Shown in pieces: positions 1 through 64,000 of a DNA stretch of 64,000 nucleotides (positions within the stretch are counted from its first letter, which is position 1; each line of letters opens with the position of its first letter). The stretch spans positions 1 to 64,000 of the forward strand of contig NZ_QMEA01000019.1 of assembly GCF_012912105.1 (NCBI RefSeq), given 5' to 3'. The position numbers and the translations under genes are program-made. The notes under the pieces were generated by a model. It ran no database searches, had not been told where the DNA came from, and saw only the letters and a list, made by a program, of their open reading frames with translations. The DNA is from Brasilonema sp. UFV-L1. Its GTDB lineage: Bacteria > Cyanobacteriota > Cyanobacteriia > Cyanobacteriales > Nostocaceae.

Positions 1-110
1 CCTCCCCACCTCCCCACCTGCCCAACTTCTCCATGAAGAAGTTAACGCCACTTGTGGCGCTTGTTGCCCGTTGTCTTGGTTCCCGCAAAACTTGCTCTAA
101 TTGCGGAACC

Positions 111-143
111 AAAAAAAACACTCACCTTGTACAAGAGAGTGTT
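111..143 (-). terminator. Rho-independent terminator of the GMC oxidoreductase gene
   Basis: Read on the minus strand, AACACTC pairs with GAGTGTT around a short loop that itself contains the palindrome TTGTACAA, and the stem runs straight into a T tract (positions 118 down to 111). It lies about 185 bases beyond the stop codon of the minus-strand gene at 328-1977. Confidence 0.6.
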
Positions 144-327
144 TGAGTGCGGTTTTGTTATTGATAGAGATTTGAAGCTGCAATCCCCGCTTTTATATTG
201 ACGATCGCTTGACTTTTAAAACAATCGCTACTGGAAATGAGTGGATATTTTTTTCATTAAAAGTCAGTCCCTAAGGTGTTTATTTGCAAAAAGAAGCGGT
301 GCTGCTTGACAAGGAAAAGTTTTTGCT

Positions 328-1977
328 CTAGCGAATGTGAGTTTTCACATGATCTGCTAACCGGATTGCCAGAGCGATAATAGTCAGTGTGGGATTAGCG
401 TAACCTCCTGTAGGGAAAACAGAACTACCTGCAATAAATAAATTAGAAACACCATGAACTTGACAATTTGCATCTACAACGCCCTGCTTAGGGTCATTAT
501 GCATTCGGGTTGTTCCCATATTATGATGTGTACTAATAGATAGAACTTCTGGAAGCTCTCCATCCTGTTCAATATTTAGTTGTCCTAGTCCTGCACGAGC
601 AATCTCTTGTGCGAAAATTGTTTGCGATCGCCTGATGCTGCTAAGATCTGTTTGTGTCCAACGCCAGTGTAGCTGAGCTTTCGGACAACCAAGCTTATCA
701 AGTTGACGACTGAGCGTCACCCGATTATCAGGATTGGGAGCTTGTTCAGTTTGACTCACCACTTCAAACATCGTAAATTTCTTTTCGTTGCCTTTGAGGT
801 AAGACCACCCTCCCTGATTTAAATTCGGGAACAGAGGTTGCTTTTTGAAGTGATATTTGTACCAATGGACAAAAAGACTATCAATGTCCTGTATGACATT
901 TTTTAAATGTTTAGAAATATCTTGAGGTATTTCCCCGCGTCGAGTTGCTGCGAGCAAGGTTTTTAGAGACTTTTCTCCCGCCGTTCTAAATTCCTTATGT
1001 CTAGGAAATATCAGCGCACTCATATTGAGCAATTTTTCACGGCGTATCACTTCTTGAGCGAGGGTAAGTTTTCCCATGACTGGTATATTATTTACCAAGC
1101 GTAAATCGTATAAAGCCGTCGAATTGAAGATTTTGCGATTATGAGGAAAAAGTATACCAGAAAGGATTAAAGGATGGTCCATAAAGAACCTCCCGACTAA
1201 ATCGTTTTGATTGCCTAATCCAGTCTTTTGAGTTTGGTTCGATAGTAATAATAAACGTGCATTTTCAATCCCACCAGTGGCTAATATAAAAATTTTGGCA
1301 CTCACCCAAAATTGATTTCCTTGTAGACAAGCCACTCGTACACGGGTTACAGTCTTAGCAGTTTCGTCAGTTTCAATTTCTACGACATTCGCATTCAAAT
1401 AGGTAGTAATGTTAGTAGAGCTATTGATTTCTTGCCGATATTCATTAATAAAAATATCACGAGGTCCGAACTGAAACATGCTAGTGCTAACCCTCTCACT
1501 GCTCAAGGGTAGCTTAGGAGATTCCGTATCTTCCCAAGCTTGGGCTTCATAAGTGAAAGGTCCAAGTTTGCAAACCGATTGAGCACGTTCGTAGAACGGA
1601 TTAAGATAAGATTTATCAAAAGGCCATCCACTATATGGTAACCCATCTCGTTTTTCAAAGTCTATTTCGTCCAAAGGTACATGCCTAAGACCAATTTGCT
1701 TGTTATTTATATCAATACACCAAGCATGAGCTAGTCCACCATACTGGCGACGACGTATCTCGTGTAGTTCAGCGAAATTATCTCCAACCGTTTCACCTTC
1801 ACACAGAGATTGTGTCTGTTGATTAAATTCTAAATCACCACTTTCTAGTAGACAAACTCGAAAGTCTTGCCCAAGAAATTCTCGCGCTAGTGTCATCCCA
1901 GCGGGTCCAGTGCCAACAATACAAACTTCAGTTTTAATAACTTCATCTTTCGGTAAATTGCGACTATCAATTAGCAT
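328..1977 (-). CDS. GMC-family FAD-dependent oxidoreductase
   Basis: A 549-residue flavoprotein of the glucose-methanol-choline oxidoreductase family. The N-terminus has the dinucleotide-binding motif VGTGPAG (about residues 21-27) followed by an acidic residue in LLESGD, the standard FAD adenosine site. The C-terminal domain carries HHNMGTTRM (from about residue 484), which supplies the active-site histidine, and a final GG-YANPT segment typical of the family C-terminus. No signal peptide or membrane segment is visible, so it should be cytoplasmic. The substrate cannot be read from the sequence; cyanobacterial members are mostly uncharacterised. It stands alone: the upstream neighbour is 415 bases away, and a terminator follows at 111-143. 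The ATG at 1977 is the only plausible start before the FAD motif. Confidence 0.88.
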   Translation of the reverse strand: MLIDSRNLPKDEVIKTEVCIVGTGPAGMTLAREFLGQDFRVCLLESGDLEFNQQTQSLCEGETVGDNFAELHEIRRRQYGGLAHAWCIDINNKQIGLRHVPLDEIDFEKRDGLPYSGWPFDKSYLNPFYERAQSVCKLGPFTYEAQAWEDTESPKLPLSSERVSTSMFQFGPRDIFINEYRQEINSSTNITTYLNANVVEIETDETAKTVTRVRVACLQGNQFWVSAKIFILATGGIENARLLLLSNQTQKTGLGNQNDLVGRFFMDHPLILSGILFPHNRKIFNSTALYDLRLVNNIPVMGKLTLAQEVIRREKLLNMSALIFPRHKEFRTAGEKSLKTLLAATRRGEIPQDISKHLKNVIQDIDSLFVHWYKYHFKKQPLFPNLNQGGWSYLKGNEKKFTMFEVVSQTEQAPNPDNRVTLSRQLDKLGCPKAQLHWRWTQTDLSSIRRSQTIFAQEIARAGLGQLNIEQDGELPEVLSISTHHNMGTTRMHNDPKQGVVDANCQVHGVSNLFIAGSSVFPTGGYANPTLTIIALAIRLADHVKTHIR

Positions 1978-2392
1978 TAATTAATTGCCCTTGTTCATTG
2001 AACATCAAACAAAAATTAATGTTTTGCTATTTGTCACAGCTTTTTCTACAAACAATAGAAAAAGCTATTCAAGCAAAACATTTGACTGTAGTTTTACCCA
2101 GTCACTTTAAATAGACTTTAACAGTGAAGATTTCAAATTTTATATCAAAATCATAAAGAAGAGACTATCTTTTATAAAGATAAGCCAAAGACATAATTCA
2201 ATCGGGTTTGGTTAAGCTTGAAGCGATATTAACTCTAGGAAAGAAGAGTCTTTTGAGTTGAATTCTTGCTCCTTTGTCTATGGCGTCTGGAAGGGGAAAT
2301 AGGTTCTCTTTTTTGACTATATAAAATATATATCAGCTTCAGTGTCTACTTTGTGCAACTTGGATGTACATTCGCTTAATAACTCAAAATCA
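1978..2392. other. Intergenic spacer, no gene seen
   Basis: 415 AT-rich bases between two minus-strand genes. I see no convincing small ORF, RNA gene or strong terminator here. The part nearest 1977 should hold the promoter of the GMC gene. Confidence 0.5.
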
Positions 2393-3811
2393 CTAAGCCA
2401 AATGCGTAAACACTATTTTGAGTAAATCTGCACGAGTAAAAGGCTTAGTTAAATATCCAGAAGCTCCTACTAATCTTGCTTTTACTTTATCTACAAGTCC
2501 CTTGTTGCCTGTGACCATAATTATGGGAGTTTTTTTGAAAATTGAATTATTTCGGACAATTCGGCATAATTCATAACCATCCATACCATCCATATTCAAA
2601 TCTAGCAAAATCAAATCTGGTTTGTACCTAATAATTGACATAACTGCTTTGAGTGGGTCATTGATTGTGACTACAGAAAAATTTTCATCTTCTAAGAAGC
2701 GACTAATTTCTTTCAGGATAGTAGGACTATCATCAACGGAAATAATTTTGTAGACTTTTCGTGGAGTTATAGTAGGAGGAGTTTCTTGCTGATATTCAAA
2801 ATTGTTTTGATTTGGTGTTGTTAATTTTTGAGCTTCTTCTTTTCGAGGAGAAATCGGAGTTTTTTGCTGATGAATAACGACATGATTCGTAGAAGTCGTA
2901 GAGTTCTCTTGAGAAGTGGTGTGATTTGATGCTACTGTTGAATCAACGAATGTAGTCTCAACAGGTTTAGTCACATAACTAGAAGCTTGTACTAAATCTA
3001 TAAATGTCTTTGGTAACTGATCGAAGGGTGGATCTGGTTCATGTAATAATATAGTGCCATTTAAAATATGAGGGTATAACATTTTAGCCAGATGAACTTC
3101 GTCTTGATTCATAATCACTGACAAATGTCGTAAGCTAAAACCTTTCATCCACTCAGTTAACTGAGGATCTATGCCTGATATTGGTGCGGGATTTTTTGTG
3201 CCTTTTATTAATAAATAAGGCCGTTGATAAGGAGAAGAGATTTGGGGACCTAATGAATGCCAATTCTGCAACTTGTTTTGGCAACGTTCCACAATTTTTT
3301 CTACATCCAGCCTGCAAATCGTTGGAACTCGATAATGAGAATTATGTAATGTAAAAGTTCCTTGTTTGATTAAAAGATATGACTCTAGTACTTCTTTGAC
3401 TAATTCCTGAATCAGGATAGCTGCTTGTGTAGAATGCAAATATCGTTCGCTTACTAACCAGCAGATAGCTTGGTACTCAGGAGGTAGTGGGGGAGGAATT
3501 GATTGCTCGTGAGTATGATTGTGATATACTACTGATTGACTTTTTGTATCCGGTTCAAACATTAAACGTAACTGAACACGGACTTCACCGATGATGGTAG
3601 GAACATGATGGCTTAAGCGACGCAAATGACGTTCCAAACGGTCAAAAGGCTCAACTGAATGGGTTGCGTATGTTATCCTCCCCTGCTCTAGATAGATTGA
3701 CCAAGAAACAGAGTTGCTAAGTGCTTGTAAACAAGTACTTTCAGAAGAATGAGATAGGTGTCTCAATAAACTCAAAGGACGCAGTTTAGTAAATGTGCCA
3801 AAATTATTCAT
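2393..3811 (-). CDS. PatA-like response regulator (PATAN/DUF4388 plus REC)
   Basis: A 472-residue protein. The C-terminal 120 residues form a receiver domain: the acidic pair in SVDDSP (about residue 359), the phosphoacceptor Asp404 in LLDLNMDG, the switch Thr in MVTG and Lys456 in LTKPF are all present, so it should be phosphorylatable. The N-terminal half resembles the PATAN/DUF4388 domain of the PatA family (an early GRITYATHSVEP-like segment and helical WMKGFSLRHL-type segments). The linker (about residues 285-350) is rich in Thr, Ser, Gln and Asn. PatA of Anabaena affects heterocyst position; many paralogues act in phototaxis or have no known role, so I do not call this patA itself. No kinase or chemotaxis gene is adjacent; it appears to be an orphan regulator. 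The ATG at 3811 was chosen. Confidence 0.8.
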   Translation of the reverse strand: MNNFGTFTKLRPLSLLRHLSHSSESTCLQALSNSVSWSIYLEQGRITYATHSVEPFDRLERHLRRLSHHVPTIIGEVRVQLRLMFEPDTKSQSVVYHNHTHEQSIPPPLPPEYQAICWLVSERYLHSTQAAILIQELVKEVLESYLLIKQGTFTLHNSHYRVPTICRLDVEKIVERCQNKLQNWHSLGPQISSPYQRPYLLIKGTKNPAPISGIDPQLTEWMKGFSLRHLSVIMNQDEVHLAKMLYPHILNGTILLHEPDPPFDQLPKTFIDLVQASSYVTKPVETTFVDSTVASNHTTSQENSTTSTNHVVIHQQKTPISPRKEEAQKLTTPNQNNFEYQQETPPTITPRKVYKIISVDDSPTILKEISRFLEDENFSVVTINDPLKAVMSIIRYKPDLILLDLNMDGMDGYELCRIVRNNSIFKKTPIIMVTGNKGLVDKVKARLVGASGYLTKPFTRADLLKIVFTHLA

Positions 3812-4402
3812 TTCTCTAGAGATTTTCGGAAAAAAGAGACCGATTGTTTGAATTTTCGAGTGATCGGTAATAATGGTATTTCTTTAAGTTTGAGATTTCT
3901 CTATACAAAAATTTTCTCAGAATTTTGGTTGTATACATATATTACAATCTGTCAAGAAAATATTACAGGTAATCTGTCACATTTTCTCGTAACATAACAA
4001 ATAAGAGATATTTTTCAATTAATTTGAATTTTCATAAGTTAATTAAGGTAACAAACGTGTCGTTATATGACTGGGTTGAATAAACTCCACTTAGTTACTT
4101 TTATCTAAAATACGACCTTTCTACATCGAATCTTTAAATTTATGTGTCAGCAAAAGTACTACTCTATTAGAGAGTATACGTGTTATGTATAAAATTTACT
4201 ATAGATTGTCAAGGAGGTTATCCCGACTCTTTGTTGACTTAATTTTATATAAAGATATATCAGATAGGATCTCACAAATCTGTAAGGAATTTGGCAGCCG
4301 AGTTTTGTAGAAGAAATAGTAAACTATCTAAGATTAAATAACTTACAGATAGTTTTGTCGGTGCTAGAAACTATATACTTTGAGGAAAAGGAAAGCTGAG
4401 CT
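3812..4402. other. AT-rich spacer upstream of the TerY-P-like operon
   Basis: 591 bases between divergently transcribed genes, so promoters for both the response regulator and the VWA operon should lie here. No small ORF or RNA gene is evident. The final purine-rich stretch (4382-4395) is the ribosome binding site used by the next gene. Confidence 0.5.
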
Positions 4403-5104
4403 TTGGACTTTAACATAACACAAAAAGTTATGCCGGATACATTAAAACTTGATGAAGTCGTAGAGTTTGCTGAGAATCCAGAACCCCGTTGTCCATGTGT
4501 ACTTCTTCTGGATACATCTGGCTCAATGCAAGGTATGGCAGTAGATTCATTAAATCAAGGTTTGCAGAGTTTCAAAGAAGAATTAACGAAAAATTCCTTG
4601 GCTGCAAGGAGGGTTGAAGTAGCAATAGTTACTTTTGATAGTCATGTCAATATAGTACAAGACTTTGTAACTGCTGATCAATTCAATCCGCCGGTACTGA
4701 CAGCACAAGGACTAACGACTATGGGTGCTGGAATTCATAAAGCCTTGGACATGATCCAAGAACGAAAAGCTCAATATCGTGCCAACGGTATTGCTTACTA
4801 TCGTCCTTGGGTATTCATGATTACTGATGGTGAGCCACAAGGCGAGTTTGAAGATGTCGTCGAGCAAGCATCGCGGCGTCTACAAGAAGATGAAACAAGT
4901 AAACGTGTTGCATTTTTTACTGTTGGAGTTGAAAATGCAAATATGACGCGCTTGAGTCAAATAGCTGTACGTACACCCTTGAAACTTCAAGGACTCAATT
5001 TTGTGGAAATGTTTGTTTGGCTATCAGCCAGCATGTCAGCTGTTTCTCATTCTAAAGTCGATGAGCAGGTAGCACTACCACCGATTGGCTGGGGTTCTGT
5101 TTAG
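4403..5104 (+). CDS. TerY-like von Willebrand factor A domain protein
   Basis: A 233-residue protein that is essentially one VWA domain. The metal-binding MIDAS motif is intact: DTSGS with Asp37, Ser39 and Ser41, the Thr in GLTTMGAG, and the Asp in MITDGEP. It resembles TerY-type VWA proteins of tellurite/stress-response loci, which are thought to act as metal-dependent scaffolds. The likely start is the TTG at 4403, because a strong purine-rich ribosome binding site (GAGGAAAAGGAAAG, 4382-4395) sits just upstream; the first ATG at 4430 has none but would remove only nine residues. It is followed after 47 bases by a PP2C phosphatase gene and then a kinase gene, all on the same strand, which is the TerY-P triad arrangement. 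The family call is firm; the cellular role is inferred. Confidence 0.85.
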   Translation: MDFNITQKVMPDTLKLDEVVEFAENPEPRCPCVLLLDTSGSMQGMAVDSLNQGLQSFKEELTKNSLAARRVEVAIVTFDSHVNIVQDFVTADQFNPPVLTAQGLTTMGAGIHKALDMIQERKAQYRANGIAYYRPWVFMITDGEPQGEFEDVVEQASRRLQEDETSKRVAFFTVGVENANMTRLSQIAVRTPLKLQGLNFVEMFVWLSASMSAVSHSKVDEQVALPPIGWGSV

Positions 5105-5151
5105 TGATGTGATTGAATGCTCAAAAAAAGAGCAGTAACGGAATATGATTT

Positions 5152-5931
5152 ATGAACACTTCTAAACAGCAACCTCACTGGCGGGTGGTAGCCGCATCAA
5201 TATGTGGTACGAGCCACATAAAAAACAAGCAGTTGTGTCAGGATGCTCACCACTGGCACATTTTGCCAGATAATATTCTAGTTGTTGCAGCAGCAGATGG
5301 TGCTGGTAGTGCAAGCATGGGTAAGGTAGGAGCAATGATTGCTGTGGAAACAGCGATAGAAAATCTATCCATCAAAGAATTTTCTCGACGAACACTGGCA
5401 GATGATAATGCTGTGCGATCGCTTTTGATTGAAGCAATCATTTGTGCCAAAAAAGCTGTCGAAGAAGAAGCCCTTGCTTGCCAAAAGCAGTCATCGGATT
5501 TAGCAAGTACCTTAATTGTTGCCTTAGCAACACCAGAAGTTGTTGCGGTTGCACAAATCGGGGATGGTGTAGCAGTCGCAAGGGATGTTCAAGGGAACCT
5601 GATTGCGCTGACTATACCTGATAGTGGTGAATATATTAACGAAACAGTTTTTTTGACCTCACCCACAGCTCTAGATTCTTTACAAATGAATTTGTGGCGT
5701 CAAGCAGTCGTCAATGTCGGTGTTCTCACAGATGGACTACAAATGCTTGCCATGAATATGGCTGTGGGAGTCCCTCACAAACCTTTCTTTGCTCCACTCT
5801 TCGAGTTTGCAGCGAATGCAGATGACAAGACAGCAGCAAAAGAGCAGTTAGTGAGATTTTTACGCTCAGAGCGGATTATGCAACGTACAGATGATGATTT
5901 GACACTTATAATTGCTGCTTTAAGCAATTGA
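5152..5931 (+). CDS. PP2C-type serine/threonine phosphatase of TerY-P triad
   Basis: A 259-residue PPM/PP2C-like phosphatase. The metal-coordinating positions can be followed: Asp31 in CQDAHHW, Asp49-Gly50 in AAADGAGSAS, Asp138 in IGDGVAV, Asp194 in LTDGLQ and the late Asp run 247-249 before LTLIIAAL. It therefore looks catalytically competent, and it is close to the minimal domain size with no extra domain. It sits between the VWA gene and a kinase gene with short gaps (47 and 67 bases) and should be co-transcribed with them. In TerY-P loci the phosphatase is taken to oppose the linked kinase; this pairing is inference from gene order. An antisense reading frame inside it is treated as a shadow. 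Confidence 0.87.
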   Translation: MNTSKQQPHWRVVAASICGTSHIKNKQLCQDAHHWHILPDNILVVAAADGAGSASMGKVGAMIAVETAIENLSIKEFSRRTLADDNAVRSLLIEAIICAKKAVEEEALACQKQSSDLASTLIVALATPEVVAVAQIGDGVAVARDVQGNLIALTIPDSGEYINETVFLTSPTALDSLQMNLWRQAVVNVGVLTDGLQMLAMNMAVGVPHKPFFAPLFEFAANADDKTAAKEQLVRFLRSERIMQRTDDDLTLIIAALSN

Positions 5932-5998
5932 TAGAGTCTAGAGCGAAATTGTCTAGTGTGGAAGTGTATACATTGATAGGTGTCCCTAATAATATATC

Positions 5999-8185
5999 AT
6001 GCAGGTACTACGTTGTCTTCCCAATCAAAAAATTAGCAATGTCAGCCTCTCCGTAAGTTTGGGACGAGGCGGTGAAGCGTGTATATACACAGTGCCAACA
6101 GATGCTGGCTTAGTGGCTAAAGTATATCACAAGCCAACACCTGCCCAAGCTCGTAAACTAGAGGTTATGCTAACCCACCCGCCGGAAAACCCAACTGCGA
6201 GCTTGGGGCATATTTCTATAGCTTGGCCTGTTGAGTTGTTGCGATCGCCCGACGGAAGCGGTGAGGTGATAGGCTTTTTAATGCCACGCATTCAAGGAAT
6301 GCGTCCAATCATCGACTTCTACAATCCCAGAACTCGCCGCCAGCAGTGTCCTTTGTTCAACTATCAGTACTTAATCCGCACTGCTCGCAATCTTGCTTCA
6401 GCTTTTGCCGCATTACACGAGCGCGGATACTGTGTCGGCGATGTGAATGAGTCTAACATCCTTGTTAGTGACATGGCATTAGTAACAATCGTAGACACCG
6501 ATTCGTTCCAGGTAAAAGATCCAGACAATGGAATTATTTACCGCTGTCATGTCGGGAAACCAGAATTTACCCCACCAGAACTTCATAACAAAACTTTTGC
6601 TCAGTGCGATCGCAATTCTACCCATGACTTGTTTGGGTTAGCAGTCTTGATATTTCAACTGTTAATGGAAGGAACACACCCATTTTCAGGCATTTATCAA
6701 GGAGCTGGTGAACCTCCGCCATATGAAGCGCGTATTGTCGCAGGACATTTTACCTACAGTCAAAAGCGCCGCGTACCCTACGTTCCGACACCGATTGCAC
6801 CTCCTTGGGACATTCTTCCTCTAGGTTTGCAAGAACTATTCATACGTTGTTTTGAGGATAGTCACAACAACCCGCAGATACGCCCGAGTGCTCAAACTTG
6901 GCTCACAGCACTCGCTGATGCTGAAAATAGCCTCATCAGCTGCACTGTCAACCCTCAGCATCGCTATAGCAACCACCTAGATAAATGTCCTTGGTGTGAA
7001 CGTACATTGCGATTAGGTGGACGTGATCCATTTCCTTCTCTCAAAGCTATAGCAAATAAAGAACATTTACAACCGCGAGTCCAAAAGAAAAGACGCCAAA
7101 CCCAAGTTCCTCGTACGCTACAACCAGTAACTCCATCGACTCGCACTCATTATCGTCATCACATTCCCCAAAATGTCCCCTACTATAGACCTCAGAAAAA
7201 GCGAAATTTTTACCCGATTGTTTTCTGCATAGTTGGTCTTTTTAGTATATTGGGGTATTTGGATTTAATGGTGAAATTCACAAGTCGCCCCTTTATTGCT
7301 CAAAGTCCTTACGCTCAACAAAATTTGCTTTCTTCACAAGAGGATAAAAACTCCAAAAATCAAAATTTTGCTGATTACTACAAACAAGGTCATGCTTCAT
7401 ACAAAATCAGAGATTACGCACAAGCAATTGAAAATTTCACTCAAGCAATAGAAAAAGAGCCAAAACATGCAAAAGCTTATGTCAACCGTGGCAATGCTCG
7501 CTACAACTTGAAAGAGTATGAAGCAGCACTTGCAGATTACAATAAAGCAATTAGCATCAATCCCAAAGAAGTGAAAGCGTATGTCAATCGAGGGAATGCC
7601 CACAATTTGCTTGCCGAATATAGCAGCGATCCAGATAAAGAGTATAGTCTAGCCATTGCCGATTATAACCGTGCTCTAAGTCTTAATTCCAAGGAAGTAG
7701 AAGCATACATAAGACGAGGTGTTGTTCGTGCTAAAATTGCTAAATACAGTGGCGATTCTCAAAATGAATATCAAAAAGCGATCGCTGACTTCAACCAAGC
7801 ACTCACTCTGAATTCATCCAGAGCAGAAGCCTTCTTTGAACGAGGTTTGACGCGTTATCAAATTGCTCAATATAGCAATGATTTTGAACAAGAATATAAA
7901 CAAGCAATTGCGGACTTTAACCAAGCATTGAATATCAATCCTAAACTGCCAAAAGTTTATATAAAACGAGCTGTCATACGATATGAACTTGCTCAATATG
8001 GAGGTGGTAAATTTAGCCAGTACCATAAGCAAGCAGTTGATGATTTGCAAAAAGCTGCCAAAATCTCTTTGGAACAAGAAGATATGGAGAATTACCAACA
8101 AGCATTAAGCAGCATTTGTGTTGTTGTAGAAAACAAATGTGATACTTTTTTACAAACCACAAATGGAACACCGCAAAGCAACTAA
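5999..8185 (+). CDS. Protein kinase with zinc-ribbon, membrane segment and TPR repeats
   Basis: A 728-residue multidomain protein. Residues 20-300 are a kinase-like domain: glycine loop LGRGGEA (21-27), Lys41 in VAKVY, catalytic-loop Asp148 and Asn153 in VGDVNESNIL, and metal-binding Asp166/Asp168 in VDTDSF. The usual HRD and DFG motifs are thus changed to VGD and DTD, but the key acidic residues remain. Cys315, His321 or His326, Cys330 and Cys333 (CPWC) form a probable zinc-binding knuckle, as described for kinases of TerY-P loci. A basic linker (about 350-402) leads to one membrane helix (about 403-424). Residues 457-700 are TPR repeats of the YKQGHA/AIADFNQAL type, several with inserted acidic-aromatic spacers (SGDSQNEYQ and similar). 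It is the last gene of the triad. Kinase activity is likely but not proven. Confidence 0.85.
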   Translation: MQVLRCLPNQKISNVSLSVSLGRGGEACIYTVPTDAGLVAKVYHKPTPAQARKLEVMLTHPPENPTASLGHISIAWPVELLRSPDGSGEVIGFLMPRIQGMRPIIDFYNPRTRRQQCPLFNYQYLIRTARNLASAFAALHERGYCVGDVNESNILVSDMALVTIVDTDSFQVKDPDNGIIYRCHVGKPEFTPPELHNKTFAQCDRNSTHDLFGLAVLIFQLLMEGTHPFSGIYQGAGEPPPYEARIVAGHFTYSQKRRVPYVPTPIAPPWDILPLGLQELFIRCFEDSHNNPQIRPSAQTWLTALADAENSLISCTVNPQHRYSNHLDKCPWCERTLRLGGRDPFPSLKAIANKEHLQPRVQKKRRQTQVPRTLQPVTPSTRTHYRHHIPQNVPYYRPQKKRNFYPIVFCIVGLFSILGYLDLMVKFTSRPFIAQSPYAQQNLLSSQEDKNSKNQNFADYYKQGHASYKIRDYAQAIENFTQAIEKEPKHAKAYVNRGNARYNLKEYEAALADYNKAISINPKEVKAYVNRGNAHNLLAEYSSDPDKEYSLAIADYNRALSLNSKEVEAYIRRGVVRAKIAKYSGDSQNEYQKAIADFNQALTLNSSRAEAFFERGLTRYQIAQYSNDFEQEYKQAIADFNQALNINPKLPKVYIKRAVIRYELAQYGGGKFSQYHKQAVDDLQKAAKISLEQEDMENYQQALSSICVVVENKCDTFLQTTNGTPQSN

Positions 8186-8479
8186 GTGCAATTCTTATCA
8201 ACAAATCTATAGCCTCAGCCCTTCGCGTCATTAGCTGCCTACGGCACGCTACGCTAACATGAGCTCATTAAAGCATGACCACAGGATGGATTCAACACAG
8301 AAGTTTCACAAGCTTGGGTTAAGCGCGTTCTTGGAAACTACATTTGGCTTGAATCATTAGCTTGGGCATTATTTTATCCTCCATAAACATAGAGTCTTGC
8401 CGCGCCATTCAAAACGTATCGCAGCCAGCGAAGCCTAGCTCACTGCTGCTAGTACAGTGAGCGCGCAAATCAAGCTATA

Positions 8480-8659
8480 ATGAAAAATCGACGAAAAGCT
8501 TATGGTCTAAACATTTTGAATTTCTCCGGATTGCGAATATTGAATTCAAAAGGAGCAGTACTAGTATTCTTTTATTTTCCGCTTCTCCTTGTAGTCAAGC
8601 GACTTTTTAAAAAGCTTTACTCCCCACATTCCGTACGCTTGGACTGTGACTTACCATAA
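8480..8659 (+). CDS. Candidate small membrane protein, 59 residues
   Basis: An uninterrupted ATG-to-TAA frame of 59 codons. The predicted product has a basic N-terminus (MKNRRKAYG), a strongly hydrophobic centre (VLVFFYFPLLLVV, about residues 27-39) and a basic segment right after it (KRLFKKLY), the pattern of a single-pass membrane protein with a cytoplasmic basic flank. No good ribosome binding site precedes the ATG, and I do not recognise the protein. It could be a chance frame or the remnant of a longer gene in a decayed spacer. Confidence 0.3.
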   Translation: MKNRRKAYGLNILNFSGLRILNSKGAVLVFFYFPLLLVVKRLFKKLYSPHSVRLDCDLP

Positions 8660-8766
8660 GAACTGAAATTTTTCTAGTTTTTTAGTTATTTTTTCAGCAA
8701 TCAATGCTGCGTATTTGCCGTATTTGACAAAATATACATAAAGTTATATATAGGATTGTGTATTAA

Positions 8767-8800
8767 GAACTTGAAAAGTTCTGTAAATACAAGTTTACAG
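8767..8800. promoter_or_regulatory. Two adjacent palindromes upstream of rfbF
   Basis: GAACTT-3 nt-AAGTTC (8767-8781) is followed directly by CTGTAAA-6 nt-TTTACAG (8781-8800); the two share a base. They lie about 340 bases before rfbF, the first gene of the long plus-strand cluster. Such dyads may be operator sites or an RNA hairpin; no T tract follows, so a terminator is unlikely. Function is unknown. Confidence 0.35.
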
Positions 8801-9139
8801 ATGATTGTCATAACAACTATTTTTGTTATTGATTATCTTTTATTTTCTGAATGATGTAGCAACTCATTTATGACTATTTAGAAATAGCAAGAGTCAGTGA
8901 TTTTGTCTCTTTTATTGCATCTGCTGGCAACTTTTTAAGTGCTGTTATATCTAGGTTTAAGGTAGTCAGAAAGCTTTTTCATTTTTTCATACTCAAGATA
9001 GGTTTATTTATATTGTCTTCATACTTAGGTGTGAAATTACGGCTAGATTAAATACTGAGAAAATTAAGAAATAAATTTTTCTCAACTTAGCCGATGAACA
9101 AATAATGACTCATCTACCTAACAACCTAGAGATCATATT

Positions 9140-9913
9140 ATGAAAGCAGTGATTTTGGCTGGAGGTCTTGGTACACGTATAAGTGAAGAAACGAGCATCA
9201 AACCCAAGCCTATGGTGGAGATTGGTGGAAAGCCGATACTATGGCATATTATGAAAATTTATTCCACCCACGGCATTAATGAATTCATTATCTGCTGCGG
9301 TTATAAAGGTTACGTCATTAAGGAGTATTTTGCCAACTACTTCTTGCATATGTCAGACGTAACCTTTGATATGCGATTTAACCAGATGAATGTGCATGCA
9401 GGTAAAGCAGAACCTTGGCGTGTCACCTTAGTAGATACAGGTGACAATACAATGACTGGTGGACGCTTGAAGCGAGTCAGAGAACATATTGGTAATGAAA
9501 CTTTTTGCTTCACCTACGGTGATGGCGTCAGTAACGTCAATATTACCGAGTTAATTAATTTTCATCAACAACAAAATACTTTAGCAACAATGACGGCTGT
9601 TCAACCACCAGGACGTTTTGGTGCTATTGTCTTAGGACAAGAACAAACAAAAATTACTAGCTTTCGGGAAAAGCCTGAAGGGGATGGAGCTTGGATTAAT
9701 GGTGGTTATTTTGTGTTAGAGCCAGAAGTCATCAATCTGATTAATGATGATACCACTGTTTGGGAACAGACACCATTAGAAAAGCTGGCAGAAATGGAAC
9801 AGCTATCTGCTTACAAGCATCAAGGATTTTGGCAACCAATGGATACTTTACGAGATAAAAATTATCTCGAAGATTTGTGGAAGAATAATAAGGCTCCTTG
9901 GAAAGCATGGTGA
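9140..9913 (+). CDS. rfbF: Glucose-1-phosphate cytidylyltransferase
   Basis: A 257-residue nucleotidyltransferase. The N-terminus AGGLGTRI with [18 protein letters not shown] is the signature of sugar-phosphate nucleotidyltransferases, and the length, together with [11 protein letters not shown] and the [11 protein letters not shown] segment, fits RfbF, which makes CDP-glucose from CTP and glucose-1-phosphate for deoxysugar synthesis. It opens the 21-kb plus-strand cluster; from memory, an RfbF homologue also heads the heterocyst envelope polysaccharide (HEP) island of Anabaena PCC 7120. A dedicated CDP-glucose 4,6-dehydratase (RfbG) is not evident nearby, so the epimerase gene at 12477 may take that step or it is encoded elsewhere. 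The ATG start is clear. Confidence 0.9.
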
Positions 9914-10011
9914 CAAAAAGTCAGAAAAATTTAACTTGATGATTGACTCACCACTCTTGATTTTTCACTTTTCATTCTTCATACTTTTATATTCCAGGAG
10001 CTAGAGTACTC

Positions 10012-11229
10012 ATGTATGACTTCGCTATCATAGGTGGAGGAATTGTTGGTCTTTCCACCGGTATGGCTTTAGGTAAACGCTATCCTAATGCTCGTATTCT
10101 CGTTTTAGAAAAAGAGAGCAATTGGGCATTTCACCAAACTGGTAACAATAGTGGCGTCATTCATTCTGGTATCTACTACAAGCCGGGTAGTTTCAAAGCC
10201 AAATTTTGCCGTGACGGTTGTCGTTCAATGGTGGAATTTTGCCAAGAACATGGAATTGAGCATGAAGTTTGCGGTAAAGTCATAGTTGCTACTGATGAGA
10301 CAGAGTTACCTCGTCTAGAAAATCTTTACACGCGAGGTTTGGAAAATGGCATTGATGTTAAGAGAATGACTCCAGAGGAAGTCAAAGAAGTTGAACCTCA
10401 TGTGAGTTCTGTCGGAGGAATTCTCGTTACTTCAACTGGTATTGCAAATTACAAGCAAGTTTGCTACAAATATGCTGAAATTATCAGACAGCAGGGAGGA
10501 GAACTGCGTCTCAATACCAAGGTTGAAAAAATAGTCACCAGTGGGAAACATCAGGTATTAGAAACAAACAAGGGTAGTTTTGAAACTCGGTTTGTGATCA
10601 ATTGTGCCGGATTACATAGCGATCGCGTTGCCAAAATGGGCAAAACTGATCCAAAAGCAAAAATTGTTCCTTTCCGGGGAGAGTATTACGAACTGACACC
10701 AGAAAAACGCTATTTGGTGAAAGGTTTGATTTACCCAGTTCCTAATCCAGATTTTCCCTTCTTGGGTGTCCATTTTACACGGATGATTGACAAGACTGTA
10801 CACGCTGGACCAAATGCAGTCTTGAGCCTCAAGCGCGAAGGCTATAACAAAACAGACTTTGATTTGCGTGATTTTGCAGAAGTTATGACCTACCCTGGTT
10901 TTTGGAAACTTGCGGCAAAACACGCTGATGAAGGAATTCAAGAAATCATTCGCTCATTCAGTAAAGCAGCTTTCACCAGAAGTTTGCAAAAACTCATTCC
11001 CGAAGTTCAACAACAAGACTTAGTTCCCACCCACGCTGGTGTTCGCGCACAAGCACTCATGAATGATGGTAAGTTGGTGGATGACTTTTTGATTGTTCAA
11101 GGTCAAAACTCTGTTCATGTTTGTAATGCCCCTTCCCCAGCTGCAACATCTTCTATAGAAATAGGTAAAGCAATTGTTGACCAACTTCCTGAACAGTCAC
11201 ATCTCAAAGCTGTAGTCAGTCAACACTAG
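10012..11229 (+). CDS. lhgO: L-2-hydroxyglutarate oxidase (LhgO family)
   Basis: A 405-residue FAD-dependent enzyme of the DAO superfamily. The N-terminal IIGGGIVGLSTG (about residues 5-16) binds FAD, and NNSGVIHSGIYY (about 46-57) is a hallmark of LhgO/YgaF proteins, which oxidise L-2-hydroxyglutarate to 2-oxoglutarate. Length and the C-terminal NAPSPAATSSIEIG segment agree. An SD-like AGGAG precedes the ATG. Its place between sugar-nucleotide genes is odd for a housekeeping repair enzyme; either it is a passenger or a paralogue acting on a sugar-acid intermediate of the polysaccharide. I favour the family call and leave the substrate open. Confidence 0.82.
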   Translation: MYDFAIIGGGIVGLSTGMALGKRYPNARILVLEKESNWAFHQTGNNSGVIHSGIYYKPGSFKAKFCRDGCRSMVEFCQEHGIEHEVCGKVIVATDETELPRLENLYTRGLENGIDVKRMTPEEVKEVEPHVSSVGGILVTSTGIANYKQVCYKYAEIIRQQGGELRLNTKVEKIVTSGKHQVLETNKGSFETRFVINCAGLHSDRVAKMGKTDPKAKIVPFRGEYYELTPEKRYLVKGLIYPVPNPDFPFLGVHFTRMIDKTVHAGPNAVLSLKREGYNKTDFDLRDFAEVMTYPGFWKLAAKHADEGIQEIIRSFSKAAFTRSLQKLIPEVQQQDLVPTHAGVRAQALMNDGKLVDDFLIVQGQNSVHVCNAPSPAATSSIEIGKAIVDQLPEQSHLKAVVSQH

Positions 11230-11354
11230 AATATTTCGTTTGCCTGTGCAAGATATAAGTTAATAATGTTAAGAAAAAGCACAGGCATTCTGGCATTCTT
11301 TAGTATGCAAGAACATCTAGTTTAAGGTTGTAATTAGTTACCAGGGGAAAACTA

Positions 11355-12296
11355 ATGTTCCTTAACTCAGATGTTCAGCCAATAGTTCTTGTCTGTGCTG
11401 CAGATAATAACTATGCAATGCCCCTTGCTGTCACAGTTCGTTCAGCAGTTGCAAACCTTAAAGAGAAGCATCACATAGCATTATATGTTCTTGATGGAGG
11501 TATCACTGAAGCTAACAAAGACAGAATTAGTAAATCTTTTAACAATCAGCCGATCAGTATTTCGTGGGTACAGCCAGACAATGCAGTTTTTGAAAACTTA
11601 GTATTGACTAGACATTTAACACCGACTTGCTATTATCGGCTTCTCATTACCGAATTCTTGCCAAAAGAGTTTCACAAAGCCATTTATTTAGACACCGACA
11701 TGGTAGTCACCGGAGACTTAGCAGAGTTATGGGCTATTGACATAGGAGATAACTATGCATTAGCAGTTCAAGACGATGTTGAATTGTACATAGGAATGTC
11801 TGACGGTTTAAGAAACTATCGTGAGGTGGGACTATCTCCAGAATATAAGTATTTTAATTCTGGACTTTTAGTCATAAATCTTGATAAGTGGCGAGCAGAA
11901 GATATTGGCAGAAAAGTCCTTGAATACATCAAACAAAACAGAGATTATGTACGCAATGATCAAGATGGGCTAAACGCAGTTCTTGCAGGAAAATGGGGAG
12001 AAATTCATCCAAAATGGAATCAAATGCCCAAAATACATGAATATTCATCTTGGGAAGAAAGCCCTTTCCCAGAAGATATTTATAACGAACTGCGACAAAA
12101 CCCTTGCGTTATTCACTTTACAAATTCTCCCAAACCCTGGTATGCAGGATTGCGAGAAGAATGTAAACATCCTCTGAAACATTTGTTCTTCAAATATCTT
12201 GACATGACATCCTGGTCAGGATGGCGAGACACAATTTGGAGACGGATTTGGAGAAAATTTATGAAAGTCACATCATTAACGACTTCAAAACTTTAA
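11355..12296 (+). CDS. Glycosyltransferase family 8
   Basis: A 313-residue GT-A-fold retaining glycosyltransferase of family GT8. Visible motifs are VCAADNNYAMPLAVTVRS at the N-terminus (nucleotide-sugar binding), the metal-binding DxD in YLDTDMVV (about residue 115), FNSGLLVINL and HFTNSPKPW near the end, all standard for GT8. A purine-rich AGGGGA precedes the ATG. It lies within the polysaccharide cluster and would add a hexose (often galactose or glucose) to the growing repeat unit on the cytoplasmic side. The exact donor and acceptor cannot be told. Confidence 0.85.
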   Translation: MFLNSDVQPIVLVCAADNNYAMPLAVTVRSAVANLKEKHHIALYVLDGGITEANKDRISKSFNNQPISISWVQPDNAVFENLVLTRHLTPTCYYRLLITEFLPKEFHKAIYLDTDMVVTGDLAELWAIDIGDNYALAVQDDVELYIGMSDGLRNYREVGLSPEYKYFNSGLLVINLDKWRAEDIGRKVLEYIKQNRDYVRNDQDGLNAVLAGKWGEIHPKWNQMPKIHEYSSWEESPFPEDIYNELRQNPCVIHFTNSPKPWYAGLREECKHPLKHLFFKYLDMTSWSGWRDTIWRRIWRKFMKVTSLTTSKL

Positions 12297-12476
12297 AAAT
12301 GTTGTGTTACTGTGCATAGCATAATATATCAAAGGTAAGTAAAGCGATAATTTGTACACGAAAAAATATCTTATAAATTAGAGCAAAAAAACCACCTGAT
12401 ATAGAGTTATGCATTGTAACTCACTAATGTTATTCATTGGCAACACGAAATTAAACTTCAATAGGAATTGAAATCA

Positions 12477-13502
12477 ATGAAAGTTCTAGTCACTGGTACT
12501 GAAGGTTATCTTGGTAGTTTGTTACCTCCGTTGTTAATCGAACGAGGACATGAAGTTATCGGAGTAGACACTGGTTTTTATAAAGCAGGTTGGTTATACA
12601 ACGGTACTCAAGTCACAGCGAAAACTCTCAACAAAGATATTCGCAATATCACCTTAGAAGATTTGCAAGGTGTTGATGCTGTAGTTCACATGGCGGAACT
12701 GTCAAATGATCCTACAGGACAACTTGCACCTAACATCACTTACGACATTAATCATAAAGGCTCAGTTCGTCTTGCCGAATTGGCAAAAAAAGCTGGTGTG
12801 CGTCGCTTTGTCTATATGTCTTCATGTAGTGTCTATGGTGTTGCGACTGAAGGTGATGTCACAGAAGAATCTGCTGTCAATCCTCAAACCGCCTACGCAG
12901 AATGCAAAACATTAGTAGAGCGAGATGTCAAGCCATTAGCAGATGATGACTTTTCTCCTACCTTTATGCGGAACGCCACAGCTTTTGGTGCTTCCCCCAG
13001 AATGCGCTTTGATATTGTTTTGAATAATTTGGCTGGCTTAGCATGGACAACCAAAGAAATCAAGATGACTAGTGATGGTACGCCTTGGCGTCCATTAGTT
13101 CATGCGCTGGATATTTGCAAAGCAATTGTTTGCACAGTAGAAGCTCCTCGTGATATCGTACACAACCAAATTTTTAACGTAGGAGATACAGCAAATAATT
13201 ATCGAGTCAAAGAAGTTGCCGAAATTATTGCTCAAGTTTTCCCAGACTGCAAATTAAGCTTTGGTACCCAAGGCGCAGACAATCGTAGTTATCGGGTTTC
13301 TTTTGAGAAAATTAACACCGTTCTACCCGGCTTTAAGTGTGATTGGAATGCTCAACGTGGAGCGCAACAGTTGTATGATTTGTTCTCGCAAATTGATATG
13401 ACTGAAGAAATTTTCTTGCATAGAGGCTTCACTCGCTTAAAGCAATTAGAATATCTCATCCGTACACAACAAATTGACAAAGATTTCTTCTGGAGTAAGT
13501 AA
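12477..13502 (+). CDS. NAD-dependent epimerase/dehydratase
   Basis: A 341-residue extended short-chain dehydrogenase. The Rossmann motif VTGTEGYLG sits at residues 4-12, the catalytic Ser in MSSCSVYG, and the Tyr/Lys pair in YAECK, all complete, so an active nucleotide-sugar epimerase or dehydratase is expected. The frame is open to a TTG at 12468, but the ATG at 12477 has AGGA (12463-12466) at normal distance and begins MKVLVTG as relatives do, so I start there. In the cluster it probably modifies the sugar nucleotide made by RfbF (epimerisation or 4,6-dehydration). The substrate is inferred from context only. Confidence 0.85.
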   Translation: MKVLVTGTEGYLGSLLPPLLIERGHEVIGVDTGFYKAGWLYNGTQVTAKTLNKDIRNITLEDLQGVDAVVHMAELSNDPTGQLAPNITYDINHKGSVRLAELAKKAGVRRFVYMSSCSVYGVATEGDVTEESAVNPQTAYAECKTLVERDVKPLADDDFSPTFMRNATAFGASPRMRFDIVLNNLAGLAWTTKEIKMTSDGTPWRPLVHALDICKAIVCTVEAPRDIVHNQIFNVGDTANNYRVKEVAEIIAQVFPDCKLSFGTQGADNRSYRVSFEKINTVLPGFKCDWNAQRGAQQLYDLFSQIDMTEEIFLHRGFTRLKQLEYLIRTQQIDKDFFWSK

Positions 13503-13536
13503 GAGGTATCACAACAAAGTAATTTAATGTCACTTT

Positions 13537-13560
13537 CCTAATGGCTAAAAAGCCATTAGG
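13537..13560 (+). terminator. Perfect hairpin after the epimerase gene
   Basis: A 10-bp perfect stem (CCTAATGGCT/AGCCATTAGG) with a four-base AAAA loop starts 34 bases after the stop codon. No real T tract follows, so it may end transcription weakly or protect the 3' end of the upstream message. Confidence 0.4.
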
Positions 13561-13727
13561 GATATAGTTTATCAGTAATGTTCTTATGAAAAAATAAGTT
13601 TACAGCCCACAGTATTGATGCAAAATTAATTAGCTAAATAGTGCTAATTATGAGGGATAATTTGAATCATCATCTGGGAGTTACAAATCTAGGCTGAACA
13701 TTACCTCGAATCAAACTATCACATAAC

Positions 13728-14630
13728 ATGACTAACTTACTCACAATTGCCATCCCGACGTATAATCGTGCCCAGTTATTAGATAATCAACTGGCGTGGC
13801 TTTTTCGAGCCATTAAAGGTTTTGAATCTGTATGTGAAATCATAGTTTCAGACAATTGTTCAACCGATGATACGCCAAAGGTAGTTGAAAAATGGCAATC
13901 AATTTTTAGCAATACAACTTTTAACTACAAGAGAAATCCTGAAAATATTGGCGCTGTCAGAAATATTGCTTCTTGTATAAAGGCTGCTAATAGTAAGTAT
14001 GTTTGGACAATCAGCGATGATGACAAAATATTCGACAACAGCATAGCCTACATTGTGAACACCCTAACTCAACATTCAAACTTAGGATTAATCATTTTAA
14101 ATTTTTCCAAAAGTAATGCCAAGACAGGTGAAGTCTTTGAGCAGCGATGCTTTGATGTAGAGCATGATGAAGTCAGTTCCAATGGAAAAGCTGTGTTTGA
14201 ACGTTGTCTGGAGCAAAGTACTGGTGGTGTAGGGTTGACAACCGCATTAGTGTACCGAACAGATTTGGCACAGCGTGCTATTGATAATTGGGTTGAAGGT
14301 TTAAGTAACTTAGCTGTTCAAATATATTGGACTGCTTTTTGTGCTTATCATGGTGATACCTTAGTGACTAAAGACAACTACCTAGAATGTGTTGCTGGCA
14401 CTCATTATTTCATGCAAAACCCCAAGCTCTTAGTCACCCTAGAATATGCAGATATACCCGAAATTATGGTCAAACTGAGAGATATAGGATACCCCAATGA
14501 TTTTAGTAGAAAAATGCTTTACATATGCTTGAAGAAGTTTAACTGGAGGGTTCTTTTAGGAGCTTTCAGAAGATGGCCTTTGGTAGCTGTTAAAGCATTC
14601 TCTCGATACGTGAGTTATGCGTATTCCTAG
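13728..14630 (+). CDS. Glycosyltransferase family 2, tandem copy 1
   Basis: A 300-residue GT2-type inverting glycosyltransferase. It begins LLTIAIPTYNRAQ, has the acidic IVSDNCSTDD nucleotide-binding segment and the metal-binding ISDDDK (in place of the more common GDDDP of its two neighbours), and ends with a basic W-R-V-LLGAFRRWP stretch that may touch the membrane. It is the first of three homologous genes in a row (13728-17173); overall the three proteins are colinear with the same domain ends. It differs from the other two by a longer fusion of its last codons into sequence that is noncoding after copy 2. Donor and acceptor sugars are unknown. Confidence 0.85.
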   Translation: MTNLLTIAIPTYNRAQLLDNQLAWLFRAIKGFESVCEIIVSDNCSTDDTPKVVEKWQSIFSNTTFNYKRNPENIGAVRNIASCIKAANSKYVWTISDDDKIFDNSIAYIVNTLTQHSNLGLIILNFSKSNAKTGEVFEQRCFDVEHDEVSSNGKAVFERCLEQSTGGVGLTTALVYRTDLAQRAIDNWVEGLSNLAVQIYWTAFCAYHGDTLVTKDNYLECVAGTHYFMQNPKLLVTLEYADIPEIMVKLRDIGYPNDFSRKMLYICLKKFNWRVLLGAFRRWPLVAVKAFSRYVSYAYS

Positions 14631-14660
14631 AGGACTGGTACATTAGTCAGGCATTGCGGT

Positions 14661-14729
14661 AAAAAACCTGGTTTCTGTTGTCGAAAAGACTAATTTTTCG
14701 TTTCGCCACCCTAAAGAAACCGGGTTTTT
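14661..14729 (+). terminator. Hairpin AAAACCTGGTTTCT/AGAAACCGGGTTTTT
   Basis: The left arm (14661-14676) and right arm (14715-14729) pair over about 15 bases with one G-T or mismatch position, and the right arm ends in five T. This CCGGTTTCT type of inverted repeat is frequent after cyanobacterial genes and could stop transcription in either direction. It begins 31 bases after GT2 copy 1. Confidence 0.45.
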
Positions 14730-14846
14730 GCGATTACTGTACCGGCGCTCTAGACTGCTTTGAAAATAAGACAGAGGACAGAAGGCAGAAGCAAAGAATA
14801 ACTATTTTCATTGTTCCTTGTGAGCGTAACTCATGGATTTCTTGGG

Positions 14847-14943
14847 TATTCATCTCATTTTATAATCACACCTTCGCTGACTCAAATCAAAAGCAATTCA
14901 TAGTGAAATATGTAAAAGCCAGAGCAACTCCATCCATATGAAA
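14847..14943 (+). repeat. Duplicated GT2 spacer segment, copy A
   Basis: About 97 bases starting TATTCATCTCATTTT that can be aligned with 16040-16137 (for example CACACCTTCGCT-ACTCAAAT in both). It lies upstream of GT2 copy 2 as the partner lies upstream of copy 3, and marks the unit of tandem gene duplication. Confidence 0.7.
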
Positions 14944-15062
14944 CATCAGGAATTCATTATCTTCTGCTAACCTTCACAAAACTAAAAGGCAGATTGATAT
15001 TACTTAATTATCTCCCAACATTATGATGACAAAATACCCTTTTTCTTTAAGCTAACTGAGAT

Positions 15063-15995
15063 ATGACGAGATTACTGACAATTGCTATTCCCACCTATAA
15101 TCGAGCAACCTTTCTAGAACAACAACTGACGTGGTTAGCTAAAGCAATAGAGGGTTTTGAGTCTGAATGCGAGGTTTTGATTTGCGATAACTGTTCAACA
15201 GACAACACTCAGGAAATTGTCAAAAAATGGCAATCTGTTTTCCAAAATACCACATTTAAATCGCATCGAAACAGCAATAACATTGGTTTAATGAGAAATC
15301 TGGCTTATTGTCTGAAGTCAGCAACAAGTAAATATGTTTGGGTGATTGGCGATGATGATCCTATTCATGAACTCGCTCTTGCGTATGTCATAACTAATCT
15401 GAAACAGCACGAGGATTTAGCATTATTACTTCTTAATTTCTCCTGGCTTTATGTACTGACTGGTGAGTTAGCTCATGAACGTTGGTTTGTGGTTGAGAAT
15501 GACGAAATCTGTACTGATGGCAAAACATTAATTGAAAATTCTTTGCAAGACAGATTTAGCGGTTTGGCATTCATGACTGCTCAAGTTTACCGAACACAAG
15601 CAGCACAACAAGCTCTGCAAAAGTGGGAGCAGAGTGCAAATAACAGAGAAGGACAAGTTTATTGGACTGCGTATTGCGCCCTTCAAGGAAGTGTAAAAAT
15701 TTCTAAAGATGTTTATGTTCAATATGCTTGTGGAATGAATTCTACACAAGCAGATCCAAAACTATGGTTCAAGATGCGTTATTCTGATTTACCCGAAGTC
15801 TATATAAAACTGATGGAAATTGGATACAACCAAAAACTTTGCAAAGAATTTATATTTAAACACTTTGCAGAAACAAATTGGAGAACTATCGTAGGAGCAC
15901 TCAGGCGATGGCCACTGTATACAATCAACATATTTGTACCATATTTGGGTATGGTCAGCTCATCTGTTTGGAAAACTCTCCCTCGGACTAAGTAA
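15063..15995 (+). CDS. Glycosyltransferase family 2, tandem copy 2
   Basis: A 310-residue GT2 protein, paralogue of the genes on either side. LLTIAIPTYNRAT opens the GT-A domain, LICDNCSTDN binds the nucleotide and IGDDDP is the metal-binding DxD. The middle segment (LLLLNFSWLYVLTGE, then VYRTQAAQQAL and VYWTAYCA) matches the other two copies, as does the C-terminal GALRRWP. The ATG has only a weak ribosome binding site. A role in adding a sugar to the envelope polysaccharide is inferred from its place in the cluster; the tandem copies may have taken on different donor or linkage specificity. Confidence 0.85.
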   Translation: MTRLLTIAIPTYNRATFLEQQLTWLAKAIEGFESECEVLICDNCSTDNTQEIVKKWQSVFQNTTFKSHRNSNNIGLMRNLAYCLKSATSKYVWVIGDDDPIHELALAYVITNLKQHEDLALLLLNFSWLYVLTGELAHERWFVVENDEICTDGKTLIENSLQDRFSGLAFMTAQVYRTQAAQQALQKWEQSANNREGQVYWTAYCALQGSVKISKDVYVQYACGMNSTQADPKLWFKMRYSDLPEVYIKLMEIGYNQKLCKEFIFKHFAETNWRTIVGALRRWPLYTINIFVPYLGMVSSSVWKTLPRTK

Positions 15996-16039
15996 TAATA
16001 TATTGATACCTGAGTTATGTGTGTTGCCGCATTCTTAAG

Positions 16040-16137
16040 TATTCATCTCATTTTCTTATCACACCTTCGCTCACTCAAATCGAAAGCGACTGATAATGAC
16101 ATATGCAAAATCCCCAAGAACTCAATCCACATCAGAG
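16040..16137 (+). repeat. Duplicated GT2 spacer segment, copy B
   Basis: Counterpart of 14847-14943. Its last third lies inside the frame upstream of the proposed ATG of GT2 copy 3; the matching sequence before copy 2 is noncoding, which argues that it is noncoding here as well. Confidence 0.7.
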
Positions 16138-16159
16138 ACAAACTGATGTACAGTCCACC

Positions 16160-17173
16160 ATGAAGAAACTACTCACTATCGCCATTCCAACTTACAACCG
16201 CGCACAGCGACTTGATAAGCAACTGGCATGGGTTGCTCAAGCTATCATTGGCTTTGAATCGGAATGTGAAATTTTTGTTTCAGATAATTGTTCAACTGAC
16301 AATACTCAAGAAATCATTAAGAAATGGCAAAAAAATCTCAGTCAGTTCACATTTAAATCTAGCAGAAATTCCGAAAATCTAGGTGTCATGCGGAATATCA
16401 TTCATTGTTTGAAGTCCGCAACGACCAAATATGTTTGGACAATTGGTGATGATGATCCTATTCAGGATAGAGCAATCGCTTACGTCATCAATAAACTTAA
16501 ACAATATGAAGATTTATCTTTATTGTTCCTTAATTTTTCCGGTCGTCACCAAATCACTGGAGAACCCGTACATCCGCCTACAATAGTTGGTAACCGTTGG
16601 TTTGATGTTGATACTGAAGATGGAAGTGGTGACGCAAAAGCGATATTTGAACATTGTTTTTCAAAAAGCATTGGCGCAGTCATCTTTCTGACAGCTTCGG
16701 TATACCGTACTGATTTGGTACAACGCGCTCTTCAAATTTGGTCAGAAGCTGAGAATAACTGGATATCTTTAGCATATTTAGCTGGGTATTGCGCTGCTAA
16801 TGGTAGGATAATTGTGACTAAAGATACCTACATGGAATGTATTGTTGGTGTGAGTTATTGGCAAAAAGAGCCAAAATCAGCACTGTTAATGCAATACAAG
16901 CACTTGCCTGAAGTTATAACGAAACTGGAGGAAAACGGATACTCTAAACAATTCTACCGCCGGATGATTTTCCAGAGTTTCAAAGAAGCGAATTTGAAAG
17001 TTTTCTTAGGTGCTTTGAGAAGATGGCCTGTGTGTACTGTTCGGACAATCGTTCCCTTTTTGACTTCAGTCACTCTCTGTGCTTTTGACACAGGAGGTGC
17101 TACTAAAGAATTCAAAATGGCACAAACAACGGAATCTTCTACTCAAGACTTACGAAAATACGACTTGCAATGA
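16160..17173 (+). CDS. Glycosyltransferase family 2, tandem copy 3
   Basis: The third paralogue, 337 residues from the chosen start. Motifs are LLTIAIPTYNRAQ, FVSDNCSTDN and IGDDDP. The frame is open upstream to an ATG at 16103, but I start at the ATG at 16160 (MKKLLTIAIP) for two reasons: copies 1 and 2 begin at the same place (MTNLLTIAIP, MTRLLTIAIP), and the 57 bases between the two ATGs belong to a duplicated spacer that is noncoding before copy 2. Compared with the others it has a small insertion (VHPPTIVGN) after the RHQITGEP segment and a longer, polar C-terminal tail after the RRWP motif. It is followed after 25 bases by the PhyH-like gene. Confidence 0.83.
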   Translation: MKKLLTIAIPTYNRAQRLDKQLAWVAQAIIGFESECEIFVSDNCSTDNTQEIIKKWQKNLSQFTFKSSRNSENLGVMRNIIHCLKSATTKYVWTIGDDDPIQDRAIAYVINKLKQYEDLSLLFLNFSGRHQITGEPVHPPTIVGNRWFDVDTEDGSGDAKAIFEHCFSKSIGAVIFLTASVYRTDLVQRALQIWSEAENNWISLAYLAGYCAANGRIIVTKDTYMECIVGVSYWQKEPKSALLMQYKHLPEVITKLEENGYSKQFYRRMIFQSFKEANLKVFLGALRRWPVCTVRTIVPFLTSVTLCAFDTGGATKEFKMAQTTESSTQDLRKYDLQ

Positions 17174-17198
17174 ATGAAACGAACAAGGAAATTATTTT

Positions 17199-18050
17199 AT
17201 GTTTAACAGTACTATCAACAAAATATCTGAGTTGAAATCCGAGTTAGGTCACAAAGCAGCACTTCTAAACCATGCCAGAAAATTGCCTGCTTTGGAAGCG
17301 AGCGATCGCCTGATTGTCGATCATCTCAAACGCGATGGTGTTTATGTCACAACACTCGAAAAGTTAGGACTTGGCTCTACATCTGATCTTCTTAAAGCAT
17401 CTTACAATCAACTGTCTAGAATGACAGATGCAAACAATAGCCACCTCACGAAAAGACTGCCACAAATTTATACAGTCACAGATTTCCCAGAATTTTCTCA
17501 ATGGGGACAAGAACAAAAGCTACTGAACATCGCGGAAAATTATATTGGTCTTCCTGTTACCTTTCAGGGCGTACATTTACGTAAAGATTTTCCGAACGAA
17601 AATCAGTTTGGAACACTGCTGTGGCATAAAGACTCAGAAGACCGTCGGATGGTCAAAATCATCATTTATTTGTCCGATGTCGAAGAAAAACACGGTCCTT
17701 TTGAATACGTTCCGCTATCTTTGACTCCTTTACACAGTCTCAATTATTACCGGATATACTATAAGCTTTGGAAATCAGGCTACTTAGGAATCACTGATGA
17801 ACAGCTCAAGGAAGTTATCCCAGAACACAAATGGAAATCATGTCCAGGACCAGCAGGTACCGTGATTTTTACAGATCCAAAAATTGCTTTACACCACGGA
17901 ACCTTACGGTCAGAAGACAGATCAGCACTATTTTACGTTTACACCGCAAATCCACCGAAGCGCCCAGAACTTTGTACCCAGTACTGGGATGATACTTTTG
18001 CCAAACCAGAACCATATCAAGAAGCGAATTCTGTAACAGTCTTCAGATAG
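17199..18050 (+). CDS. Phytanoyl-CoA dioxygenase (PhyH) family protein
   Basis: A 283-residue protein with the layout of non-haem Fe(II)/2-oxoglutarate oxygenases. The HxD pair is His143 and Asp145 in WHKDSED, the distal histidine lies in ALHHGTLRSEDRSALFY, and the arginine of the same segment would hold 2-oxoglutarate. The ATG follows a good AAGGAAA site, 25 bases after GT2 copy 3, so the two are probably cotranscribed. In polysaccharide clusters such enzymes hydroxylate or otherwise oxidise a sugar or a lipid; which applies here cannot be seen. Confidence 0.75.
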   Translation: MFNSTINKISELKSELGHKAALLNHARKLPALEASDRLIVDHLKRDGVYVTTLEKLGLGSTSDLLKASYNQLSRMTDANNSHLTKRLPQIYTVTDFPEFSQWGQEQKLLNIAENYIGLPVTFQGVHLRKDFPNENQFGTLLWHKDSEDRRMVKIIIYLSDVEEKHGPFEYVPLSLTPLHSLNYYRIYYKLWKSGYLGITDEQLKEVIPEHKWKSCPGPAGTVIFTDPKIALHHGTLRSEDRSALFYVYTANPPKRPELCTQYWDDTFAKPEPYQEANSVTVFR

Positions 18051-18203
18051 TCGGATTGTCTAGTTGAAGAATTTGTTTGTGTTCTTCTCTGATTGAAGTC
18101 GCTACGCTTCTATGCGACTTCTTAAAGATTTGATGAAGAGCACGAAGGCAATCAGAAATGATTGACTCTTACTATGTAGTCAGAATTTATAGCGAGGTTA
18201 CCC

Positions 18204-18755
18204 ATGATTTTTACTGAAACCGAACTCAAAGACGCGTACATCATTGACTTAGAACAGAAGCAAGACCATCGTGGTTTCTTTGCCCGTACTTTCTGCGCTA
18301 AAGAGTTTGAGGCACATGGTTTAAAGCCAACGGTTGCCCAATGTAATCTATCTTTTAACTACAAAAAAGGAACGCTGCGGGGAATGCATTACCAAATTCT
18401 ACCAGCAGCAGAAACGAAATTAATTCGCTGTACTCAAGGCGCGATCTATGACGTGATTATTGATATGCGTCCCGAATCTCCGACTTACCTTCAACATATC
18501 GGTGTGGAATTAACAGCCGAAAACCATCGCGCTTTATATGTTCCAGAAATGTTCGCCCACGGCTATCAAACACTGACAGAATCTGCTGAAGTTGCTTATC
18601 AGGTAGGAGAATTTTACACACCAGGATATGAGCGGGGATTGCGCTATGATGATCCATTTTTCAATATTCAATGGCCCATAGATGTGACTGAAATCTCTGA
18701 AAAAGATAAGAATTGGCCTTTGATGAAAATGATGACTGTTGGAGGAAATGTTTAG
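18204..18755 (+). CDS. rfbC: dTDP-4-dehydrorhamnose 3,5-epimerase family protein
   Basis: A 183-residue cupin-type epimerase of normal family length. RGFFARTFC near the start, the catalytic His62 in RGMHYQ, and the tyrosine-containing YQVGEFYTPGYERGL near the end are the family marks. RfbC epimerises C3 and C5 of a 4-keto-6-deoxyhexose nucleotide. With RfbF (CDP-glucose) at the head of the cluster, the substrate may be a CDP-linked keto sugar and not dTDP; this is inference. The ATG start and the GAGGTTA site agree. Confidence 0.88.
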   Translation: MIFTETELKDAYIIDLEQKQDHRGFFARTFCAKEFEAHGLKPTVAQCNLSFNYKKGTLRGMHYQILPAAETKLIRCTQGAIYDVIIDMRPESPTYLQHIGVELTAENHRALYVPEMFAHGYQTLTESAEVAYQVGEFYTPGYERGLRYDDPFFNIQWPIDVTEISEKDKNWPLMKMMTVGGNV

Positions 18756-18951
18756 TTGTTAGTCCCGAAAGGTGATGGAAAGACAACTACTCCTTTCCCA
18801 CCCCAAGATTACTTATCTTCTTTTTTTCTTCCTTAGTGTCCTTTGCGCCTTTGCGGTTCGTTAAATTAAATATTCTTCTGGCGGAAAGAGAGTAGGAATT
18901 AACAATTCACTGGCGGAATAACTCGCAAATATTATTCTAGGAGATTAACCA

Positions 18952-20262
18952 ATGATTATTGTAGATCGCGCCTTACAAGCTCGTGCCGAAGCAGGTAACC
19001 CCATCAAAGTTGGGATGATCGGTGCTGGCTTTATGGGACGGGGAATTGCAAATCAAATTAAGAATTCAGTTCCTGGTATGGAGTTAGTTGCTATTTCCAA
19101 CCGCAGTATTGATGCAGCCAAGCGAGCATACTCAGAAGCAGGTATTGAAGATAGCAAAGTCGTTTCCAACGTCACTGAATTAGAAGACGCGATCGCCCAC
19201 AATCAATACGCAGTCACAGAAGATGCAATGTTACTGTGTCGCGCCGAAGGAATTGATGCTCTGATTGAAGTCACAGGCGCAGTAGAATTTGGTGCTCATG
19301 TCGTGATGGAGGCGATCGCCCATCACAAGCACGTCATCATGATGAACGCTGAATTGGATGGTACTATCGGTCCCATTCTCAAAGTTTACGCCGACAAAGC
19401 AGGAGTTATTCTCACCGCTTGTGATGGAGATCAGCCAGGAGTGCAATTGAATCTCTATCGTTTTGTTAAAAGTATCGGTCTGACTCCGCTGTTATGTGGT
19501 AATATCAAAGGCTTACAAGACCCTTATCGCAATCCGACAACACAAGAAGCATTTGCTAAACGCTGGGGTCAAAAAGCTCACATGGTCACCAGTTTTGCTG
19601 ATGGAACAAAGATATCGTTTGAGCAGGCGATCGTTGCTAACGCCACAGGTATGCAAGTTGCTAAGCGAGGAATGCTGGGATACGACTTTAGAGGTCATGT
19701 CGATGAAATGACCAACATGTACGACGTTGAACAACTCAAGGAACTAGGCGGTATCGTTGATTATGTCGTTGGTGCAAAACCAGGTCCAGGGGTCTTTGTC
19801 TTTGGAACTCACGACGATCCTAAGCAACGTCACTACCTCAACTTGTACAAGTTAGGTGAAGGTCCACTTTACAGCTTTTACACTCCTTACCACCTCTGTC
19901 ACTTTGAGGTACCATTGTCTGTTGCTCGCGTTGTCCTCTTCCAAGATGACATCTTAAGTCCTTTAGGTGGTCCTTTGGTCGATGTAATCACCACCGCCAA
20001 AATTGACCTCAAAGCTGGAGAAAGCTTGGATGGTATCGGATATTACATGACATACGGTCAGTGTGAAAATTCTCCGATTGTTCAACAGCAAAACCTCTTG
20101 CCCATAGGTTTAGCAGAAGGATGTCGCCTGAAACGAGATATTCCAAAAGACCAAGTTTTAACCTACGATGATGTAGAATTGCCTGAAGGTAGACTGTGCG
20201 ACAAACTGCGAACTGAGCAGAACGCTTATTTCAGCCAATCCAAAACATTAGCCGCAGTTTAG
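18952..20262 (+). CDS. NAD(P)-dependent dehydrogenase with C-terminal SAF domain
   Basis: A 436-residue protein. The N-terminus binds NAD(P) through GMIGAGFMGRGIANQI (about residues 21-36), with a homoserine-dehydrogenase-like or DRL-type body (ALIEVTGAVEFGAHV, MMNAELDGTIGPIL, TACDGDQPGVQLNL). The last 80 residues (GLAEGCRLKRDIPKDQVLTYDDV) form a SAF domain like those of sialic-acid synthases and FlgA. Such proteins recur in cyanobacterial and proteobacterial exopolysaccharide loci beside rfbC, where they probably reduce or rearrange a keto sugar nucleotide. A strong AGGAG ribosome binding site precedes the ATG. The precise reaction is not established to my knowledge. Confidence 0.8.
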   Translation: MIIVDRALQARAEAGNPIKVGMIGAGFMGRGIANQIKNSVPGMELVAISNRSIDAAKRAYSEAGIEDSKVVSNVTELEDAIAHNQYAVTEDAMLLCRAEGIDALIEVTGAVEFGAHVVMEAIAHHKHVIMMNAELDGTIGPILKVYADKAGVILTACDGDQPGVQLNLYRFVKSIGLTPLLCGNIKGLQDPYRNPTTQEAFAKRWGQKAHMVTSFADGTKISFEQAIVANATGMQVAKRGMLGYDFRGHVDEMTNMYDVEQLKELGGIVDYVVGAKPGPGVFVFGTHDDPKQRHYLNLYKLGEGPLYSFYTPYHLCHFEVPLSVARVVLFQDDILSPLGGPLVDVITTAKIDLKAGESLDGIGYYMTYGQCENSPIVQQQNLLPIGLAEGCRLKRDIPKDQVLTYDDVELPEGRLCDKLRTEQNAYFSQSKTLAAV

Positions 20263-20274
20263 GTAACATCTTTA

Positions 20275-20317
20275 ACCGAAGTTAACTCATACTTAATATT
20301 ACTAGGTTGACTTCGGT
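20275..20317 (+). terminator. Hairpin after the SAF-dehydrogenase gene
   Basis: ACCGAAGTTAAC (20275-20286) pairs with GTTGACTTCGGT (20306-20317), 12 positions with one G-T pair, loop of 19 bases, 13 bases after the stop. It is followed by A-rich and not T-rich sequence, so termination on the plus strand is doubtful. Confidence 0.3.
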
Positions 20318-20447
20318 AGCAAAAAAAGCATAGGTTGAGTAGTAAGGAATCTCTAGTCTTATGTCAAGGCTATGAGGTTTTTCTTTCAATGTGATGTTAT
20401 TCCAAACATTAAAAAATTTTAACTACTCTGCCAACAAGGGTACATTT

Positions 20448-21656
20448 ATGCCACCTCAACTCGTTCAACGTACAGTTAGTATTGTTAATCGTTTATCAAA
20501 CAAAATTAAAGTCCGTCAACAAATGCGCCGAAAGGTTTCACTCCAGCCAGAGAAATCTGCTATCGGTAACGTACTTATTTCATACGCCGTTGAGCCATTT
20601 GTTTTAAAATCGGGCGAATCAATTTTAGATTCTCACACCCGTTTTTGGGAATGTTACCAGATGGCTCAGATTTTCTTGGATATGGGCTACTGTGTTGATG
20701 TTATCCAATATTATAACGATATATTTCTTCCTCAAAAAGAATATGCATTTTTTATAGAAACTCGTTGGAATTTGCAAAGATGTGCGCCATTCCTTAATAG
20801 AGATTGTATCAAAATCTTTCATGCTGACACAGCTCATCTTTTATTTCATAATGCAGCAGAAGCCAACAGACTCCTAGCACTACAGCAAAGGCGAGGCGTC
20901 ACTCTCCGTCCTCGGAGATTTGAACTACCCAATCAAGCTCTAGAACACGCTGACTGTGCTACTGTTCTTGGCAATGACTTTACTATCAGTACCCTAAAAT
21001 ATGCTAAAAAACCAATTTATCGCGTTCCTATTTCTGCACAAGTTGTTTATCCTTGGTTAGAAGAAAAAGATTTTGACAATTGCCGCAAGAATTTTCTTTG
21101 GTTTGGCAGTGGCGGTCTCGTACATAAGGGACTAGATTTAGTATTAGAAGCTTTTGCCCAAATGCCTGATTGCCATTTAACTATTTGTGGACCAATTAGT
21201 CAAGAAGAAGATTTTGTCAATGCTTTCTATAAAGAACTTTATCAAACCCCTAACATTCAGACAATAGGATGGATTGATGTCAACAGTCAAAAATTTGTAA
21301 ATATCCTGAATAACTGCGTTGGCATCGTCTATCCTTCTTGTTCTGAAGGCGGAGGTGGTAGCGTGATTAATTGTATGCATGCAGGTTTAATACCAATTGT
21401 CAGCTATGAAGCGAGTGTAGATATAAAAGAAGATTACGGTATCATTCTTAAAGACAGTTCCATCCAAGAAATTAAGCAAGAAGTCCAAAGAATTTCTCGC
21501 CTACCTAAAGAAAAATTAAAGCAGATGGCAAGAGGTTCTTGGGAATTTGCCAGAGAAAATCATACCAAAGAAAAGTTTACAGAGAATTATAGAAAGACTA
21601 TAGAAAAAATTATCATAAATCATTCTCAGAAAAACGAGGTATTGGTTCATGTCTAA
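20448..21656 (+). CDS. Glycosyltransferase, GT4-like (GT-B fold)
   Basis: A 402-residue protein with the C-terminal half of a GT4-type glycosyltransferase: FLWFGSGGLVHKGLDLVLEAF, HLTICGPIS, and SCSEGGGGSVINCMHAGLIPIVS. In the EX7E motif of the family the first Glu is present but the second position is Asn, so catalysis may be altered. The frame is open to a GTG at 20391, but the ATG at 20448 has AAGGG (20436-20440) eight bases upstream and gives a sensible N-terminus. The last 8 bases overlap the start of the PIG-L gene, which implies translational coupling. Donor unknown. Confidence 0.8.
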   Translation: MPPQLVQRTVSIVNRLSNKIKVRQQMRRKVSLQPEKSAIGNVLISYAVEPFVLKSGESILDSHTRFWECYQMAQIFLDMGYCVDVIQYYNDIFLPQKEYAFFIETRWNLQRCAPFLNRDCIKIFHADTAHLLFHNAAEANRLLALQQRRGVTLRPRRFELPNQALEHADCATVLGNDFTISTLKYAKKPIYRVPISAQVVYPWLEEKDFDNCRKNFLWFGSGGLVHKGLDLVLEAFAQMPDCHLTICGPISQEEDFVNAFYKELYQTPNIQTIGWIDVNSQKFVNILNNCVGIVYPSCSEGGGGSVINCMHAGLIPIVSYEASVDIKEDYGIILKDSSIQEIKQEVQRISRLPKEKLKQMARGSWEFARENHTKEKFTENYRKTIEKIIINHSQKNEVLVHV

Positions 21657-22410
21657 GATTCCATTATTAGGAAAGCTGAAGTATCGTGTTGAATACAAAG
21701 TTCGAGATATCAATAGTAGAGTTTGTAACTGGGTTTTACGAGTTAAAAGCAAGCCCCTCACAGTAAGTGAAAAACCGATCATGGTGTTTTCTCCACATCA
21801 AGATGATGAAACAATCGGTTGTGGAGGCATGATTGCTCTTAAACGTTCCCAAGGAATACCTGTCACGGTCATATTTCTGACAGACGGACGCTACGGTAGA
21901 CCAGAATGGGTGAAACCGGAAGAAATTATCCAAGTTCGCCAGCAAGAAGCGATCAGCGCTCTTAAGAATTTAGGTATAGAAAAATCGGCAATACACTTTT
22001 TAGATCATACCGATGGTTCTCTCGCAAAGCTAGAGGGCGAGCAACGCCAACAGTTAATTGCTCATCTAGTTGGACTTTTGAAATCCTTCCAGCCAGGAGA
22101 GATTTACGTACCTCACAGTAAAGATGGTCACCCAGACCATGAAGGGACTTATGAATTAGTTCAGAAGGCGATCGCTGAATCTAAAATTCTTTCAGAACTG
22201 TTACAGTACCCGATTTGGATATTTTGGTATAATTTGTTGCCTTTTAAATTCTCTTTCCAGCACTTAACTCACACTTACCGACTGTGTATCAGTTCAGTTC
22301 ATCAACAGAAAAAGCAAGCAATTAGCCAATATAAGTCTCAACTTCCCGATTTACCCAAAGGATTATTAACTTCTTTCTTCTCTCCTTACGAAATTTTTAT
22401 TAAAAATTAA
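21649..22410 (+). CDS. PIG-L family deacetylase
   Basis: A 253-residue zinc-dependent N-deacetylase of the PIG-L/LmbE family. The metal site is visible: PHQDDE (His, Asp, Asp) near residue 47 and HPDHE near residue 164. There is no signal peptide, so it should act in the cytoplasm on a nucleotide- or lipid-linked N-acetyl sugar before export. The start overlaps the preceding glycosyltransferase gene by 8 bases. A deacetylation step in the polysaccharide repeat unit is a reasonable inference from context; other family members act on small thiol precursors, and that function is unlikely in this place. Confidence 0.87.
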   Translation: MSKIPLLGKLKYRVEYKVRDINSRVCNWVLRVKSKPLTVSEKPIMVFSPHQDDETIGCGGMIALKRSQGIPVTVIFLTDGRYGRPEWVKPEEIIQVRQQEAISALKNLGIEKSAIHFLDHTDGSLAKLEGEQRQQLIAHLVGLLKSFQPGEIYVPHSKDGHPDHEGTYELVQKAIAESKILSELLQYPIWIFWYNLLPFKFSFQHLTHTYRLCISSVHQQKKQAISQYKSQLPDLPKGLLTSFFSPYEIFIKN

Positions 22411-22568
22411 CACTATAAAAATCACGTTTTAGTATCTTGGGAACAAGTAGGGGCGTGAGTCAGATTTGCATTTAAAGTCTGTGAACTGCTAACAGTGGGT
22501 GCAGTATTCGGAACAAACCTATCACCACTTGTAGATAGTTATATGGAGTCAATCCATTCAGGAATCAT

Positions 22569-23669
22569 ATGAAAATTGCTTTGGTGCATGATTATTTAAC
22601 CCAGAAGGGAGGGGCAGAGCGCGTTTTTGAATTACTCTGTAAGCGCTACCCTGAAGCAGACGTTTTTACTTCCTTATACGACCCCGAAAAAACCATTGAC
22701 ATTGGTGAGCGCATCATCAACACAACCTTCCTGCAAAATATTCCAGGAGCAGCGAAGTATTTTCGATTGATGGCTCCCCTGTATTTTCCAGCCTTTCGCG
22801 CCTTAGATTTACAAAACTACGACCTGATTATCAGCAGTAGCACAAGCTTTGCTAAAGCAGTGCGAAAGAATCCGAAGGGGTACCATATTTGTTTCTGTCA
22901 TAATATTACCCGTTTTTTGTGGGATACAGAAACGTATTTACGTGAGTATGGAGATTATCGATATTTTGCTCCATTAATCGAACAAGTCTTTGAAATGATG
23001 AGAAAGGTAGACCTTGCCTATGCACAGGAACCTGACCTTTACATTGCTAACTCCAGTATTGTCGCTCGTCGTATTGAAAGTACCTACAAGAAAAAAGCTA
23101 TTGTTATTAACTATCCGATTGACACAAATAAATTTGTTTTTTCAGATACCAAAGAAGATTTTTATCTGGCCTCAGCTCGGATGATCAGCTACAAGCGTCT
23201 TGATATAATAGTCGAAGCTTTTAACTGGCTGGGATGGCCGTTGCTAATATCAGGAAGTGGTCCAGAAAAAGAGAGGTTACAGTCTCAAGCACTATCTAAT
23301 ATTGAATTTTTAGGACACGTCACTGATACAGAACGCACTCAGTTGTTTTCTAAAGCAAAGTCTGTTATTGTTGCAGCCCTTGAAGATTATGGATTAGTTC
23401 CAGTAGAAGCAAATGCCAGTGGAACACCTGTCATTGCCTTTGGAGCGGGTGGGGTATTAGATACTCAGATACCTGGTAAAACAGGAGTCTTTTTTAACAG
23501 ACAAACACCCGAATCGCTGCAAGCTGCACTATTAGAAGCCAGGGAAATCTATTGGGATTACGAAAACATTCGTAATCATGCAGTGACAAACTTTTCACAA
23601 GAGGCTTTCTTTAACAAAGTCGAGCAAGTTATTGGACAAGCTTGTACTGTAAATACATTATTCATTTAA
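22569..23669 (+). CDS. Glycosyltransferase family 4
   Basis: A 366-residue GT-B enzyme. KGGAERVFELL near the N-terminus is the acceptor-side loop common in mannosyl- and glucosyltransferases of this group, and the C-terminal EDYGLVPVEANASGTPVIAF contains the full EX7E motif (EDYGLVPVE), in contrast to the paralogous fold at 20448. FLWDTETYLREYG and YFAPLIEQVFEMMRK are also typical of the WbaZ-like subgroup. It is followed after 24 bases by the Wzc-like gene, with which it is probably cotranscribed. Confidence 0.87.
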   Translation: MKIALVHDYLTQKGGAERVFELLCKRYPEADVFTSLYDPEKTIDIGERIINTTFLQNIPGAAKYFRLMAPLYFPAFRALDLQNYDLIISSSTSFAKAVRKNPKGYHICFCHNITRFLWDTETYLREYGDYRYFAPLIEQVFEMMRKVDLAYAQEPDLYIANSSIVARRIESTYKKKAIVINYPIDTNKFVFSDTKEDFYLASARMISYKRLDIIVEAFNWLGWPLLISGSGPEKERLQSQALSNIEFLGHVTDTERTQLFSKAKSVIVAALEDYGLVPVEANASGTPVIAFGAGGVLDTQIPGKTGVFFNRQTPESLQAALLEAREIYWDYENIRNHAVTNFSQEAFFNKVEQVIGQACTVNTLFI

Positions 23670-23693
23670 TTTGTTAGCTGAGGGATAGTAAAA

Positions 23694-25928
23694 GTGGTTC
23701 AGAGCAGTCTTAGTCCATATGGAAATCCAGTCACTGAGTCAGAACCGGGTTACGGACAACTGTTTGCGGTTTTAATACGCAGATTTCCTTGGTTTTTAGC
23801 AGCATTTGTGGCTTCTATTGCTGTTGCAGGTGTGATCACAAAAAGAACACCTCCTACCTACAGAAGCTCAATGCAGCTGTTGGTAGAACCTAATTATCAA
23901 GGAACAAAAGAAGGTGGTGGGAATGGCGTAGACAGTCAATTTACCGACCCTAATGTTGAGGTAGACGTTGCAACCCAACTGAAGTTAATGCAAAGTTCTA
24001 GTCTACTTAAAAGAGCAGTTGATCTACTCAAGCTGGAATATCCAGATATGAGTGTCGGTCAGTTGCAAAGCTCTTTGGCTTTAAGTCAAATAAAAAACAA
24101 AGAAGATAATGTTGCGACGAAAATATTTGAGGTGCAATATACTGGGAAAGATCCAGATAAAACATATAAAGTTCTCAAAGCAGTTCGGAAAGTTTATATA
24201 GATTACAACATTCAGCAGCAGGGTGACCGTTTACAAAAAGGGCTTAGAAATATTAGAAAGCAGTTAAAGGGAGCGACTGAAGAAGTTAGCGCAGCTGAGG
24301 CTAACTTACAAAGGTTTCGCAAAACACAGCAACTGATAGATCCAGAGTCCCAGTCAAAAGCTATACAGGACGAATTGATCAGAATTCAGCAAGAGCGTGG
24401 CACAACTCGCTCCTTGTTTAAAGAAGCGGAGGAAACGTATAAAAATTTACAAAAGCTACTTCAAAGTAGTCCACAGAACGCTCTTGTTGAAGCTCGTCTG
24501 AGTCAATCGACTCGCTATCAAGCATTACTGAACGAATACCAAAAAACAGAAATAGCATTATCACAGGAACGCGTGCGCTTTACAGAGGACGCTCCGAACG
24601 TACAGAAGTTAGCAGCGCAACTTGAAAGCCAAAAGGCATTATTGCAAGAAGAACAAAGAAGAACCTTAGGATCAGAGTCTACTCCAATCAGTGGTCAATC
24701 ATCCTCTCTGCTACAGCAAGGACAGAAGAGCCAAATTGATCTGACTCTGGCAACGAGGTTAGTGGACACACAAACAACACTACTGTCTTTAAGCGCAAAA
24801 GACCAGGTTTTGGCGAAGAAAGAAGCAGAACTAACTGAGTCACTGAAAAAATTTCCCATTTTATTAGCTGAGTACGGTCGCCTACAGCCGCAAGTACAAC
24901 TTAGCCGCGAAAGATTGCAGGAGCTTAGAAAAGCAGAACAGCGACTACAGCAAGAACTTGCCAAAGGAGGATTTAACTGGGAAATGGTGGAAGAACCCCA
25001 AATGGGTGGACGACTAGGTCCTAACCTCCAGCAGAACCTGATGTTAGGTGCAGTGGTTGGGTTAATGTTAGGAGGTATTGCTGCCTTTATCCGTGAAGCA
25101 GCTGATGATTCTGTTCATACCACAGCTGAGTTGGAGAAACAGATTGCTTTACCAATACTGGGCACCACTCCCAAGTTACCACCTGCTAAAACCAGAGAAT
25201 CAGTTATCAAGTTACCTTTCGGTAAGCCAGACGTTCCAGCTCCTTGGACAATTCAAGTCTTGCAATCCTCACCGCGTTGGGAATCTCTAGATCTTATTTA
25301 TAAAAACATTGAACTTTTGAACTCTGTTTCTTCGTTCAAATCTTTGATGGTTACCTCAGCTTTATCAGATGATGGGAAATCCGGTCTGGCATTAGGTTTG
25401 GCAATGAGTGCTGCTCGTTTACATAAACGGGTCCTCCTAATTGATGCCAACCTACGTGCTCCCAGTCTGCACAAACAACTGAATCTTCCCAACGAGCAGG
25501 GGCTTTCAACACTCTTAGCAGGTGACACCACAATACCGAATCAGATTGGTATCCAATCCTCAGGCTCATCCTACATCGACATTTTGACCGCAGGACCAAC
25601 ACCTGCTGACCCAGCTCATCTGTTGAGTTCACCTCGAATGCAGCAATTAATGGCAACATTCGAGAACAACTATGATTTGGTACTTGTAGATTCAACTCCA
25701 GTGATTGGTTTAGTGGATGCGATGCTTACGGCATCATCTTGTCGTGGAGTGGTTATGGTCGCTAGCATCGGTAGAGTGACTCGAGCTCAACTGACACAAG
25801 CGACAGCTATGCTCAGCAGATTAAACTTACTTGGAGTTGTGGCAAATGGAGTCTCAAACTCTACTAGTACATTTGTGCCATATGCTCATCAACAGCGATT
25901 TGCACTGCAACAAGCAATGGAGAAATAA
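23694..25928 (+). CDS. Wzc-like polysaccharide co-polymerase with P-loop domain
   Basis: A 744-residue inner-membrane protein of the Wzz/BY-kinase type that sets polymer length and works with the exporter. Membrane segments lie at about 31-48 (WFLAAFVASIAVAGVI) and 446-466 (LMLGAVVGLMLGGIAAF), flanking a long periplasmic coiled-coil region (about 170-420). The C-terminal P-loop domain has SDDGKSG (about 555-561) as Walker A, LLIDANLRAPSLH as Walker A-prime (Asn where BY-kinases usually have Asp) and LVLVDSTP as Walker B. The C-terminus ends without the tyrosine cluster of classical Wzc; only one Tyr is near the end. It may therefore bind ATP without strong autokinase activity. GTG is the start. 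A terminator follows at 26086. Confidence 0.85.
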   Translation: MVQSSLSPYGNPVTESEPGYGQLFAVLIRRFPWFLAAFVASIAVAGVITKRTPPTYRSSMQLLVEPNYQGTKEGGGNGVDSQFTDPNVEVDVATQLKLMQSSSLLKRAVDLLKLEYPDMSVGQLQSSLALSQIKNKEDNVATKIFEVQYTGKDPDKTYKVLKAVRKVYIDYNIQQQGDRLQKGLRNIRKQLKGATEEVSAAEANLQRFRKTQQLIDPESQSKAIQDELIRIQQERGTTRSLFKEAEETYKNLQKLLQSSPQNALVEARLSQSTRYQALLNEYQKTEIALSQERVRFTEDAPNVQKLAAQLESQKALLQEEQRRTLGSESTPISGQSSSLLQQGQKSQIDLTLATRLVDTQTTLLSLSAKDQVLAKKEAELTESLKKFPILLAEYGRLQPQVQLSRERLQELRKAEQRLQQELAKGGFNWEMVEEPQMGGRLGPNLQQNLMLGAVVGLMLGGIAAFIREAADDSVHTTAELEKQIALPILGTTPKLPPAKTRESVIKLPFGKPDVPAPWTIQVLQSSPRWESLDLIYKNIELLNSVSSFKSLMVTSALSDDGKSGLALGLAMSAARLHKRVLLIDANLRAPSLHKQLNLPNEQGLSTLLAGDTTIPNQIGIQSSGSSYIDILTAGPTPADPAHLLSSPRMQQLMATFENNYDLVLVDSTPVIGLVDAMLTASSCRGVVMVASIGRVTRAQLTQATAMLSRLNLLGVVANGVSNSTSTFVPYAHQQRFALQQAMEK

Positions 25929-26085
25929 AACTACGGAAGCTAGCGTGACTTTTAAGCATGACTGAAATTATATACGCCTTGGGAAGCAGAATGTCTGGCT
26001 GTGGACGCCGAGTAAGACCGAGTTATAGCAATACAAGGAGGCATTGCACGTCCTAAGTCTTTGTTTAGTTGGGCTACTTCATAAC

Positions 26086-26125
26086 GGCATATGCTCTTCT
26101 AAAGTAGCATATGCCATATTTTTTT
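26086..26125 (+). terminator. Rho-independent terminator after the Wzc-like gene
   Basis: GGCATATGCT (26086-26095) pairs perfectly with AGCATATGCC (26106-26115) around a 10-base loop and is followed by ATATTTTTTT. It separates the long biosynthetic operon from hepC-hepA, which implies that these have their own promoter. Confidence 0.75.
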
Positions 26126-27037
26126 CTGGTGTATTTTTAAAGCAAGCGCCTACGAACTTGGGTAAAACGAGTTGACGCATTATTCATTGGCGGGTTAACT
26201 TGGAAATTCGCAAGAGTCATTTAAAAAAACCCGCCTATGCATGCCTCTCCTAAAGTTCTGTGGGAGCACTCCATGAGTACACGCGAGCAAAGGAAGTCCT
26301 GTTTTGTCATGGTTTCACCCAAGCCAAGGGGAGTGCCCAACCCATGAATGACTAACTTGAAAATACAACTCAGTAACTCTTGAGCGCAGGAGGAGGATTT
26401 GGTGACTTCCCTCAGAATGCAATCAGATGGGGATTCAAACCACCACCTCATTGTTGACCACCAAATCTGCATAATATTCTGGTGAGAAACTGTTACCTGA
26501 CATCTTGTAGCATTTTCAACAAGACCTAAAAACCGGATAACTGAGGTGAAAATTAAGGTCAGGCTTGCGTCATCATTTTCAAGAAACCCGCGCTTTTTGA
26601 CAAAAGTGCAAGATATACAGCAGTTTGTTCGTGCGTGAGGTACAGAACCTAAACTTCACGCGCCAGGTATGAAGGCTATTTTACTCCTGAGTTCTGTGTT
26701 CTGAGTTCTGCTGTAAATTACCCTTTTACTCTGCAACCCAATTCTACAGAATTCCTTTTAAAAAACTTCTTAAGAAGGAATTGTGACAACTGGGTTGCGG
26801 AATTGTTTTTCATTAAAATTAAAAAAGTCTGATATCTGAATCAGTTTTTTTTATTTGATTTCCAATCATTTTCTGAAGATAATGTCAATAAAAAGATCAA
26901 TAAAAATTTAAATAAATGTATAAAATTTATAGATTTTTCTGACTTGTGTTCATTAAGCGTTTTTGAATGGGTACATCCCAAATGTTTAGAATTATGAACC
27001 TTTGCAGTTTGGTCTAATAGCACGCTTTGATGAAAAT

Positions 27038-27072
27038 GTGGGAGCAAGATGCTCCCACGACTCGTCTTTTTT
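27038..27072 (+). terminator. GTGGGAGCA hairpin
   Basis: A 9-bp perfect stem (GTGGGAGCA/TGCTCCCAC, loop AGA) with a T run seven bases further on (27066-27072). The same hairpin occurs widely in cyanobacterial spacers as a dispersed repeat, so it may be a repeat and not a functional terminator; no gene ends close before it. Confidence 0.35.
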
Positions 27073-27546
27073 CATGCATTGGGATGCTCGCTTTTGAGTT
27101 GCTTAAATCAAATTTGATTATCATTGCATCATCTGACAAACAAGAAGTTTTTTTCGTAATTACAAAAATTCTCTTATTCACGAGAACTTAATAATTCTCA
27201 GAAAAAAGTCCTGAATGTTTAAAGAGTAAATAAAGAATTTTTTTCTGCAACCGTTATTCTTACGGCATCTTATATCCTAGTTATTAAATACCCCAAAAAA
27301 ACACAAGGGTAGAGTTTCTGAAATTTCTTTGAAAACTACAATTGTTGTTTCATATACATCAGCGGTAAAAAAATTAACCGAGATGTGAAATTCTTAGTAG
27401 GGGTTAGTGTTAGCTTTTTCCACTTAACGACTTTCAGTTTTTGAGTCAGCAATTTAAAATGCCGCTCGATATTTTTACGTTTGACAGCTTTTGATATTAG
27501 AGCAGCATGAGGTTAGCAATCTACTATACTATGAGTGAAAATACAT

Positions 27547-28413
27547 ATGACAACTACTCCAAGAATACCGGCATTACAGAATTACTATAGTGTGAAGCAG
27601 CAACAAGATAATCCTTCCCAGTACTGCACGCTTCAATGGCGACAGGGACAGTTGCTGGTTAGACCTATTGGAGTGATAAAGCAACCTTATATGCCTTCAC
27701 TGGATAGAAAAGAATCGTTAGTAGAGTGCCTAAAACATTCTCCCACAAATTTAGTACGCATAGATCCAAAACTTGGTGAAGCAAGGTTAAAATTTTGGGC
27801 AGATGCATGCGAAAAAGCCAACAAACCTATATTCCTGCGCATACCTTCTAGTGAAAAACACTCAAAATCAGTAGACTCAGTATTGTGGTGGTTAAAACGT
27901 TTGACTGACTGGCTCACAGCGTTGATATTTTTGCTTGCCGTAAGTCCAATAATGTTGGGATTAATTTTGTTGATGCGTGTTTCCTCACCAAAAGAAAATT
28001 CGCTTTTTTCCAGCCAATGGTGTGTTGGAGAGCGGGGAAGACTTTTTAAGGTTTTCAAGTTTCGCACAACTAAAGTTACCAAAAAAGCAATTGTGGATCA
28101 AGCTATGCTCCCTCTAGGAGTTAGCCAAAAGGCGATCGCCTATCAAGACACTTTGTGTGATGGGCAAAAAAGTCAGAATTTGACAACACTAGGACGATGG
28201 ATGCGTAAGTATGGATTGGATAATCTGCCACAGCTATTGAATGTACTACGCGGTGAAATGAGTCTGACTGGACCTCGTTGCTGGACTTTGGAAGATGCAG
28301 TACGGCTAAGTCCAGAAGCACAACGACAGCTCAACAGACTACCAGGAATAGTGAGGTCATGGGAAGTTGAAGCAGAGTCGAAGCTGTTACACCTGGATAG
28401 CCAAATATTGTGA
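27547..28413 (+). CDS. hepC: Heterocyst envelope polysaccharide sugar transferase HepC
   Basis: A 288-residue initiating sugar transferase (WcaJ/bacterial sugar transferase family). Near the middle a single hydrophobic helix (LTALIFLLAVSPIMLGLILL) follows the amphipathic LKRLTDW; the catalytic domain has FKVFKFRT, LGRWMRKYGLDNLPQLLNVLRGEMSLTGPR, all expected. The N-terminal domain (about 120 residues) is typical of HepC, and the next gene is hepA, as in Anabaena (alr2834-alr2835 from memory). The enzyme would load the first sugar phosphate on undecaprenyl phosphate. The frame is open to a GTG at 27535, but ATG at 27547 gives MTTTPRIP and is preferred; a different ATG at 27531 opens a 19-codon frame that overlaps this start. 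Confidence 0.88.
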   Translation: MTTTPRIPALQNYYSVKQQQDNPSQYCTLQWRQGQLLVRPIGVIKQPYMPSLDRKESLVECLKHSPTNLVRIDPKLGEARLKFWADACEKANKPIFLRIPSSEKHSKSVDSVLWWLKRLTDWLTALIFLLAVSPIMLGLILLMRVSSPKENSLFSSQWCVGERGRLFKVFKFRTTKVTKKAIVDQAMLPLGVSQKAIAYQDTLCDGQKSQNLTTLGRWMRKYGLDNLPQLLNVLRGEMSLTGPRCWTLEDAVRLSPEAQRQLNRLPGIVRSWEVEAESKLLHLDSQIL

Positions 28414-28597
28414 TCGACTAGTGCGTAGTAAGTATGAGCTGTTAGCAACAAAAAATGTCTCAAAATTTTGTTAATGACAGCAATACTATCTACGAGCATA
28501 TATTGGCAAACACAACTTACAGTTTTTCGTTTTCCCAAGAAGTCAGAGTCATTGAATATAATCTTTTACTATGCTACGTTACTATTGAACAATACCA

Positions 28598-30466
28598 ATG
28601 CATGTTACAATTTCCAGACCAGTTCGTAATTTGTTCAAAAGTCTGCTCCAGACGACTAAATTCTGGAAAGAAAACCATTTAATCTTACGAGAGTTACTAC
28701 ACTTTCGTAAGTTAACTCTATTGGCTATAGTATTTACCCTCCTAGCAGCGACGTTTGAGGGTTTCAGTGTTGGGCTTCTACTTTCCTTTTTACAAAGCTT
28801 AACGGGTAATGCTGCCTCACCCACAACAGGTTTTATCTGGTTGGATAGTTGGATAAAATCTTTAAATGCAGAAAACATTGATCCTCAGAAGATAAAGCAG
28901 ATACAGGTTTCTGTAATATCTGTTTTGATTTTATTGAGTACTTGGACTCGTGCAGGCTTTAATTACTTTGCAGGAATTTATACAGAATCTGCTCAATTAA
29001 ATCTTGCAAACCGCTTACGTCAGCAGATTTTTGAGCAGTTACAAGCTTTACCATTAGGTTACTTCACCGAAGCTCGGTCTGGCGAAATCGTGAATACGAT
29101 GACGACAGAAATTGAGAGGCTGAAACAGGGTTTCAGTGGAGTAGCTTTCGTGTTTACTAGGCTAGTGATGGTAACTGTTTACTTTATTTCTATGTTTGCC
29201 ATATCTTGGCAGTTATCTATCATTTCAGTTCCAGTATTCTCACTTTTAGCAGTAGGCTTAACAACGTTAAATTCTAGAGTACGAGAAACCAGTTTTGGAA
29301 TTTCTAAAGCTAACGGTCAGTTTAACTCAACAGCATTAGAATTTATTAATGGAATTCGTACTGTACATGCATCTGGAACACAAGAATTTGAGAGACAGCG
29401 TTTCTACAAAGTAAGTCAAAACTTACTGAATGCTTCTATCAAAGTTGTGTATGCTTGGACACTGGTGAAACCAATAGCTGAAGGTGTAGTCACTACGGTT
29501 CTTATCAGTATAATCATTATCTCTTTCACTCTATTGAGATTAGAAGCTGCTTCATTATTGGCATTTTTGTTTGTTCTTGTTCGCGTTGCACCACAGCTTC
29601 AAGACATGAACGGAACACTAGCCTATCTCAGCACATTGAGTGGTTCTTTAGAAAACATTAAAGAACTTTTGACAGAGGAGAACAAAGTATACTTTAAGAA
29701 CGGCAATATTGAATTTTTGGGCTTCAAGCGCTCGATTGACTTAATATCTGTTGATTTTGGCTACGACCCCACTCATTTAGTGTTACATAATATTACCCTC
29801 TCAATTGAGCGGGGAAAAATGACGGCACTGGTGGGTTCCTCTGGTGCTGGTAAAACAACAGTAGTGGATTTAATTCCTCGATTTTATGATGCCACAGAAG
29901 GGCATATCTTTATTGATGGAGTTGATGTGCGGCAGTTTGAGGTTAACTCTCTACGTCGCAAAATGGCTATAGTTAGTCAGCATACATTTATTTTCAATAC
30001 TTCTGTTTGGGAGAATATTACCTACGGTACACAAGGAGCAACAGAAGCAAAAATTAGAGAAGCAGCTCGACTAGCAAATGCACTAGAATTTATTGAAAAA
30101 ATGCCGGAAGGCTTTGATACAATATTAGGCGATCGCGGAAGTCGGTTATCAGGAGGACAGCAACAGCGGATTGCTATTGCTCGCGCCTTGTTACGCGATC
30201 CAGAAATTTTGATTTTAGACGAAGCAACGAGCGCTTTAGATTCTGTATCAGAACGGTTAATTCAGGAATCGATAGAAAAGCTTTCAATTGGACGAACAGT
30301 GATTGCGATCGCCCATCGACTCTCAACAATTGCTAAAGCAGATAAAGTCGTCGTGCTTGAGAAGGGACATATTGTTGAGCAAGGAAATTATCAAGAATTG
30401 TTGCAACAACGCGGTAAGCTTTGGAGATATCACCAAATGCAGCATGAGTTGGGTCAGACAAGCTGA
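28598..30466 (+). CDS. hepA: Heterocyst envelope ABC exporter HepA
   Basis: A 622-residue half-transporter with an N-terminal membrane domain (about residues 25-340, six helices expected) fused to an ATPase. Walker A is GSSGAGKTT (about 413-421), the signature LSGGQQQR (about 518) and Walker B ILILDEATSALD (about 538-549) are complete, and IAHRLST supplies the H-loop. In Anabaena, HepA is needed to deposit the polysaccharide layer of the heterocyst envelope and is induced during differentiation; the order hepC-hepA is kept here. The gap to hepC is 184 bases. The ATG at 28598 gives a normal N-terminus. It is the last gene of the plus-strand block; a palindromic repeat lies at 30532-30558. Confidence 0.9.
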   Translation: MHVTISRPVRNLFKSLLQTTKFWKENHLILRELLHFRKLTLLAIVFTLLAATFEGFSVGLLLSFLQSLTGNAASPTTGFIWLDSWIKSLNAENIDPQKIKQIQVSVISVLILLSTWTRAGFNYFAGIYTESAQLNLANRLRQQIFEQLQALPLGYFTEARSGEIVNTMTTEIERLKQGFSGVAFVFTRLVMVTVYFISMFAISWQLSIISVPVFSLLAVGLTTLNSRVRETSFGISKANGQFNSTALEFINGIRTVHASGTQEFERQRFYKVSQNLLNASIKVVYAWTLVKPIAEGVVTTVLISIIIISFTLLRLEAASLLAFLFVLVRVAPQLQDMNGTLAYLSTLSGSLENIKELLTEENKVYFKNGNIEFLGFKRSIDLISVDFGYDPTHLVLHNITLSIERGKMTALVGSSGAGKTTVVDLIPRFYDATEGHIFIDGVDVRQFEVNSLRRKMAIVSQHTFIFNTSVWENITYGTQGATEAKIREAARLANALEFIEKMPEGFDTILGDRGSRLSGGQQQRIAIARALLRDPEILILDEATSALDSVSERLIQESIEKLSIGRTVIAIAHRLSTIAKADKVVVLEKGHIVEQGNYQELLQQRGKLWRYHQMQHELGQTS

Positions 30467-30531
30467 AAAAGTACACGACTTATCTTATATCATAAACAGA
30501 CAAGTTTCTGGTTGAGAGTTATGCTACAGCG

Positions 30532-30558
30532 CGCCTCGCTCCTTTGAGGAGTGAGGCG
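30532..30558. repeat. Palindrome CGCCTCGCTCC-TTT-GAGGAGTGAGGCG after hepA
   Basis: A 27-base near-perfect palindrome (one G-T pair) 65 bases after the hepA stop. It lacks a T tract. It resembles the GC-rich hairpins scattered in cyanobacterial spacers and may stabilise the 3' end of hepA mRNA. Confidence 0.5.
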
Positions 30559-30707
30559 TTGCGCTAACACAGCGATAGTTTGATATCAATAACTGGGAGG
30601 GTTTTACACCTTGAACTTTCAACTTAACTTGGAAAATTGTTACTGGGTTTGGGTTAAAGATTTTTTCTTTCCCCTTTTCCCCTTCACCGACAAGCATTGA
30701 ATTTGGC

Positions 30708-31322
30708 TCATTGTTGGGCTATTTTTAACTGCTCCCACCAACGATTTAGGGGAAAATAAACCACAGGTGCCCAGAGACTACTGAGAATGGCAGAAGCAAG
30801 AGCCACCTTCTGGAAATATGTCCAAACATCTGCCGGATTGCGATCGCCCATTAAAATTAACTGCGATGCAAAAATTGTCTCTGACCACAGAGCCATACCA
30901 AATACAATTAAGGCAATAGAAATAAAGTCTTCTTGTATGAAACGCTGCTTTTGTAGCAAACCAGTTAGACTTCCTACCACAGCTAAACTTAGAGCATGAG
31001 TTGGGTCTGGTGATGTCATTGCATCCTGCAGTAGACCTAGAACAACTCCTGCCAATGCGCCAGCTAAAGCACTACGCTTAACGCTCCAAGCAACCACCCA
31101 AATCACTGGCCAGTTTGGTCCAATTCCCAATAATTCCATACCGGGAACTCGAACTAGCAACATCAGTAAGCATAACATGACTGACCCTGCTATTATCCCC
31201 CAATCAGTGAGTTGACGTAGGCGCGGGTGCCAACGAGAAAGGGGAGTCATTTGAATTTTGGATTTTCGTCTTGGCGATTTTGGCTTTTTTTGTCTACTGT
31301 TATGTAATTGAGGAATCCTCAT
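30708..31322 (-). CDS. mreD: Rod shape-determining protein MreD
   Basis: A 204-residue integral membrane protein with about five hydrophobic segments (for example IIAGSVMLCLLMLL, WPVIWVVAWSV, LAGALAGVVLGLLQD and SLAVVGSLTGLL). The length, the position directly after mreC with a 3-base gap, and the basic N-terminus (KKPKSPRRKSK) support MreD, which joins the MreB filament to the lateral wall synthesis machinery. Sequence conservation in MreD is low, so the call rests largely on operon order. The C-terminus ends with YFPLNRWWEQL as in cyanobacterial homologues. Confidence 0.87.
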   Translation of the reverse strand: MRIPQLHNSRQKKPKSPRRKSKIQMTPLSRWHPRLRQLTDWGIIAGSVMLCLLMLLVRVPGMELLGIGPNWPVIWVVAWSVKRSALAGALAGVVLGLLQDAMTSPDPTHALSLAVVGSLTGLLQKQRFIQEDFISIALIVFGMALWSETIFASQLILMGDRNPADVWTYFQKVALASAILSSLWAPVVYFPLNRWWEQLKIAQQ

Positions 31323-31325
31323 TGT

Positions 31326-32144
31326 TTAATTAGGTTTTTTTGATTTTTCTGACTGTTGATTTGCAGAACCGATATTTTCTGACTGTGGGTTTTCTGGTTT
31401 AGGATATACTGTTACCCAATCTAGAGAGCGTATTGACGGGAAAACTTCCACTTTCGCAACTGATGCTGGAAGTTTCTTGAGATCCAGTGACTTCACTCGT
31501 CCCACAGCTAATCCCGAAGGAAACTTCTGACTATAGGTAGATGTGGCAACTACATCTCCTGGTTTTACATTTGGAACTTTTTCATAAAATTCCAGAACAG
31601 CTTCTGCTGAGGAGTCTCCTCGCAAAACACCTTTTGCCCCTGTGCGACTCACTGTCACACCAACTTGACTCTTAAGGTCACTAATTAACAGCACGCGGCT
31701 GGTATTGGGAGTCACACTTTCTATTAAACCCACCAATCCACCCTCAGCCCTGACAACATAACCTTCCTGAAGTCCTGCAAGGCTTCCACGATTGAGAGTC
31801 ACTTGTTGCCACCAATTATCAGCACCACGTGCAATCACACGCGCCAGAACTGGGCGCGATGACTTGGGTTCTTTTTCCACATAGCGTAATAATTCTTTTA
31901 ACTTTTTATTTTGCCTTTGCAGTTCTACAATTTGAGTTTGCAATTCTGCAAATCGAGCATCCTTCAGACGATCTTCTTGAGGTGGTGGTGTCTGCAACAT
32001 TTGGATTGGACGAGTTATCTCTTGATACATCTCAAACAAAAGTACACCTTGAGTTTGTCGAAGAACCCAAGCACCACCAACAATAATACCTACCAAACCT
32101 ATTTGTAAGCCTCTGCGCTCCCACCAGCGACGTGCCGTAAACAT
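31326..32144 (-). CDS. mreC: Rod shape-determining protein MreC
   Basis: A 272-residue bitopic protein: short cytoplasmic basic start (RRWWERRG), one membrane helix (LQIGLVGIIVGGAWVL, about 13-28), a coiled coil (about 55-95; DARFAELQTQIVELQRQNKKLKEL region) and a periplasmic beta domain (VIARGADNWWQQVTLNRGS, GVLRGDSSAEAVLEFY, VKPGDVVATST). The last 25 residues are polar (SENIGSANQQSEKSKKPN). It lies between mreB and mreD and should be cotranscribed. MreC binds penicillin-binding proteins and MreB in the elongation complex. Confidence 0.92.
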   Translation of the reverse strand: MFTARRWWERRGLQIGLVGIIVGGAWVLRQTQGVLLFEMYQEITRPIQMLQTPPPQEDRLKDARFAELQTQIVELQRQNKKLKELLRYVEKEPKSSRPVLARVIARGADNWWQQVTLNRGSLAGLQEGYVVRAEGGLVGLIESVTPNTSRVLLISDLKSQVGVTVSRTGAKGVLRGDSSAEAVLEFYEKVPNVKPGDVVATSTYSQKFPSGLAVGRVKSLDLKKLPASVAKVEVFPSIRSLDWVTVYPKPENPQSENIGSANQQSEKSKKPN

Positions 32145-32220
32145 AAGAAACCTTTTCTAGCTGTAATATAATTTACAATATTGGATTCTATAAAGAACCC
32201 AATATTTCATTCTGGTTGTG

Positions 32221-33264
32221 TTACATATTGCGAGAGCGTCCGCTGAAAACCCTTTCTAGCTGCTTGGGATTTTCCAACACACGACCTGTTCCCATCACAA
32301 CACAGCACAATGGATCAGTAGCGATGTGTGTAACAATTCCAGTTTCATGACTGATTAAAGTATCTATCCCTTTGAGCAGCGCACCTCCACCAGCTAGCAT
32401 AATTCCTCGGTCAATGATGTCTGCTGCCAATTCTGGCGGGATGCGTTCCAAAGTCCGCTTTACCGCTTCGATAATCACCAACAACGGTTCTGACATACTT
32501 TCACGTATTTCTGGTCCTTTAACTGTAACAGTTCGCGGTAGACCAGAAAGCAGGTGTAAGCCTCGGACTTCCATCATGGCGTCATCATCATCATGAGTTG
32601 GATATGCCGATCCAATCCGAATTTTGATGTCTTCAGCAGTACGTTCCCCAATAACCAAGTTATGAACTTTTTTCATATACTGCATAATGGCTTCAGTCAG
32701 CTCATCTCCAGCAATACGCACTGATTCAGAAAGCACTGTCCCTTGCAGGCTCAACACAGCAACTTCTGTTGTGCCACCACCAATATCAATAATCATATTG
32801 CCTGTTGGTTCAGCCACAGGTAATCCTGCCCCAATAGCTGCTGCTACTGGTTCATCAATCAAATAAACTTCTCTTGCCCCAGCTTGAGAAGCCGCATCCA
32901 TGACAGCTCTTCTTTCTACACCTGTGACTCCACTAGGAATACCAATCACAATTCTAGGTAATACTAGGGATTTGCCCTCATTGACTCTTTGAATAAAACT
33001 TTTTAACATCAGCTCAGCCGTATCGAAGTCAGCGATCACACCATCGCGCAAAGGGCGCAACGCAATCACATTCGCCGGTGTCCGACCAAGCATTTTTTTT
33101 GCTTCTTCGCCAACTGCTAATGCAACCTTATCGTTTTGGTCAATCGCCACCACAGAAGGTTCTTGCAGAACAATGCCTTTACCAGATACATAAACGAGGG
33201 TGTTCGCGGTACCAAGGTCAATACCCATATCCCGCGAAAAGGAAAATTTACTAAAAAGACCCAC
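32221..33264 (-). CDS. mreB: Rod shape-determining protein MreB
   Basis: A 347-residue actin-like ATPase. The phosphate-binding loops DLGTANTLVYV (near residue 17) and DIGGGTTEVAVLS, plus the adenosine motif MLAGGGALLKG, are intact. MreB filaments direct side-wall peptidoglycan synthesis; in filamentous cyanobacteria loss of MreBCD alters cell shape but is tolerated. First gene of mreBCD; 76 bases separate it from mreC. The start ATG at 33264 gives MGLFSKFSFSRDMGIDLG, the N-terminus expected for cyanobacteria. The gene upstream (ssb-like) is divergent. Confidence 0.95.
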   Translation of the reverse strand: MGLFSKFSFSRDMGIDLGTANTLVYVSGKGIVLQEPSVVAIDQNDKVALAVGEEAKKMLGRTPANVIALRPLRDGVIADFDTAELMLKSFIQRVNEGKSLVLPRIVIGIPSGVTGVERRAVMDAASQAGAREVYLIDEPVAAAIGAGLPVAEPTGNMIIDIGGGTTEVAVLSLQGTVLSESVRIAGDELTEAIMQYMKKVHNLVIGERTAEDIKIRIGSAYPTHDDDDAMMEVRGLHLLSGLPRTVTVKGPEIRESMSEPLLVIIEAVKRTLERIPPELAADIIDRGIMLAGGGALLKGIDTLISHETGIVTHIATDPLCCVVMGTGRVLENPKQLERVFSGRSRNM

Positions 33265-33593
33265 GCGTCTCTACGCCCCCTTATTACAATAATTTTTTGA
33301 CTATTAACACGAAGTGAGAATTGTGCAGAATCCTATTACGTTTTTTAACCTGAGTCTAGTAAACTAGATTAGTTTTGTTATATATATTTTTGTAATCTTT
33401 GACCAGTCTCAAGCTTCTACTGTTCTATTTTCTCTAAGTGTGTCAGCTTATCCGTATTGTTTTAGAGTTTTTACAGAGCAATATATATCATTTGTTTCAG
33501 TAATTGTCATTATTTTTTTTGAAGCTCCACTCGTAGCTTAGCAATTCGCTATTATGATAATGACAATTAAGTACACTTGTACTAAATAAGCAC
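33265..33593. other. Divergent promoter region mreB/ssb-like
   Basis: 329 AT-rich bases between diverging genes. It should contain the mreB promoter on the minus strand and the ssb promoter on the plus strand. No RNA gene or repeat is evident. Confidence 0.5.
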
Positions 33594-33950
33594 ATGAGTA
33601 TAAATATCGTCACCCTCATCGGTCGTGTAGGAACTGACCCGGATATGAAATATTTCGAGTCAGGTAGTGTAAAGTGTAAGTTAACACTTGCTGTCAATCG
33701 GCGCACAAGAGACAACGAACATACTGATTGGTTTAATCTCGAATTATGGGGAAAAACAGCGCAGATAGCAGGTGATTACGTGCGTAAAGGCAAACAAATT
33801 GCTGTCAAAGGTTCCTTAAAATTTGACACTTGGAGCGATCGCGCAACAGGAGCAAATCGCTCCACACCCGTTATTATTGTGGAGCAACTGCAATTATTAG
33901 GTTCTAAACGGGATGAAGCAGACGTAGATCTCAGCCCTGAGAACTTCTAA
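33594..33950 (+). CDS. ssb: Single-stranded DNA-binding protein, short form
   Basis: A 118-residue OB-fold protein beginning SINIVTLIGRVGTDPDMKYF, with DWFNLELWGKTAQIAGDYVRKGKQIAVKG, which is the SSB signature. It lacks the long Gly/Pro-rich linker and a good acidic DDDIPF tip; the end is DVDLSPENF. It is thus a short SSB of the kind many cyanobacteria keep besides, or in place of, a longer one. It should bind single-stranded DNA in replication or repair. Monocistronic; the next gene is convergent. Confidence 0.88.
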   Translation: MSINIVTLIGRVGTDPDMKYFESGSVKCKLTLAVNRRTRDNEHTDWFNLELWGKTAQIAGDYVRKGKQIAVKGSLKFDTWSDRATGANRSTPVIIVEQLQLLGSKRDEADVDLSPENF

Positions 33951-34005
33951 TTTAGTCAAGCGTCAAAAATTAGGGGGGTCACGGGCTAGATAATCCTCTC
34001 CCCCA

Positions 34006-34045
34006 CGCCAGGTACCTACGGAGGGAGACGCTCCTGCAGTACTGG
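34006..34045 (-). repeat. Palindromic repeat family P1, copy 1
   Basis: Forty bases which, read on the minus strand, match the copy at 60759-60799: CCAG-CTGC-GGAG-CTCCGTAGG-CTGGCG in both, differing at about ten positions. The unit is itself a hairpin. It lies after the ssb-like gene. Confidence 0.65.
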
Positions 34046-34048
34046 GTC

Positions 34049-34085
34049 CCCTACACCCTTACACCCCTATACCCCTACACCCCTT
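34049..34085. repeat. Heptamer-like tandem repeat (TACACCCC type)
   Basis: About five imperfect units of the form (C)TACACCCCT/TATACCCCT. Short tandemly repeated repetitive sequences of this sort are common in heterocyst-forming cyanobacteria. No function is implied. Confidence 0.6.
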
Positions 34086-34113
34086 TCTTGGTCAAAATAG
34101 GTAAAGCTAATGA

Positions 34114-34869
34114 CTAATAACTAATTTGTAACGTTACCGTAGCTTCCACCTGCTGCTCACCACCAACTATGGGGGTGGAAGCATTTTGTGTTGCCAGCTT
34201 ACCATCATATTCAGCACGCAAAACAGGTCTTGGTGGCGGTGGAGGTGCGCTGGCTCCATTGACTTCAATACTGACGACTTCTTTCGACTGAAAACCCAAA
34301 GCACTCAAAACAGCTTGAGCTTGCTGTTGAGCATCTTGAGTAGCTTCCTTTAAAGCTTGCTGTCGAGCAACGGCGATCGCCTCATCACTAGCAACAAAAC
34401 TAATGCTGCTAATTTGAGTCGCACCAGCCTTGACAGCTTCATCTAACAAAGTCCCAGCGCGCTCAGTCGGAATGCGAAAACTCACAACGTTAGAAGCCGC
34501 ATACCCTGTAATACGCTGCACTTTATTGTCGTAATTATAAATTGGGTTAAGACTAATGCCAGTAGTTTGTAGTTTATCCACATTACGGCTCTTGAGTAAA
34601 GCGACTACAGCCGATGATTTGCGAGCAGCCTCTTGTTGAACTTGTTGTGCTGTTTTCCCTTGAACCTCCACTCCCAAACTGACTTGAGACAACGTTGTAG
34701 GAATTGCCTCCATTGCGCGACCATTAACAGTTAGAGTACGCAACATTCTCTCTTTCTGCTGCGCCAACGCAGGTTGCGTACAACTGACACATACAAGCAA
34801 TGCTAAAGATAAAAACTTCAACCAGTTCCCAGTATTTACCTGAGAACCAAATACAGCATTTGTATTCAC
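34114..34869 (-). CDS. SIMPL-domain (DUF541) exported protein
   Basis: A 251-residue protein with an N-terminal signal peptide (LKFLSLALLVCVSC, cleavage probably after ALAQQ near residue 38) followed by a SIMPL/DUF541 domain: LRTLTVNGRAMEAIPTTLSQVSLGVEV, then KTTGISL-type and ITGYAASNVVSFRIP segments. A Cys at about residue 29 could mark a lipoprotein, but the sequence around it (VCVSCTQP) fits only loosely. Members (for example BP26) are periplasmic or outer-membrane associated with no defined enzymatic role. Monocistronic; convergent with the ssb-like gene. Confidence 0.85.
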   Translation of the reverse strand: MNTNAVFGSQVNTGNWLKFLSLALLVCVSCTQPALAQQKERMLRTLTVNGRAMEAIPTTLSQVSLGVEVQGKTAQQVQQEAARKSSAVVALLKSRNVDKLQTTGISLNPIYNYDNKVQRITGYAASNVVSFRIPTERAGTLLDEAVKAGATQISSISFVASDEAIAVARQQALKEATQDAQQQAQAVLSALGFQSKEVVSIEVNGASAPPPPPRPVLRAEYDGKLATQNASTPIVGGEQQVEATVTLQISY

Positions 34870-35383
34870 AAAACACTCCTCTAAAAATTATTAACTTATG
34901 GGGATTTGGTTAAATTGTAAGAAGTCGCGAGAGGTTAGCTCTAATCAACAACTAACCTTTCATCGCTAACAAAAAACAATACACAATTAACAACTTACAC
35001 TCCCTATCCACTCTTGAAGACACAGCTAGCAGTGCATCTATACGGGTGGTATCTTTTTACTTTGACACGACCATTGTCAAAAGTCTGAGCAGTTACATTT
35101 TTAGAAACTAAATCCAAGTCAACTCGCTTGAAGTAGGACTTTCGCCGTGTGAGCGCGAAAGTCTCATGCACGGTTCGCGCGGGGAGGGAAGAGCGGCGAC
35201 GCTCGAACCTTACCCGACTAATTTCTTCGGATTGCGAATGCGTGAAGCGCGCAGCGTGGCACGTATGCGCAAAGTGCAGGCTACACCAACAAAGCAGCAT
35301 GTCCTCTGGACATAGTGCCATATTCTGAATTTGAGTGAACTGAAAGTCAATTGTTAACTACAAACAAATAAAGGAGAATATTT
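34870..35383. other. Spacer holding a group II intron remnant
   Basis: 514 bases. The middle holds the 3' end of a group II intron (35130-35218). The remaining sequence has no recognised gene; a minus-strand frame at 35004-35321 merely reads through the intron remnant and is rejected. Confidence 0.6.
35130..35218 (+). mobile_element. Degenerate 3' end of a group II intron (domains V-VI)
   Basis: GCCGTG (35144-35149) pairs with CACGGT (35169-35174), TGAG (35150-35153) with CTCA (35163-35166), and the loop contains GCGAAAG: this is the layout of intron domain V, as in the bacterial consensus that begins GAGCCGTATG and ends TACGGTTC. The conserved AGC triad at the base is altered (TTCGCC). Directly downstream a second stem (GAGCGGCGACGCTC region with AACCTTACCC) looks like domain VI, ending at CCCGAC. 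No intron-encoded reverse transcriptase and no 5' GUGYG end are present, so it is a truncated, immobile relic. Confidence 0.72.
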
Positions 35384-35800
35384 GTGCCATACTGGCTGCT
35401 GAAAACAGAACCACAAGAGTATTCTTACTGCGATTTAGAACGGGATGGCAGTACAGTTTGGGATGGAGTGAGCAATCCGTTGGCTCTTAAGCATCTGCGT
35501 ACGATGGAAATTGGTGATTTGGTACTTATTTATCACACAGGCAAAGAGCGGCGAGTCATTGGTCTAGCAGAAGTCGTCACTCAACCTTATCCTGACCCAA
35601 AATTAGATGATAGTAAACGAGTCGTTATCCAAATACGAGCTGTACGAAGATTACCTCAGCCAGTCACCCTCACCCAAATTAAGCAGGATGGAAGAAATTT
35701 TGAAGGTTTTGACTTACTACGCCTGACGAGACTATCTGTAGTACCTGTGTCAGAATCTCACTGGCAACGCCTTCTGGAATTAACAAGTGGCATAAATTAA
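35384..35800 (+). CDS. EVE domain-containing protein
   Basis: A 138-residue single-domain EVE protein of the PUA-like fold. It opens MPYWLLKTEPQEYSY, followed by WDGVSNPLALKHLRTMEIGDLVLIYHTG and GLAEVV, which are the family hallmarks. EVE domains bind modified bases in DNA or RNA; the bacterial single-domain members have no settled role. GTG is the start, with a strong AAGGAG site at 35371-35376. The next gene (antiporter) is 159 bases away on the same strand. Confidence 0.9.
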   Translation: MPYWLLKTEPQEYSYCDLERDGSTVWDGVSNPLALKHLRTMEIGDLVLIYHTGKERRVIGLAEVVTQPYPDPKLDDSKRVVIQIRAVRRLPQPVTLTQIKQDGRNFEGFDLLRLTRLSVVPVSESHWQRLLELTSGIN

Positions 35801-35959
35801 TTTATCACCCGCGAGAGTGCGTATGTTACGGCTATTGGCGAACGAGCAAGGTAAACAAAGCCACTGAGTTCCAGGACGTAAACTCCGAAAAAGTAGTTTC
35901 AACAACCTTATTTTCAACAAACTTGTAAATTGAAAGGGAAGGATTTTCCAAAATAACCA

Positions 35960-37384
35960 ATGCAGTTAAATCTCATAACCTTCTCATTTCCCTTGTTCGC
36001 AACAGCGACAGAAACAGCAGATAGTTCACTAGTACTAGCAGCAGTGCTGCTCAGTATAGTTGTCATCTACCTTGCCAGTAAAGTTGGTGGGGAACTATCA
36101 AACCGCTTTGGGTTACCCCCAGTATTAGGGGAATTGGTAGGAGGTGTAGTAGTTGGTATCTCTGTCCTCCATCTGTTAGTCTTTCCAGAAGGAGGGGCAG
36201 ATAGTTCCAACTCTTTAATCATGACCTTCCTTCAAAGCACTGCAGGTCTGAGTCCAGACGCTGCTGATGCTGTTTTTACAAAGCAGTCTGAGGTCATTTC
36301 AGTATTGTCAGAACTTGGTGTCATCATTCTGCTGTTTGAAATTGGTTTGGAATCAAACATCAAAGACTTAGTAGCTGTTGGTATCCAAGCATCTGTAGTC
36401 GCAGTAGTGGGGGTAGTGGTACCTTTTACTGCTGGTACTGTAGGATTAATGACTTTGTTTGGCATTCCAGCAGTACCAGCAATTTTTGCTGGTGCAGCTT
36501 TGACTGCTACGAGTATTGGTATTACTTCCAAGGTACTATCAGAACTTGGGCGTCTCAACTCAAAAGAAGGGCAAATTATTTTAGGCGCTGCTGTTATTGA
36601 CGATGTGTTGGGAATTATCGTTTTAGCAGTAGTGGCAAGTCTTGCAAAAGAAGGTTCAGTGGATGTAGGCAAAGTCATTTATCTGATCATTAGTGCGAGT
36701 AGCTTTCTGTTAGGGGCAATTGTTCTAGGAAATCTTTTCAGTAATACCTTTGTAGCAATTGCTAGCAAGTTAAAAACTCGTGGTGGATTAGTGATACCAG
36801 CATTAGTCTTTGCCTTTGTGATGGCATACTTTGCTGCTACTATTCAATTAGAGGCAATTTTAGGTTCTTTTGCAGCTGGTTTAGTCTTAGACGAAACAGA
36901 TGAACGTGTAGAACTGCAAAAACAAGTCGTCCCTATTGCCGATATGCTGGTGCCCATTTTCTTTGTGACTGTTGGTGCAAAAACTGATTTAGGAGTTTTA
37001 AATCCAGCAATCCCCAGTAACCGCGAAGGTTTAGTGATGGCGATTTTTCTGATCGTTGTTGCCATCTTGGGTAAAGTTGTCACTGGCTTGAGTGTATTTG
37101 GTCAACCTCAAATAAACCGCTTGGCAATTGGTGTGGGTATGATTCCTAGAGGCGAGGTTGGATTGGTGTTTCTCGGTATCGGTTCCTCCATTGGCATTCT
37201 CTCGAAACCTTTGGAAGCCGCAATTATTATGATGGTCATCCTAACAACCTTTCTCGCACCTCCCCTTCTGCGGTTCGTATTTCCAGAACCAAGTGTTGCT
37301 ACAGTCACAGAGGAACTGGTTTTAGACGATTCTTCGGAAAAATCATTAGTCATGCAACCACCAGATTCTCAAGACGATAAATAA
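35960..37384 (+). CDS. Cation:proton antiporter (CPA2, NapA-like)
   Basis: A 474-residue polytopic membrane protein with about 12-13 helices. FGLPPVLGELVGGVVVG, LLFEIGLESNI, AGAALTATSIGIT and IDDVLGIIVLAVV (acidic pair in the ion site) are features of CPA2 Na+/H+ or K+/H+ antiporters; QLEAILGSFAAGLVL and MIPRGEVGLVF complete the pattern. The C-terminal tail (about 35 residues) is soluble and acidic. It would exchange a monovalent cation for protons in the plasma membrane. No TrkA-N domain is fused, unlike KefB. A hairpin follows the stop at 37395. Confidence 0.9.
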   Translation: MQLNLITFSFPLFATATETADSSLVLAAVLLSIVVIYLASKVGGELSNRFGLPPVLGELVGGVVVGISVLHLLVFPEGGADSSNSLIMTFLQSTAGLSPDAADAVFTKQSEVISVLSELGVIILLFEIGLESNIKDLVAVGIQASVVAVVGVVVPFTAGTVGLMTLFGIPAVPAIFAGAALTATSIGITSKVLSELGRLNSKEGQIILGAAVIDDVLGIIVLAVVASLAKEGSVDVGKVIYLIISASSFLLGAIVLGNLFSNTFVAIASKLKTRGGLVIPALVFAFVMAYFAATIQLEAILGSFAAGLVLDETDERVELQKQVVPIADMLVPIFFVTVGAKTDLGVLNPAIPSNREGLVMAIFLIVVAILGKVVTGLSVFGQPQINRLAIGVGMIPRGEVGLVFLGIGSSIGILSKPLEAAIIMMVILTTFLAPPLLRFVFPEPSVATVTEELVLDDSSEKSLVMQPPDSQDDK

Positions 37385-37394
37385 AAATCTAAAG

Positions 37395-37422
37395 TACAGA
37401 CGCATGATTTACAGCGTCTGTA
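37395..37422 (+). terminator. Hairpin after the antiporter gene
   Basis: TACAGACGC (37395-37403) pairs perfectly with GCGTCTGTA (37414-37422) around a 10-base loop, 11 bases after the stop codon, followed by the short TTT. Probably the terminator of the antiporter gene. Confidence 0.6.
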
Positions 37423-37735
37423 TTTAGCTCTGTACTGAGTTCTTATTTTCTCCGATTGAGGTTTTCAGTCTATTTTCCTCCATCAATTGTGGCAACAGTT
37501 TACTCCATCAATGGCTTTATTTCTGTTGCGATTATTGGAGTTTGTACCGGCGAAAAATCCCCAATATTTCCGGGCACATTCATCTAATATCCGTATTATT
37601 TCTTATGGGGATGTGATGCCCCTTCAGGGCATCGTACGCTAGGCAGGTTGGCTATGGGTCAATACGGTTGGTGATCAACGTTTTTTCTCCCCCTACTCCC
37701 GTGCTTCCCTTGCTTATCCGAACTGTATTAGAGGT

Positions 37736-37866
37736 GTAAGTAAGTTGGCATGATCAATCCAATGTATGTTGAGTTTTGTAAAAACTGTGGAATGAGGCAT
37801 TTCTATGCTATTTGGTAATTTTACATTTTGTTACATAACTTGATTGTTTAACGCCAACTTACTTAC
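37736..37866. mobile_element. MITE-like element with 14-bp terminal inverted repeats
   Basis: GTAAGTAAGTTGGC (37736-37749) and its exact complement GCCAACTTACTTAC (37853-37866) bound a 131-bp unit with no coding capacity. No target duplication is evident at the flanks. This fits a non-autonomous transposable element; the donor transposase family is not identifiable here. Confidence 0.55.
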
Positions 37867-38351
37867 CTGAATCTGTCTAATTTCTCGCCGCAGTTCCCTG
37901 TTGCAATTGCTAGAGTCAAGTCAGTCTTTAATTTCAACTCTAGAATATGAAGAATGTGTAACTTTGCTATGACTAATGGAAACTTTTATCCTTAAATCTT
38001 CGTCCTCTAAAATTAAAATTTTAAGGAGTTTGTTCTAAAACACCACTAAGATTGGGAATGTTCTTTTTGCTCAAAGTTCTTTCTTGTTCATTCATTCAAT
38101 CTTGGCTATTTCATTAGCAGTGAAACAGGTGCGCTTATCAGTCAACATCACATCAGGAAACAGTAGCAGTGTTATCAGTTGGTGTATTTATTACCACCAA
38201 ATTAGACTCTGTAAAAAATCCCTTTTTGAGGATGAAGTGTTTGGCTACCAACAAACACTTTAACGGGAGTTGCTATCCTGCTTGAAGCTTTATGTTTCGG
38301 GTACGGCTTTGCCTGTACTGTACGCTCTGTGTTAGGGAACTCCAAAAAAAT

Positions 38352-38421
38352 AAATCAAAGCGCTTTATTAAAACGAATACCCGACTACGCCCACAGTAAA
38401 ACCACCAAGGCGCTTTGATTT
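38352..38421 (+). repeat. Conserved-loop hairpin family H1, copy 1
   Basis: AAATCAAAGCGCTT (38352-38365) and AAGGCGCTTTGATTT (38407-38421) form a stem of about 14 bp with one bulged G. The loop reads ATTAAAACGAATACCCGACTA followed by CGCCCACAG and aligns with the loop at 60432-60473, although the stems of the two copies differ entirely. A short frame ending at about 38546 follows (GDMYSPIEENPPR at its start). Confidence 0.6.
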
Positions 38422-39162
38422 CTTGAGGCACTATGTGCCTTAGGAGACATGTACTCACCTATAGAGGAAAATCCTCCTAGAGCTGAGCATCAACAGGAAA
38501 ATTCCAAAGGCTCATGTGTCACCACGGAGGAAATGCCCTACTTATAGACAAGGCAGGGATGAAATAGCCCGAATGACGGTTTTCCCGTTGGGCTTCTCGT
38601 AAGAGTGCAGACTGGTATTGGGGTTGAACAAACTCCAGGCAATGAACTCCCTCCTCATGTCAGGCCTGTACAAGTGTTCTCCAAAGAGCTCTGCAAAGGG
38701 TAGTATGAAGTATAAAGTAAAGTACAAAGTCTTTCTTAATCTTTTGCCTGTATCTTTCATACTTTATTCTTTGATTCAGGTACTGACTCGGAGTGACTAA
38801 TGATTTTAGATTTGTGATTGAAGAACAAAGCGTGAAAATTCCAAAAAATTAGTAACTCATAAGTCAATCAACAATCGATCATCGATCATCTAAAATCAAA
38901 CACCTAACAAATCAAAAATGCCATAACGGCAAGAAAAACTATTGGCAGTGTGCTAGAATTTGACGCTACTCATGCATTTGAGTTCCTGATAAAGATTAAT
39001 ACAGAACAACTTTTACTCCTAATGGTAAAACCTTAATAAGTATTAGGTAAATGATACGCTTTCCTATCACAAAAATCAGATTGCATCTCAAAAATCACCA
39101 CTATAACTGTGTCTTGATAAGAGCAGAAAATGATGCTTATGCCACTAAAGCTAAGATGTGGA

Positions 39163-39196
39163 CGGTGATAGTGTGAGAATTTACCGAAACTTTGAT
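39163..39196 (+). promoter_or_regulatory. Conserved amiC leader motif, copy 1
   Basis: A 34-base segment beginning CGGTGATAGTGTGAG that recurs upstream of amiC2 (42049-42082) with two changes. Here it lies 164 bases before the GTG start because extra sequence, including a palindromic repeat, separates it from the proximal leader. Confidence 0.6.
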
Positions 39197-39215
39197 CAAC
39201 AAAGAACTTAGAATT

Positions 39216-39274
39216 CAGTTATCAGTTAACAGTTAACAGTTATCAATTCACTGTGTACTGTTTACTGATAACTG
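39216..39274. repeat. Palindromic repeat in the amiC1 leader
   Basis: CAGTTATCAGT (39216-39226) and ACTGATAACTG (39264-39274) are perfect complements, and TTAACAGTTAACAGTTATCA inside gives short direct repeats. Sequences like this are scattered in Nostocales spacers. It lies inside the segment that is missing from the amiC2 leader. Confidence 0.65.
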
Positions 39275-39360
39275 TTCGCTGTGCTGAGTTCTACGTTTTG
39301 TTTTCTGGGTGCTTTTTAAGTTATGACGGCTCTGATAAATACGAATCAGGAGAAAACACT

Positions 39361-41319
39361 GTGAAAACCCACTGGTTACTACCTGGTACTTTTGTAACGA
39401 CTAGTCTGTTAATGCTATCGTCGCCTGCTCAAGCAGCACAAGCAGCAAAACTTCAATCTTGGCGTTTTGATGCCAATCAAAACCGATTGGAAATTAATAC
39501 TCAAGGTCCAGTTCAACCTCAGGCACAACTTGTCTTTAACCCTACGCGATTGGTTATTGATTTGCCAGGAGTTGATTTTGGGCGTCCACAGTTAACCCAG
39601 TCGGTAGGCGGTGCAATTCGGTCTGTTCGTGTTGGTCAATTTGACCCACAAACAACTCGTATAGTCGTTGAACTGAGTCCTGGTTATACCCTTGACCCCA
39701 AGCAGGTAAAATTTGAAGGGAAAACAGCAAGTCGCTGGACGGTACAATTACCAACACCACAAGCTGAGGGCATCGCCTCCTCGCCACCATCTTCCAGCCC
39801 AAAAACTACAAGCCCCAAAACTGAAGAAGTTGTCATCTCGCCGCCAAGAAATATTTACAGTGTGGTGACAATAGATTCTGAACCTGAGAAAAAACCAGAG
39901 TTCTCTAAGGCTGTTGTTGTTGCAGAAAGAACAATTCAAGTTGAGAGTCTACAAGTTACAGGAGATGGCTTTTTTCTCCGCACTAGTGGTGGAAATTCTC
40001 AGACTCAAATTATTCGCAGTCGCGATCGCAAGACCATTTTTATTGACATTCCTAGTGCCACTTTGTCACCTAATTTTGGCGATCGCGATAGAACTATCAA
40101 TAAGCATGGTGTCAACCGTGTTGAAATGATTCAACTGCAAAAAACACCACCTGGTGTTCGGATGGCGTTGCGAGTAGACAAAGACAGCCCTGACTGGCGC
40201 ATAAGCACAAGCAGTGCTGGTGATTCCAGTGGTTTAGTCGTTCTACCTGATCGTTACGCAAGTAACAACTTGCCTAGAAACAATGATTCTGGTCCTTCCT
40301 CAGCTAACTCTTGGACTGCGACTGTAGAGAAACCAACAAGCAACGAAATCTCCACAATTGAGTCTGTAGAACTCGGCGCGACTGGTACGCAACTGCTGAT
40401 TAAAGCAGACCAACGTCTCTCTTCTGTTGCTAATACGACTTGGGAGAAGTCATCTGGTGTGTACCGCATCACCATTCCCAATGCGAAGTTGGCTTCTTCC
40501 GTCAAAGGTCCAAATTTGGATGCGAGTAGCCCGATTCTTCGCATCCGCTTACAACAACAGGACCCACGTACTGTTGTCGTCTACGTTCAACCAGCAGCGG
40601 GAGTGCGAATTGGAAAAATTAATCAACTGAGTGGTCAGCTTCTGTCTTTAGGATTAGAACGTAACCGTTCAATTGAACCTCTACTTGCTTTACCTGCGAT
40701 ACCACGACCAAACCCACGACCTTTGACATCACCGAACGTAGCAAGCAATCCTCCAGCCCAGAAGCCTCGCGCTCCTAAGGGACGAGTTATTATTGTTGTT
40801 GACCCAGGACATGGTGGTAAAGACCCTGGAGCATTTGGTATTGGGGGAATTCGAGAGAAAGATATCATTTTGCCTATCAGCAAACGAATTGCTGAAATTT
40901 TACAGCGAAATAACGTACAAGTATTACTCACCCGCAATGCTGACTATTTCGTCACCCTTCCAGGACGGGTAGAAATGGCAGACCAAGCTAATGCTGATGT
41001 TTTTGTTAGTATCCACGCTAACTCAGCAGGTGCAGATCGTCCTGAAGTGAGTGGTTTAGAAACATACTATTATGACAGCGGTTTAAGCTTAGCTCGCATT
41101 GTTCATAACAGCATTCTCCGAAGTGTTAATGTGAAAGACCGTGGCGTGCGCAAAGCTAGATTTTACGTCCTCAGAAAAAGTTCTATGCCCTCTATTTTGG
41201 TTGAAACAGGCTATCTCACTGGTCGAGAAGACGCTGCTAAACTATCAAACCGACTGTATCAAAATCAAATGGCAGAGGCGATCGCGCGTGGTGTTCTTCA
41301 GTACTTAAAACAAAAGTAA
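39361..41319 (+). CDS. amiC1: N-acetylmuramoyl-L-alanine amidase AmiC1
   Basis: A 652-residue secreted cell-wall amidase. Signal peptide about 1-27 (LLPGTFVTTSLLMLSSPAQA), one AMIN domain at about 30-130 and a second at about 320-440, a Pro-rich linker (about 455-480), and a C-terminal Amidase_3 domain with the zinc ligands in VVDPGHGGKDPG, IREKD, VSIHANSA and the catalytic Glu in ILVETGYLTG. It cleaves between muramic acid and L-Ala in septal peptidoglycan. In Anabaena and Nostoc the tandem AmiC pair drills septal nanopores and is required for cell communication and heterocyst formation. The start is GTG at 39361: the frame is open 108 bases further, but both paralogues share the leader AATCAGGAGAAAA just before this GTG. 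Confidence 0.92.
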   Translation: MKTHWLLPGTFVTTSLLMLSSPAQAAQAAKLQSWRFDANQNRLEINTQGPVQPQAQLVFNPTRLVIDLPGVDFGRPQLTQSVGGAIRSVRVGQFDPQTTRIVVELSPGYTLDPKQVKFEGKTASRWTVQLPTPQAEGIASSPPSSSPKTTSPKTEEVVISPPRNIYSVVTIDSEPEKKPEFSKAVVVAERTIQVESLQVTGDGFFLRTSGGNSQTQIIRSRDRKTIFIDIPSATLSPNFGDRDRTINKHGVNRVEMIQLQKTPPGVRMALRVDKDSPDWRISTSSAGDSSGLVVLPDRYASNNLPRNNDSGPSSANSWTATVEKPTSNEISTIESVELGATGTQLLIKADQRLSSVANTTWEKSSGVYRITIPNAKLASSVKGPNLDASSPILRIRLQQQDPRTVVVYVQPAAGVRIGKINQLSGQLLSLGLERNRSIEPLLALPAIPRPNPRPLTSPNVASNPPAQKPRAPKGRVIIVVDPGHGGKDPGAFGIGGIREKDIILPISKRIAEILQRNNVQVLLTRNADYFVTLPGRVEMADQANADVFVSIHANSAGADRPEVSGLETYYYDSGLSLARIVHNSILRSVNVKDRGVRKARFYVLRKSSMPSILVETGYLTGREDAAKLSNRLYQNQMAEAIARGVLQYLKQK

Positions 41320-41371
41320 AGCACTTAAAATGCCAGACTATCAATTGGTACTGGCTTCATCCAGCTCCTTT

Positions 41372-41396
41372 ACCGGAACGTTAGTTCCGGTTTTTA
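41372..41396 (+). terminator. Rho-independent terminator of amiC1
   Basis: ACCGGAAC/GTTCCGGT, an 8-bp perfect stem with GTTA loop, followed directly by TTTTATT, 53 bases after the amiC1 stop. Confidence 0.8.
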
Positions 41397-42048
41397 TTGT
41401 GACATTGTTTATGGAGATGTAGGGGAATAATGTGTTTAAGTCATCTTACATCCTGACCCTTGTTCAGAAGCAAGACATCATGTCTCCAGCTTTTTACCAA
41501 CTGACACTGAAACATTGGCTTACCTAAAACTACTCTTTTGCTTGATTATTAAATATAATTTTTGACAACATTAGTCATTTGTTTATGCAATTGAGGAAAC
41601 CTCAGTGTCGTAAGTCCAAAAGACAAGTACTCTGGGGTGTAGCGTGTGGAGTACTCACAGGGGGCGATCGCCTATATATGGGTGGTTTCTAAAATAAATT
41701 TCTCCTTTGTTCAAAAAGGAACCAAAGGAAGTCACAGAGCGACTCTAAGCAACAGGACAAGTCCTACACCTTGGATTTGATTTTAGACAATATGTTTCCT
41801 TTACCTTATGAGCTGACACCCTCTAAGATATCTAGGAATGACACAAATTCATATAAAGTTCTCACAAAGTTAAGGAAGAATGACCAAAATTGACTATTCT
41901 ATGATTTCTAAATTGGTGTAACCTAATGCTTTGCAAACTGTATTTTTTGTGCCATAAAGGCATACAAAAACTGAGAGGAGCATGTCACAGTTGAGCGCGA
42001 TAACATTTTTATACCAACTAACAACGTAATTTGCAGCTAGGATTTGAG

Positions 42049-42082
42049 CGGTGATAGTGTGAGGATTTTCCGAAACTTTGAT
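42049..42082 (+). promoter_or_regulatory. Conserved amiC leader motif, copy 2
   Basis: Counterpart of 39163-39196, with two differences in 34 bases; here only 41 bases separate it from the GTG start of amiC2. Its conservation beyond the coding region suggests a shared promoter or 5' leader. Confidence 0.6.
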
Positions 42083-42123
42083 ATCTTGACAGCTCTCACA
42101 AGTATGAATCAGGAGAAAAGACT

Positions 42124-44136
42124 GTGAAAATAAATTGGTTATTACCTATTACTGTTGCAACTACTACTATTTTCATGCTACAGTCGCAAGCTCAAGCGGC
42201 AAAACTACAGTTCTGGCGTTTTGATGCGAGTCAAAACCGATTAGAAATCAACACCGAAGGTTCTGTTCAACCTCAAGCGCAACTCCTGTTCAATCCCACG
42301 CGACTGGTTATCGATTTGCCAGAAACTGATCCTGGACGTTCGCAGTTGATTCAGCCAGTAAATAGTCGTTCAATTCGTACCATTCGTGTCAGTGAGTTTG
42401 ATGGACGAACAACTCGTATAATCATTGAACTGAGTCCAGGTTATACCCTCGATCCAAAGCAGGTGAAATTTGAGGGGAAAAGTTCTAATAACTGGATGGT
42501 GCAATTACCAACACCACAAGTTGAACAAGTCGCCTCATCTTCTCCAAACACTTCTTTTAATGTCTACAGCGTAGTGAGGTCTGGTTCTGACTCGACAACC
42601 GCTCAAGATATAGGTGTCAAGAGTAGTCCACCAAGTGAAGACACAGTTGTCAATACTACTATAGATGGACCGACCCAAAAACAAACACAGCTCAACAACA
42701 CTCAAGGATTAACTCAAATTGAAAGCTTACGTGTGACTGGTGATGGATTGTATGTTCGCACAAATGGCGGGAATCCTCAAATCCAGACATTTCGTAGCTC
42801 TGACAAAAGTGCCATTAACATCGATATACTTGGTGCTACTTTCTCACCACGTTTCTTGCAGCAAAATAGACCAGTCAATAAGCATGGTATTAAGCGTATT
42901 GAATTCACTCAATTAAACACAACACCATCTGGTGTTCGTATGACGCTGTTGGTAGACAGAAATAGCCCAGACTGGCGAGCAAGCGTGAGTAGTTTTGGCG
43001 GTTTCGGTGGCTTGATCATTCTGCCAAATGGTGACACAAGCAAATTGTCCAGAGATAGTACAGATAATAATAGTAGTAGTTCACTTCCTAACCCAGACTC
43101 TAAGAGTTTCACTCCCCGGAACTCCAACCTCATCTCACCACCAGTTAGTAATTCACTATCTACAATTGAGTCTGTAGAACTGAGTGCTACTGGTACACAA
43201 CTGCTGATTAGAGGCGATCAACCTCTCTCATCTACCAATAGTGGTTGGGATAGGGCTTCTGGTTTATATCGCATCATCATTCCCAATGCTAAGTTAGCTC
43301 CTAGCGTTAGAGGTCCAAATTTTGATGCGAGTAGCCCTGTTCTGCGCATCCGCCTGCAACAACAAGACCCCCGTACGGTTGCTGTCTACATCCAACCAGC
43401 ATCAGGAGTTCGAATTGGGCTACTCAATCAACTGAGTGGTCAGCTTTTGTCTTTGGAATTACAACGCTCGTTTTCTCCGTTAACTCCTCGTGTCGGTTTA
43501 CCTCCTTTACCACGATCAAACCCACGACCATTACCGCCAATCACGAACAATCCCTCATTCATACCACAGCCACAGCAGCGCCCTCGGGTACCTAATGGGC
43601 GTGTTGTCGTCACTATTGACCCCGGACACGGAGGTCAAGACTCTGGCGCTCCAGGTTTAGGTGGACTGCTGGAAAAAGATGTGGTTTTATCCATTGGCAC
43701 AAGAGTAGCATCAATTTTACAGCAAAATGGTGTACAAGTTGTACTAACACGCAATACTGACTACTTCGTTACCCTTCAGGGACGGGTAGACATGGCAGCT
43801 CAAGCAAATGCTGATTTATTTGTCAGCGTTCACGCGAATTCTGTTGCTCGTCGCCCTGACGTGAATGGGTTAGAGACTTATTACTATGACAGCGGTTTCG
43901 ATCTAGCTCGTGTCGTCCACAATACCATTCTCCAAAGTATCCCGACTCTGCGAGATCGAGGAGTACGCAAAGCAAGATTCTACGTTCTCAGAAGAAGTTC
44001 TATGCCTTCGATTTTAGTAGAAACAGGTTACATGAGTGGTCAGGAGGATAATCCTAGACTGGGAAGCCCTGAATATCAAAATCGCATGGCAGAGGCGATT
44101 GCTAATGGTATACTACTATACTTGCGCCAAAGATAG
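42124..44136 (+). CDS. amiC2: N-acetylmuramoyl-L-alanine amidase AmiC2 (HcwA-like)
   Basis: A 670-residue paralogue of the preceding gene with the same layout: signal peptide (WLLPITVATTTIFMLQSQAQA), AMIN domain (about 25-130), Ser/Asn-rich linker, second AMIN region (about 340-460), Pro-rich linker and Amidase_3 domain with TIDPGHGGQDSG, LLEKD, VSVHANSV and ILVETGYMSG. All zinc ligands and the catalytic Glu are kept, so both copies should be active. The homologue in Anabaena PCC 7120 (alr0093, hcwA, from memory) is needed for heterocyst maturation. GTG start with AGGAGA in front. MurI follows, so two peptidoglycan genes lie side by side. Confidence 0.92.
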   Translation: MKINWLLPITVATTTIFMLQSQAQAAKLQFWRFDASQNRLEINTEGSVQPQAQLLFNPTRLVIDLPETDPGRSQLIQPVNSRSIRTIRVSEFDGRTTRIIIELSPGYTLDPKQVKFEGKSSNNWMVQLPTPQVEQVASSSPNTSFNVYSVVRSGSDSTTAQDIGVKSSPPSEDTVVNTTIDGPTQKQTQLNNTQGLTQIESLRVTGDGLYVRTNGGNPQIQTFRSSDKSAINIDILGATFSPRFLQQNRPVNKHGIKRIEFTQLNTTPSGVRMTLLVDRNSPDWRASVSSFGGFGGLIILPNGDTSKLSRDSTDNNSSSSLPNPDSKSFTPRNSNLISPPVSNSLSTIESVELSATGTQLLIRGDQPLSSTNSGWDRASGLYRIIIPNAKLAPSVRGPNFDASSPVLRIRLQQQDPRTVAVYIQPASGVRIGLLNQLSGQLLSLELQRSFSPLTPRVGLPPLPRSNPRPLPPITNNPSFIPQPQQRPRVPNGRVVVTIDPGHGGQDSGAPGLGGLLEKDVVLSIGTRVASILQQNGVQVVLTRNTDYFVTLQGRVDMAAQANADLFVSVHANSVARRPDVNGLETYYYDSGFDLARVVHNTILQSIPTLRDRGVRKARFYVLRRSSMPSILVETGYMSGQEDNPRLGSPEYQNRMAEAIANGILLYLRQR

Positions 44137-44262
44137 ATAGTGGGTAGTGGGTAGTCGTGAGAAAAGCTAACCACTAACAACTACCAGCTAACTACTCAGA
44201 AATCATGAATAAAGCTCGTAGCAGCTAACAATTAACAACTACCACATTAACGATATTTGCCC

Positions 44263-45123
44263 GTGTTTCCATCTTCTCCTTTTGAAGGCAATCTTGACGA
44301 TTTTTCTGAAGCACCCCAACGTGCCCCAATTGGCATTTTTGACAGTGGTGTAGGTGGTTTAACAGTACTACGTCAACTCTACCGCCAACTCCCAAACGAA
44401 TCAGTTATTTACTTTGGGGATACAGATCGGCTTCCATATGGTATTCGCTCGCAAGCAGAGATCATACAATTTATGCGTGAAATTCTCACCTGGCTGCAAC
44501 AGCAGCGTGTTAAGATGGTGGTCATGGCTTGTAACACCAGTTCTGCACTGGCGCTGGAGGCAGTACGTGAAGAGTTTTCTCTACCAATCCTCGACATTAT
44601 CCTGCCAGGGGCAAGGGCTGCAGTACAAAGTGGAAAGCGCATTGGTGTGATTGCGACACCCGCGACAGCCAAAAGCAATGCCTATCGCCGTGCTATCCTA
44701 GAAATAAATCCCCAGGTCCAAGTCTGGCAAGTGAGTTGTCCAGAGTTTGTACCGCTGATTGAGCAAAACCGCATTCATGATCCCTACACAGTAGAAGTGG
44801 CACGCTCATATTTAGAACCGTTATTACAGCACGAGATAGACACATTGGTCTATGGCTGTACTCATTATCCTCTGTTGGCACCAATCTTGCGATCGCTTCT
44901 GCCTTCATACGTGAAGCTAGTTGATCCAGCAGAATATGTCGTTGGTGCTTGTGCCCAAGATTTAGATATCTTGGGCTTAAGAAACACCTATCCACCTTTG
45001 CCAACTTACTTTGCCGTCAGCGGTTGTCCACAGCAATTCGCGAAATCCTCTGTACAATGGTTGGGTTGTAGCCCTGTTGTTCAGGCAGTGCAGTTAACAA
45101 ATACGGCAGTTTCTAGTAAATAA
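44263..45123 (+). CDS. murI: Glutamate racemase
   Basis: A 286-residue racemase that makes D-glutamate for peptidoglycan. The two catalytic cysteines sit in ACNTSSAL and YGCTHYPLL, and FDSGVGGLTV is the N-terminal signature; the length is typical. The start is uncertain: a TTG at 44257 and a GTG at 44263 are both possible and neither has a clear ribosome binding site; I take GTG, which gives an N-terminus like other cyanobacterial MurI (about 20 residues before the GIFDSG motif). It follows amiC2 by about 126 bases. Confidence 0.92.
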   Translation: MFPSSPFEGNLDDFSEAPQRAPIGIFDSGVGGLTVLRQLYRQLPNESVIYFGDTDRLPYGIRSQAEIIQFMREILTWLQQQRVKMVVMACNTSSALALEAVREEFSLPILDIILPGARAAVQSGKRIGVIATPATAKSNAYRRAILEINPQVQVWQVSCPEFVPLIEQNRIHDPYTVEVARSYLEPLLQHEIDTLVYGCTHYPLLAPILRSLLPSYVKLVDPAEYVVGACAQDLDILGLRNTYPPLPTYFAVSGCPQQFAKSSVQWLGCSPVVQAVQLTNTAVSSK

Positions 45124-45179
45124 CATCTAGTCATTAGCTATTAGTCAAAGTCTTTTGACTTTTGACTGATGATTAATGA

Positions 45180-45353
45180 CTAATGAAGACCTGTTGCTTC
45201 AGTCACATTTGGTCTGACTGTGGCTTTTCGCTGGTACTTTCCTTGAGAAGCCAAATAAACATTTGTTGCAGTGGTTTTCTTTCCCGTTCTCTTTGCTAGA
45301 GCTAATAGGAGATAAACTGCTAACAAATAACCGGAAGCTAATATAAAAATCAT
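45180..45353 (-). CDS. Small membrane protein, 57 residues
   Basis: The product starts MIFILASGYLLAVYLLLALAK, a single hydrophobic helix, and continues with a polar, basic tail (RTGKKTTATNVYLASQGKYQRKA). The frame is open to an ATG at 45377, but from the ATG at 45353 a GGAG site lies 11 bases upstream, so I choose this shorter start. I do not know the family. In Anabaena PCC 7120 the gene numbering leaves room for a short leftward gene between murI and the prenyl synthase gene, consistent with a conserved small gene here; this is memory-based inference. Confidence 0.5.
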   Translation of the reverse strand: MIFILASGYLLAVYLLLALAKRTGKKTTATNVYLASQGKYQRKATVRPNVTEATGLH

Positions 45354-45660
45354 AGTAGGCATTTCTCCGTAAATCATTTTTTACCAACACTTCTGTTTAA
45401 TAAATATAAAATCGAATAACATTAGCAAAATGACAGCAACACAAACTGAATTTTTGGTGGCTGTTTTTCCATGCAAAACTATAGGTAGAGTTTTATCTCT
45501 CTGCGCTAAACTTACTTATATTTAACTTTTGTTGCAAACTACACTTACAACAGCAGTCAGATTACCAAACAGCAATTCTGAAACACTGTTGAAGCAGTCT
45601 ACCTAGTCTGCACTTTCCCGCAAACACTTTACCTTGTTGCGTAAGGTTTGCGCTCTTGCT

Positions 45661-45807
45661 ATGCTAATCAAACACAGCATTTCCCCTCAAGGAGAAGCGC
45701 ATGGTTCTAACTTTAGAGGTTCGGATACCGAGACCTTAACCAACGAGATATATCTCTTGATGACAGTCCGCGATACTTTATTCAGAATCACAACACTAGA
45801 TAGGTAA
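45661..45807 (+). CDS. Candidate small protein, 48 residues
   Basis: ATG-to-TAA frame of 48 codons. The product starts MLIKHSISPQGEAHGSNF and ends with LLMTVRDTLFRITTLDR; it is polar, of normal amino-acid composition and without a membrane helix. No strong ribosome binding site precedes it. It lies in a spacer where no other gene competes. I do not recognise it; it may be a chance frame. Confidence 0.3.
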   Translation: MLIKHSISPQGEAHGSNFRGSDTETLTNEIYLLMTVRDTLFRITTLDR

Positions 45808-46111
45808 AAATACTGATTGGGTACTTTTTTCCAGTGGTATGAATATCCCAAAAAATTTAAATCCCTTGATCTTAGCGTAACACAAGGACCCTGACTTTTT
45901 CGCTAATTCTTCTGCTAAATTTGAAATTTTCTAGTATGAGTTATACAAGAATTAGCTAAATTCTTTTTTGAAAAAATAAGTCGTGTGTCATAGGTGATGA
46001 GTAAAGGATGTAGGACTTTCTAGGGGTAGTTTTTACCTTTACTTAAATAGTTTACAGTATAAAATGAAGTTTTGGTAAAGATGAAAAGCTTTTGTCTACT
46101 GCTTAAGAACT

Positions 46112-46255
46112 ATGATTCCTGAACAACAAGTGCTCAAAATATCACAACTATTAGAGAATATACTAGGATTCGCAAAAGTATATTTTTCTATATACATAGA
46201 AAATAAAGAACAGTATCAAAATTTTGCTGACCAAGTAAAGAACTCAGGCACATAG
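46112..46255 (+). CDS. Candidate small protein, 47 residues
   Basis: ATG-to-TAG frame encoding a product that begins MIPEQQVLKISQLLENILGF and ends FADQVKNSGT. The first half is an amphipathic helix (hydrophobic residues every three to four positions), and the composition is protein-like. There is no clear ribosome binding site. Unknown family; low certainty. Confidence 0.3.
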   Translation: MIPEQQVLKISQLLENILGFAKVYFSIYIENKEQYQNFADQVKNSGT

Positions 46256-46283
46256 CGGGTAAATAAATCTCCGGTCCTTATGA

Positions 46284-46304
46284 AAAGGAATAACCGACTA
46301 CGCC
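46284..46304 (+). repeat. Hairpin family H1 loop motif, stemless copy
   Basis: AAAAGGAATAACCGACTACG followed by CCACT aligns with the loop of the H1 hairpin at 38352-38421 (GAATACCCGACTACGCC). No matching stem arms are present here, so it is a partial copy. Confidence 0.4.
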
Positions 46305-46334
46305 ACTTGTGAAGTGGCGCGAATAACAGTCAGT

Positions 46335-46386
46335 CCAGCGCGCTACAGGAGAAGCTTTCCGCAGCAGGCGACTGGTGAGGCGCGAA
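46335..46386 (+). repeat. Palindromic repeat family P1, diverged copy
   Basis: CCAGCGCGCTACAGGAG, TTTCCGC and AGGCGACTGGTGA match the layout of the copy at 60759-60799 (CCAGCGCTGCGGGAG, TTTCCCTCCGC, AGGCGACTGGCGA) with a few small gaps. Confidence 0.5.
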
Positions 46387-46549
46387 GCATAATCAGCCAC
46401 TGCAGTTTTTCAGTACGAGTGATCAAACGGGCATATTCACCCATTCTGTATTCTTTTCAATCATGAAAACTTTGCGCTGGCACAGGGTTATCTTAAAATG
46501 AGTGTAGGATATGTAAACTTTCGTAACTAAAGCCAGAGTCTGCCAATCC

Positions 46550-47521
46550 ATGACCCCAGCCACCTCCCTTTTTTCCCCAGTGGAAGCTGACCTGCAAATA
46601 CTAGCAGATAATTTGAAACAGCTAGTTGGAAACGGTCATCCCATTCTTTTTGCAGCAGCCGAACATCTATTTGGAGCTGGGGGAAAGCGCATAAGACCGG
46701 CAATCGTCCTCCTGATATCGCGGGCGACTATGCTTGAACAAGACATCACGCCTCGTCACCGACGCTTAGCTGAGATTACGGAAATGATTCACACAGCAAG
46801 CTTGGTACACGACGATGTGGTAGACGAATCTGAGATACGACGCGGTGTTCCAACAGTTCACAGTTTATTTGGCAACAGAATAGCAATATTAGCAGGAGAT
46901 TTTCTTTTTGCTCAATCTTCCTGGTATCTAGCCAATCTTGACAATTTGGAGGTGGTGAAACTTCTGTCGGAGGTGATTATGGATCTGGCTACTGGTGAAA
47001 TTCAGCAGGGCTTGAATCGCTTCGACACAAATATTTCAATTGACACTTACCTGAAAAAAACTTACTACAAAACGGCGTCATTAATTGCTAATAGCTCAAA
47101 AGCAGCTGGATTATTGAGCAACGTTTCCCAAGAAACAGCTGAACATTTATACAGCTATGGACGTCATCTTGGTCTGGCATTCCAGATAGTAGATGACATT
47201 TTAGATTTCACAAGTTCGACAGATACTTTGGGTAAACCAGCAGGTTCGGATTTGAAAAGTGGTAATTTAACTGCGCCAGTTTTATTCGCATTGGAAGAAA
47301 AACCATATTTGGAAGTTTTGATAGACAGAGAGTTTGCCCACAAAGGCGACTTAGAGCAAGCTATGTCCTTGATAAACGATAGTCAAGGTATTCAGCGCTC
47401 AAGAGACTTAGCTGCTCACCATGCAAAGCTCGCTGTTGAGCATCTTTGTGATCTGCCACCTTCTGATTCTTGGCAAGCCCTGATGAAAATGGCTGATTAC
47501 GTACTGAGTAGACTTTATTAG
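46550..47521 (+). CDS. sds: Solanesyl (long-chain) diphosphate synthase
   Basis: A 323-residue trans-prenyltransferase. The first Asp-rich motif is HDDVVDES and the second is VDDILDFT, both complete; FGAGGKRIRPAIVLL, GNRIAILAGDFL and HLGLAFQI are the other family blocks. In cyanobacteria this enzyme makes the C45 side chain of plastoquinone-9. Two residues before the first motif there is a small one (no bulky block), consistent with a long product. Context: from memory the gene is next to hetZ and the amiC pair in Anabaena also. ATG start at 46550. Confidence 0.9.
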   Translation: MTPATSLFSPVEADLQILADNLKQLVGNGHPILFAAAEHLFGAGGKRIRPAIVLLISRATMLEQDITPRHRRLAEITEMIHTASLVHDDVVDESEIRRGVPTVHSLFGNRIAILAGDFLFAQSSWYLANLDNLEVVKLLSEVIMDLATGEIQQGLNRFDTNISIDTYLKKTYYKTASLIANSSKAAGLLSNVSQETAEHLYSYGRHLGLAFQIVDDILDFTSSTDTLGKPAGSDLKSGNLTAPVLFALEEKPYLEVLIDREFAHKGDLEQAMSLINDSQGIQRSRDLAAHHAKLAVEHLCDLPPSDSWQALMKMADYVLSRLY

Positions 47522-47553
47522 GAGAAATGGGGAAGCCCAGAGAAGACAGACTT

Positions 47554-47587
47554 GGGGGACAAGGGAGGTTTTTGCCTCCTTGTCCTC
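47554..47587. terminator. GC-rich hairpin between convergent genes
   Basis: GGGGGACAAGGGAGG and CCTCCTTGTCCTCC pair with one bulge and one mismatch around a TTTTG loop. It sits between the ends of sds (plus) and the hypothetical gene at 47633 (minus) and could serve both. No T tract. Confidence 0.4.
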
Positions 47588-47632
47588 CTAACCTGCTAAG
47601 TCTAATTCCTGATATGGCTCCTACTGCTCTTG

Positions 47633-48106
47633 TTAGGCAATATCTGGAGGAATTTGTTTTTTGACTCGGTTTTGCTGTAACTGTTGTTGAATTAAGTGTT
47701 GCAGGTCGGTTCGTTGGACTTCGATTGAGTCAGTGGGAATGCCAGAAGTTTCAAAAAAAACTATACTATCTACGGGTTCCATTGCTACCAATTGGAACAA
47801 AATGTGAATGACAGGGATGGGTGCAGCTATCAATTGAGGGTCAAGCCCAGCAGATGATCTGTGTGGGACATCCTGTATTGTAGGGAAAGCATAAATAACG
47901 CGCTTTTCCAACTGTGGATTTGCGCGGTTGCTCAATGTAGTCAAAACCCAGCTCTGTTCCATGTTCTGGAGAATATAGTACTGGGAATGACGTAATTTCT
48001 GAGCGATCGCGTGAAGGACAGGAGCGATTGCAGTGACAAGTTGCGGAGTAACACCATCTTGGGGTGCATTGTCAATTAGCAATTGAATTTGTGCTTTTAA
48101 GTCCAT
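47633..48106 (-). CDS. Conserved cyanobacterial hypothetical protein
   Basis: A 157-residue soluble protein from the ATG at 48106 (MDLKAQIQLLIDNAP); the frame stays open to 48163, but the extra 19 residues are Cys/His/Phe-rich and unlike a start. The body contains VTAIAPVLHAIAQKL, YYILQNMEQSWVLTTLS and AAPIPVIHILFQL, mixed helix and strand, with a Gln-rich C-terminus (IQQQLQQNRVKKQI). I do not know its function. It is located directly upstream of hetZ, divergent, with about 205 bases between, so the two promoters share this gap. Confidence 0.7.
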   Translation of the reverse strand: MDLKAQIQLLIDNAPQDGVTPQLVTAIAPVLHAIAQKLRHSQYYILQNMEQSWVLTTLSNRANPQLEKRVIYAFPTIQDVPHRSSAGLDPQLIAAPIPVIHILFQLVAMEPVDSIVFFETSGIPTDSIEVQRTDLQHLIQQQLQQNRVKKQIPPDIA

Positions 48107-48311
48107 AATGACCTGTAAACTGAAGAATGGGTAGTGGCAATAACATCTATGAAAAGCGAACAATCAAACGAAATTTGGCAATTGTAAATTAAGCCTAATT
48201 CCATAACACACGATTTAGGTACGTTTGAGTTGTACGTAAAATCCTCGACTCAATACCCTCAGTCTTACAGGTGGTACACAAGTATGTTAGGGTCTTTCTA
48301 AACACCAGACT

Positions 48312-49502
48312 ATGAATTCAGCCGCAACCATAACAATTCAGGGAGTCAGTTCTATCGGCGTGGAGGCGATATTTCAACTCCTTTTCAAGGAGCTTCAGCA
48401 ATCAACCAAAGCTTCGGAGCAAAATTGCCGTGATGTGGCAACACGAATTGCTGCCGAGGTTTATAGAATTTGCAGTGAAAGCAAGCGTATCCAAGCTGCT
48501 GGTACTGTAGAAAATTCTGCAATGACCCTTGCCCGACATCGATTACAACAGTGTTTGAGGTACTATGAGCTGGGTTCCAATCGGGGCAGAGTAGAGTTAC
48601 ACAGTACTTTGAGTGCGATTATTTATCGCTACATTAATCCTCCCCAAAGGCAATTAAGTTATCAAGGGCGGCTTGTCGTCATCGAAGATTTCTTGCAGAG
48701 TTTTTACCTGGAGGCATTAAACGCCTGCCGACGAGAGAATCAACTAGGCACAACCTATCGTCCTCAAACACTTTTAGAATTAGCAGAATACATGGCATTC
48801 ACTGAACGCTATGCCAAGAGAAGGATTCCTTTACCAGGACGTCAACAACAGCTCATTATTCTTCGAGCGCAAACATTTTCTCAACAACAACCGCCAGAAA
48901 CCTGCGTAGATATAGAACAAGCAGCAGAAGGTAGTGGTAACGAAGCGGATGGCTCTTGGGAAGATCCTGCGGTGCAACAATTGCGAAGTGCGATGGCGAC
49001 ACAACCAGAGCCAGAACCCCAAGAAGACACGTTACGCTCCGTCGTGATTACTGAACTAATAAGTTATTTAGAAGAGCGGCAACAATCAGATTGTGCTGAT
49101 TACTTTGCTTTACGCCTTCAGGACTTATCAGCGCAGGAAATAGAGTCTATATTGGGCTTAACTGCTCGCCAGCGGGATTATTTGCAGCAGCGCTTTAAAT
49201 ACCATTTAATTCGGTTTGCCTTATTGCATCGTTGGGAGTTAGTTCACGAGTGGTTAGAAGCAGATTTGCAGACAAATTTGGGTTTAACTCCTCAGCAATG
49301 GGAAGTCTATACAACTCAACTGGACGATAAACAACGCTCTCTACTGGAGTTGAAACAACAAGGTCAGCCCGATGAAAAAATTGCTAAAACCTTGGGCTTA
49401 TCAATGGCACAAATGCAAAAACAGTGGTTTAAAATTCTTGAACAAGCTTGGGAAATTCGTAACTCCTTAATTTCCGGATCAGGTGCATCGACTCATGAAT
49501 AG
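48312..49502 (+). CDS. hetZ: Heterocyst differentiation protein HetZ
   Basis: A 396-residue protein that I recognise as HetZ by its conserved blocks: IGVEAIFQLLFKELQQSTKAS, ARHRLQQCLRYYELGSNRGR, SAIIYRYINPPQRQLSYQGR and PGRQQQLIILRAQTFSQQQPPE. HetZ binds DNA and acts in early heterocyst differentiation together with HetR and HetP. The C-terminal part has ILGLTARQRDYLQQRFKYHL and KTLGLSMAQMQKQWFKIL, which look like helix-turn-helix segments of sigma-factor type. The linker (about 195-235) is acidic. Its stop codon overlaps the start of the next gene (patU), the arrangement known from other heterocyst formers. Confidence 0.9.
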   Translation: MNSAATITIQGVSSIGVEAIFQLLFKELQQSTKASEQNCRDVATRIAAEVYRICSESKRIQAAGTVENSAMTLARHRLQQCLRYYELGSNRGRVELHSTLSAIIYRYINPPQRQLSYQGRLVVIEDFLQSFYLEALNACRRENQLGTTYRPQTLLELAEYMAFTERYAKRRIPLPGRQQQLIILRAQTFSQQQPPETCVDIEQAAEGSGNEADGSWEDPAVQQLRSAMATQPEPEPQEDTLRSVVITELISYLEERQQSDCADYFALRLQDLSAQEIESILGLTARQRDYLQQRFKYHLIRFALLHRWELVHEWLEADLQTNLGLTPQQWEVYTTQLDDKQRSLLELKQQGQPDEKIAKTLGLSMAQMQKQWFKILEQAWEIRNSLISGSGASTHE

Positions 49503-50475
49503 TGACTCAGAATCCTCACAACACCAGTTAATCGCTTGGTTGTTGGCAAAAAATGCCCAAACTAACGATCCAAAATTGGTCAATTGTGAGGACAATGAAG
49601 GGGGAAAACATTTTCATCAAACAGCCGCCACCTCAAACGGTGGCGCTTTTGAGTTAAAATGCGTACCCCAAACCTTTCAACTGGGAGAAATTCCTACTGT
49701 GCAAGAACGTTTTCAAGCCGTCCTTAAGCGTCGGCTACAAACTCAAATTCAAAACCACCCACCGTTATTCCCTTGGGAAACGCAACTTACAGACTATCCT
49801 GAGTGCGTAGACAAACCGCTGGTTGAGTTAGTTCCGGTTTGGAGCTGGGCAGCACAGCTATCTAAGCTGAATCTGCCGGTTCCACTACCAGAAAAAATTT
49901 TCCAGCATTTGCTCGAGAAATGTCAGGCGATGATTGCCTCTTCTATGCCATTAGGGGCAAAACTTGTTCAGGCTGTAGACAGCCTCTTCCCTGAAGATTC
50001 TCAAACATTGAATGACTTAGCAGGATTAGTGCTAAGAACTCCTTCTCGTTCTGTGGATACTCTAGAAACTATGCCGAATCTAGAGAATGATTATTCAGAT
50101 TTACAGCCACGGCAACAGATGGCGCTTTCGTTGCTAGCGGCAAAACAACTGCTAGAAAATCTTACTCTACCAGTTTCAGTTAGCAATCCTGTTGTCGAAA
50201 GGCAATGGCTAACGAGTCTAGGTATTATTACCCTGAAGGTAGAATATAAAACTCAAGGTCAAGTAACGAAGCTTAGAGTTCAAACTGAGCTGCCTTCTAA
50301 AGCGGTTGTAAAGCTCCAAGGAGATGCCTCGCAAGCAATAGCTGAGTCATCCAGCCCAGGATGCTTGAGTGTGGAATTACATAACACGCAACCAAATCAG
50401 ACTTATACCTTGGAAGTTCAGTTAAAAGAAATAGACCAACGGTCGCTTTTATTTGTGATTGTTCCCACCGTGTAA
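49495..50475 (+). CDS. patU: PatU-like protein (hetZ partner)
   Basis: A 326-residue protein that overlaps hetZ by 8 bases. In Anabaena PCC 7120 the equivalent is split into patU5 and patU3, while Nostoc punctiforme has one patU; the present gene is one continuous frame. Recognition rests mainly on position after hetZ and on length; conserved-looking blocks are RFQAVLKRRLQTQIQ, PPLFPWETQLTDYP and VPVWSWAAQLSKLNLPVPLPE. The ATG at 49495 is chosen over a GTG at 49483. PatU3 is reported to bind HetZ and influence heterocyst pattern. No membrane or catalytic motifs are visible; the C-terminal 90 residues are beta-rich. Confidence 0.8.
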   Translation: MNSDSESSQHQLIAWLLAKNAQTNDPKLVNCEDNEGGKHFHQTAATSNGGAFELKCVPQTFQLGEIPTVQERFQAVLKRRLQTQIQNHPPLFPWETQLTDYPECVDKPLVELVPVWSWAAQLSKLNLPVPLPEKIFQHLLEKCQAMIASSMPLGAKLVQAVDSLFPEDSQTLNDLAGLVLRTPSRSVDTLETMPNLENDYSDLQPRQQMALSLLAAKQLLENLTLPVSVSNPVVERQWLTSLGIITLKVEYKTQGQVTKLRVQTELPSKAVVKLQGDASQAIAESSSPGCLSVELHNTQPNQTYTLEVQLKEIDQRSLLFVIVPTV

Positions 50476-50767
50476 ATAAGTTTGCCATCGCTAGCAATCA
50501 CGTTGATAAACGCCATTAATATCAAATGAATGTCCTGGTTTTGAAAAACCCTCATTTTTACATAAGCGATCATTAGGGCGTCTACAGAAAGCTGTTGTGA
50601 GAAAAATACTTGCGAGTGTGGTTTGACCGACTCGTTTTGTATCTGTAGCGTCCATATCATTGCTTGACTTACATACCCATAGACTGCTTTCTCATTAAGA
50701 TGTTCAACAGATTCAGGAGCCAGGATTAAGTTGGCGTCTACCTGCAAGTCTTTTCTAGCGGCAAAAT

Positions 50768-51034
50768 ATGCAGGAAACGTCGCTATTGATGGAACTGAAA
50801 GGTTCGATTACCTTGCAGGTGCTTGTGCTAGCGTTGGTCATTGTATGTGTAAGAACTGTGGCGACGAGCACTGTTACTGAAACTAGATTCAGTCTTTGGT
50901 TGCTACCGCTTTGGACGGTAAACGCCATTTGGAGTTACTATCGTCGCCACAGTTCTAATGTCTCGGTTCAGTTCTGTATTTCCATAGAAATTTTGGCAGC
51001 ACTGGGTTCTCTTGGGGCGATTTTTGGTGATTGA
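50768..51034 (+). CDS. Small putative membrane protein
   Basis: An 88-residue frame with three hydrophobic stretches (LQVLVLALVIVCVRTV, LWLLPLWTVNAIWSYY, CISIEILAALGSLGAIFG), which suggests a three-helix membrane protein. I do not recognise it. The ribosome binding site is weak. It lies downstream of patU in a region with no other plus-strand gene, but patU-side sequence shows signs of decay, so it could be noncoding. Confidence 0.4.
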   Translation: MQETSLLMELKGSITLQVLVLALVIVCVRTVATSTVTETRFSLWLLPLWTVNAIWSYYRRHSSNVSVQFCISIEILAALGSLGAIFGD

Positions 51035-51060
51035 AATGACACGCGGCAAACCCAAATGGA

Positions 51061-51294
51061 GTGATTCATGACAACTCCAAATGTTTAGTTTTGATACGCC
51101 TTGCCCTTAAGACTCGGGATACTCCATATGTTATCAGGTTAGTATTGCTTGGTGTTGCCGCTATGCTGAGTTATACTTTTGCATCCGCCCCAGTGCTGCT
51201 GTTATTTTTAGAAATTACCCTCTATTCCCTCCATAAAGTTAGGAATGACTTTGTGTCCAATACTCAAACTTCCGTTGACATCAGCGTTGATTAA
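51061..51294 (+). CDS. Small putative membrane protein
   Basis: A 77-residue frame from GTG at 51061, containing hydrophobic segments VIRLVLLGVAAMLSYTF and APVLLLFLEITLYSL. It follows the preceding small frame by 26 bases, so the two could form a pair. There is no recognised family and no good ribosome binding site. Low certainty. Confidence 0.3.
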   Translation: MIHDNSKCLVLIRLALKTRDTPYVIRLVLLGVAAMLSYTFASAPVLLLFLEITLYSLHKVRNDFVSNTQTSVDISVD

Positions 51295-51861
51295 TCAACT
51301 CGTACCAGACTTGTACAAACTCCGCTGAATCCACCTTTTTTGAAAAGACAAATGCAGTCTTTCCATATTTTGGTACTGGGTGACAATCTCATGCACTAGA
51401 TTGTTCTCAGGCTTCCGGTTAGGAGACACAGAAAAATCAAGAAGTTACGCTTACTGCAGTTAATTTGTTTATCGCTAGCTTATAAAGCTGACAATGTACC
51501 TCTATCTATAGTAGTACATATAAAAACTAATTTAAAAAAAAACTCCAATTTGCTAACCAATTTATAGAACTAACTTGCAGTCTGTATCGCCTGTGACAAA
51601 TATCTGTGTGAACTGATCGTATTTTTCCTTCTTTCTCCCGCTGCCTTTATTGTATTCAGGCTCACTGCTTTTAACGGAGGCGAATTCTCCAAATGCTGAT
51701 CAATCTTTCGTTGTTGGTTGGTTGTGCAAGATTCTGTCTTGGTAAATCTCGCAAAACCCAGATATTCTAACAACAGATCAAAATCCCCACTATAGCCTTG
51801 CAGGTATAGTGGGGGAGGATGTCACGACTCTAGTTTGTAACAATCTTCTGAAAGATACTCT
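51295..51861. other. Spacer with an IS605-type end hairpin
   Basis: 567 bases without a supported gene. The last part contains a hairpin with the flank GGGGAGGATGTCA (51785-51824) that looks like the right end of an IS200/IS605-type element. A minus-strand frame at 51570-51773 is not supported. Confidence 0.5.
51785..51824 (+). mobile_element. IS200/IS605-type right-end hairpin, remnant
   Basis: CCCCACTATA (51785-51794) pairs perfectly with TATAGTGGGG (51805-51814), loop of 10, followed by GAGGATGTCA. The stem with an A-T rich interior, C-rich base and this flank is the usual look of subterminal hairpins at the 3' end of cyanobacterial tnpB elements. There is no tnpB or tnpA gene nearby. A second site with the same flank lies at 60917-60975. 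Confidence 0.45.
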
Positions 51862-52254
51862 ATGCTACTAGAATTTGTTCCTGTTGAAGAATTTTACTTT
51901 GTCTTAACTTTAGCAGTTCGCACTCTGGAAGAATTGGAAAAACCAGGTTTGGTTGAACAGGTGCGATCGCGACTGTTGGTAGAATGCGGTCAACCTTCCA
52001 CTGTCGCACCTGGTAAACAAAATACTTTTAACTATGTATTTCATGTACAAGGTATAGACAATAGTCCTGCTTCTGGACTTGTTGTTTCCATTTCAGACTG
52101 GCAAGATAAACTACGTCTGAGTAGCGATTATGGATGGACGCTCGATCCAGAACGCAAGCCTATTCGCACAGAAAAGTATACTCAGCGGTCATATTTCGCC
52201 CAACAGTTGCGATCGCACTTACAACTATGGTTACAGCTTCCCTTTAACAGTTAA
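51862..52254 (+). CDS. Conserved cyanobacterial hypothetical protein
   Basis: A 130-residue soluble protein beginning MLLEFVPVEEFYFVLTLAVRTLEELEK, with VFHVQGIDNSPASGLVVSISDWQDKLRL in the middle. It has no signal peptide, membrane helix or catalytic motif that I can identify. Base composition and a HIP1 site inside are like the neighbouring core genes, so it looks native. Function unknown. It is convergent with the RNA-binding protein gene, and a shared terminator lies between. Confidence 0.7.
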   Translation: MLLEFVPVEEFYFVLTLAVRTLEELEKPGLVEQVRSRLLVECGQPSTVAPGKQNTFNYVFHVQGIDNSPASGLVVSISDWQDKLRLSSDYGWTLDPERKPIRTEKYTQRSYFAQQLRSHLQLWLQLPFNS

Positions 52255-52268
52255 AGAGATATCTAGAC

Positions 52269-52308
52269 TAAAAATTAAAAATCAAAAAAGCTTGATTTTT
52301 AATTTTTA
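52269..52308. terminator. Bidirectional terminator between convergent genes
   Basis: A 17-bp perfect AT-rich stem (left arm 52269-52285, right arm 52292-52308) with a six-base AAAAGC loop. Its T-rich right arm serves the plus strand and its A-rich left arm gives a T-rich arm on the minus strand, so it can end both the hypothetical gene and the RRM gene. Confidence 0.7.
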
Positions 52309-52326
52309 ATCTCTCCTTCATAAGGA

Positions 52327-52827
52327 TTAACTCGTCGTTTGTGCAGCGAGCATTTGCTTGAGTTTTTCCAACTCATTAGCCCACCTTGGATCTGGACGAA
52401 TAGCTTCATCCGTACTCGCGGCTGGTGTATTTTCTCTGGCACCGCCACTACGACGAGACTTCTTAGAGTTTTTCTCTTTACGGTTGTTTTCTTTTGTTGG
52501 AGCTGGGCTAGGGTTGCTAGTTGTGGCATGACTAGTAACTTTAGCAGGTTGCTCCTCGCTATTTTCCTCTCCTTTTGTACGAGGCAATGCCTTCTCGAGT
52601 TTGATCGGAGACTCTTTGAACAAGTGACCATTGTACTTTTCAATAATTTGGTCTGCTTGTTCGTCATTGTTTACTGTCAAAAAACCAAATCCACGACATT
52701 TGCCGGTTTTTCGGTCTTTAATCAGTTTAGTCGTAACAGCATCGCCTTCTGCTGCAAAAACTGCTTGCAGATCTTGACGATCTATTTCTTCTTTGGGCAA
52801 ATTACCTATGTATAGGCGAACGGACAT
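52327..52827 (-). CDS. RNA-binding protein with one RRM domain
   Basis: A 166-residue protein. Residues 1-80 are an RRM: RNP2 is LYIGNL (about 5-10) and RNP1 is CRGFGFLTV (about 45-53). The remaining half is low-complexity (EENSEEQPAKVTSHATT, KENNRKEKNSKKSRRSGG) and ends AAQTTS. The frame starts at a GTG at 52842, but that GTG overlaps the GGAGG ribosome binding site of the ATG at 52827, which gives the usual MSVRLYIGNL start. Cyanobacterial RRM proteins are often cold-induced and help localise mRNAs to thylakoids. The C-terminal tail is longer than in the small Rbp proteins. Confidence 0.88.
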   Translation of the reverse strand: MSVRLYIGNLPKEEIDRQDLQAVFAAEGDAVTTKLIKDRKTGKCRGFGFLTVNNDEQADQIIEKYNGHLFKESPIKLEKALPRTKGEENSEEQPAKVTSHATTSNPSPAPTKENNRKEKNSKKSRRSGGARENTPAASTDEAIRPDPRWANELEKLKQMLAAQTTS

Positions 52828-53221
52828 GAACGACACCTCCACAAGTTAAGTGAAAACGACCAGGCAAAAAACAGTAGCTTGGCTCTGGCTTTCGATAGAT
52901 ATTATTGACCAACGCTGCCATCAACCAATTTTTCTCTCCAAACTGTTAACCTATACAATACAGTTTTTTACCAGGATAAAGCTTGCTTAATACAAAAGCG
53001 CACAACTCTAATGACACCTTTATTCTAAGAATTTTGAATTCTACAGCCTACTGCTGACAATTGGAAAGTTCTTCTACACTTTTTCTCTAAAGAATTAAAC
53101 ACTATTCCCTACATTATCACGCTATTTTACACGCAGCTAGTTCAGGTTAGACATTTTTAGCAATAGCATCATAACATGGTAGCATAAAATACACTTTTTC
53201 TAAAGTTTAGTGTTACATAAA

Positions 53222-53245
53222 CAAAAACCAGCCAGTTGATGGCTG
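53222..53245 (-). terminator. Terminator after the 38-residue ORF
   Basis: On the minus strand CAGCCA pairs with TGGCTG around a 5-base loop, followed by GTTTTTGTTT. It starts 2 bases after the stop codon of the small frame at 53247-53363. Confidence 0.6.
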
Positions 53246-53246
53246 A

Positions 53247-53363
53247 TTAAGTGCTGTGTTGGGGAGAAAAAGAGTATATATAGGCACAAGCAGCCGCAGC
53301 GATCACTAAGTTTGGTAACCAAAGTATATCAATTCTGGCTGCATTCATTAAGAATAGTAACAT
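53247..53363 (-). CDS. Candidate small membrane protein, 38 residues
   Basis: A 38-codon frame that begins MLLFLMNAARIDILWLP and contains a hydrophobic segment NLVIAAAACAYIYSF, ending in PQHST. The small size and single helix recall minor subunits of membrane complexes, but it matches none that I can recall (PetN, PsaM, PsbX, Psb30 and PetM differ). The main support is the terminator that begins immediately after its stop. There is no obvious ribosome binding site. Confidence 0.4.
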   Translation of the reverse strand: MLLFLMNAARIDILWLPNLVIAAAACAYIYSFSPQHST

Positions 53364-53667
53364 TTTATTGAGATTTGCGCCACTTTTATTTACAAATCGC
53401 TGTGCGAAGTTATGGAGTCAGAATTCAGGAGTCACCAAGTCACCAAGTCAGGAATTATAATTCTCCGCTTTTCGTTTTTTCTACGAAGAAATTCGCTTTT
53501 TTGAGATCTGACTCGTCTAGACGTCGTACACTAGTGAAGTTTGCCGGGCAGAAGATTTTGAAGGCGCGAGCCTTAGGTCATTCACAGCTTAGGAGCGACT
53601 GACGTCTTCGTTCTTTCTTGGTAAAATAACTACTGAGAATTGACTCTTAACCGTTCCTAGCCCTTGA

Positions 53668-55944
53668 CTAACCTTTTAACAAGATGTAAGCTCCCCAAGC
53701 CTCTGTTGCAACAGCTAAAACTGTAGACCAAATGGGATGAGGACTGTAGATAGTTGTACCGTTATGAGTTTGCAAAGTGTGAACGTCAATCCAAGGTGTT
53801 GCTCCTCGTCGTAACCAACCTGTTACCGTAATTTGCTGACCAATTAAGTCCTGAGGATTGACCTGTTTTCCCAGCCACCAGATATAGTGTAATTTTACCG
53901 AAGCTGTACTGGATTGCAGGATAAAATCTTGTCCCAAGTGGTGAGTTGTCCCTCGGCGACCCAATAGTTTACCGACAAGACATACGCTGATACTATCAGA
54001 TGGAAAGACTGCTGGGTTGGATAACGACTCAGGCAATCGCTCATCTGTTTGAATCGTACTAGGTTTTATATCTGGGAAAAAAGAATTGATCCGGACTAAT
54101 GTACCGATACTAAATCCAATCAAGAAGCAACCTGTCAGAAAAGACCAATCATCGTATATCCACTTTAAGTTCAAAAACTTCAGTGTATATGTCGTTTGCC
54201 AAACAAGCCAGATGAGAATGGCAAACACACTACCTATAGAAATTCCTAAAAAGGGAGCAATTTGAATGAAAAAAGATTGACTCTTAATCCTCAAAGGCTT
54301 TTGGTTTACCAAATTCAATTCTGTTTCTAAATGCCAATAGCGGGCTATTGATAACAGACGTTGCAGGCGATCGCCTATCAAAGGATGAGTATTGTTCAGG
54401 ACAAACCACCAGCGATAGGGATTGAGATAGTCCCACATCAAAAATGATTCAAAGGTGGTGTTATGAGCAATACTACCCAAACAAATACTTTGCTGATACC
54501 CTACAGGCGATATTATATTTAAGCTTTGCAACTGCCAACTGGTGTGTTCTTGTTTTTGGATATCACCAGCAATACCGATCGCAATTTTCAGTAAAGCACG
54601 GACAAGAGCGTTAGGATTACCAGTGATGTCAACAGCCAAGCGATCGCTGTAGTAGAGCCGCAGTTGAGACAACCATAATCCAGTTCCACTCAACAAACAC
54701 CAAACGACATAGGCGAGGCTTGCCATAATACCCACAACCCAACGCCAGATTCTTACTGTTGTTCTGTCTGCGCATTGATAAAAAAACTGATATACTTTAT
54801 AGATTGGGATTGTTATAACTAATATCAAAGACATAACAATAAAGTCCCAATGAATGATATGCCCCAATTGACTGGCATACACTGTAGCAATCTCATCATC
54901 TGCAAGTTGCTCTAACAACCCCTGACTCACCACAATTCGAGCAGTACGAGGTGAGTTACCATAAGTCAGTATCAAAGGTGCCGTTAATGGCAAAACACCC
55001 AGCTTAAGTAACTGCAAACCTTGTCGTTGGCAATGGCGTTGTAAAATTTCGACAGCTTCTTGACTATACCGATTTAATATGTCTGTTTCCAGTTTTCGCT
55101 GACCATAGAAATCTGTCAATATTCGGTCTAGCAACCACGGAGAAAAACCTAATAAGATAAGCAGGACAAGCAGCAAGAATAAAGTAGGATTAGCGTACAA
55201 AAGCTGTATCGGTTCCAAATACGGGAGTTTTACGAGGATAGTGTTGAGAAAAGATATTATTAAGACAACGAGTTCTCGTATCACCCAAAACAGAGCAATA
55301 AACGTTCCTAGTATCAGCAGCCGAAAGGGTATTAAGTTCAGCTTTTGCTTTTGTTGCCAAGTCTTTGCTCTTGTTGCTTGTCGCCAATGAATTGTCAGTA
55401 GTTGAGATTTTTCATCATTTGTAGAGGAAGATGAAGGAGGAAGAGAGTGAGTTAAGGGAGTGGAGGAAGATGAGGAAGTAGAGGAAGATTCCAGGTTTTG
55501 AATTTTGAGATTGCGTCGCTTCCCGCCACGGCTTCGCCTCGCGGCTTTGGCTGGCAACGCTACACGATTTTGAAGTTTGAATTGATTTGTCTGCTTGTCT
55601 GTTGCTTCCTCTGCTTCCTCTGTCTTTTTCTCCTTTTCAGGAGGCACTAAACTCGTCACGTTACTAACTTGACGGGGAAGTGTCAACTGCTCTAAGGTGA
55701 GATTTGCCCACTGTTGTACTTCGAGATTTTGACTTTGAGTGAGAGTTTCGCATAAAGCGATCGCCTTTGGGAGATTACCGCTTTTCGTATAAGCTACAAC
55801 TAAGGCAATCTGTGCTTGTAACCCAATGTTACTGTTACCATCTCTTTCGGCGACTGCTTCTAGAGTGGCGATCGCATTTTGGTAATCTCCTTGCTTGACT
55901 GCGGATAACCCTGCCTCCAAAGATGGTTCAGGATGTGAAGGCAT
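53668..55944 (-). CDS. M48-like membrane protein with TPR, metal site lost
   Basis: A 758-residue protein. Residues 1-80 hold TPR-like repeats (GDYQNAIATLEAV, SGNLPKAIALCETL). A charged linker (about 100-200) precedes membrane helices (about 205-235, 245-275, 370-425 and 560-600). The region around 340-440 matches M48/HtpX peptidases (VVSQGLLEQLADDEIATVYAS, then LGHIIHWD), but the HEXXH motif is changed: Ser358 and Gln359 replace His and Glu (His362 is kept), and the third ligand Glu is Leu430 in LRLYYSDRLAVD. It cannot be a working metallopeptidase and may be a scaffold. The tail (QQITVTGWLRRGATPWIDV) resembles an OB-like domain. Upstream gene prfC is 23 bases away, so they may be cotranscribed. 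Confidence 0.82.
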   Translation of the reverse strand: MPSHPEPSLEAGLSAVKQGDYQNAIATLEAVAERDGNSNIGLQAQIALVVAYTKSGNLPKAIALCETLTQSQNLEVQQWANLTLEQLTLPRQVSNVTSLVPPEKEKKTEEAEEATDKQTNQFKLQNRVALPAKAARRSRGGKRRNLKIQNLESSSTSSSSSTPLTHSLPPSSSSTNDEKSQLLTIHWRQATRAKTWQQKQKLNLIPFRLLILGTFIALFWVIRELVVLIISFLNTILVKLPYLEPIQLLYANPTLFLLLVLLILLGFSPWLLDRILTDFYGQRKLETDILNRYSQEAVEILQRHCQRQGLQLLKLGVLPLTAPLILTYGNSPRTARIVVSQGLLEQLADDEIATVYASQLGHIIHWDFIVMSLILVITIPIYKVYQFFYQCADRTTVRIWRWVVGIMASLAYVVWCLLSGTGLWLSQLRLYYSDRLAVDITGNPNALVRALLKIAIGIAGDIQKQEHTSWQLQSLNIISPVGYQQSICLGSIAHNTTFESFLMWDYLNPYRWWFVLNNTHPLIGDRLQRLLSIARYWHLETELNLVNQKPLRIKSQSFFIQIAPFLGISIGSVFAILIWLVWQTTYTLKFLNLKWIYDDWSFLTGCFLIGFSIGTLVRINSFFPDIKPSTIQTDERLPESLSNPAVFPSDSISVCLVGKLLGRRGTTHHLGQDFILQSSTASVKLHYIWWLGKQVNPQDLIGQQITVTGWLRRGATPWIDVHTLQTHNGTTIYSPHPIWSTVLAVATEAWGAYILLKG

Positions 55945-55967
55945 AAATATTCTCTCACTCTTAACAA

Positions 55968-57602
55968 CTAACTATTTGAATCTGTCGGTTGTTGTCCAGA
56001 AACGACGGGGGCAATATTACTGAGTTTCAATTCTGGATGGTCTTCCTGTAATTGGTGACAGTTCCATTCATTGCGGAATAATAACACTGGACGCCCCATG
56101 CTGTCTCTGACTGTAGTTGTATTAAATAAGCGTCCTATTTTATTCAGCGCTTCCCAGCCGCCTTCTACCCAACGGGCGACACTGTAAGGCAACATTTCTA
56201 GCAGAGTTTCGACTCCATACTCGTTTTGTAAGCGGAATTGTACCACTTCAAATTGCAACTGACCGACTGCTGCCAAAATCGGATCGCGTTTGGCTTCATC
56301 TACGGAGTACATTATTTGCACAGCTCCTTCTTCGCGCAATTCAGAAACACCTTTTTGAAACTGCTTGAATTTAGAAGGGTTGGGGTTACGCAGAACTGCA
56401 AATAACTCAGGCGAGAAATAGGGAATCCCCTCATATTCTAGCTTTTGTCCGGTGTAAATAGTATCGCCGATTGCAAAAACACCAGGATTGTTCAAACCAA
56501 TCACATCACCAGCATAAGCAACATCTATTGATTCCCGTTCTTGGGCAAATAATTTTTGTGGACGAGACAAGCGGATTGTTTTGCCAGTGCGGGCATGATT
56601 GACAGTCATGTCTTTTTCAAATTTACCAGTACAAACACGAATAAAGGCGACGCGATCGCGGTGTTTGGGATCCATGTTTGCTTGGAGTTTGAAGACAAAC
56701 CCAGAAAACTCCGGGTATATTGGGGTAACTTCACCAACGGTGCTATTATGAGGACCTGGTTTGAGAGCATACTCAAGAAACTCTCTTAAGAATAACTCTA
56801 CTCCGAAGTTGGTCATGGCACTACCAAAGAAAACGGGTGTCATTTTGCCTTGATGAACCAATTCCAAATCTAATTCTGGTCCCACTCCTTCTAAAAGTTC
56901 TAAATCGTTTTTGAGTTGGTAGTAAAGGTCTTGTTCTAAAAGTTCTTCTATTTTCGCATCGCCTAAGTCAACGACTGTATCTAGGGCTTCGCGACTACCG
57001 TGGGCGCTTCTTTCAAACAGGTGTATTTGTTGTTTCTCACGAGCATACACACCTTTGAAGCGATCGCCCATACCAATAGGCCAATTAACAGCATAAGTTA
57101 CGAGGCCCAATTCCTGTTCAATTTCGTCCAACAGTTCCAAAGGTTCTCTTCCTGGACGATCCAACTTATTCACAAATGTGAAGATGGGTATCCCACGCAG
57201 CTTACACACTTCAAACAACTTCCGTGTCTGAGGTTCCAAACCTTTTGCCACATCAATCAGCATCACAGCATTATCTGCCGCTGCCAAGGTACGATAGGTA
57301 TCTTCACTAAAATCTTGGTGTCCAGGCGTATCTAACAAATTTATCTGACAATTTTGATACTCAAACTGCAATACTGTAGAAGTAATCGAAATACCTCTTT
57401 GCTGTTCCATTGCCATCCAGTCAGAGGTTGCTTTACGCTGTGCCCGTCTTGCTTTCACTGCGCCAGCTTCATGAATGGCTCCTCCGTACAGTAGTAATTT
57501 TTCTGTCAGTGTCGTTTTCCCAGCATCTGGGTGAGAAATAATTGCAAAGTTGCGACGGCGATCAACTGCTTTGTGCAGTTCCGACTGAAGTTCAGTAGAC
57601 AT
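55968..57602 (-). CDS. prfC: Peptide chain release factor 3
   Basis: A 544-residue translational GTPase. The G domain shows [12 protein letters not shown] (G1), RGISITST (G2), DTPGHQDF (G3) and VNKLDRPG (G4), all normal, followed by the RF3-type domain II/III sequence ([13 protein letters not shown]-like; [16 protein letters not shown] here). RF3 recycles RF1 and RF2 after termination. It is first in a two-gene arrangement with the M48-like gene downstream, 23 bases apart. The ATG at 57602 is the expected start. Confidence 0.95.
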
Positions 57603-57734
57603 AATGTTATTTGATGGTTTGTAACTTAACTTAACTTAACTTTTTCCAACTTTAGTAAGTCTTTTCATCTTAAGACAACAATGCTCATGATAGGGTCGTT
57701 ATAGTATCACCAAACTACTGAGGGAGGAAAAAGA

Positions 57735-58076
57735 ATGTACGATCCAGACAAGCGAAAAATTTTATCAGCACTGAGTCATGGTGCAATCTTCTTGAGCGCT
57801 ACCTTGGTGTCTGTGGGTCTACCCATTGCTATACTCTTTGTGTCTGAAGACCCAGTTGTGAGGGAAAATGCTAAAGAATCCATTAACTTCCACTTTAATG
57901 TATGGCTTTATGGAGCGATTGTTACAGCATTGACTTGGATAACCTTAGGTGTGCTGTTACCACTAGCAGGTTTATGGTTTCTCATCCATTGGGGACTGAC
58001 AATTTGGGCTGTTTTTCATGTTATTAGCGATCCAGATAAACCTTTTCGCTATCCTTTTATTTTTCGGGTTTTTTAG
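57735..58076 (+). CDS. DUF4870 membrane protein
   Basis: A 113-residue protein with three hydrophobic helices (AIFLSATLVSVGLPIAILFV, NVWLYGAIVTALTWITLGVLLP, LAGLWFLIHWGLTIWAVFHVIS) and the family motif VRENAKESINFHFN between helix 1 and 2. DUF4870/Tic20-like proteins are inner-membrane proteins of unknown role. A strong GGGAGGA site lies just before the ATG. Divergent from prfC. Confidence 0.88.
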   Translation: MYDPDKRKILSALSHGAIFLSATLVSVGLPIAILFVSEDPVVRENAKESINFHFNVWLYGAIVTALTWITLGVLLPLAGLWFLIHWGLTIWAVFHVISDPDKPFRYPFIFRVF

Positions 58077-58451
58077 TTATCTATCATCAGCTCTAACGCC
58101 GTTAGTCATTCATCAAAAAACTGTAGACTAATGGGACCTTTATTTTGGACGAATTGCCCTCACATCACCATTAATTTTTAATTACGTCCACAGGAAGAAA
58201 TAAAGGTAATTTTTAAGATATTTGTTTGACGAAATAGCTGTAAAATACAAAATTACTCCACAACGTGACAAGTAGTAGGGCACAGAGACCACAGCGTTTT
58301 TAGAGGTCTCTCCCTTGTTCCGCAAATGGCATGACAGTTCAGCGCTTTAAGTAGTTTGTTAGTAGTTTGTCTAACAACAGAGCGTTTTTGTCCTACTATT
58401 TGTAACGTTTTGTTTTGTGTCCATTTTGTATTACTGAATTCACAAAAATTT
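58077..58451. other. Spacer upstream of hemB
   Basis: 375 bases. A frame continuous with hemB runs back to 58356, but the chosen ATG at 58452 leaves this as leader. No repeat or RNA gene is evident. Confidence 0.5.
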
Positions 58452-59432
58452 ATGTTTCCTACCCATCGCCCTCGCCGTCTGCGTACCCACCCACAATTGC
58501 GCCGTATGGTACGCGAAACTGTTCTAAATACAAATGATTTAATTTACCCTCTGTTTGCCGTACCAGGTGAGGGAATTGCCAATGAAGTCAGATCGATGCC
58601 TGGAGTCTACCAACTTTCGATAGACAAAATAGTAGAAGAGGCAAAAGAAGTTTATGATTTAGGAATTCCTGCCATTATTTTGTTTGGTATTCCTGCAGAC
58701 AAAGATGTTGATGCAACTGGCGCATGGCATGATTGCGGTATTGTTCAAAAAGCGGCGACTGCAGTCAAAAAAGCAGTACCAGATTTGATAGTGATTGCTG
58801 ATACTTGTCTGTGTGAGTACACAAGTCACGGACACTGTGGTTATCTACAAGTGGGTGATTTAAGCGGACGGGTTTTGAATGATCCAACTCTGGATTTACT
58901 TGGAAAAACAGCAGTTTCTCAAGCACAAGCTGGGGCAGATATCATCGCTCCTTCTGGGATGATGGATGGATTTGTACAAGCGATTCGTAGCGCTTTGGAT
59001 GAAGCAGGATTCCAAGATACCCCGATTTTGTCGTATGCTGCTAAATATGCTTCGGCTTACTACGGTCCATTTCGGGATGCTGCAGATTCAGCTCCACAGT
59101 TTGGCGATCGCCGGACATACCAAATGGATCCCGGTAACTCTCGCGAAGCTTTAAAAGAAATCGCGCTGGATATTGCTGAAGGTGCGGATATGCTGATGGT
59201 GAAGCCAGCTTTGGCATACATGGACATTATTTGGCGCGTTAAGGAAGCTTGTAACTTACCTGTTGCAGCTTATAACGTTTCTGGTGAGTATGCCATGATT
59301 AAAGCTGCAGCTTTAAACGGGTGGATTGATGAACAGCGTGTGGTGATGGAAACTCTCACCAGCTTCAAACGCGCCGGGGCTGATCTAATTTTAACATACC
59401 ATGCCAAAGATGCGGCGCGGTGGTTACGATAG
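58452..59432 (+). CDS. hemB: Delta-aminolevulinic acid dehydratase (porphobilinogen synthase)
   Basis: A 326-residue enzyme of tetrapyrrole synthesis, condensing two 5-aminolevulinate molecules to porphobilinogen. The metal site is of the cysteine type: Cys119, Cys121 and Cys129 in [13 protein letters not shown]. The two Schiff-base lysines are in SYAAKYASA and [10 protein letters not shown], and SGMMDGFV is also present. The ATG at 58452 ([12 protein letters not shown]) is the normal start; the frame upstream to 58356 is Cys- and Val-rich and is not part of the family. It is monocistronic, followed by a large inverted repeat at 59487-59557. Confidence 0.95.
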
Positions 59433-59808
59433 GTGGTGACTTTTACCTCAAGTGTCACAACAAAATAAAGTTTTGATAACTTTGCTGATAATCTCACACA
59501 AAATTGCAAAGGCTCAGAGCCAATCTAGGTGTCTTTGTGGTTAGGTGTGAGATTATCCTGTTATTGGGAGATAAATTTGAATGCAAGACTTTTTCCATGA
59601 CACATAAACTCACACTTTCGCAAGAGACTGCTTTTCCCCAAACGTTGAAAAACAGAAATTTAAAGGGGTGAGGGTTATCGCCCGTTTGCCAGATACGTAA
59701 CTAATAGATTATAAAATAATATAGTTAAGAAATAATCCTCAGTTGGCTTTTTTACGTCAATTGATTTATTAAATTAAGTACTATAGTTTTGGAAAGGGAG
59801 CATGAAGT
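59433..59808. other. Spacer with an inverted repeat
   Basis: 376 bases between hemB and the XRE regulator gene. Contains the 71-bp inverted-repeat unit (59487-59557). No other feature is visible. Confidence 0.5.
59487..59557. repeat. 71-bp unit with 13-bp inverted repeat
   Basis: GATAATCTCACAC (59487-59499) and GTGTGAGATTATC (59545-59557) are perfect complements. The interior contains GGCTCAGAGCC, a second short palindrome. It starts 55 bases after the hemB stop. It may terminate hemB transcription or be a small non-autonomous element. Confidence 0.6.
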
Positions 59809-60153
59809 ATGGATATGCAAGTCCTGAGAGAGCGTGCGGGACTTAGCCGTGCAGAGGTTGCCTTCAGGCTTGCAATTAGTGAAACTAGTGTTCGCAACTG
59901 GGAAGCAGGGCGCACAGAGCCTACTATGACACCCAAAAAATATTTAGACGCATTACGCTTGTTTAAATGTACACCAGAGGAGCTGGCTGCTGCAAGTGAA
60001 AAATCTATAAATCAGCGACATAAACGTAAACCAGGAAGACCCAGAAGATTTCCTGAAAATTCAGTTAATCCGTCTGGTGGAGTGAATCAGGTGACTCAGG
60101 TGAATCCAGTTACAGAGTCGCCAAGTTTCCACTTAAAGGAAGCTGGATATTAA
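59809..60153 (+). CDS. XRE-family regulator with AT-hook-like motif
   Basis: A 114-residue protein. Residues 5-60 are a helix-turn-helix of XRE type (LRERAGLSRAEVAFRLAISETSVRNWEAGRTEPTM). After it comes KRKPGRPRRFPEN (about 73-85), whose GRP core with basic flanks is like an AT-hook, so the protein may bind AT-rich DNA through two modules. The tail repeats VNQ/VNP units (GGVNQVTQVNPVTESP). A strong AAAGGGAG site lies eight bases before the ATG. Target genes are unknown. It lies beside a decayed region of repeats. Confidence 0.82.
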   Translation: MDMQVLRERAGLSRAEVAFRLAISETSVRNWEAGRTEPTMTPKKYLDALRLFKCTPEELAAASEKSINQRHKRKPGRPRRFPENSVNPSGGVNQVTQVNPVTESPSFHLKEAGY

Positions 60154-60414
60154 GTTCAATTTACAGCCGGTTTTAGCTAAAGTCGTGCTAACGCACCACT
60201 TTGCTAACACGCCTAAGCGGAACGAGACACAGTACTGTTCGGTTCAGCGAAAATTAGAAACCCAGTTTCACAAGAGTTACCGGGTTTGTGGAACCTCAAT
60301 AATCGTTAACCGACAAGTATTGGAACGAGACACACTTTTTTTGTCGTCTATCAAAACATAATGGGAGGGTGAGAACCCCTACCTTTTAAGGAGGGGCGAG
60401 GGTCTTACACGTAG

Positions 60415-60490
60415 AAAAATAAGCCAGCCCTATTACTACGCGTACCCGTCTTATTCCACGGAAAATCAAAACAAGGGCTGGCTTATTTTT
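60415..60490 (+). repeat. Conserved-loop hairpin family H1, copy 2
   Basis: AAAAATAAGCCAGCCCT (60415-60431) and AGGGCTGGCTTATTTTT (60474-60490) form a perfect 17-bp stem. The loop starts ATTACTACGCGTACCCG and contains CCACGGAAAATC, aligning with the loop of copy 1 at 38366-38406. After the stem a frame reads SGDNASDETRFKGINPF and ends at a stop near 60568, similar in pattern to the fragment after copy 1. Confidence 0.65.
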
Positions 60491-60758
60491 CCGGGGACAA
60501 TGCGTCGGATGAAACCCGATTCAAAGGGATAAATCCCTTTGTTTCTGTTGTTGGAACTTTTGTATGAATAATCGTGTCATACTGTATATAGCGCGTTAAA
60601 ACGCGAAACCATTGTAGGAAAGTCTTCCGCTTCCATGCCCAGCAAACCGATAATGACACTGGCTTCTGGGAAAAAGGCAAATAAACTGAATTTTTAGACC
60701 CATCCGAGGGGGGACGCCTCTTAGATGTAAAACTAAAATGCTTGTTGAGACGGTGAGA

Positions 60759-60799
60759 CCAGCGCTGCGGGAGGGTTTCCCTCCGCAGGCGACTGGCGA
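60759..60799 (+). repeat. Palindromic repeat family P1, reference copy
   Basis: CCAGCGCTGCGGGAGGGTTT and CCCTCCGCAGGCGACTGGCG form a hairpin; the copies at 34006-34045 (minus) and 46335-46386 match it. Family-wide, the CTGGCG end and GGGAG centre are the most constant. Confidence 0.65.
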
Positions 60800-60916
60800 A
60801 CCCGGAGGGTCTGGCGGGGAGTAAGTCACAAGGCTGCTCTAGTCAAGAGTCCAAGAAACAAGAAGAAAGGTGTAACAGCACGGCAACAGCGCGCTAATGG
60901 AACAACTTTTAAGAAT

Positions 60917-60975
60917 CCCCTGGCTTTTTGTTAAGATGAGCGCAGCGATATCTTAACAGCCAGGGGAGTACGTCA
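60917..60975 (+). mobile_element. IS200/IS605-type right-end hairpin, second copy
   Basis: CCCCTGGCT (60917-60925) pairs with AGCCAGGGG (60958-60966), and inside it GTTAAGAT (60930-60937) pairs with ATCTTAAC (60950-60957), with a TTTT bulge on the left side. The flank GGGGAGTACGTCA matches the flank of the hairpin at 51785 (GGGGAGGATGTCA) at 11 of 13 positions. Confidence 0.45.
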
Positions 60976-61156
60976 ACTCCAAACTGCGAGTTGTGATGAC
61001 GAAAGCAACCGTGCGAGGGCGAAGTGATCACGCATTCTCCCCCAAAAATCTCTTCCTTAAAAGTAAATAGACATTAAGCAACTCGTGCGTTGGCTCACCA
61101 TATTAGGGAGCAGATGCGCGTTAAGATTCTAAAACAGTAATCGCAATAAAAGTCTA

Positions 61157-62140
61157 ATGGCAGAAACACTGTTCTTCAACGCTTTGCGGGAAGCCATTGA
61201 TGAAGAAATGGCACATGACGCAACTGTATTTGTTCTTGGTGAAGACGTAGGACACTACGGCGGTTCCTACAAAGTCACTAAAGACTTATACAAAAAATAT
61301 GGCGAACTCCGGCTTCTAGATACCCCAATCGCCGAAAATAGCTTTACGGGTATGGCTGTTGGGGCAGCAATGACAGGGTTGCGACCAATCGTTGAAGGCA
61401 TGAATATGGGCTTTTTGCTGCTTGCCTTTAACCAAATCGCTAACAATGCTGGAATGCTGCGCTATACTTCTGGCGGTAACTTTAAAATTCCAATGGTGAT
61501 TCGTGGTCCTGGAGGCGTGGGTAGACAGTTAGGCGCAGAACATTCCCAGCGCTTAGAAGCATACTTCCAAGCTGTACCAGGGTTGAAGATTGTTGCCTGC
61601 TCCACACCTTACAACGCCAAAGGATTGCTCAAATCAGCTATCCGTGATGATAACCCAGTATTGTTCTTTGAACACGTTCTGCTTTACAACTTGAAAGAAG
61701 ATTTACCAGAACAAGAATATCTGCTGCCTTTAGATAAAGCAGAAGTCGTACGGCGTGGAAAAGATGTGACAATTCTGACTTATTCACGAATGCGCTATCA
61801 TGTGATGCAAGCGGTCAAAACACTTGAAAAAGAAGGTTATGACCCAGAAGTGATTGATTTAATATCATTAAAGCCACTCGATTTTGATACAATAGGTGCG
61901 TCTATACAAAAAACACATCGAGTCATTATAGTGGAAGAGTGCATGAGAACAGGGGGCATTGGAGCGGAATTAATCGCCTCCATTAACGAACGCTTATTTG
62001 ATGAATTGGATGCACCTGTGCTACGGCTTTCTTCACAAGATATTCCTACGCCTTACAATGGGAATTTGGAGAGATTAACCATTGTTCAACCAGAGCAAAT
62101 AGTTGAAGCTGTGGAAAAGATGGTCGCTTTACGTGTTTAA
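61157..62140 (+). CDS. pdhB: Pyruvate dehydrogenase E1 component, beta subunit
   Basis: A 327-residue subunit of the pyruvate dehydrogenase complex. [17 protein letters not shown], the [23 protein letters not shown] segment (thiamine diphosphate-contacting Glu-Asn), and the C-terminal transketolase-type [17 protein letters not shown] all fit the cyanobacterial E1-beta family. With E1-alpha, E2 and E3 encoded elsewhere, it makes acetyl-CoA from pyruvate. It lies upstream of secD-secF, 173 bases apart. The ATG start is clear. Confidence 0.95.
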
Positions 62141-62313
62141 GAGTTAGGATTGGGGACTGGTTAGTCATCAGTGGTGAATGGTTGATTGTGTAGAATATTA
62201 ACAGCGAAAGTTCGCAACCAACAATCCCCAATCCTTTGTAAAAGTCATCACTCAAAACTCTTAAAACTCTTCCAAAGAACGCTATCATAGCGTTTGTCGC
62301 AGCGAGTAAGGGT

Positions 62314-63729
62314 ATGCAAAGACAGCGATCGCTATTAGCTTTGATTTTAGTATTGGTAATTGCCGCCATTGCGGCAATTGCCAAAATTCCTGTACCTCTG
62401 GGATTAGATCTGCGAGGAGGTGCGCAGCTGACCATTCAGGTAAAAACAACACCAGAAATTAAACAAATTACCGAACGAGAATTAGAAGCTGTCAAAGGAG
62501 TCGTCGAAGGTCGTGTCAATGGTTTAGGCGTTTCGGAACCAGTGATCCAAACTGCAGGGACAGACAAAATTTTAGTCCAATTACCTGGAGTGAATGACCC
62601 AGAGCAAGCAGAACGGATTCTTGGAGGTACGGCGCAGTTAGAGTTCAAAAAACAAAAGCCGAATACAGAAACTCAACTGTTTACTCTGTTTCAAGTGTCA
62701 AGAACACAATTGAAAGCAAAGCAAGCAGAACTGCGAAAGGGTAACGACAAAGCCGCCATTGAGAAAAATCAGCAAGAACTACAAAAGAATAACCAGGCGA
62801 TCGCTGAATTATTTGAAAGCACAAATCCACCACTGACTGGTAAATACCTGAAAGACGCCTACGGTGAACCAACCCAAAGTAACAACTGGAATGTAGCCAT
62901 TCGCTTCAATGATAAGGGTGGAGAACTGTTTGCGGAACTGACAAAGCAACTTGCCGGTACTGGACGCAGCATAGGTATTTTCCTAGATAATGAACTTATC
63001 AGTTCTCCTACCGTAGGTCCAGAATTCGCTGCATCCGGTATTGCTGGAGGAGCAGCTGTGATTACAGGTCGATTTACAGCACAAGAAGCCAACGACTTAG
63101 GCGTGCAGCTACGCGGTGGATCATTACCCGTACCCGTGGAAATCGTTGAGAACCGTACAGTCGGAGCAACCTTGGGTAAAGACAGCATCCAAAGTAGTAT
63201 CTATGCCGGAATCGGTGGTTTGGTTTTAGTCTTAATATTTATGGTGGTATACTATCGACTACCTGGTTTGATTGCTGATATTGCTCTAGTCATCTACGCC
63301 CTACTGACATATGCTACCTTCGTTTTGCTGGGTGTTACCTTAACTCTTCCTGGCATTGCTGGATTCATCCTCAGTATCGGTATGGCAGTTGATGCTAACG
63401 TACTCATTTTTGAGCGTACGCGAGAAGAATTGCGAGCTGGCAAATCCCTGTATCGTTCTGTGGAATCTGGTTTTTACCGAGCATTTTCTAGTATTTTAGA
63501 TAGTAATGTCACAACATGGATTGCTTGTGCCGCACTGTTCTGGTTGGGGTCTGGCTTGGTGAAAGGCTTTGCTCTCACGTTAGCTTTAGGTGTACTTGTC
63601 AGTATGTTTACAGCAGTTACCTGTAGTCGTACATTGATGTTTTTAGCGATTTCTTTCCCTGCGCTGCGCAAAGGCGAACTTTTCTGTCCGAACCTGCCAA
63701 TGACAAATAAGGCAGAGGTGGCAAGATGA
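62314..63729 (+). CDS. secD: Protein translocase subunit SecD
   Basis: A 471-residue membrane protein. It has one N-terminal helix ([19 protein letters not shown]), a periplasmic domain (about 35-290; [14 protein letters not shown] near the start) and a C-terminal cluster of five helices ([55 protein letters not shown]), the SecD fold. SecDF uses the proton gradient to pull proteins out of the Sec channel; in cyanobacteria it serves both plasma and thylakoid membranes. It overlaps secF by 4 bases (ATGA), so both are translated together. Confidence 0.95.
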
Positions 63730-64000
63730 AACTAAGTATTAGTAAATCGCGATCGCTCTGGTGGACTGTTTCTGCCATCGTTATTCTTGCTGGTATCATC
63801 TCAATGGTGATTTCTTGGCAACAAATTGGTTCTCCCCTGCGTCCTGGTTTGGATTTTGTTGGTGGTACACGCTTACAGTTTGAACGGGATTGTACCAAGC
63901 CAAACAACTGCGACAAACCAATAGATATCAACGTCGTGCGGGAAGTCGCACAAGAAAGAGGGTTGGGTGATAGCAGTATCCAAGTTGTCACCGATAAAGA
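63726..64000 (+). CDS. secF: Protein translocase subunit SecF (5' part only)
   Basis: The frame opens at ATG 63726, overlapping the secD stop by 4 bases, and runs off the window edge after about 91 codons. It begins [18 protein letters not shown], with a first membrane helix ([17 protein letters not shown]) and the SecF-type periplasmic start [16 protein letters not shown]. The rest lies outside the window, so length and C-terminal helices cannot be judged. Confidence 0.92.

Follow-up and report, generated by a model that had tools for sequence, protein, structure and literature searches.

A TerY-P-like VWA, phosphatase and kinase triad heading the HEP island in Brasilonema and its relatives: a putative phospho-switch

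Introduction

Three co-directional genes of Brasilonema sp. UFV-L1, lying near the start of a 64,000-nucleotide stretch of contig NZ_QMEA01000019.1 (hereafter the window), encode a VWA protein, a PP2C phosphatase and a Ser/Thr kinase, and they raise the question of which process such a set serves in a cyanobacterium. An initial annotation, made from the sequence of the window, compared them with the TerY-P triads, regarded them as free-standing and hinted at stress or antiphage signalling. According to passages of PMC11090510, the TerY-P triads of Anantharaman et al. 2012 combine a TerY-like VWA protein and a PP2C-like phosphatase with a Ser/Thr kinase that carries a zinc-binding element at its C-terminus, and their association with ter/tellurite genes is frequent and not obligatory. 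The counterparts in Anabaena PCC 7120, alr2822-alr2824, appear as 'hypothetical protein' in published tables (part of PMC4390870), and no mutant phenotype or functional study of them was found in the open-licence literature searched.

The triad genes and their products

The ORFs (4403-5104, 5152-5931 and 5999-8185) run in one direction with spacings of 47 and 67 bases, which confirms the arrangement initially annotated. The VWA gene may start at ATG 4430 instead of TTG 4403.

4430..5104, + strand: TerY/YegL-like VWA gene, with an ORF open from TTG 4403; assigned as the alr2822 orthologue
5152..5931, + strand: PP2C_2 Ser/Thr phosphatase gene, PphC-like; putative alr2823 orthologue by position
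5999..8185, + strand: YegI-like Ser/Thr kinase gene with knuckle, transmembrane (TM) helix and TPRs; putative alr2824 orthologue by position

The VWA protein matches Pfam VWA (9.6e-14) and the phosphatase Pfam PP2C_2 (1.1e-54), while the kinase matches Pfam Pkinase at 3.4e-6 (27.1 bits, below the 31.7 cut-off) together with many TPR models. Identities to E. coli YegL, PphC and YegI over the shared domains are 54, 37 and 38 %, respectively. The weak Pkinase match is settled by the identity to YegI, which extends across about 320 amino acids (E 3e-64), and by alignment of the predicted structure with solved kinases (PknB 5u94: Z 20.5, rmsd 3.7 A, 251 residues). Kinase and VWA protein are each encoded once in the genome, and five more, weaker PP2C_2 matches occur elsewhere.

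The active sites are intact and strongly conserved among named Nostocales loci, bearing out the motifs first read from the window. The MIDAS residues D28-S30-S32-T96-D133, counted from ATG 4430, are invariant in all 79 complete VWA proteins; the metal-binding aspartates D138, D194 and D249 of the phosphatase are kept in 80/80 and D49 in 79/80, the exception being cut by a contig start. All 79 complete kinases carry the catalytic K41/D148/N153/D166 and, directly C-terminal of the kinase domain, the Cys/His set of a putative zinc-binding element. The kinase is organised as follows.

5999..6937, + strand: kinase domain, aa 1-313 (structure model mac1e6544b45f; alignment to PknB 5u94 as above)
6941..6997, + strand: Cys/His knuckle C315-H321-C330-C333
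7205..7282, + strand: single predicted TM helix, aa 403-428 (hydropathy scan past aa 200)
7367..8074, + strand: TPR domain, aa 457-692 (Pfam and structure model); probably periplasmic

The TM helix and the TPR domain were absent from the initial annotation. By hydropathy scan one such helix is predicted in 54 of 55 kinases of the family, and the remaining one (L155) has none above the threshold. The probable periplasmic location of the TPR domain is judged only from hydropathy and flanking charge. As regards an OB-fold, Pfam gives TPRs and none of this fold, and the model contains no strand after aa 264, with the knuckle and linker (aa 314-451) being of low confidence.

Two conserved elements lie near the VWA start.

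4368..4383, + strand: conserved element AAACTATATACTTTGA, putative promoter -10-like element or operator
4414..4432, + strand: inverted repeat CATAAC-N7-GTTATG, overlapping the VWA gene ATG

At three substitutions or fewer, AAACTATATACTTTGA occurs in 64 of 78 loci, in 53 of which it ends 18-19 nt upstream of the TTG, and in 15 of 1560 mononucleotide shuffles. The full six-pair stem of the inverted repeat (G-U allowed) is present in 71 of 78 related loci. A promoter and terminator scan yielded no clear excess over shuffles.

Setting at the HEP island

The triad is not free-standing, as had been supposed. It stands at the head of a HEP island, the gene cluster responsible for the polysaccharide coat around the nitrogen-fixing cells (heterocysts) of filamentous cyanobacteria, adjoining a run of genes that extends in the same direction from the glucose-1-phosphate cytidylyltransferase gene to the HepC and HepA equivalogs.

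2393..3811, - strand: PATAN(DUF4388)-receiver response regulator (Pfam DUF4388 6.5e-19, Response_reg 5.5e-27)
9140..9913, + strand: glucose-1-phosphate cytidylyltransferase (rfbF), first HEP enzyme gene, alr2825 position (TIGR02623 476.1 bits, cut-off 300.25)
10012..11229, + strand: LhgO-type FAD oxidoreductase, alr2826 position (profile match)
12468..13502, + strand: epimerase/dehydratase, alr2827 position (Pfam Epimerase)
18204..18755, + strand: rfbC/rmlC, alr2830 position (TIGR01221, above cut-off)
18952..20262, + strand: DRL-type NAD(P) oxidoreductase, alr2831 position (Pfam DRL_cat 1.5e-54)
23694..25928, + strand: Wzz/polysaccharide tyrosine autokinase, alr2833 position (TIGR01007, above cut-off)
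27535..28413, + strand: HepC (NF045514 HepC equivalog, 343.7 bits, cut-off 140)
28598..30466, + strand: HepA ABC transporter (NF045513 HepA equivalog, 961.6 bits, cut-off 725)

The response regulator, whose DUF4388 domain we take to be PATAN, is the divergent neighbour of the triad and marks the left boundary of the best-conserved block. It is found upstream in 71 of the 80 named loci and in 51 of the 55 family loci.

Distribution and inheritance

The kinase is present in 144 of 145 genomes of the family, and the single genome lacking it looks like a case of an assembly gap. Two grounds had been named for abandoning the TerY-P-like reading: kinase and phosphatase profiles from unrelated families, and failure to find the three genes together in relatives. 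The profiles agree with the reading, and the genes occur together, in the same order and on the same strand, in all 55 family loci fetched. The family kinases form one clade (100/99), and the triad is a family-wide, vertically inherited module.

Downstream and on the same strand, rfbF lies within the fetched stretch in 50 of the 55 family loci; the G034 and G097 stretches stop at or near contig ends. In G127 the triad and rfbF only seemed to be separated: they share a strand, and rfbF follows after about 6.7 kb. Loss of the triad in the small genome G082 was considered as a sign of heterocyst dependence and dropped because rfbF lies 488 bases from a contig start, just beyond which the triad is probably located.

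Conservation falls to the left of the PATAN gene: the mean homologue share is 0.60-1.00 between -4 and +9 kb and drops to 0.07 in the -5 kb bin. This boundary is not strict; 45 of 64 loci share a pheT-like gene lying about 6 kb upstream. Since that gene has no evident HEP role, some of the linkage in this region reflects plain inheritance.

A PCC 7120-type hetC promoter was found in G380, G382, G383 and G385, and the hetC regions of the last three were inspected. G382 and G383 have no triad within about 27 kb after hetC, and their VWA gene and rfbF stand together elsewhere in the genome, so that a general link between hetC and HEP was rejected.

The counterpart in Anabaena PCC 7120

Gene order and identities in the window agree with the HEP island of Anabaena PCC 7120 (alr2822/alr2825-alr2841), and the VWA, phosphatase and kinase identities of alr2822-alr2824 are newly added here to the published tables of that island. 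A FurC box is given in part of PMC10406281 as lying 286 nt upstream of the ATG of alr2822. Its sequence has a single occurrence in the G385 locus, at exactly 286 bases upstream of the VWA ATG, and the genes of that locus, hetC-hetP-...-VWA-PP2C-kinase-rfbF-...-Wzz, follow the order of alr2817-alr2833. Through this shared sequence the VWA gene is identified as the alr2822 orthologue, with the phosphatase and kinase genes assigned by position to alr2823 and alr2824. An EMSA reported in the same part of PMC10406281 revealed no FurC binding to the alr2822 promoter.

Co-regulation of the Anabaena genes with the island has already been published. A sigC mutant shows log2 decreases of 1.48/1.58/2.24 for alr2822/2823/2824 alongside HEP-island genes, and a sigE mutant decreases of 1.42/1.60/1.93 (PMC4390870, Tables 2 and 5), and alr2822-alr2841 are 2 to 3.5-fold lower in a cse mutant (passages of PMC7065334). 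Since ntcA and hetP are also lower in the sigC mutant (part of PMC4390870), this co-regulation may be indirect; moreover, one island definition given there begins at alr2825, with the triad outside. Passages of PMC10811720, PMC12507012, PMC4046671, PMC4365693 and PMC2821919 contain nothing on alr2822-alr2824. In mature heterocysts of A. variabilis hep genes are 7- to 25-fold down (part of PMC4046671). This agrees with a developmental window and was left out of the evidence.

Proposed role and alternatives

We consider it reasonably probable that the triad is a membrane Ser/Thr phospho-switch of the TerY-P/YegL-PphC-YegI type, recruited in heterocystous cyanobacteria as a regulatory front end for the HEP island. 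The kinase would span the plasma membrane, its kinase domain and zinc knuckle on the cytosolic side and its TPR domain facing outwards to read an envelope partner. It would autophosphorylate and would also phosphorylate cytosolic proteins that take part in coat synthesis or export; candidate targets are the Wzz/tyrosine autokinase, HepC, HepA and the divergent PATAN-receiver regulator. The PP2C enzyme would reset the kinase, and the Mg-binding VWA protein may dock kinase and phosphatase or present the substrate. In this way the triad would regulate HEP.

A less probable, though by no means negligible, reading is that a general envelope or stress phospho-switch lies beside the HEP island, partly sharing its transcription pattern and not acting on HEP. 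The kinase-rfbF gap has a median of 485 bases (131-2038), against medians of 33 and 57 within the triad, and on these gaps the triad looks like a separate short operon. In two of the 55 family loci triad and rfbF are about 25-36 kb apart and in opposite orientation while the triad itself is intact, and the pheT-like gene is linked too. Furthermore, the orthologues in families f2, f3 and f6 have none of the island enzymes searched for, where downstream sequence is visible, which argues that the module predates its link to HEP (GT2 glycosyltransferase matches were excluded from the family-locus tally of island enzymes as too general). All of this accords with mere proximity; however, rfbF follows the triad on its strand in 77 of the 80 named loci, a set rich in Nostoc in which the remaining three are 4-kb contigs, whereas to the left of the PATAN regulator most genes have been rearranged. 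Mere proximity also sits poorly with the published co-regulation in the sigC, sigE and cse mutants (parts of PMC4390870 and PMC7065334).

It is improbable that the switch also serves HEP-type coats of akinetes or hormogonium polysaccharide, and not heterocysts alone. The hep genes are used in akinete envelopes, and in the small genomes G013 and G062 no more than about 0.3 kb separates rfbF from the kinase end, but no akinete or hormogonium expression data were found.

Relation to known systems

The regulatory front end favoured here has its closest parallel in E. coli, where YegL, PphC (YegK) and YegI represent the same three families in the same relative order, with yegJ located between pphC and yegI in K-12. 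YegI, like the window kinase with its knuckle and predicted TM helix, is a membrane kinase with a C-terminal CPWC knuckle. The two kinases end in other regions, YegI in a helix-hairpin-helix and the window kinase in one TM helix plus TPRs. The yeg genes adjoin mdtABCD, about 12-16 kb from wza-wzc, and are not inside a polysaccharide cluster. YegI is membrane-bound, autophosphorylates on serine and is dephosphorylated by PphC, and no condition promoting expression of the module has been defined, according to passages of PMC13232886.

In the broad sense the window genes constitute a TerY-P triad, combining a VWA domain with MIDAS, a PP2C phosphatase in the cluster (55/55 family loci) and a kinase with a C-terminal Cys/His element, as initially proposed and as in the triads described in part of PMC11090510. 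They differ in being joined to a HEP island, in having no restriction or CoCoNuT genes among the neighbours scanned, and in the lack of TerD, which the initial annotation had noted, with TerB and TerC, as absent from the window and which is absent from the whole genome.

Antiphage activity has been reported for TerY-P-like modules (Gao et al. 2020, cited in passages of PMC11090510 and PMC7699616), and their general domain set is common to the window triad; their kinase is reported with an OB-fold (part of PMC11090510). The kinase matches the PD-T4-6, mads and MkoA kinase models of PADLOC weakly, owing to the general kinase fold; the VWA and PP2C proteins match nothing in that library at E <= 0.1, though it includes a TerY model, which we assume to stand for the Gao et al. 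system. That model, PDLC02224 TerY, touches the VWA of one paralogue (L078) at E 0.0019. It is narrow, however, since at 0.01 it fails to match E. coli YegL as well. The downstream neighbours scanned are polysaccharide genes and not nucleases. A stand-alone antiphage TerY-P defence system is very improbable, the cassette being rejected on the distribution (144/145 family genomes, single-copy here), the single clade and the PADLOC result, and the earlier hint at stress or antiphage signalling is left unsupported given family-wide vertical inheritance and unmatched VWA and PP2C proteins.

Precedent for both enzyme classes in heterocyst envelope formation is provided by the PP2C phosphatase PrpJ (all1731) and the HstK-type kinases, which are different genes from the triad and act on the glycolipid layer (passages of PMC6161253).

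Significance

TerY-P/YegI modules have few known physiological roles. The present member is linked to a single structure, the polysaccharide coat that helps to protect nitrogenase from oxygen, in organisms amenable to genetics. Three 'hypothetical' genes of the classic HEP locus thereby gain a concrete, quickly testable candidate function as a signalling switch, which suggests that heterocyst maturation includes a level of phosphorylation besides PrpJ and HepK. More tentatively, the heterocyst-coat locus may possess a membrane phospho-switch of its own, with a periplasmic TPR receptor that senses the coat as it grows and a TerY-P set that gates synthesis and export, which would represent a cell-type-specific, developmental use of a stress/phage-conflict module.

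The Triad and Its Genomic Setting

The initial annotation had described a TerY-P-like triad, and this make-up is borne out by domain profiles and by relatedness to YegL, PphC and YegI, which places it within the broad TerY-P/YegI group. The three open reading frames lie on the + strand and are separated, as claimed, by gaps of 47 and 67 bases:

4403-5104, +, VWA gene (Pfam VWA)
5152-5931, +, phosphatase gene (Pfam PP2C_2)
5999-8185, +, kinase gene (Pfam Pkinase, sub-threshold, plus TPR repeats)

Among NCBIfam models, none of the three proteins gave a match that reached the model's cut-off. When compared with Escherichia coli K-12 proteins, the VWA protein shows 54% identity to YegL (E 8e-76), the phosphatase 37% to PphC (E 5e-39) and the kinase 38% to YegI across the kinase part and CPWC knuckle (E 3e-64). 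The active-site residues are indeed intact and are also invariant among relatives. The MIDAS of the VWA protein is invariant, and the kinase and Cys/His knuckle residues are kept, each in 79/79 complete ORFs, the only ones counted, while the acidic residues of the PP2C protein are kept in 80/80 apart from D49, which is kept in 79/80, the sole exception (L195) being cut by its contig.

The triad had been considered free-standing but the HEP island, the heterocyst coat-polysaccharide gene cluster, lies downstream. It is recognised from rfbF, the gene for glucose-1-phosphate cytidylyltransferase (TIGR02623, 476 bits versus a cut-off of 300), HepC (NF045514, 343.7 versus 140) and HepA (NF045513, 961.6 versus 725), together with genes for an LhgO-type oxidoreductase, an epimerase, glycosyltransferases, rmlC, a DRL oxidoreductase and a Wzz/tyrosine autokinase. 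A divergent gene for a DUF4388(PATAN)-receiver response regulator, here the PATAN gene, lies upstream from the triad. The Pfam neighbourhood scan took in 33 window ORFs, and it also revealed mreB-mreC (31326-33264, - strand) soon after HepA, and tandem AMIN-Amidase_3 cell-wall amidases (39253-41319 and 42124-44136) in an arrangement like that of the amiC genes of Nostocales.

Conservation of the Linkage

The kinase-knuckle protein occurs in 144 of 145 genomes of the family (139/139 of good quality), which we take from its genus names to be the heterocystous group, and the best copies show 67-95% identity to that of the window. The only miss, in G082 (88% complete), is likely to be an assembly gap because rfbF lies 488 bases from the contig start. 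Across the phylum, matches occur in 61 of 194 genomes at E <= 1e-10 and the kinase is therefore patchy outside the family.

All three genes are present, in the same order and on the same strand, in 55/55 family loci, one each for most genera, and rfbF falls within the fetched stretch in 50 of these. Of the other five, one has its rfbF further downstream, at 6.7 kb and on the strand of the triad, in two the gene is oppositely oriented at a distance of about 25-36 kb, and for two the stretch ends at or near a contig end. The GTDB collection yielded 344 relatives, and in the loci of the best 80 (a Nostoc-rich sample that also includes Brasilonema, Scytonema, Fischerella, Calothrix and other genera) the VWA gene occurs in 79, PP2C in 80, the kinase in 80, rfbF in 77 and the PATAN gene in 71. 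The three loci without rfbF (L178, L182, L237) are contigs of 4 kb, and the one without a VWA gene (L195) begins inside PP2C. Where present, rfbF is always on the kinase strand, and in L217 the oxidoreductase gene precedes it.

As a control for general collinearity, the mean share of other loci carrying a homologue was determined in 1-kb bins for those 64 of the 80 loci whose 21-kb stretch was complete. Bins between -4 and +9 kb each gave a share of 0.60-1.00, and the +10 kb bin gave 0.50. On the other side, the share was 0.07 in the -5 kb bin and 0.05-0.26 in the bins between -7 and -10 kb. The -6 kb bin was out of line (0.41, median 0.67). A gene that is pheT-like by its start lies some 6 kb ahead of the kinase gene in 45 of the 64 loci (e.g., L239:3553-5970), so that the PATAN gene forms a marked rather than an absolute left edge. 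It follows that part of the linkage may reflect inheritance without function, as would apply to a switch that is a bystander to the HEP genes, a reading that we consider rather unlikely.

Correspondence to PCC 7120 Genes and Their Expression

A FurC-box sequence has been sited 286 nt before the alr2822 ATG of Anabaena PCC 7120 (PMC10406281). In the related genome G385, the 36-kb locus holds a single copy of this 19-base sequence, exactly 286 bases ahead of an ATG 27 nt inside the VWA ORF (equivalent to window 4430), and the genome also carries the published hetC promoter of PCC 7120 with one mismatch. The gene order there (hetC, hetP, ..., PATAN, VWA, PP2C, kinase, rfbF, oxidoreductase, epimerase, ..., rfbC, DRL, GT, Wzz) agrees with the alr2817-alr2833 listing of PMC4390870. 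Given this spacing and order, the VWA gene is alr2822 and, by position, PP2C and the kinase would be alr2823 and alr2824, all three appearing in that listing as 'hypothetical proteins'.

Eight hours after nitrogen step-down, a sigC mutant showed alr2822, alr2823 and alr2824 down by log2 1.48, 1.58 and 2.24, and alr2825-alr2839 and alr2841 by 1.0 to 1.9; ntcA and hetP were lowered too in this mutant, and direct and indirect control are not separable according to the authors (PMC4390870). In a sigE mutant of the same study the three genes were down by 1.42, 1.60 and 1.93, and most of the HEP island was also down. Expression of the island, defined as alr2822-alr2841, dropped by a factor of 2 to 3.5 when cse was mutated (PMC7065334), and NtcA-bound targets include some hep-island genes (PMC3898017). 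In PMC10406281, alr2822 is labelled 'hep island protein', and EMSA showed no binding of FurC. The genomic and expression evidence suggests that the triad controls the synthesis or export of HEP, and a wider role in the coat appears improbable.

Leader of the VWA Gene

Two conserved elements were found around the VWA start:

4368-4383, before the VWA gene, AAACTATATACTTTGA element, kept in 64/78 loci
4414-4432, spanning the VWA ATG, inverted repeat CATAAC-N7-GTTATG, complete in 71/78 related loci with G-U allowed

The former lies mostly 18-19 nt ahead of a TTG codon and has no second occurrence in the window at <= 2 substitutions. The latter may serve as an operator or form a hairpin at the start codon. 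TTG occurs at codon 1 in 72/78 loci and ATG in 76/78 and, since both are widely kept, either may be the start; the published alr2822 start agrees with the ATG (window 4430). The sequences are kin and their conservation alone is therefore no proof of function.

Architecture of the Kinase

Overlooked in the initial annotation were a hydrophobic helix (aa 403-428) after the knuckle and a subsequent TPR domain. A single helix was found in 54/55 family kinases when the region beyond aa 200 was scanned, with none above threshold in L155, and the TPR domain is present in 32 of 33 aligned kinases, the exception (L162, family f4) carrying a C-terminal WD40 propeller. In an AlphaFold model (mean pLDDT 75.2, pTM 0.48; mostly < 50 for aa 314-451), the protein comprises a kinase fold together with a solenoid of TPRs. 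The modelled kinase part aligns with PknB (5u94; Z 20.5, rmsd 3.7, 251 residues) and the modelled TPR part with the OGT TPR domain (1w3b; Z 25.5, rmsd 1.7, 222 residues), the latter indicating fold only because repeat folds readily reach high Z. C-termini are exchanged between families: kinases of the window's family and of f3 carry TPRs, that of f4 a WD40 propeller (L162:6989-9319), and f6 kinases (L163, L164, L165, L068) show several predicted TM helices in this part.

Evolutionary History

In a 62-row kinase tree, 19 main-copy family kinases form one clade (100/99), including those of L126, L140 and L145 which lack rfbF in the fetched stretch. Kinases of f3, f4 and f6 lie next to it; f3 as the nearest branch is weakly supported (96/67), and other parts of the tree contain junctions of long branches. 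None of the island enzymes looked for was found in L161 (f3), L068, L164 and L165 (f6) or L069-L073 (f2), with at least 6 kb visible downstream, while L162 (f4) and L163 (f6) are uninformative on this point, ending <= 0.6 kb past the kinase. The f3 locus (L161:5252-6170) retains PATAN, PP2C and kinase with no VWA ORF between PATAN and PP2C. The module is therefore probably older than the HEP link, and it was probably recruited to the HEP locus in or before the family ancestor.

Patchy second copies in some family genomes group apart from the main copies, in a clade shared with other accessory copies (100/99). The accessory copies (L077-L096, L103-L107) mostly adjoin VWA and PP2C genes, and their kinases show about 38-44% identity and have varied C-termini. 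In the L078 triad the VWA protein touches the PADLOC TerY model and the kinase a HEAT-repeat defence model. These copies are possibly accessory or defence triads; for the window's triad, whose kinase belongs with the main copies, defence is very improbable.

Possible Function

E. coli YegI is membrane-bound, autophosphorylates on serine and is dephosphorylated by PphC (PMC13232886), and it is among the kinases autophosphorylating in the activation loop (PMC12189002). By homology, the window kinase and PP2C should act as a YegI/PphC-like pair, for which the VWA protein, given its invariant MIDAS, would be a natural adaptor. In E. coli K-12 (L007:1-2244 and 14040-18129), yegI-pphC-yegL lies about 12-16 kb from wza-wzb-wzc, the genes of colanic-acid capsule export, and this polysaccharide neighbour is possibly due to chance.

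The HEP locus and the TerY-P/YegI kind are known, the three genes being unnamed in the literature examined, and a search of open-licence literature yielded no report of a heterocyst-coat locus of which a TerY-P switch with a TM-TPR kinase is a constant component; this combination is probably new. The TM helix and TPRs suggest that the kinase may be an envelope-facing receptor and, on balance, we favour a role for the triad in HEP.
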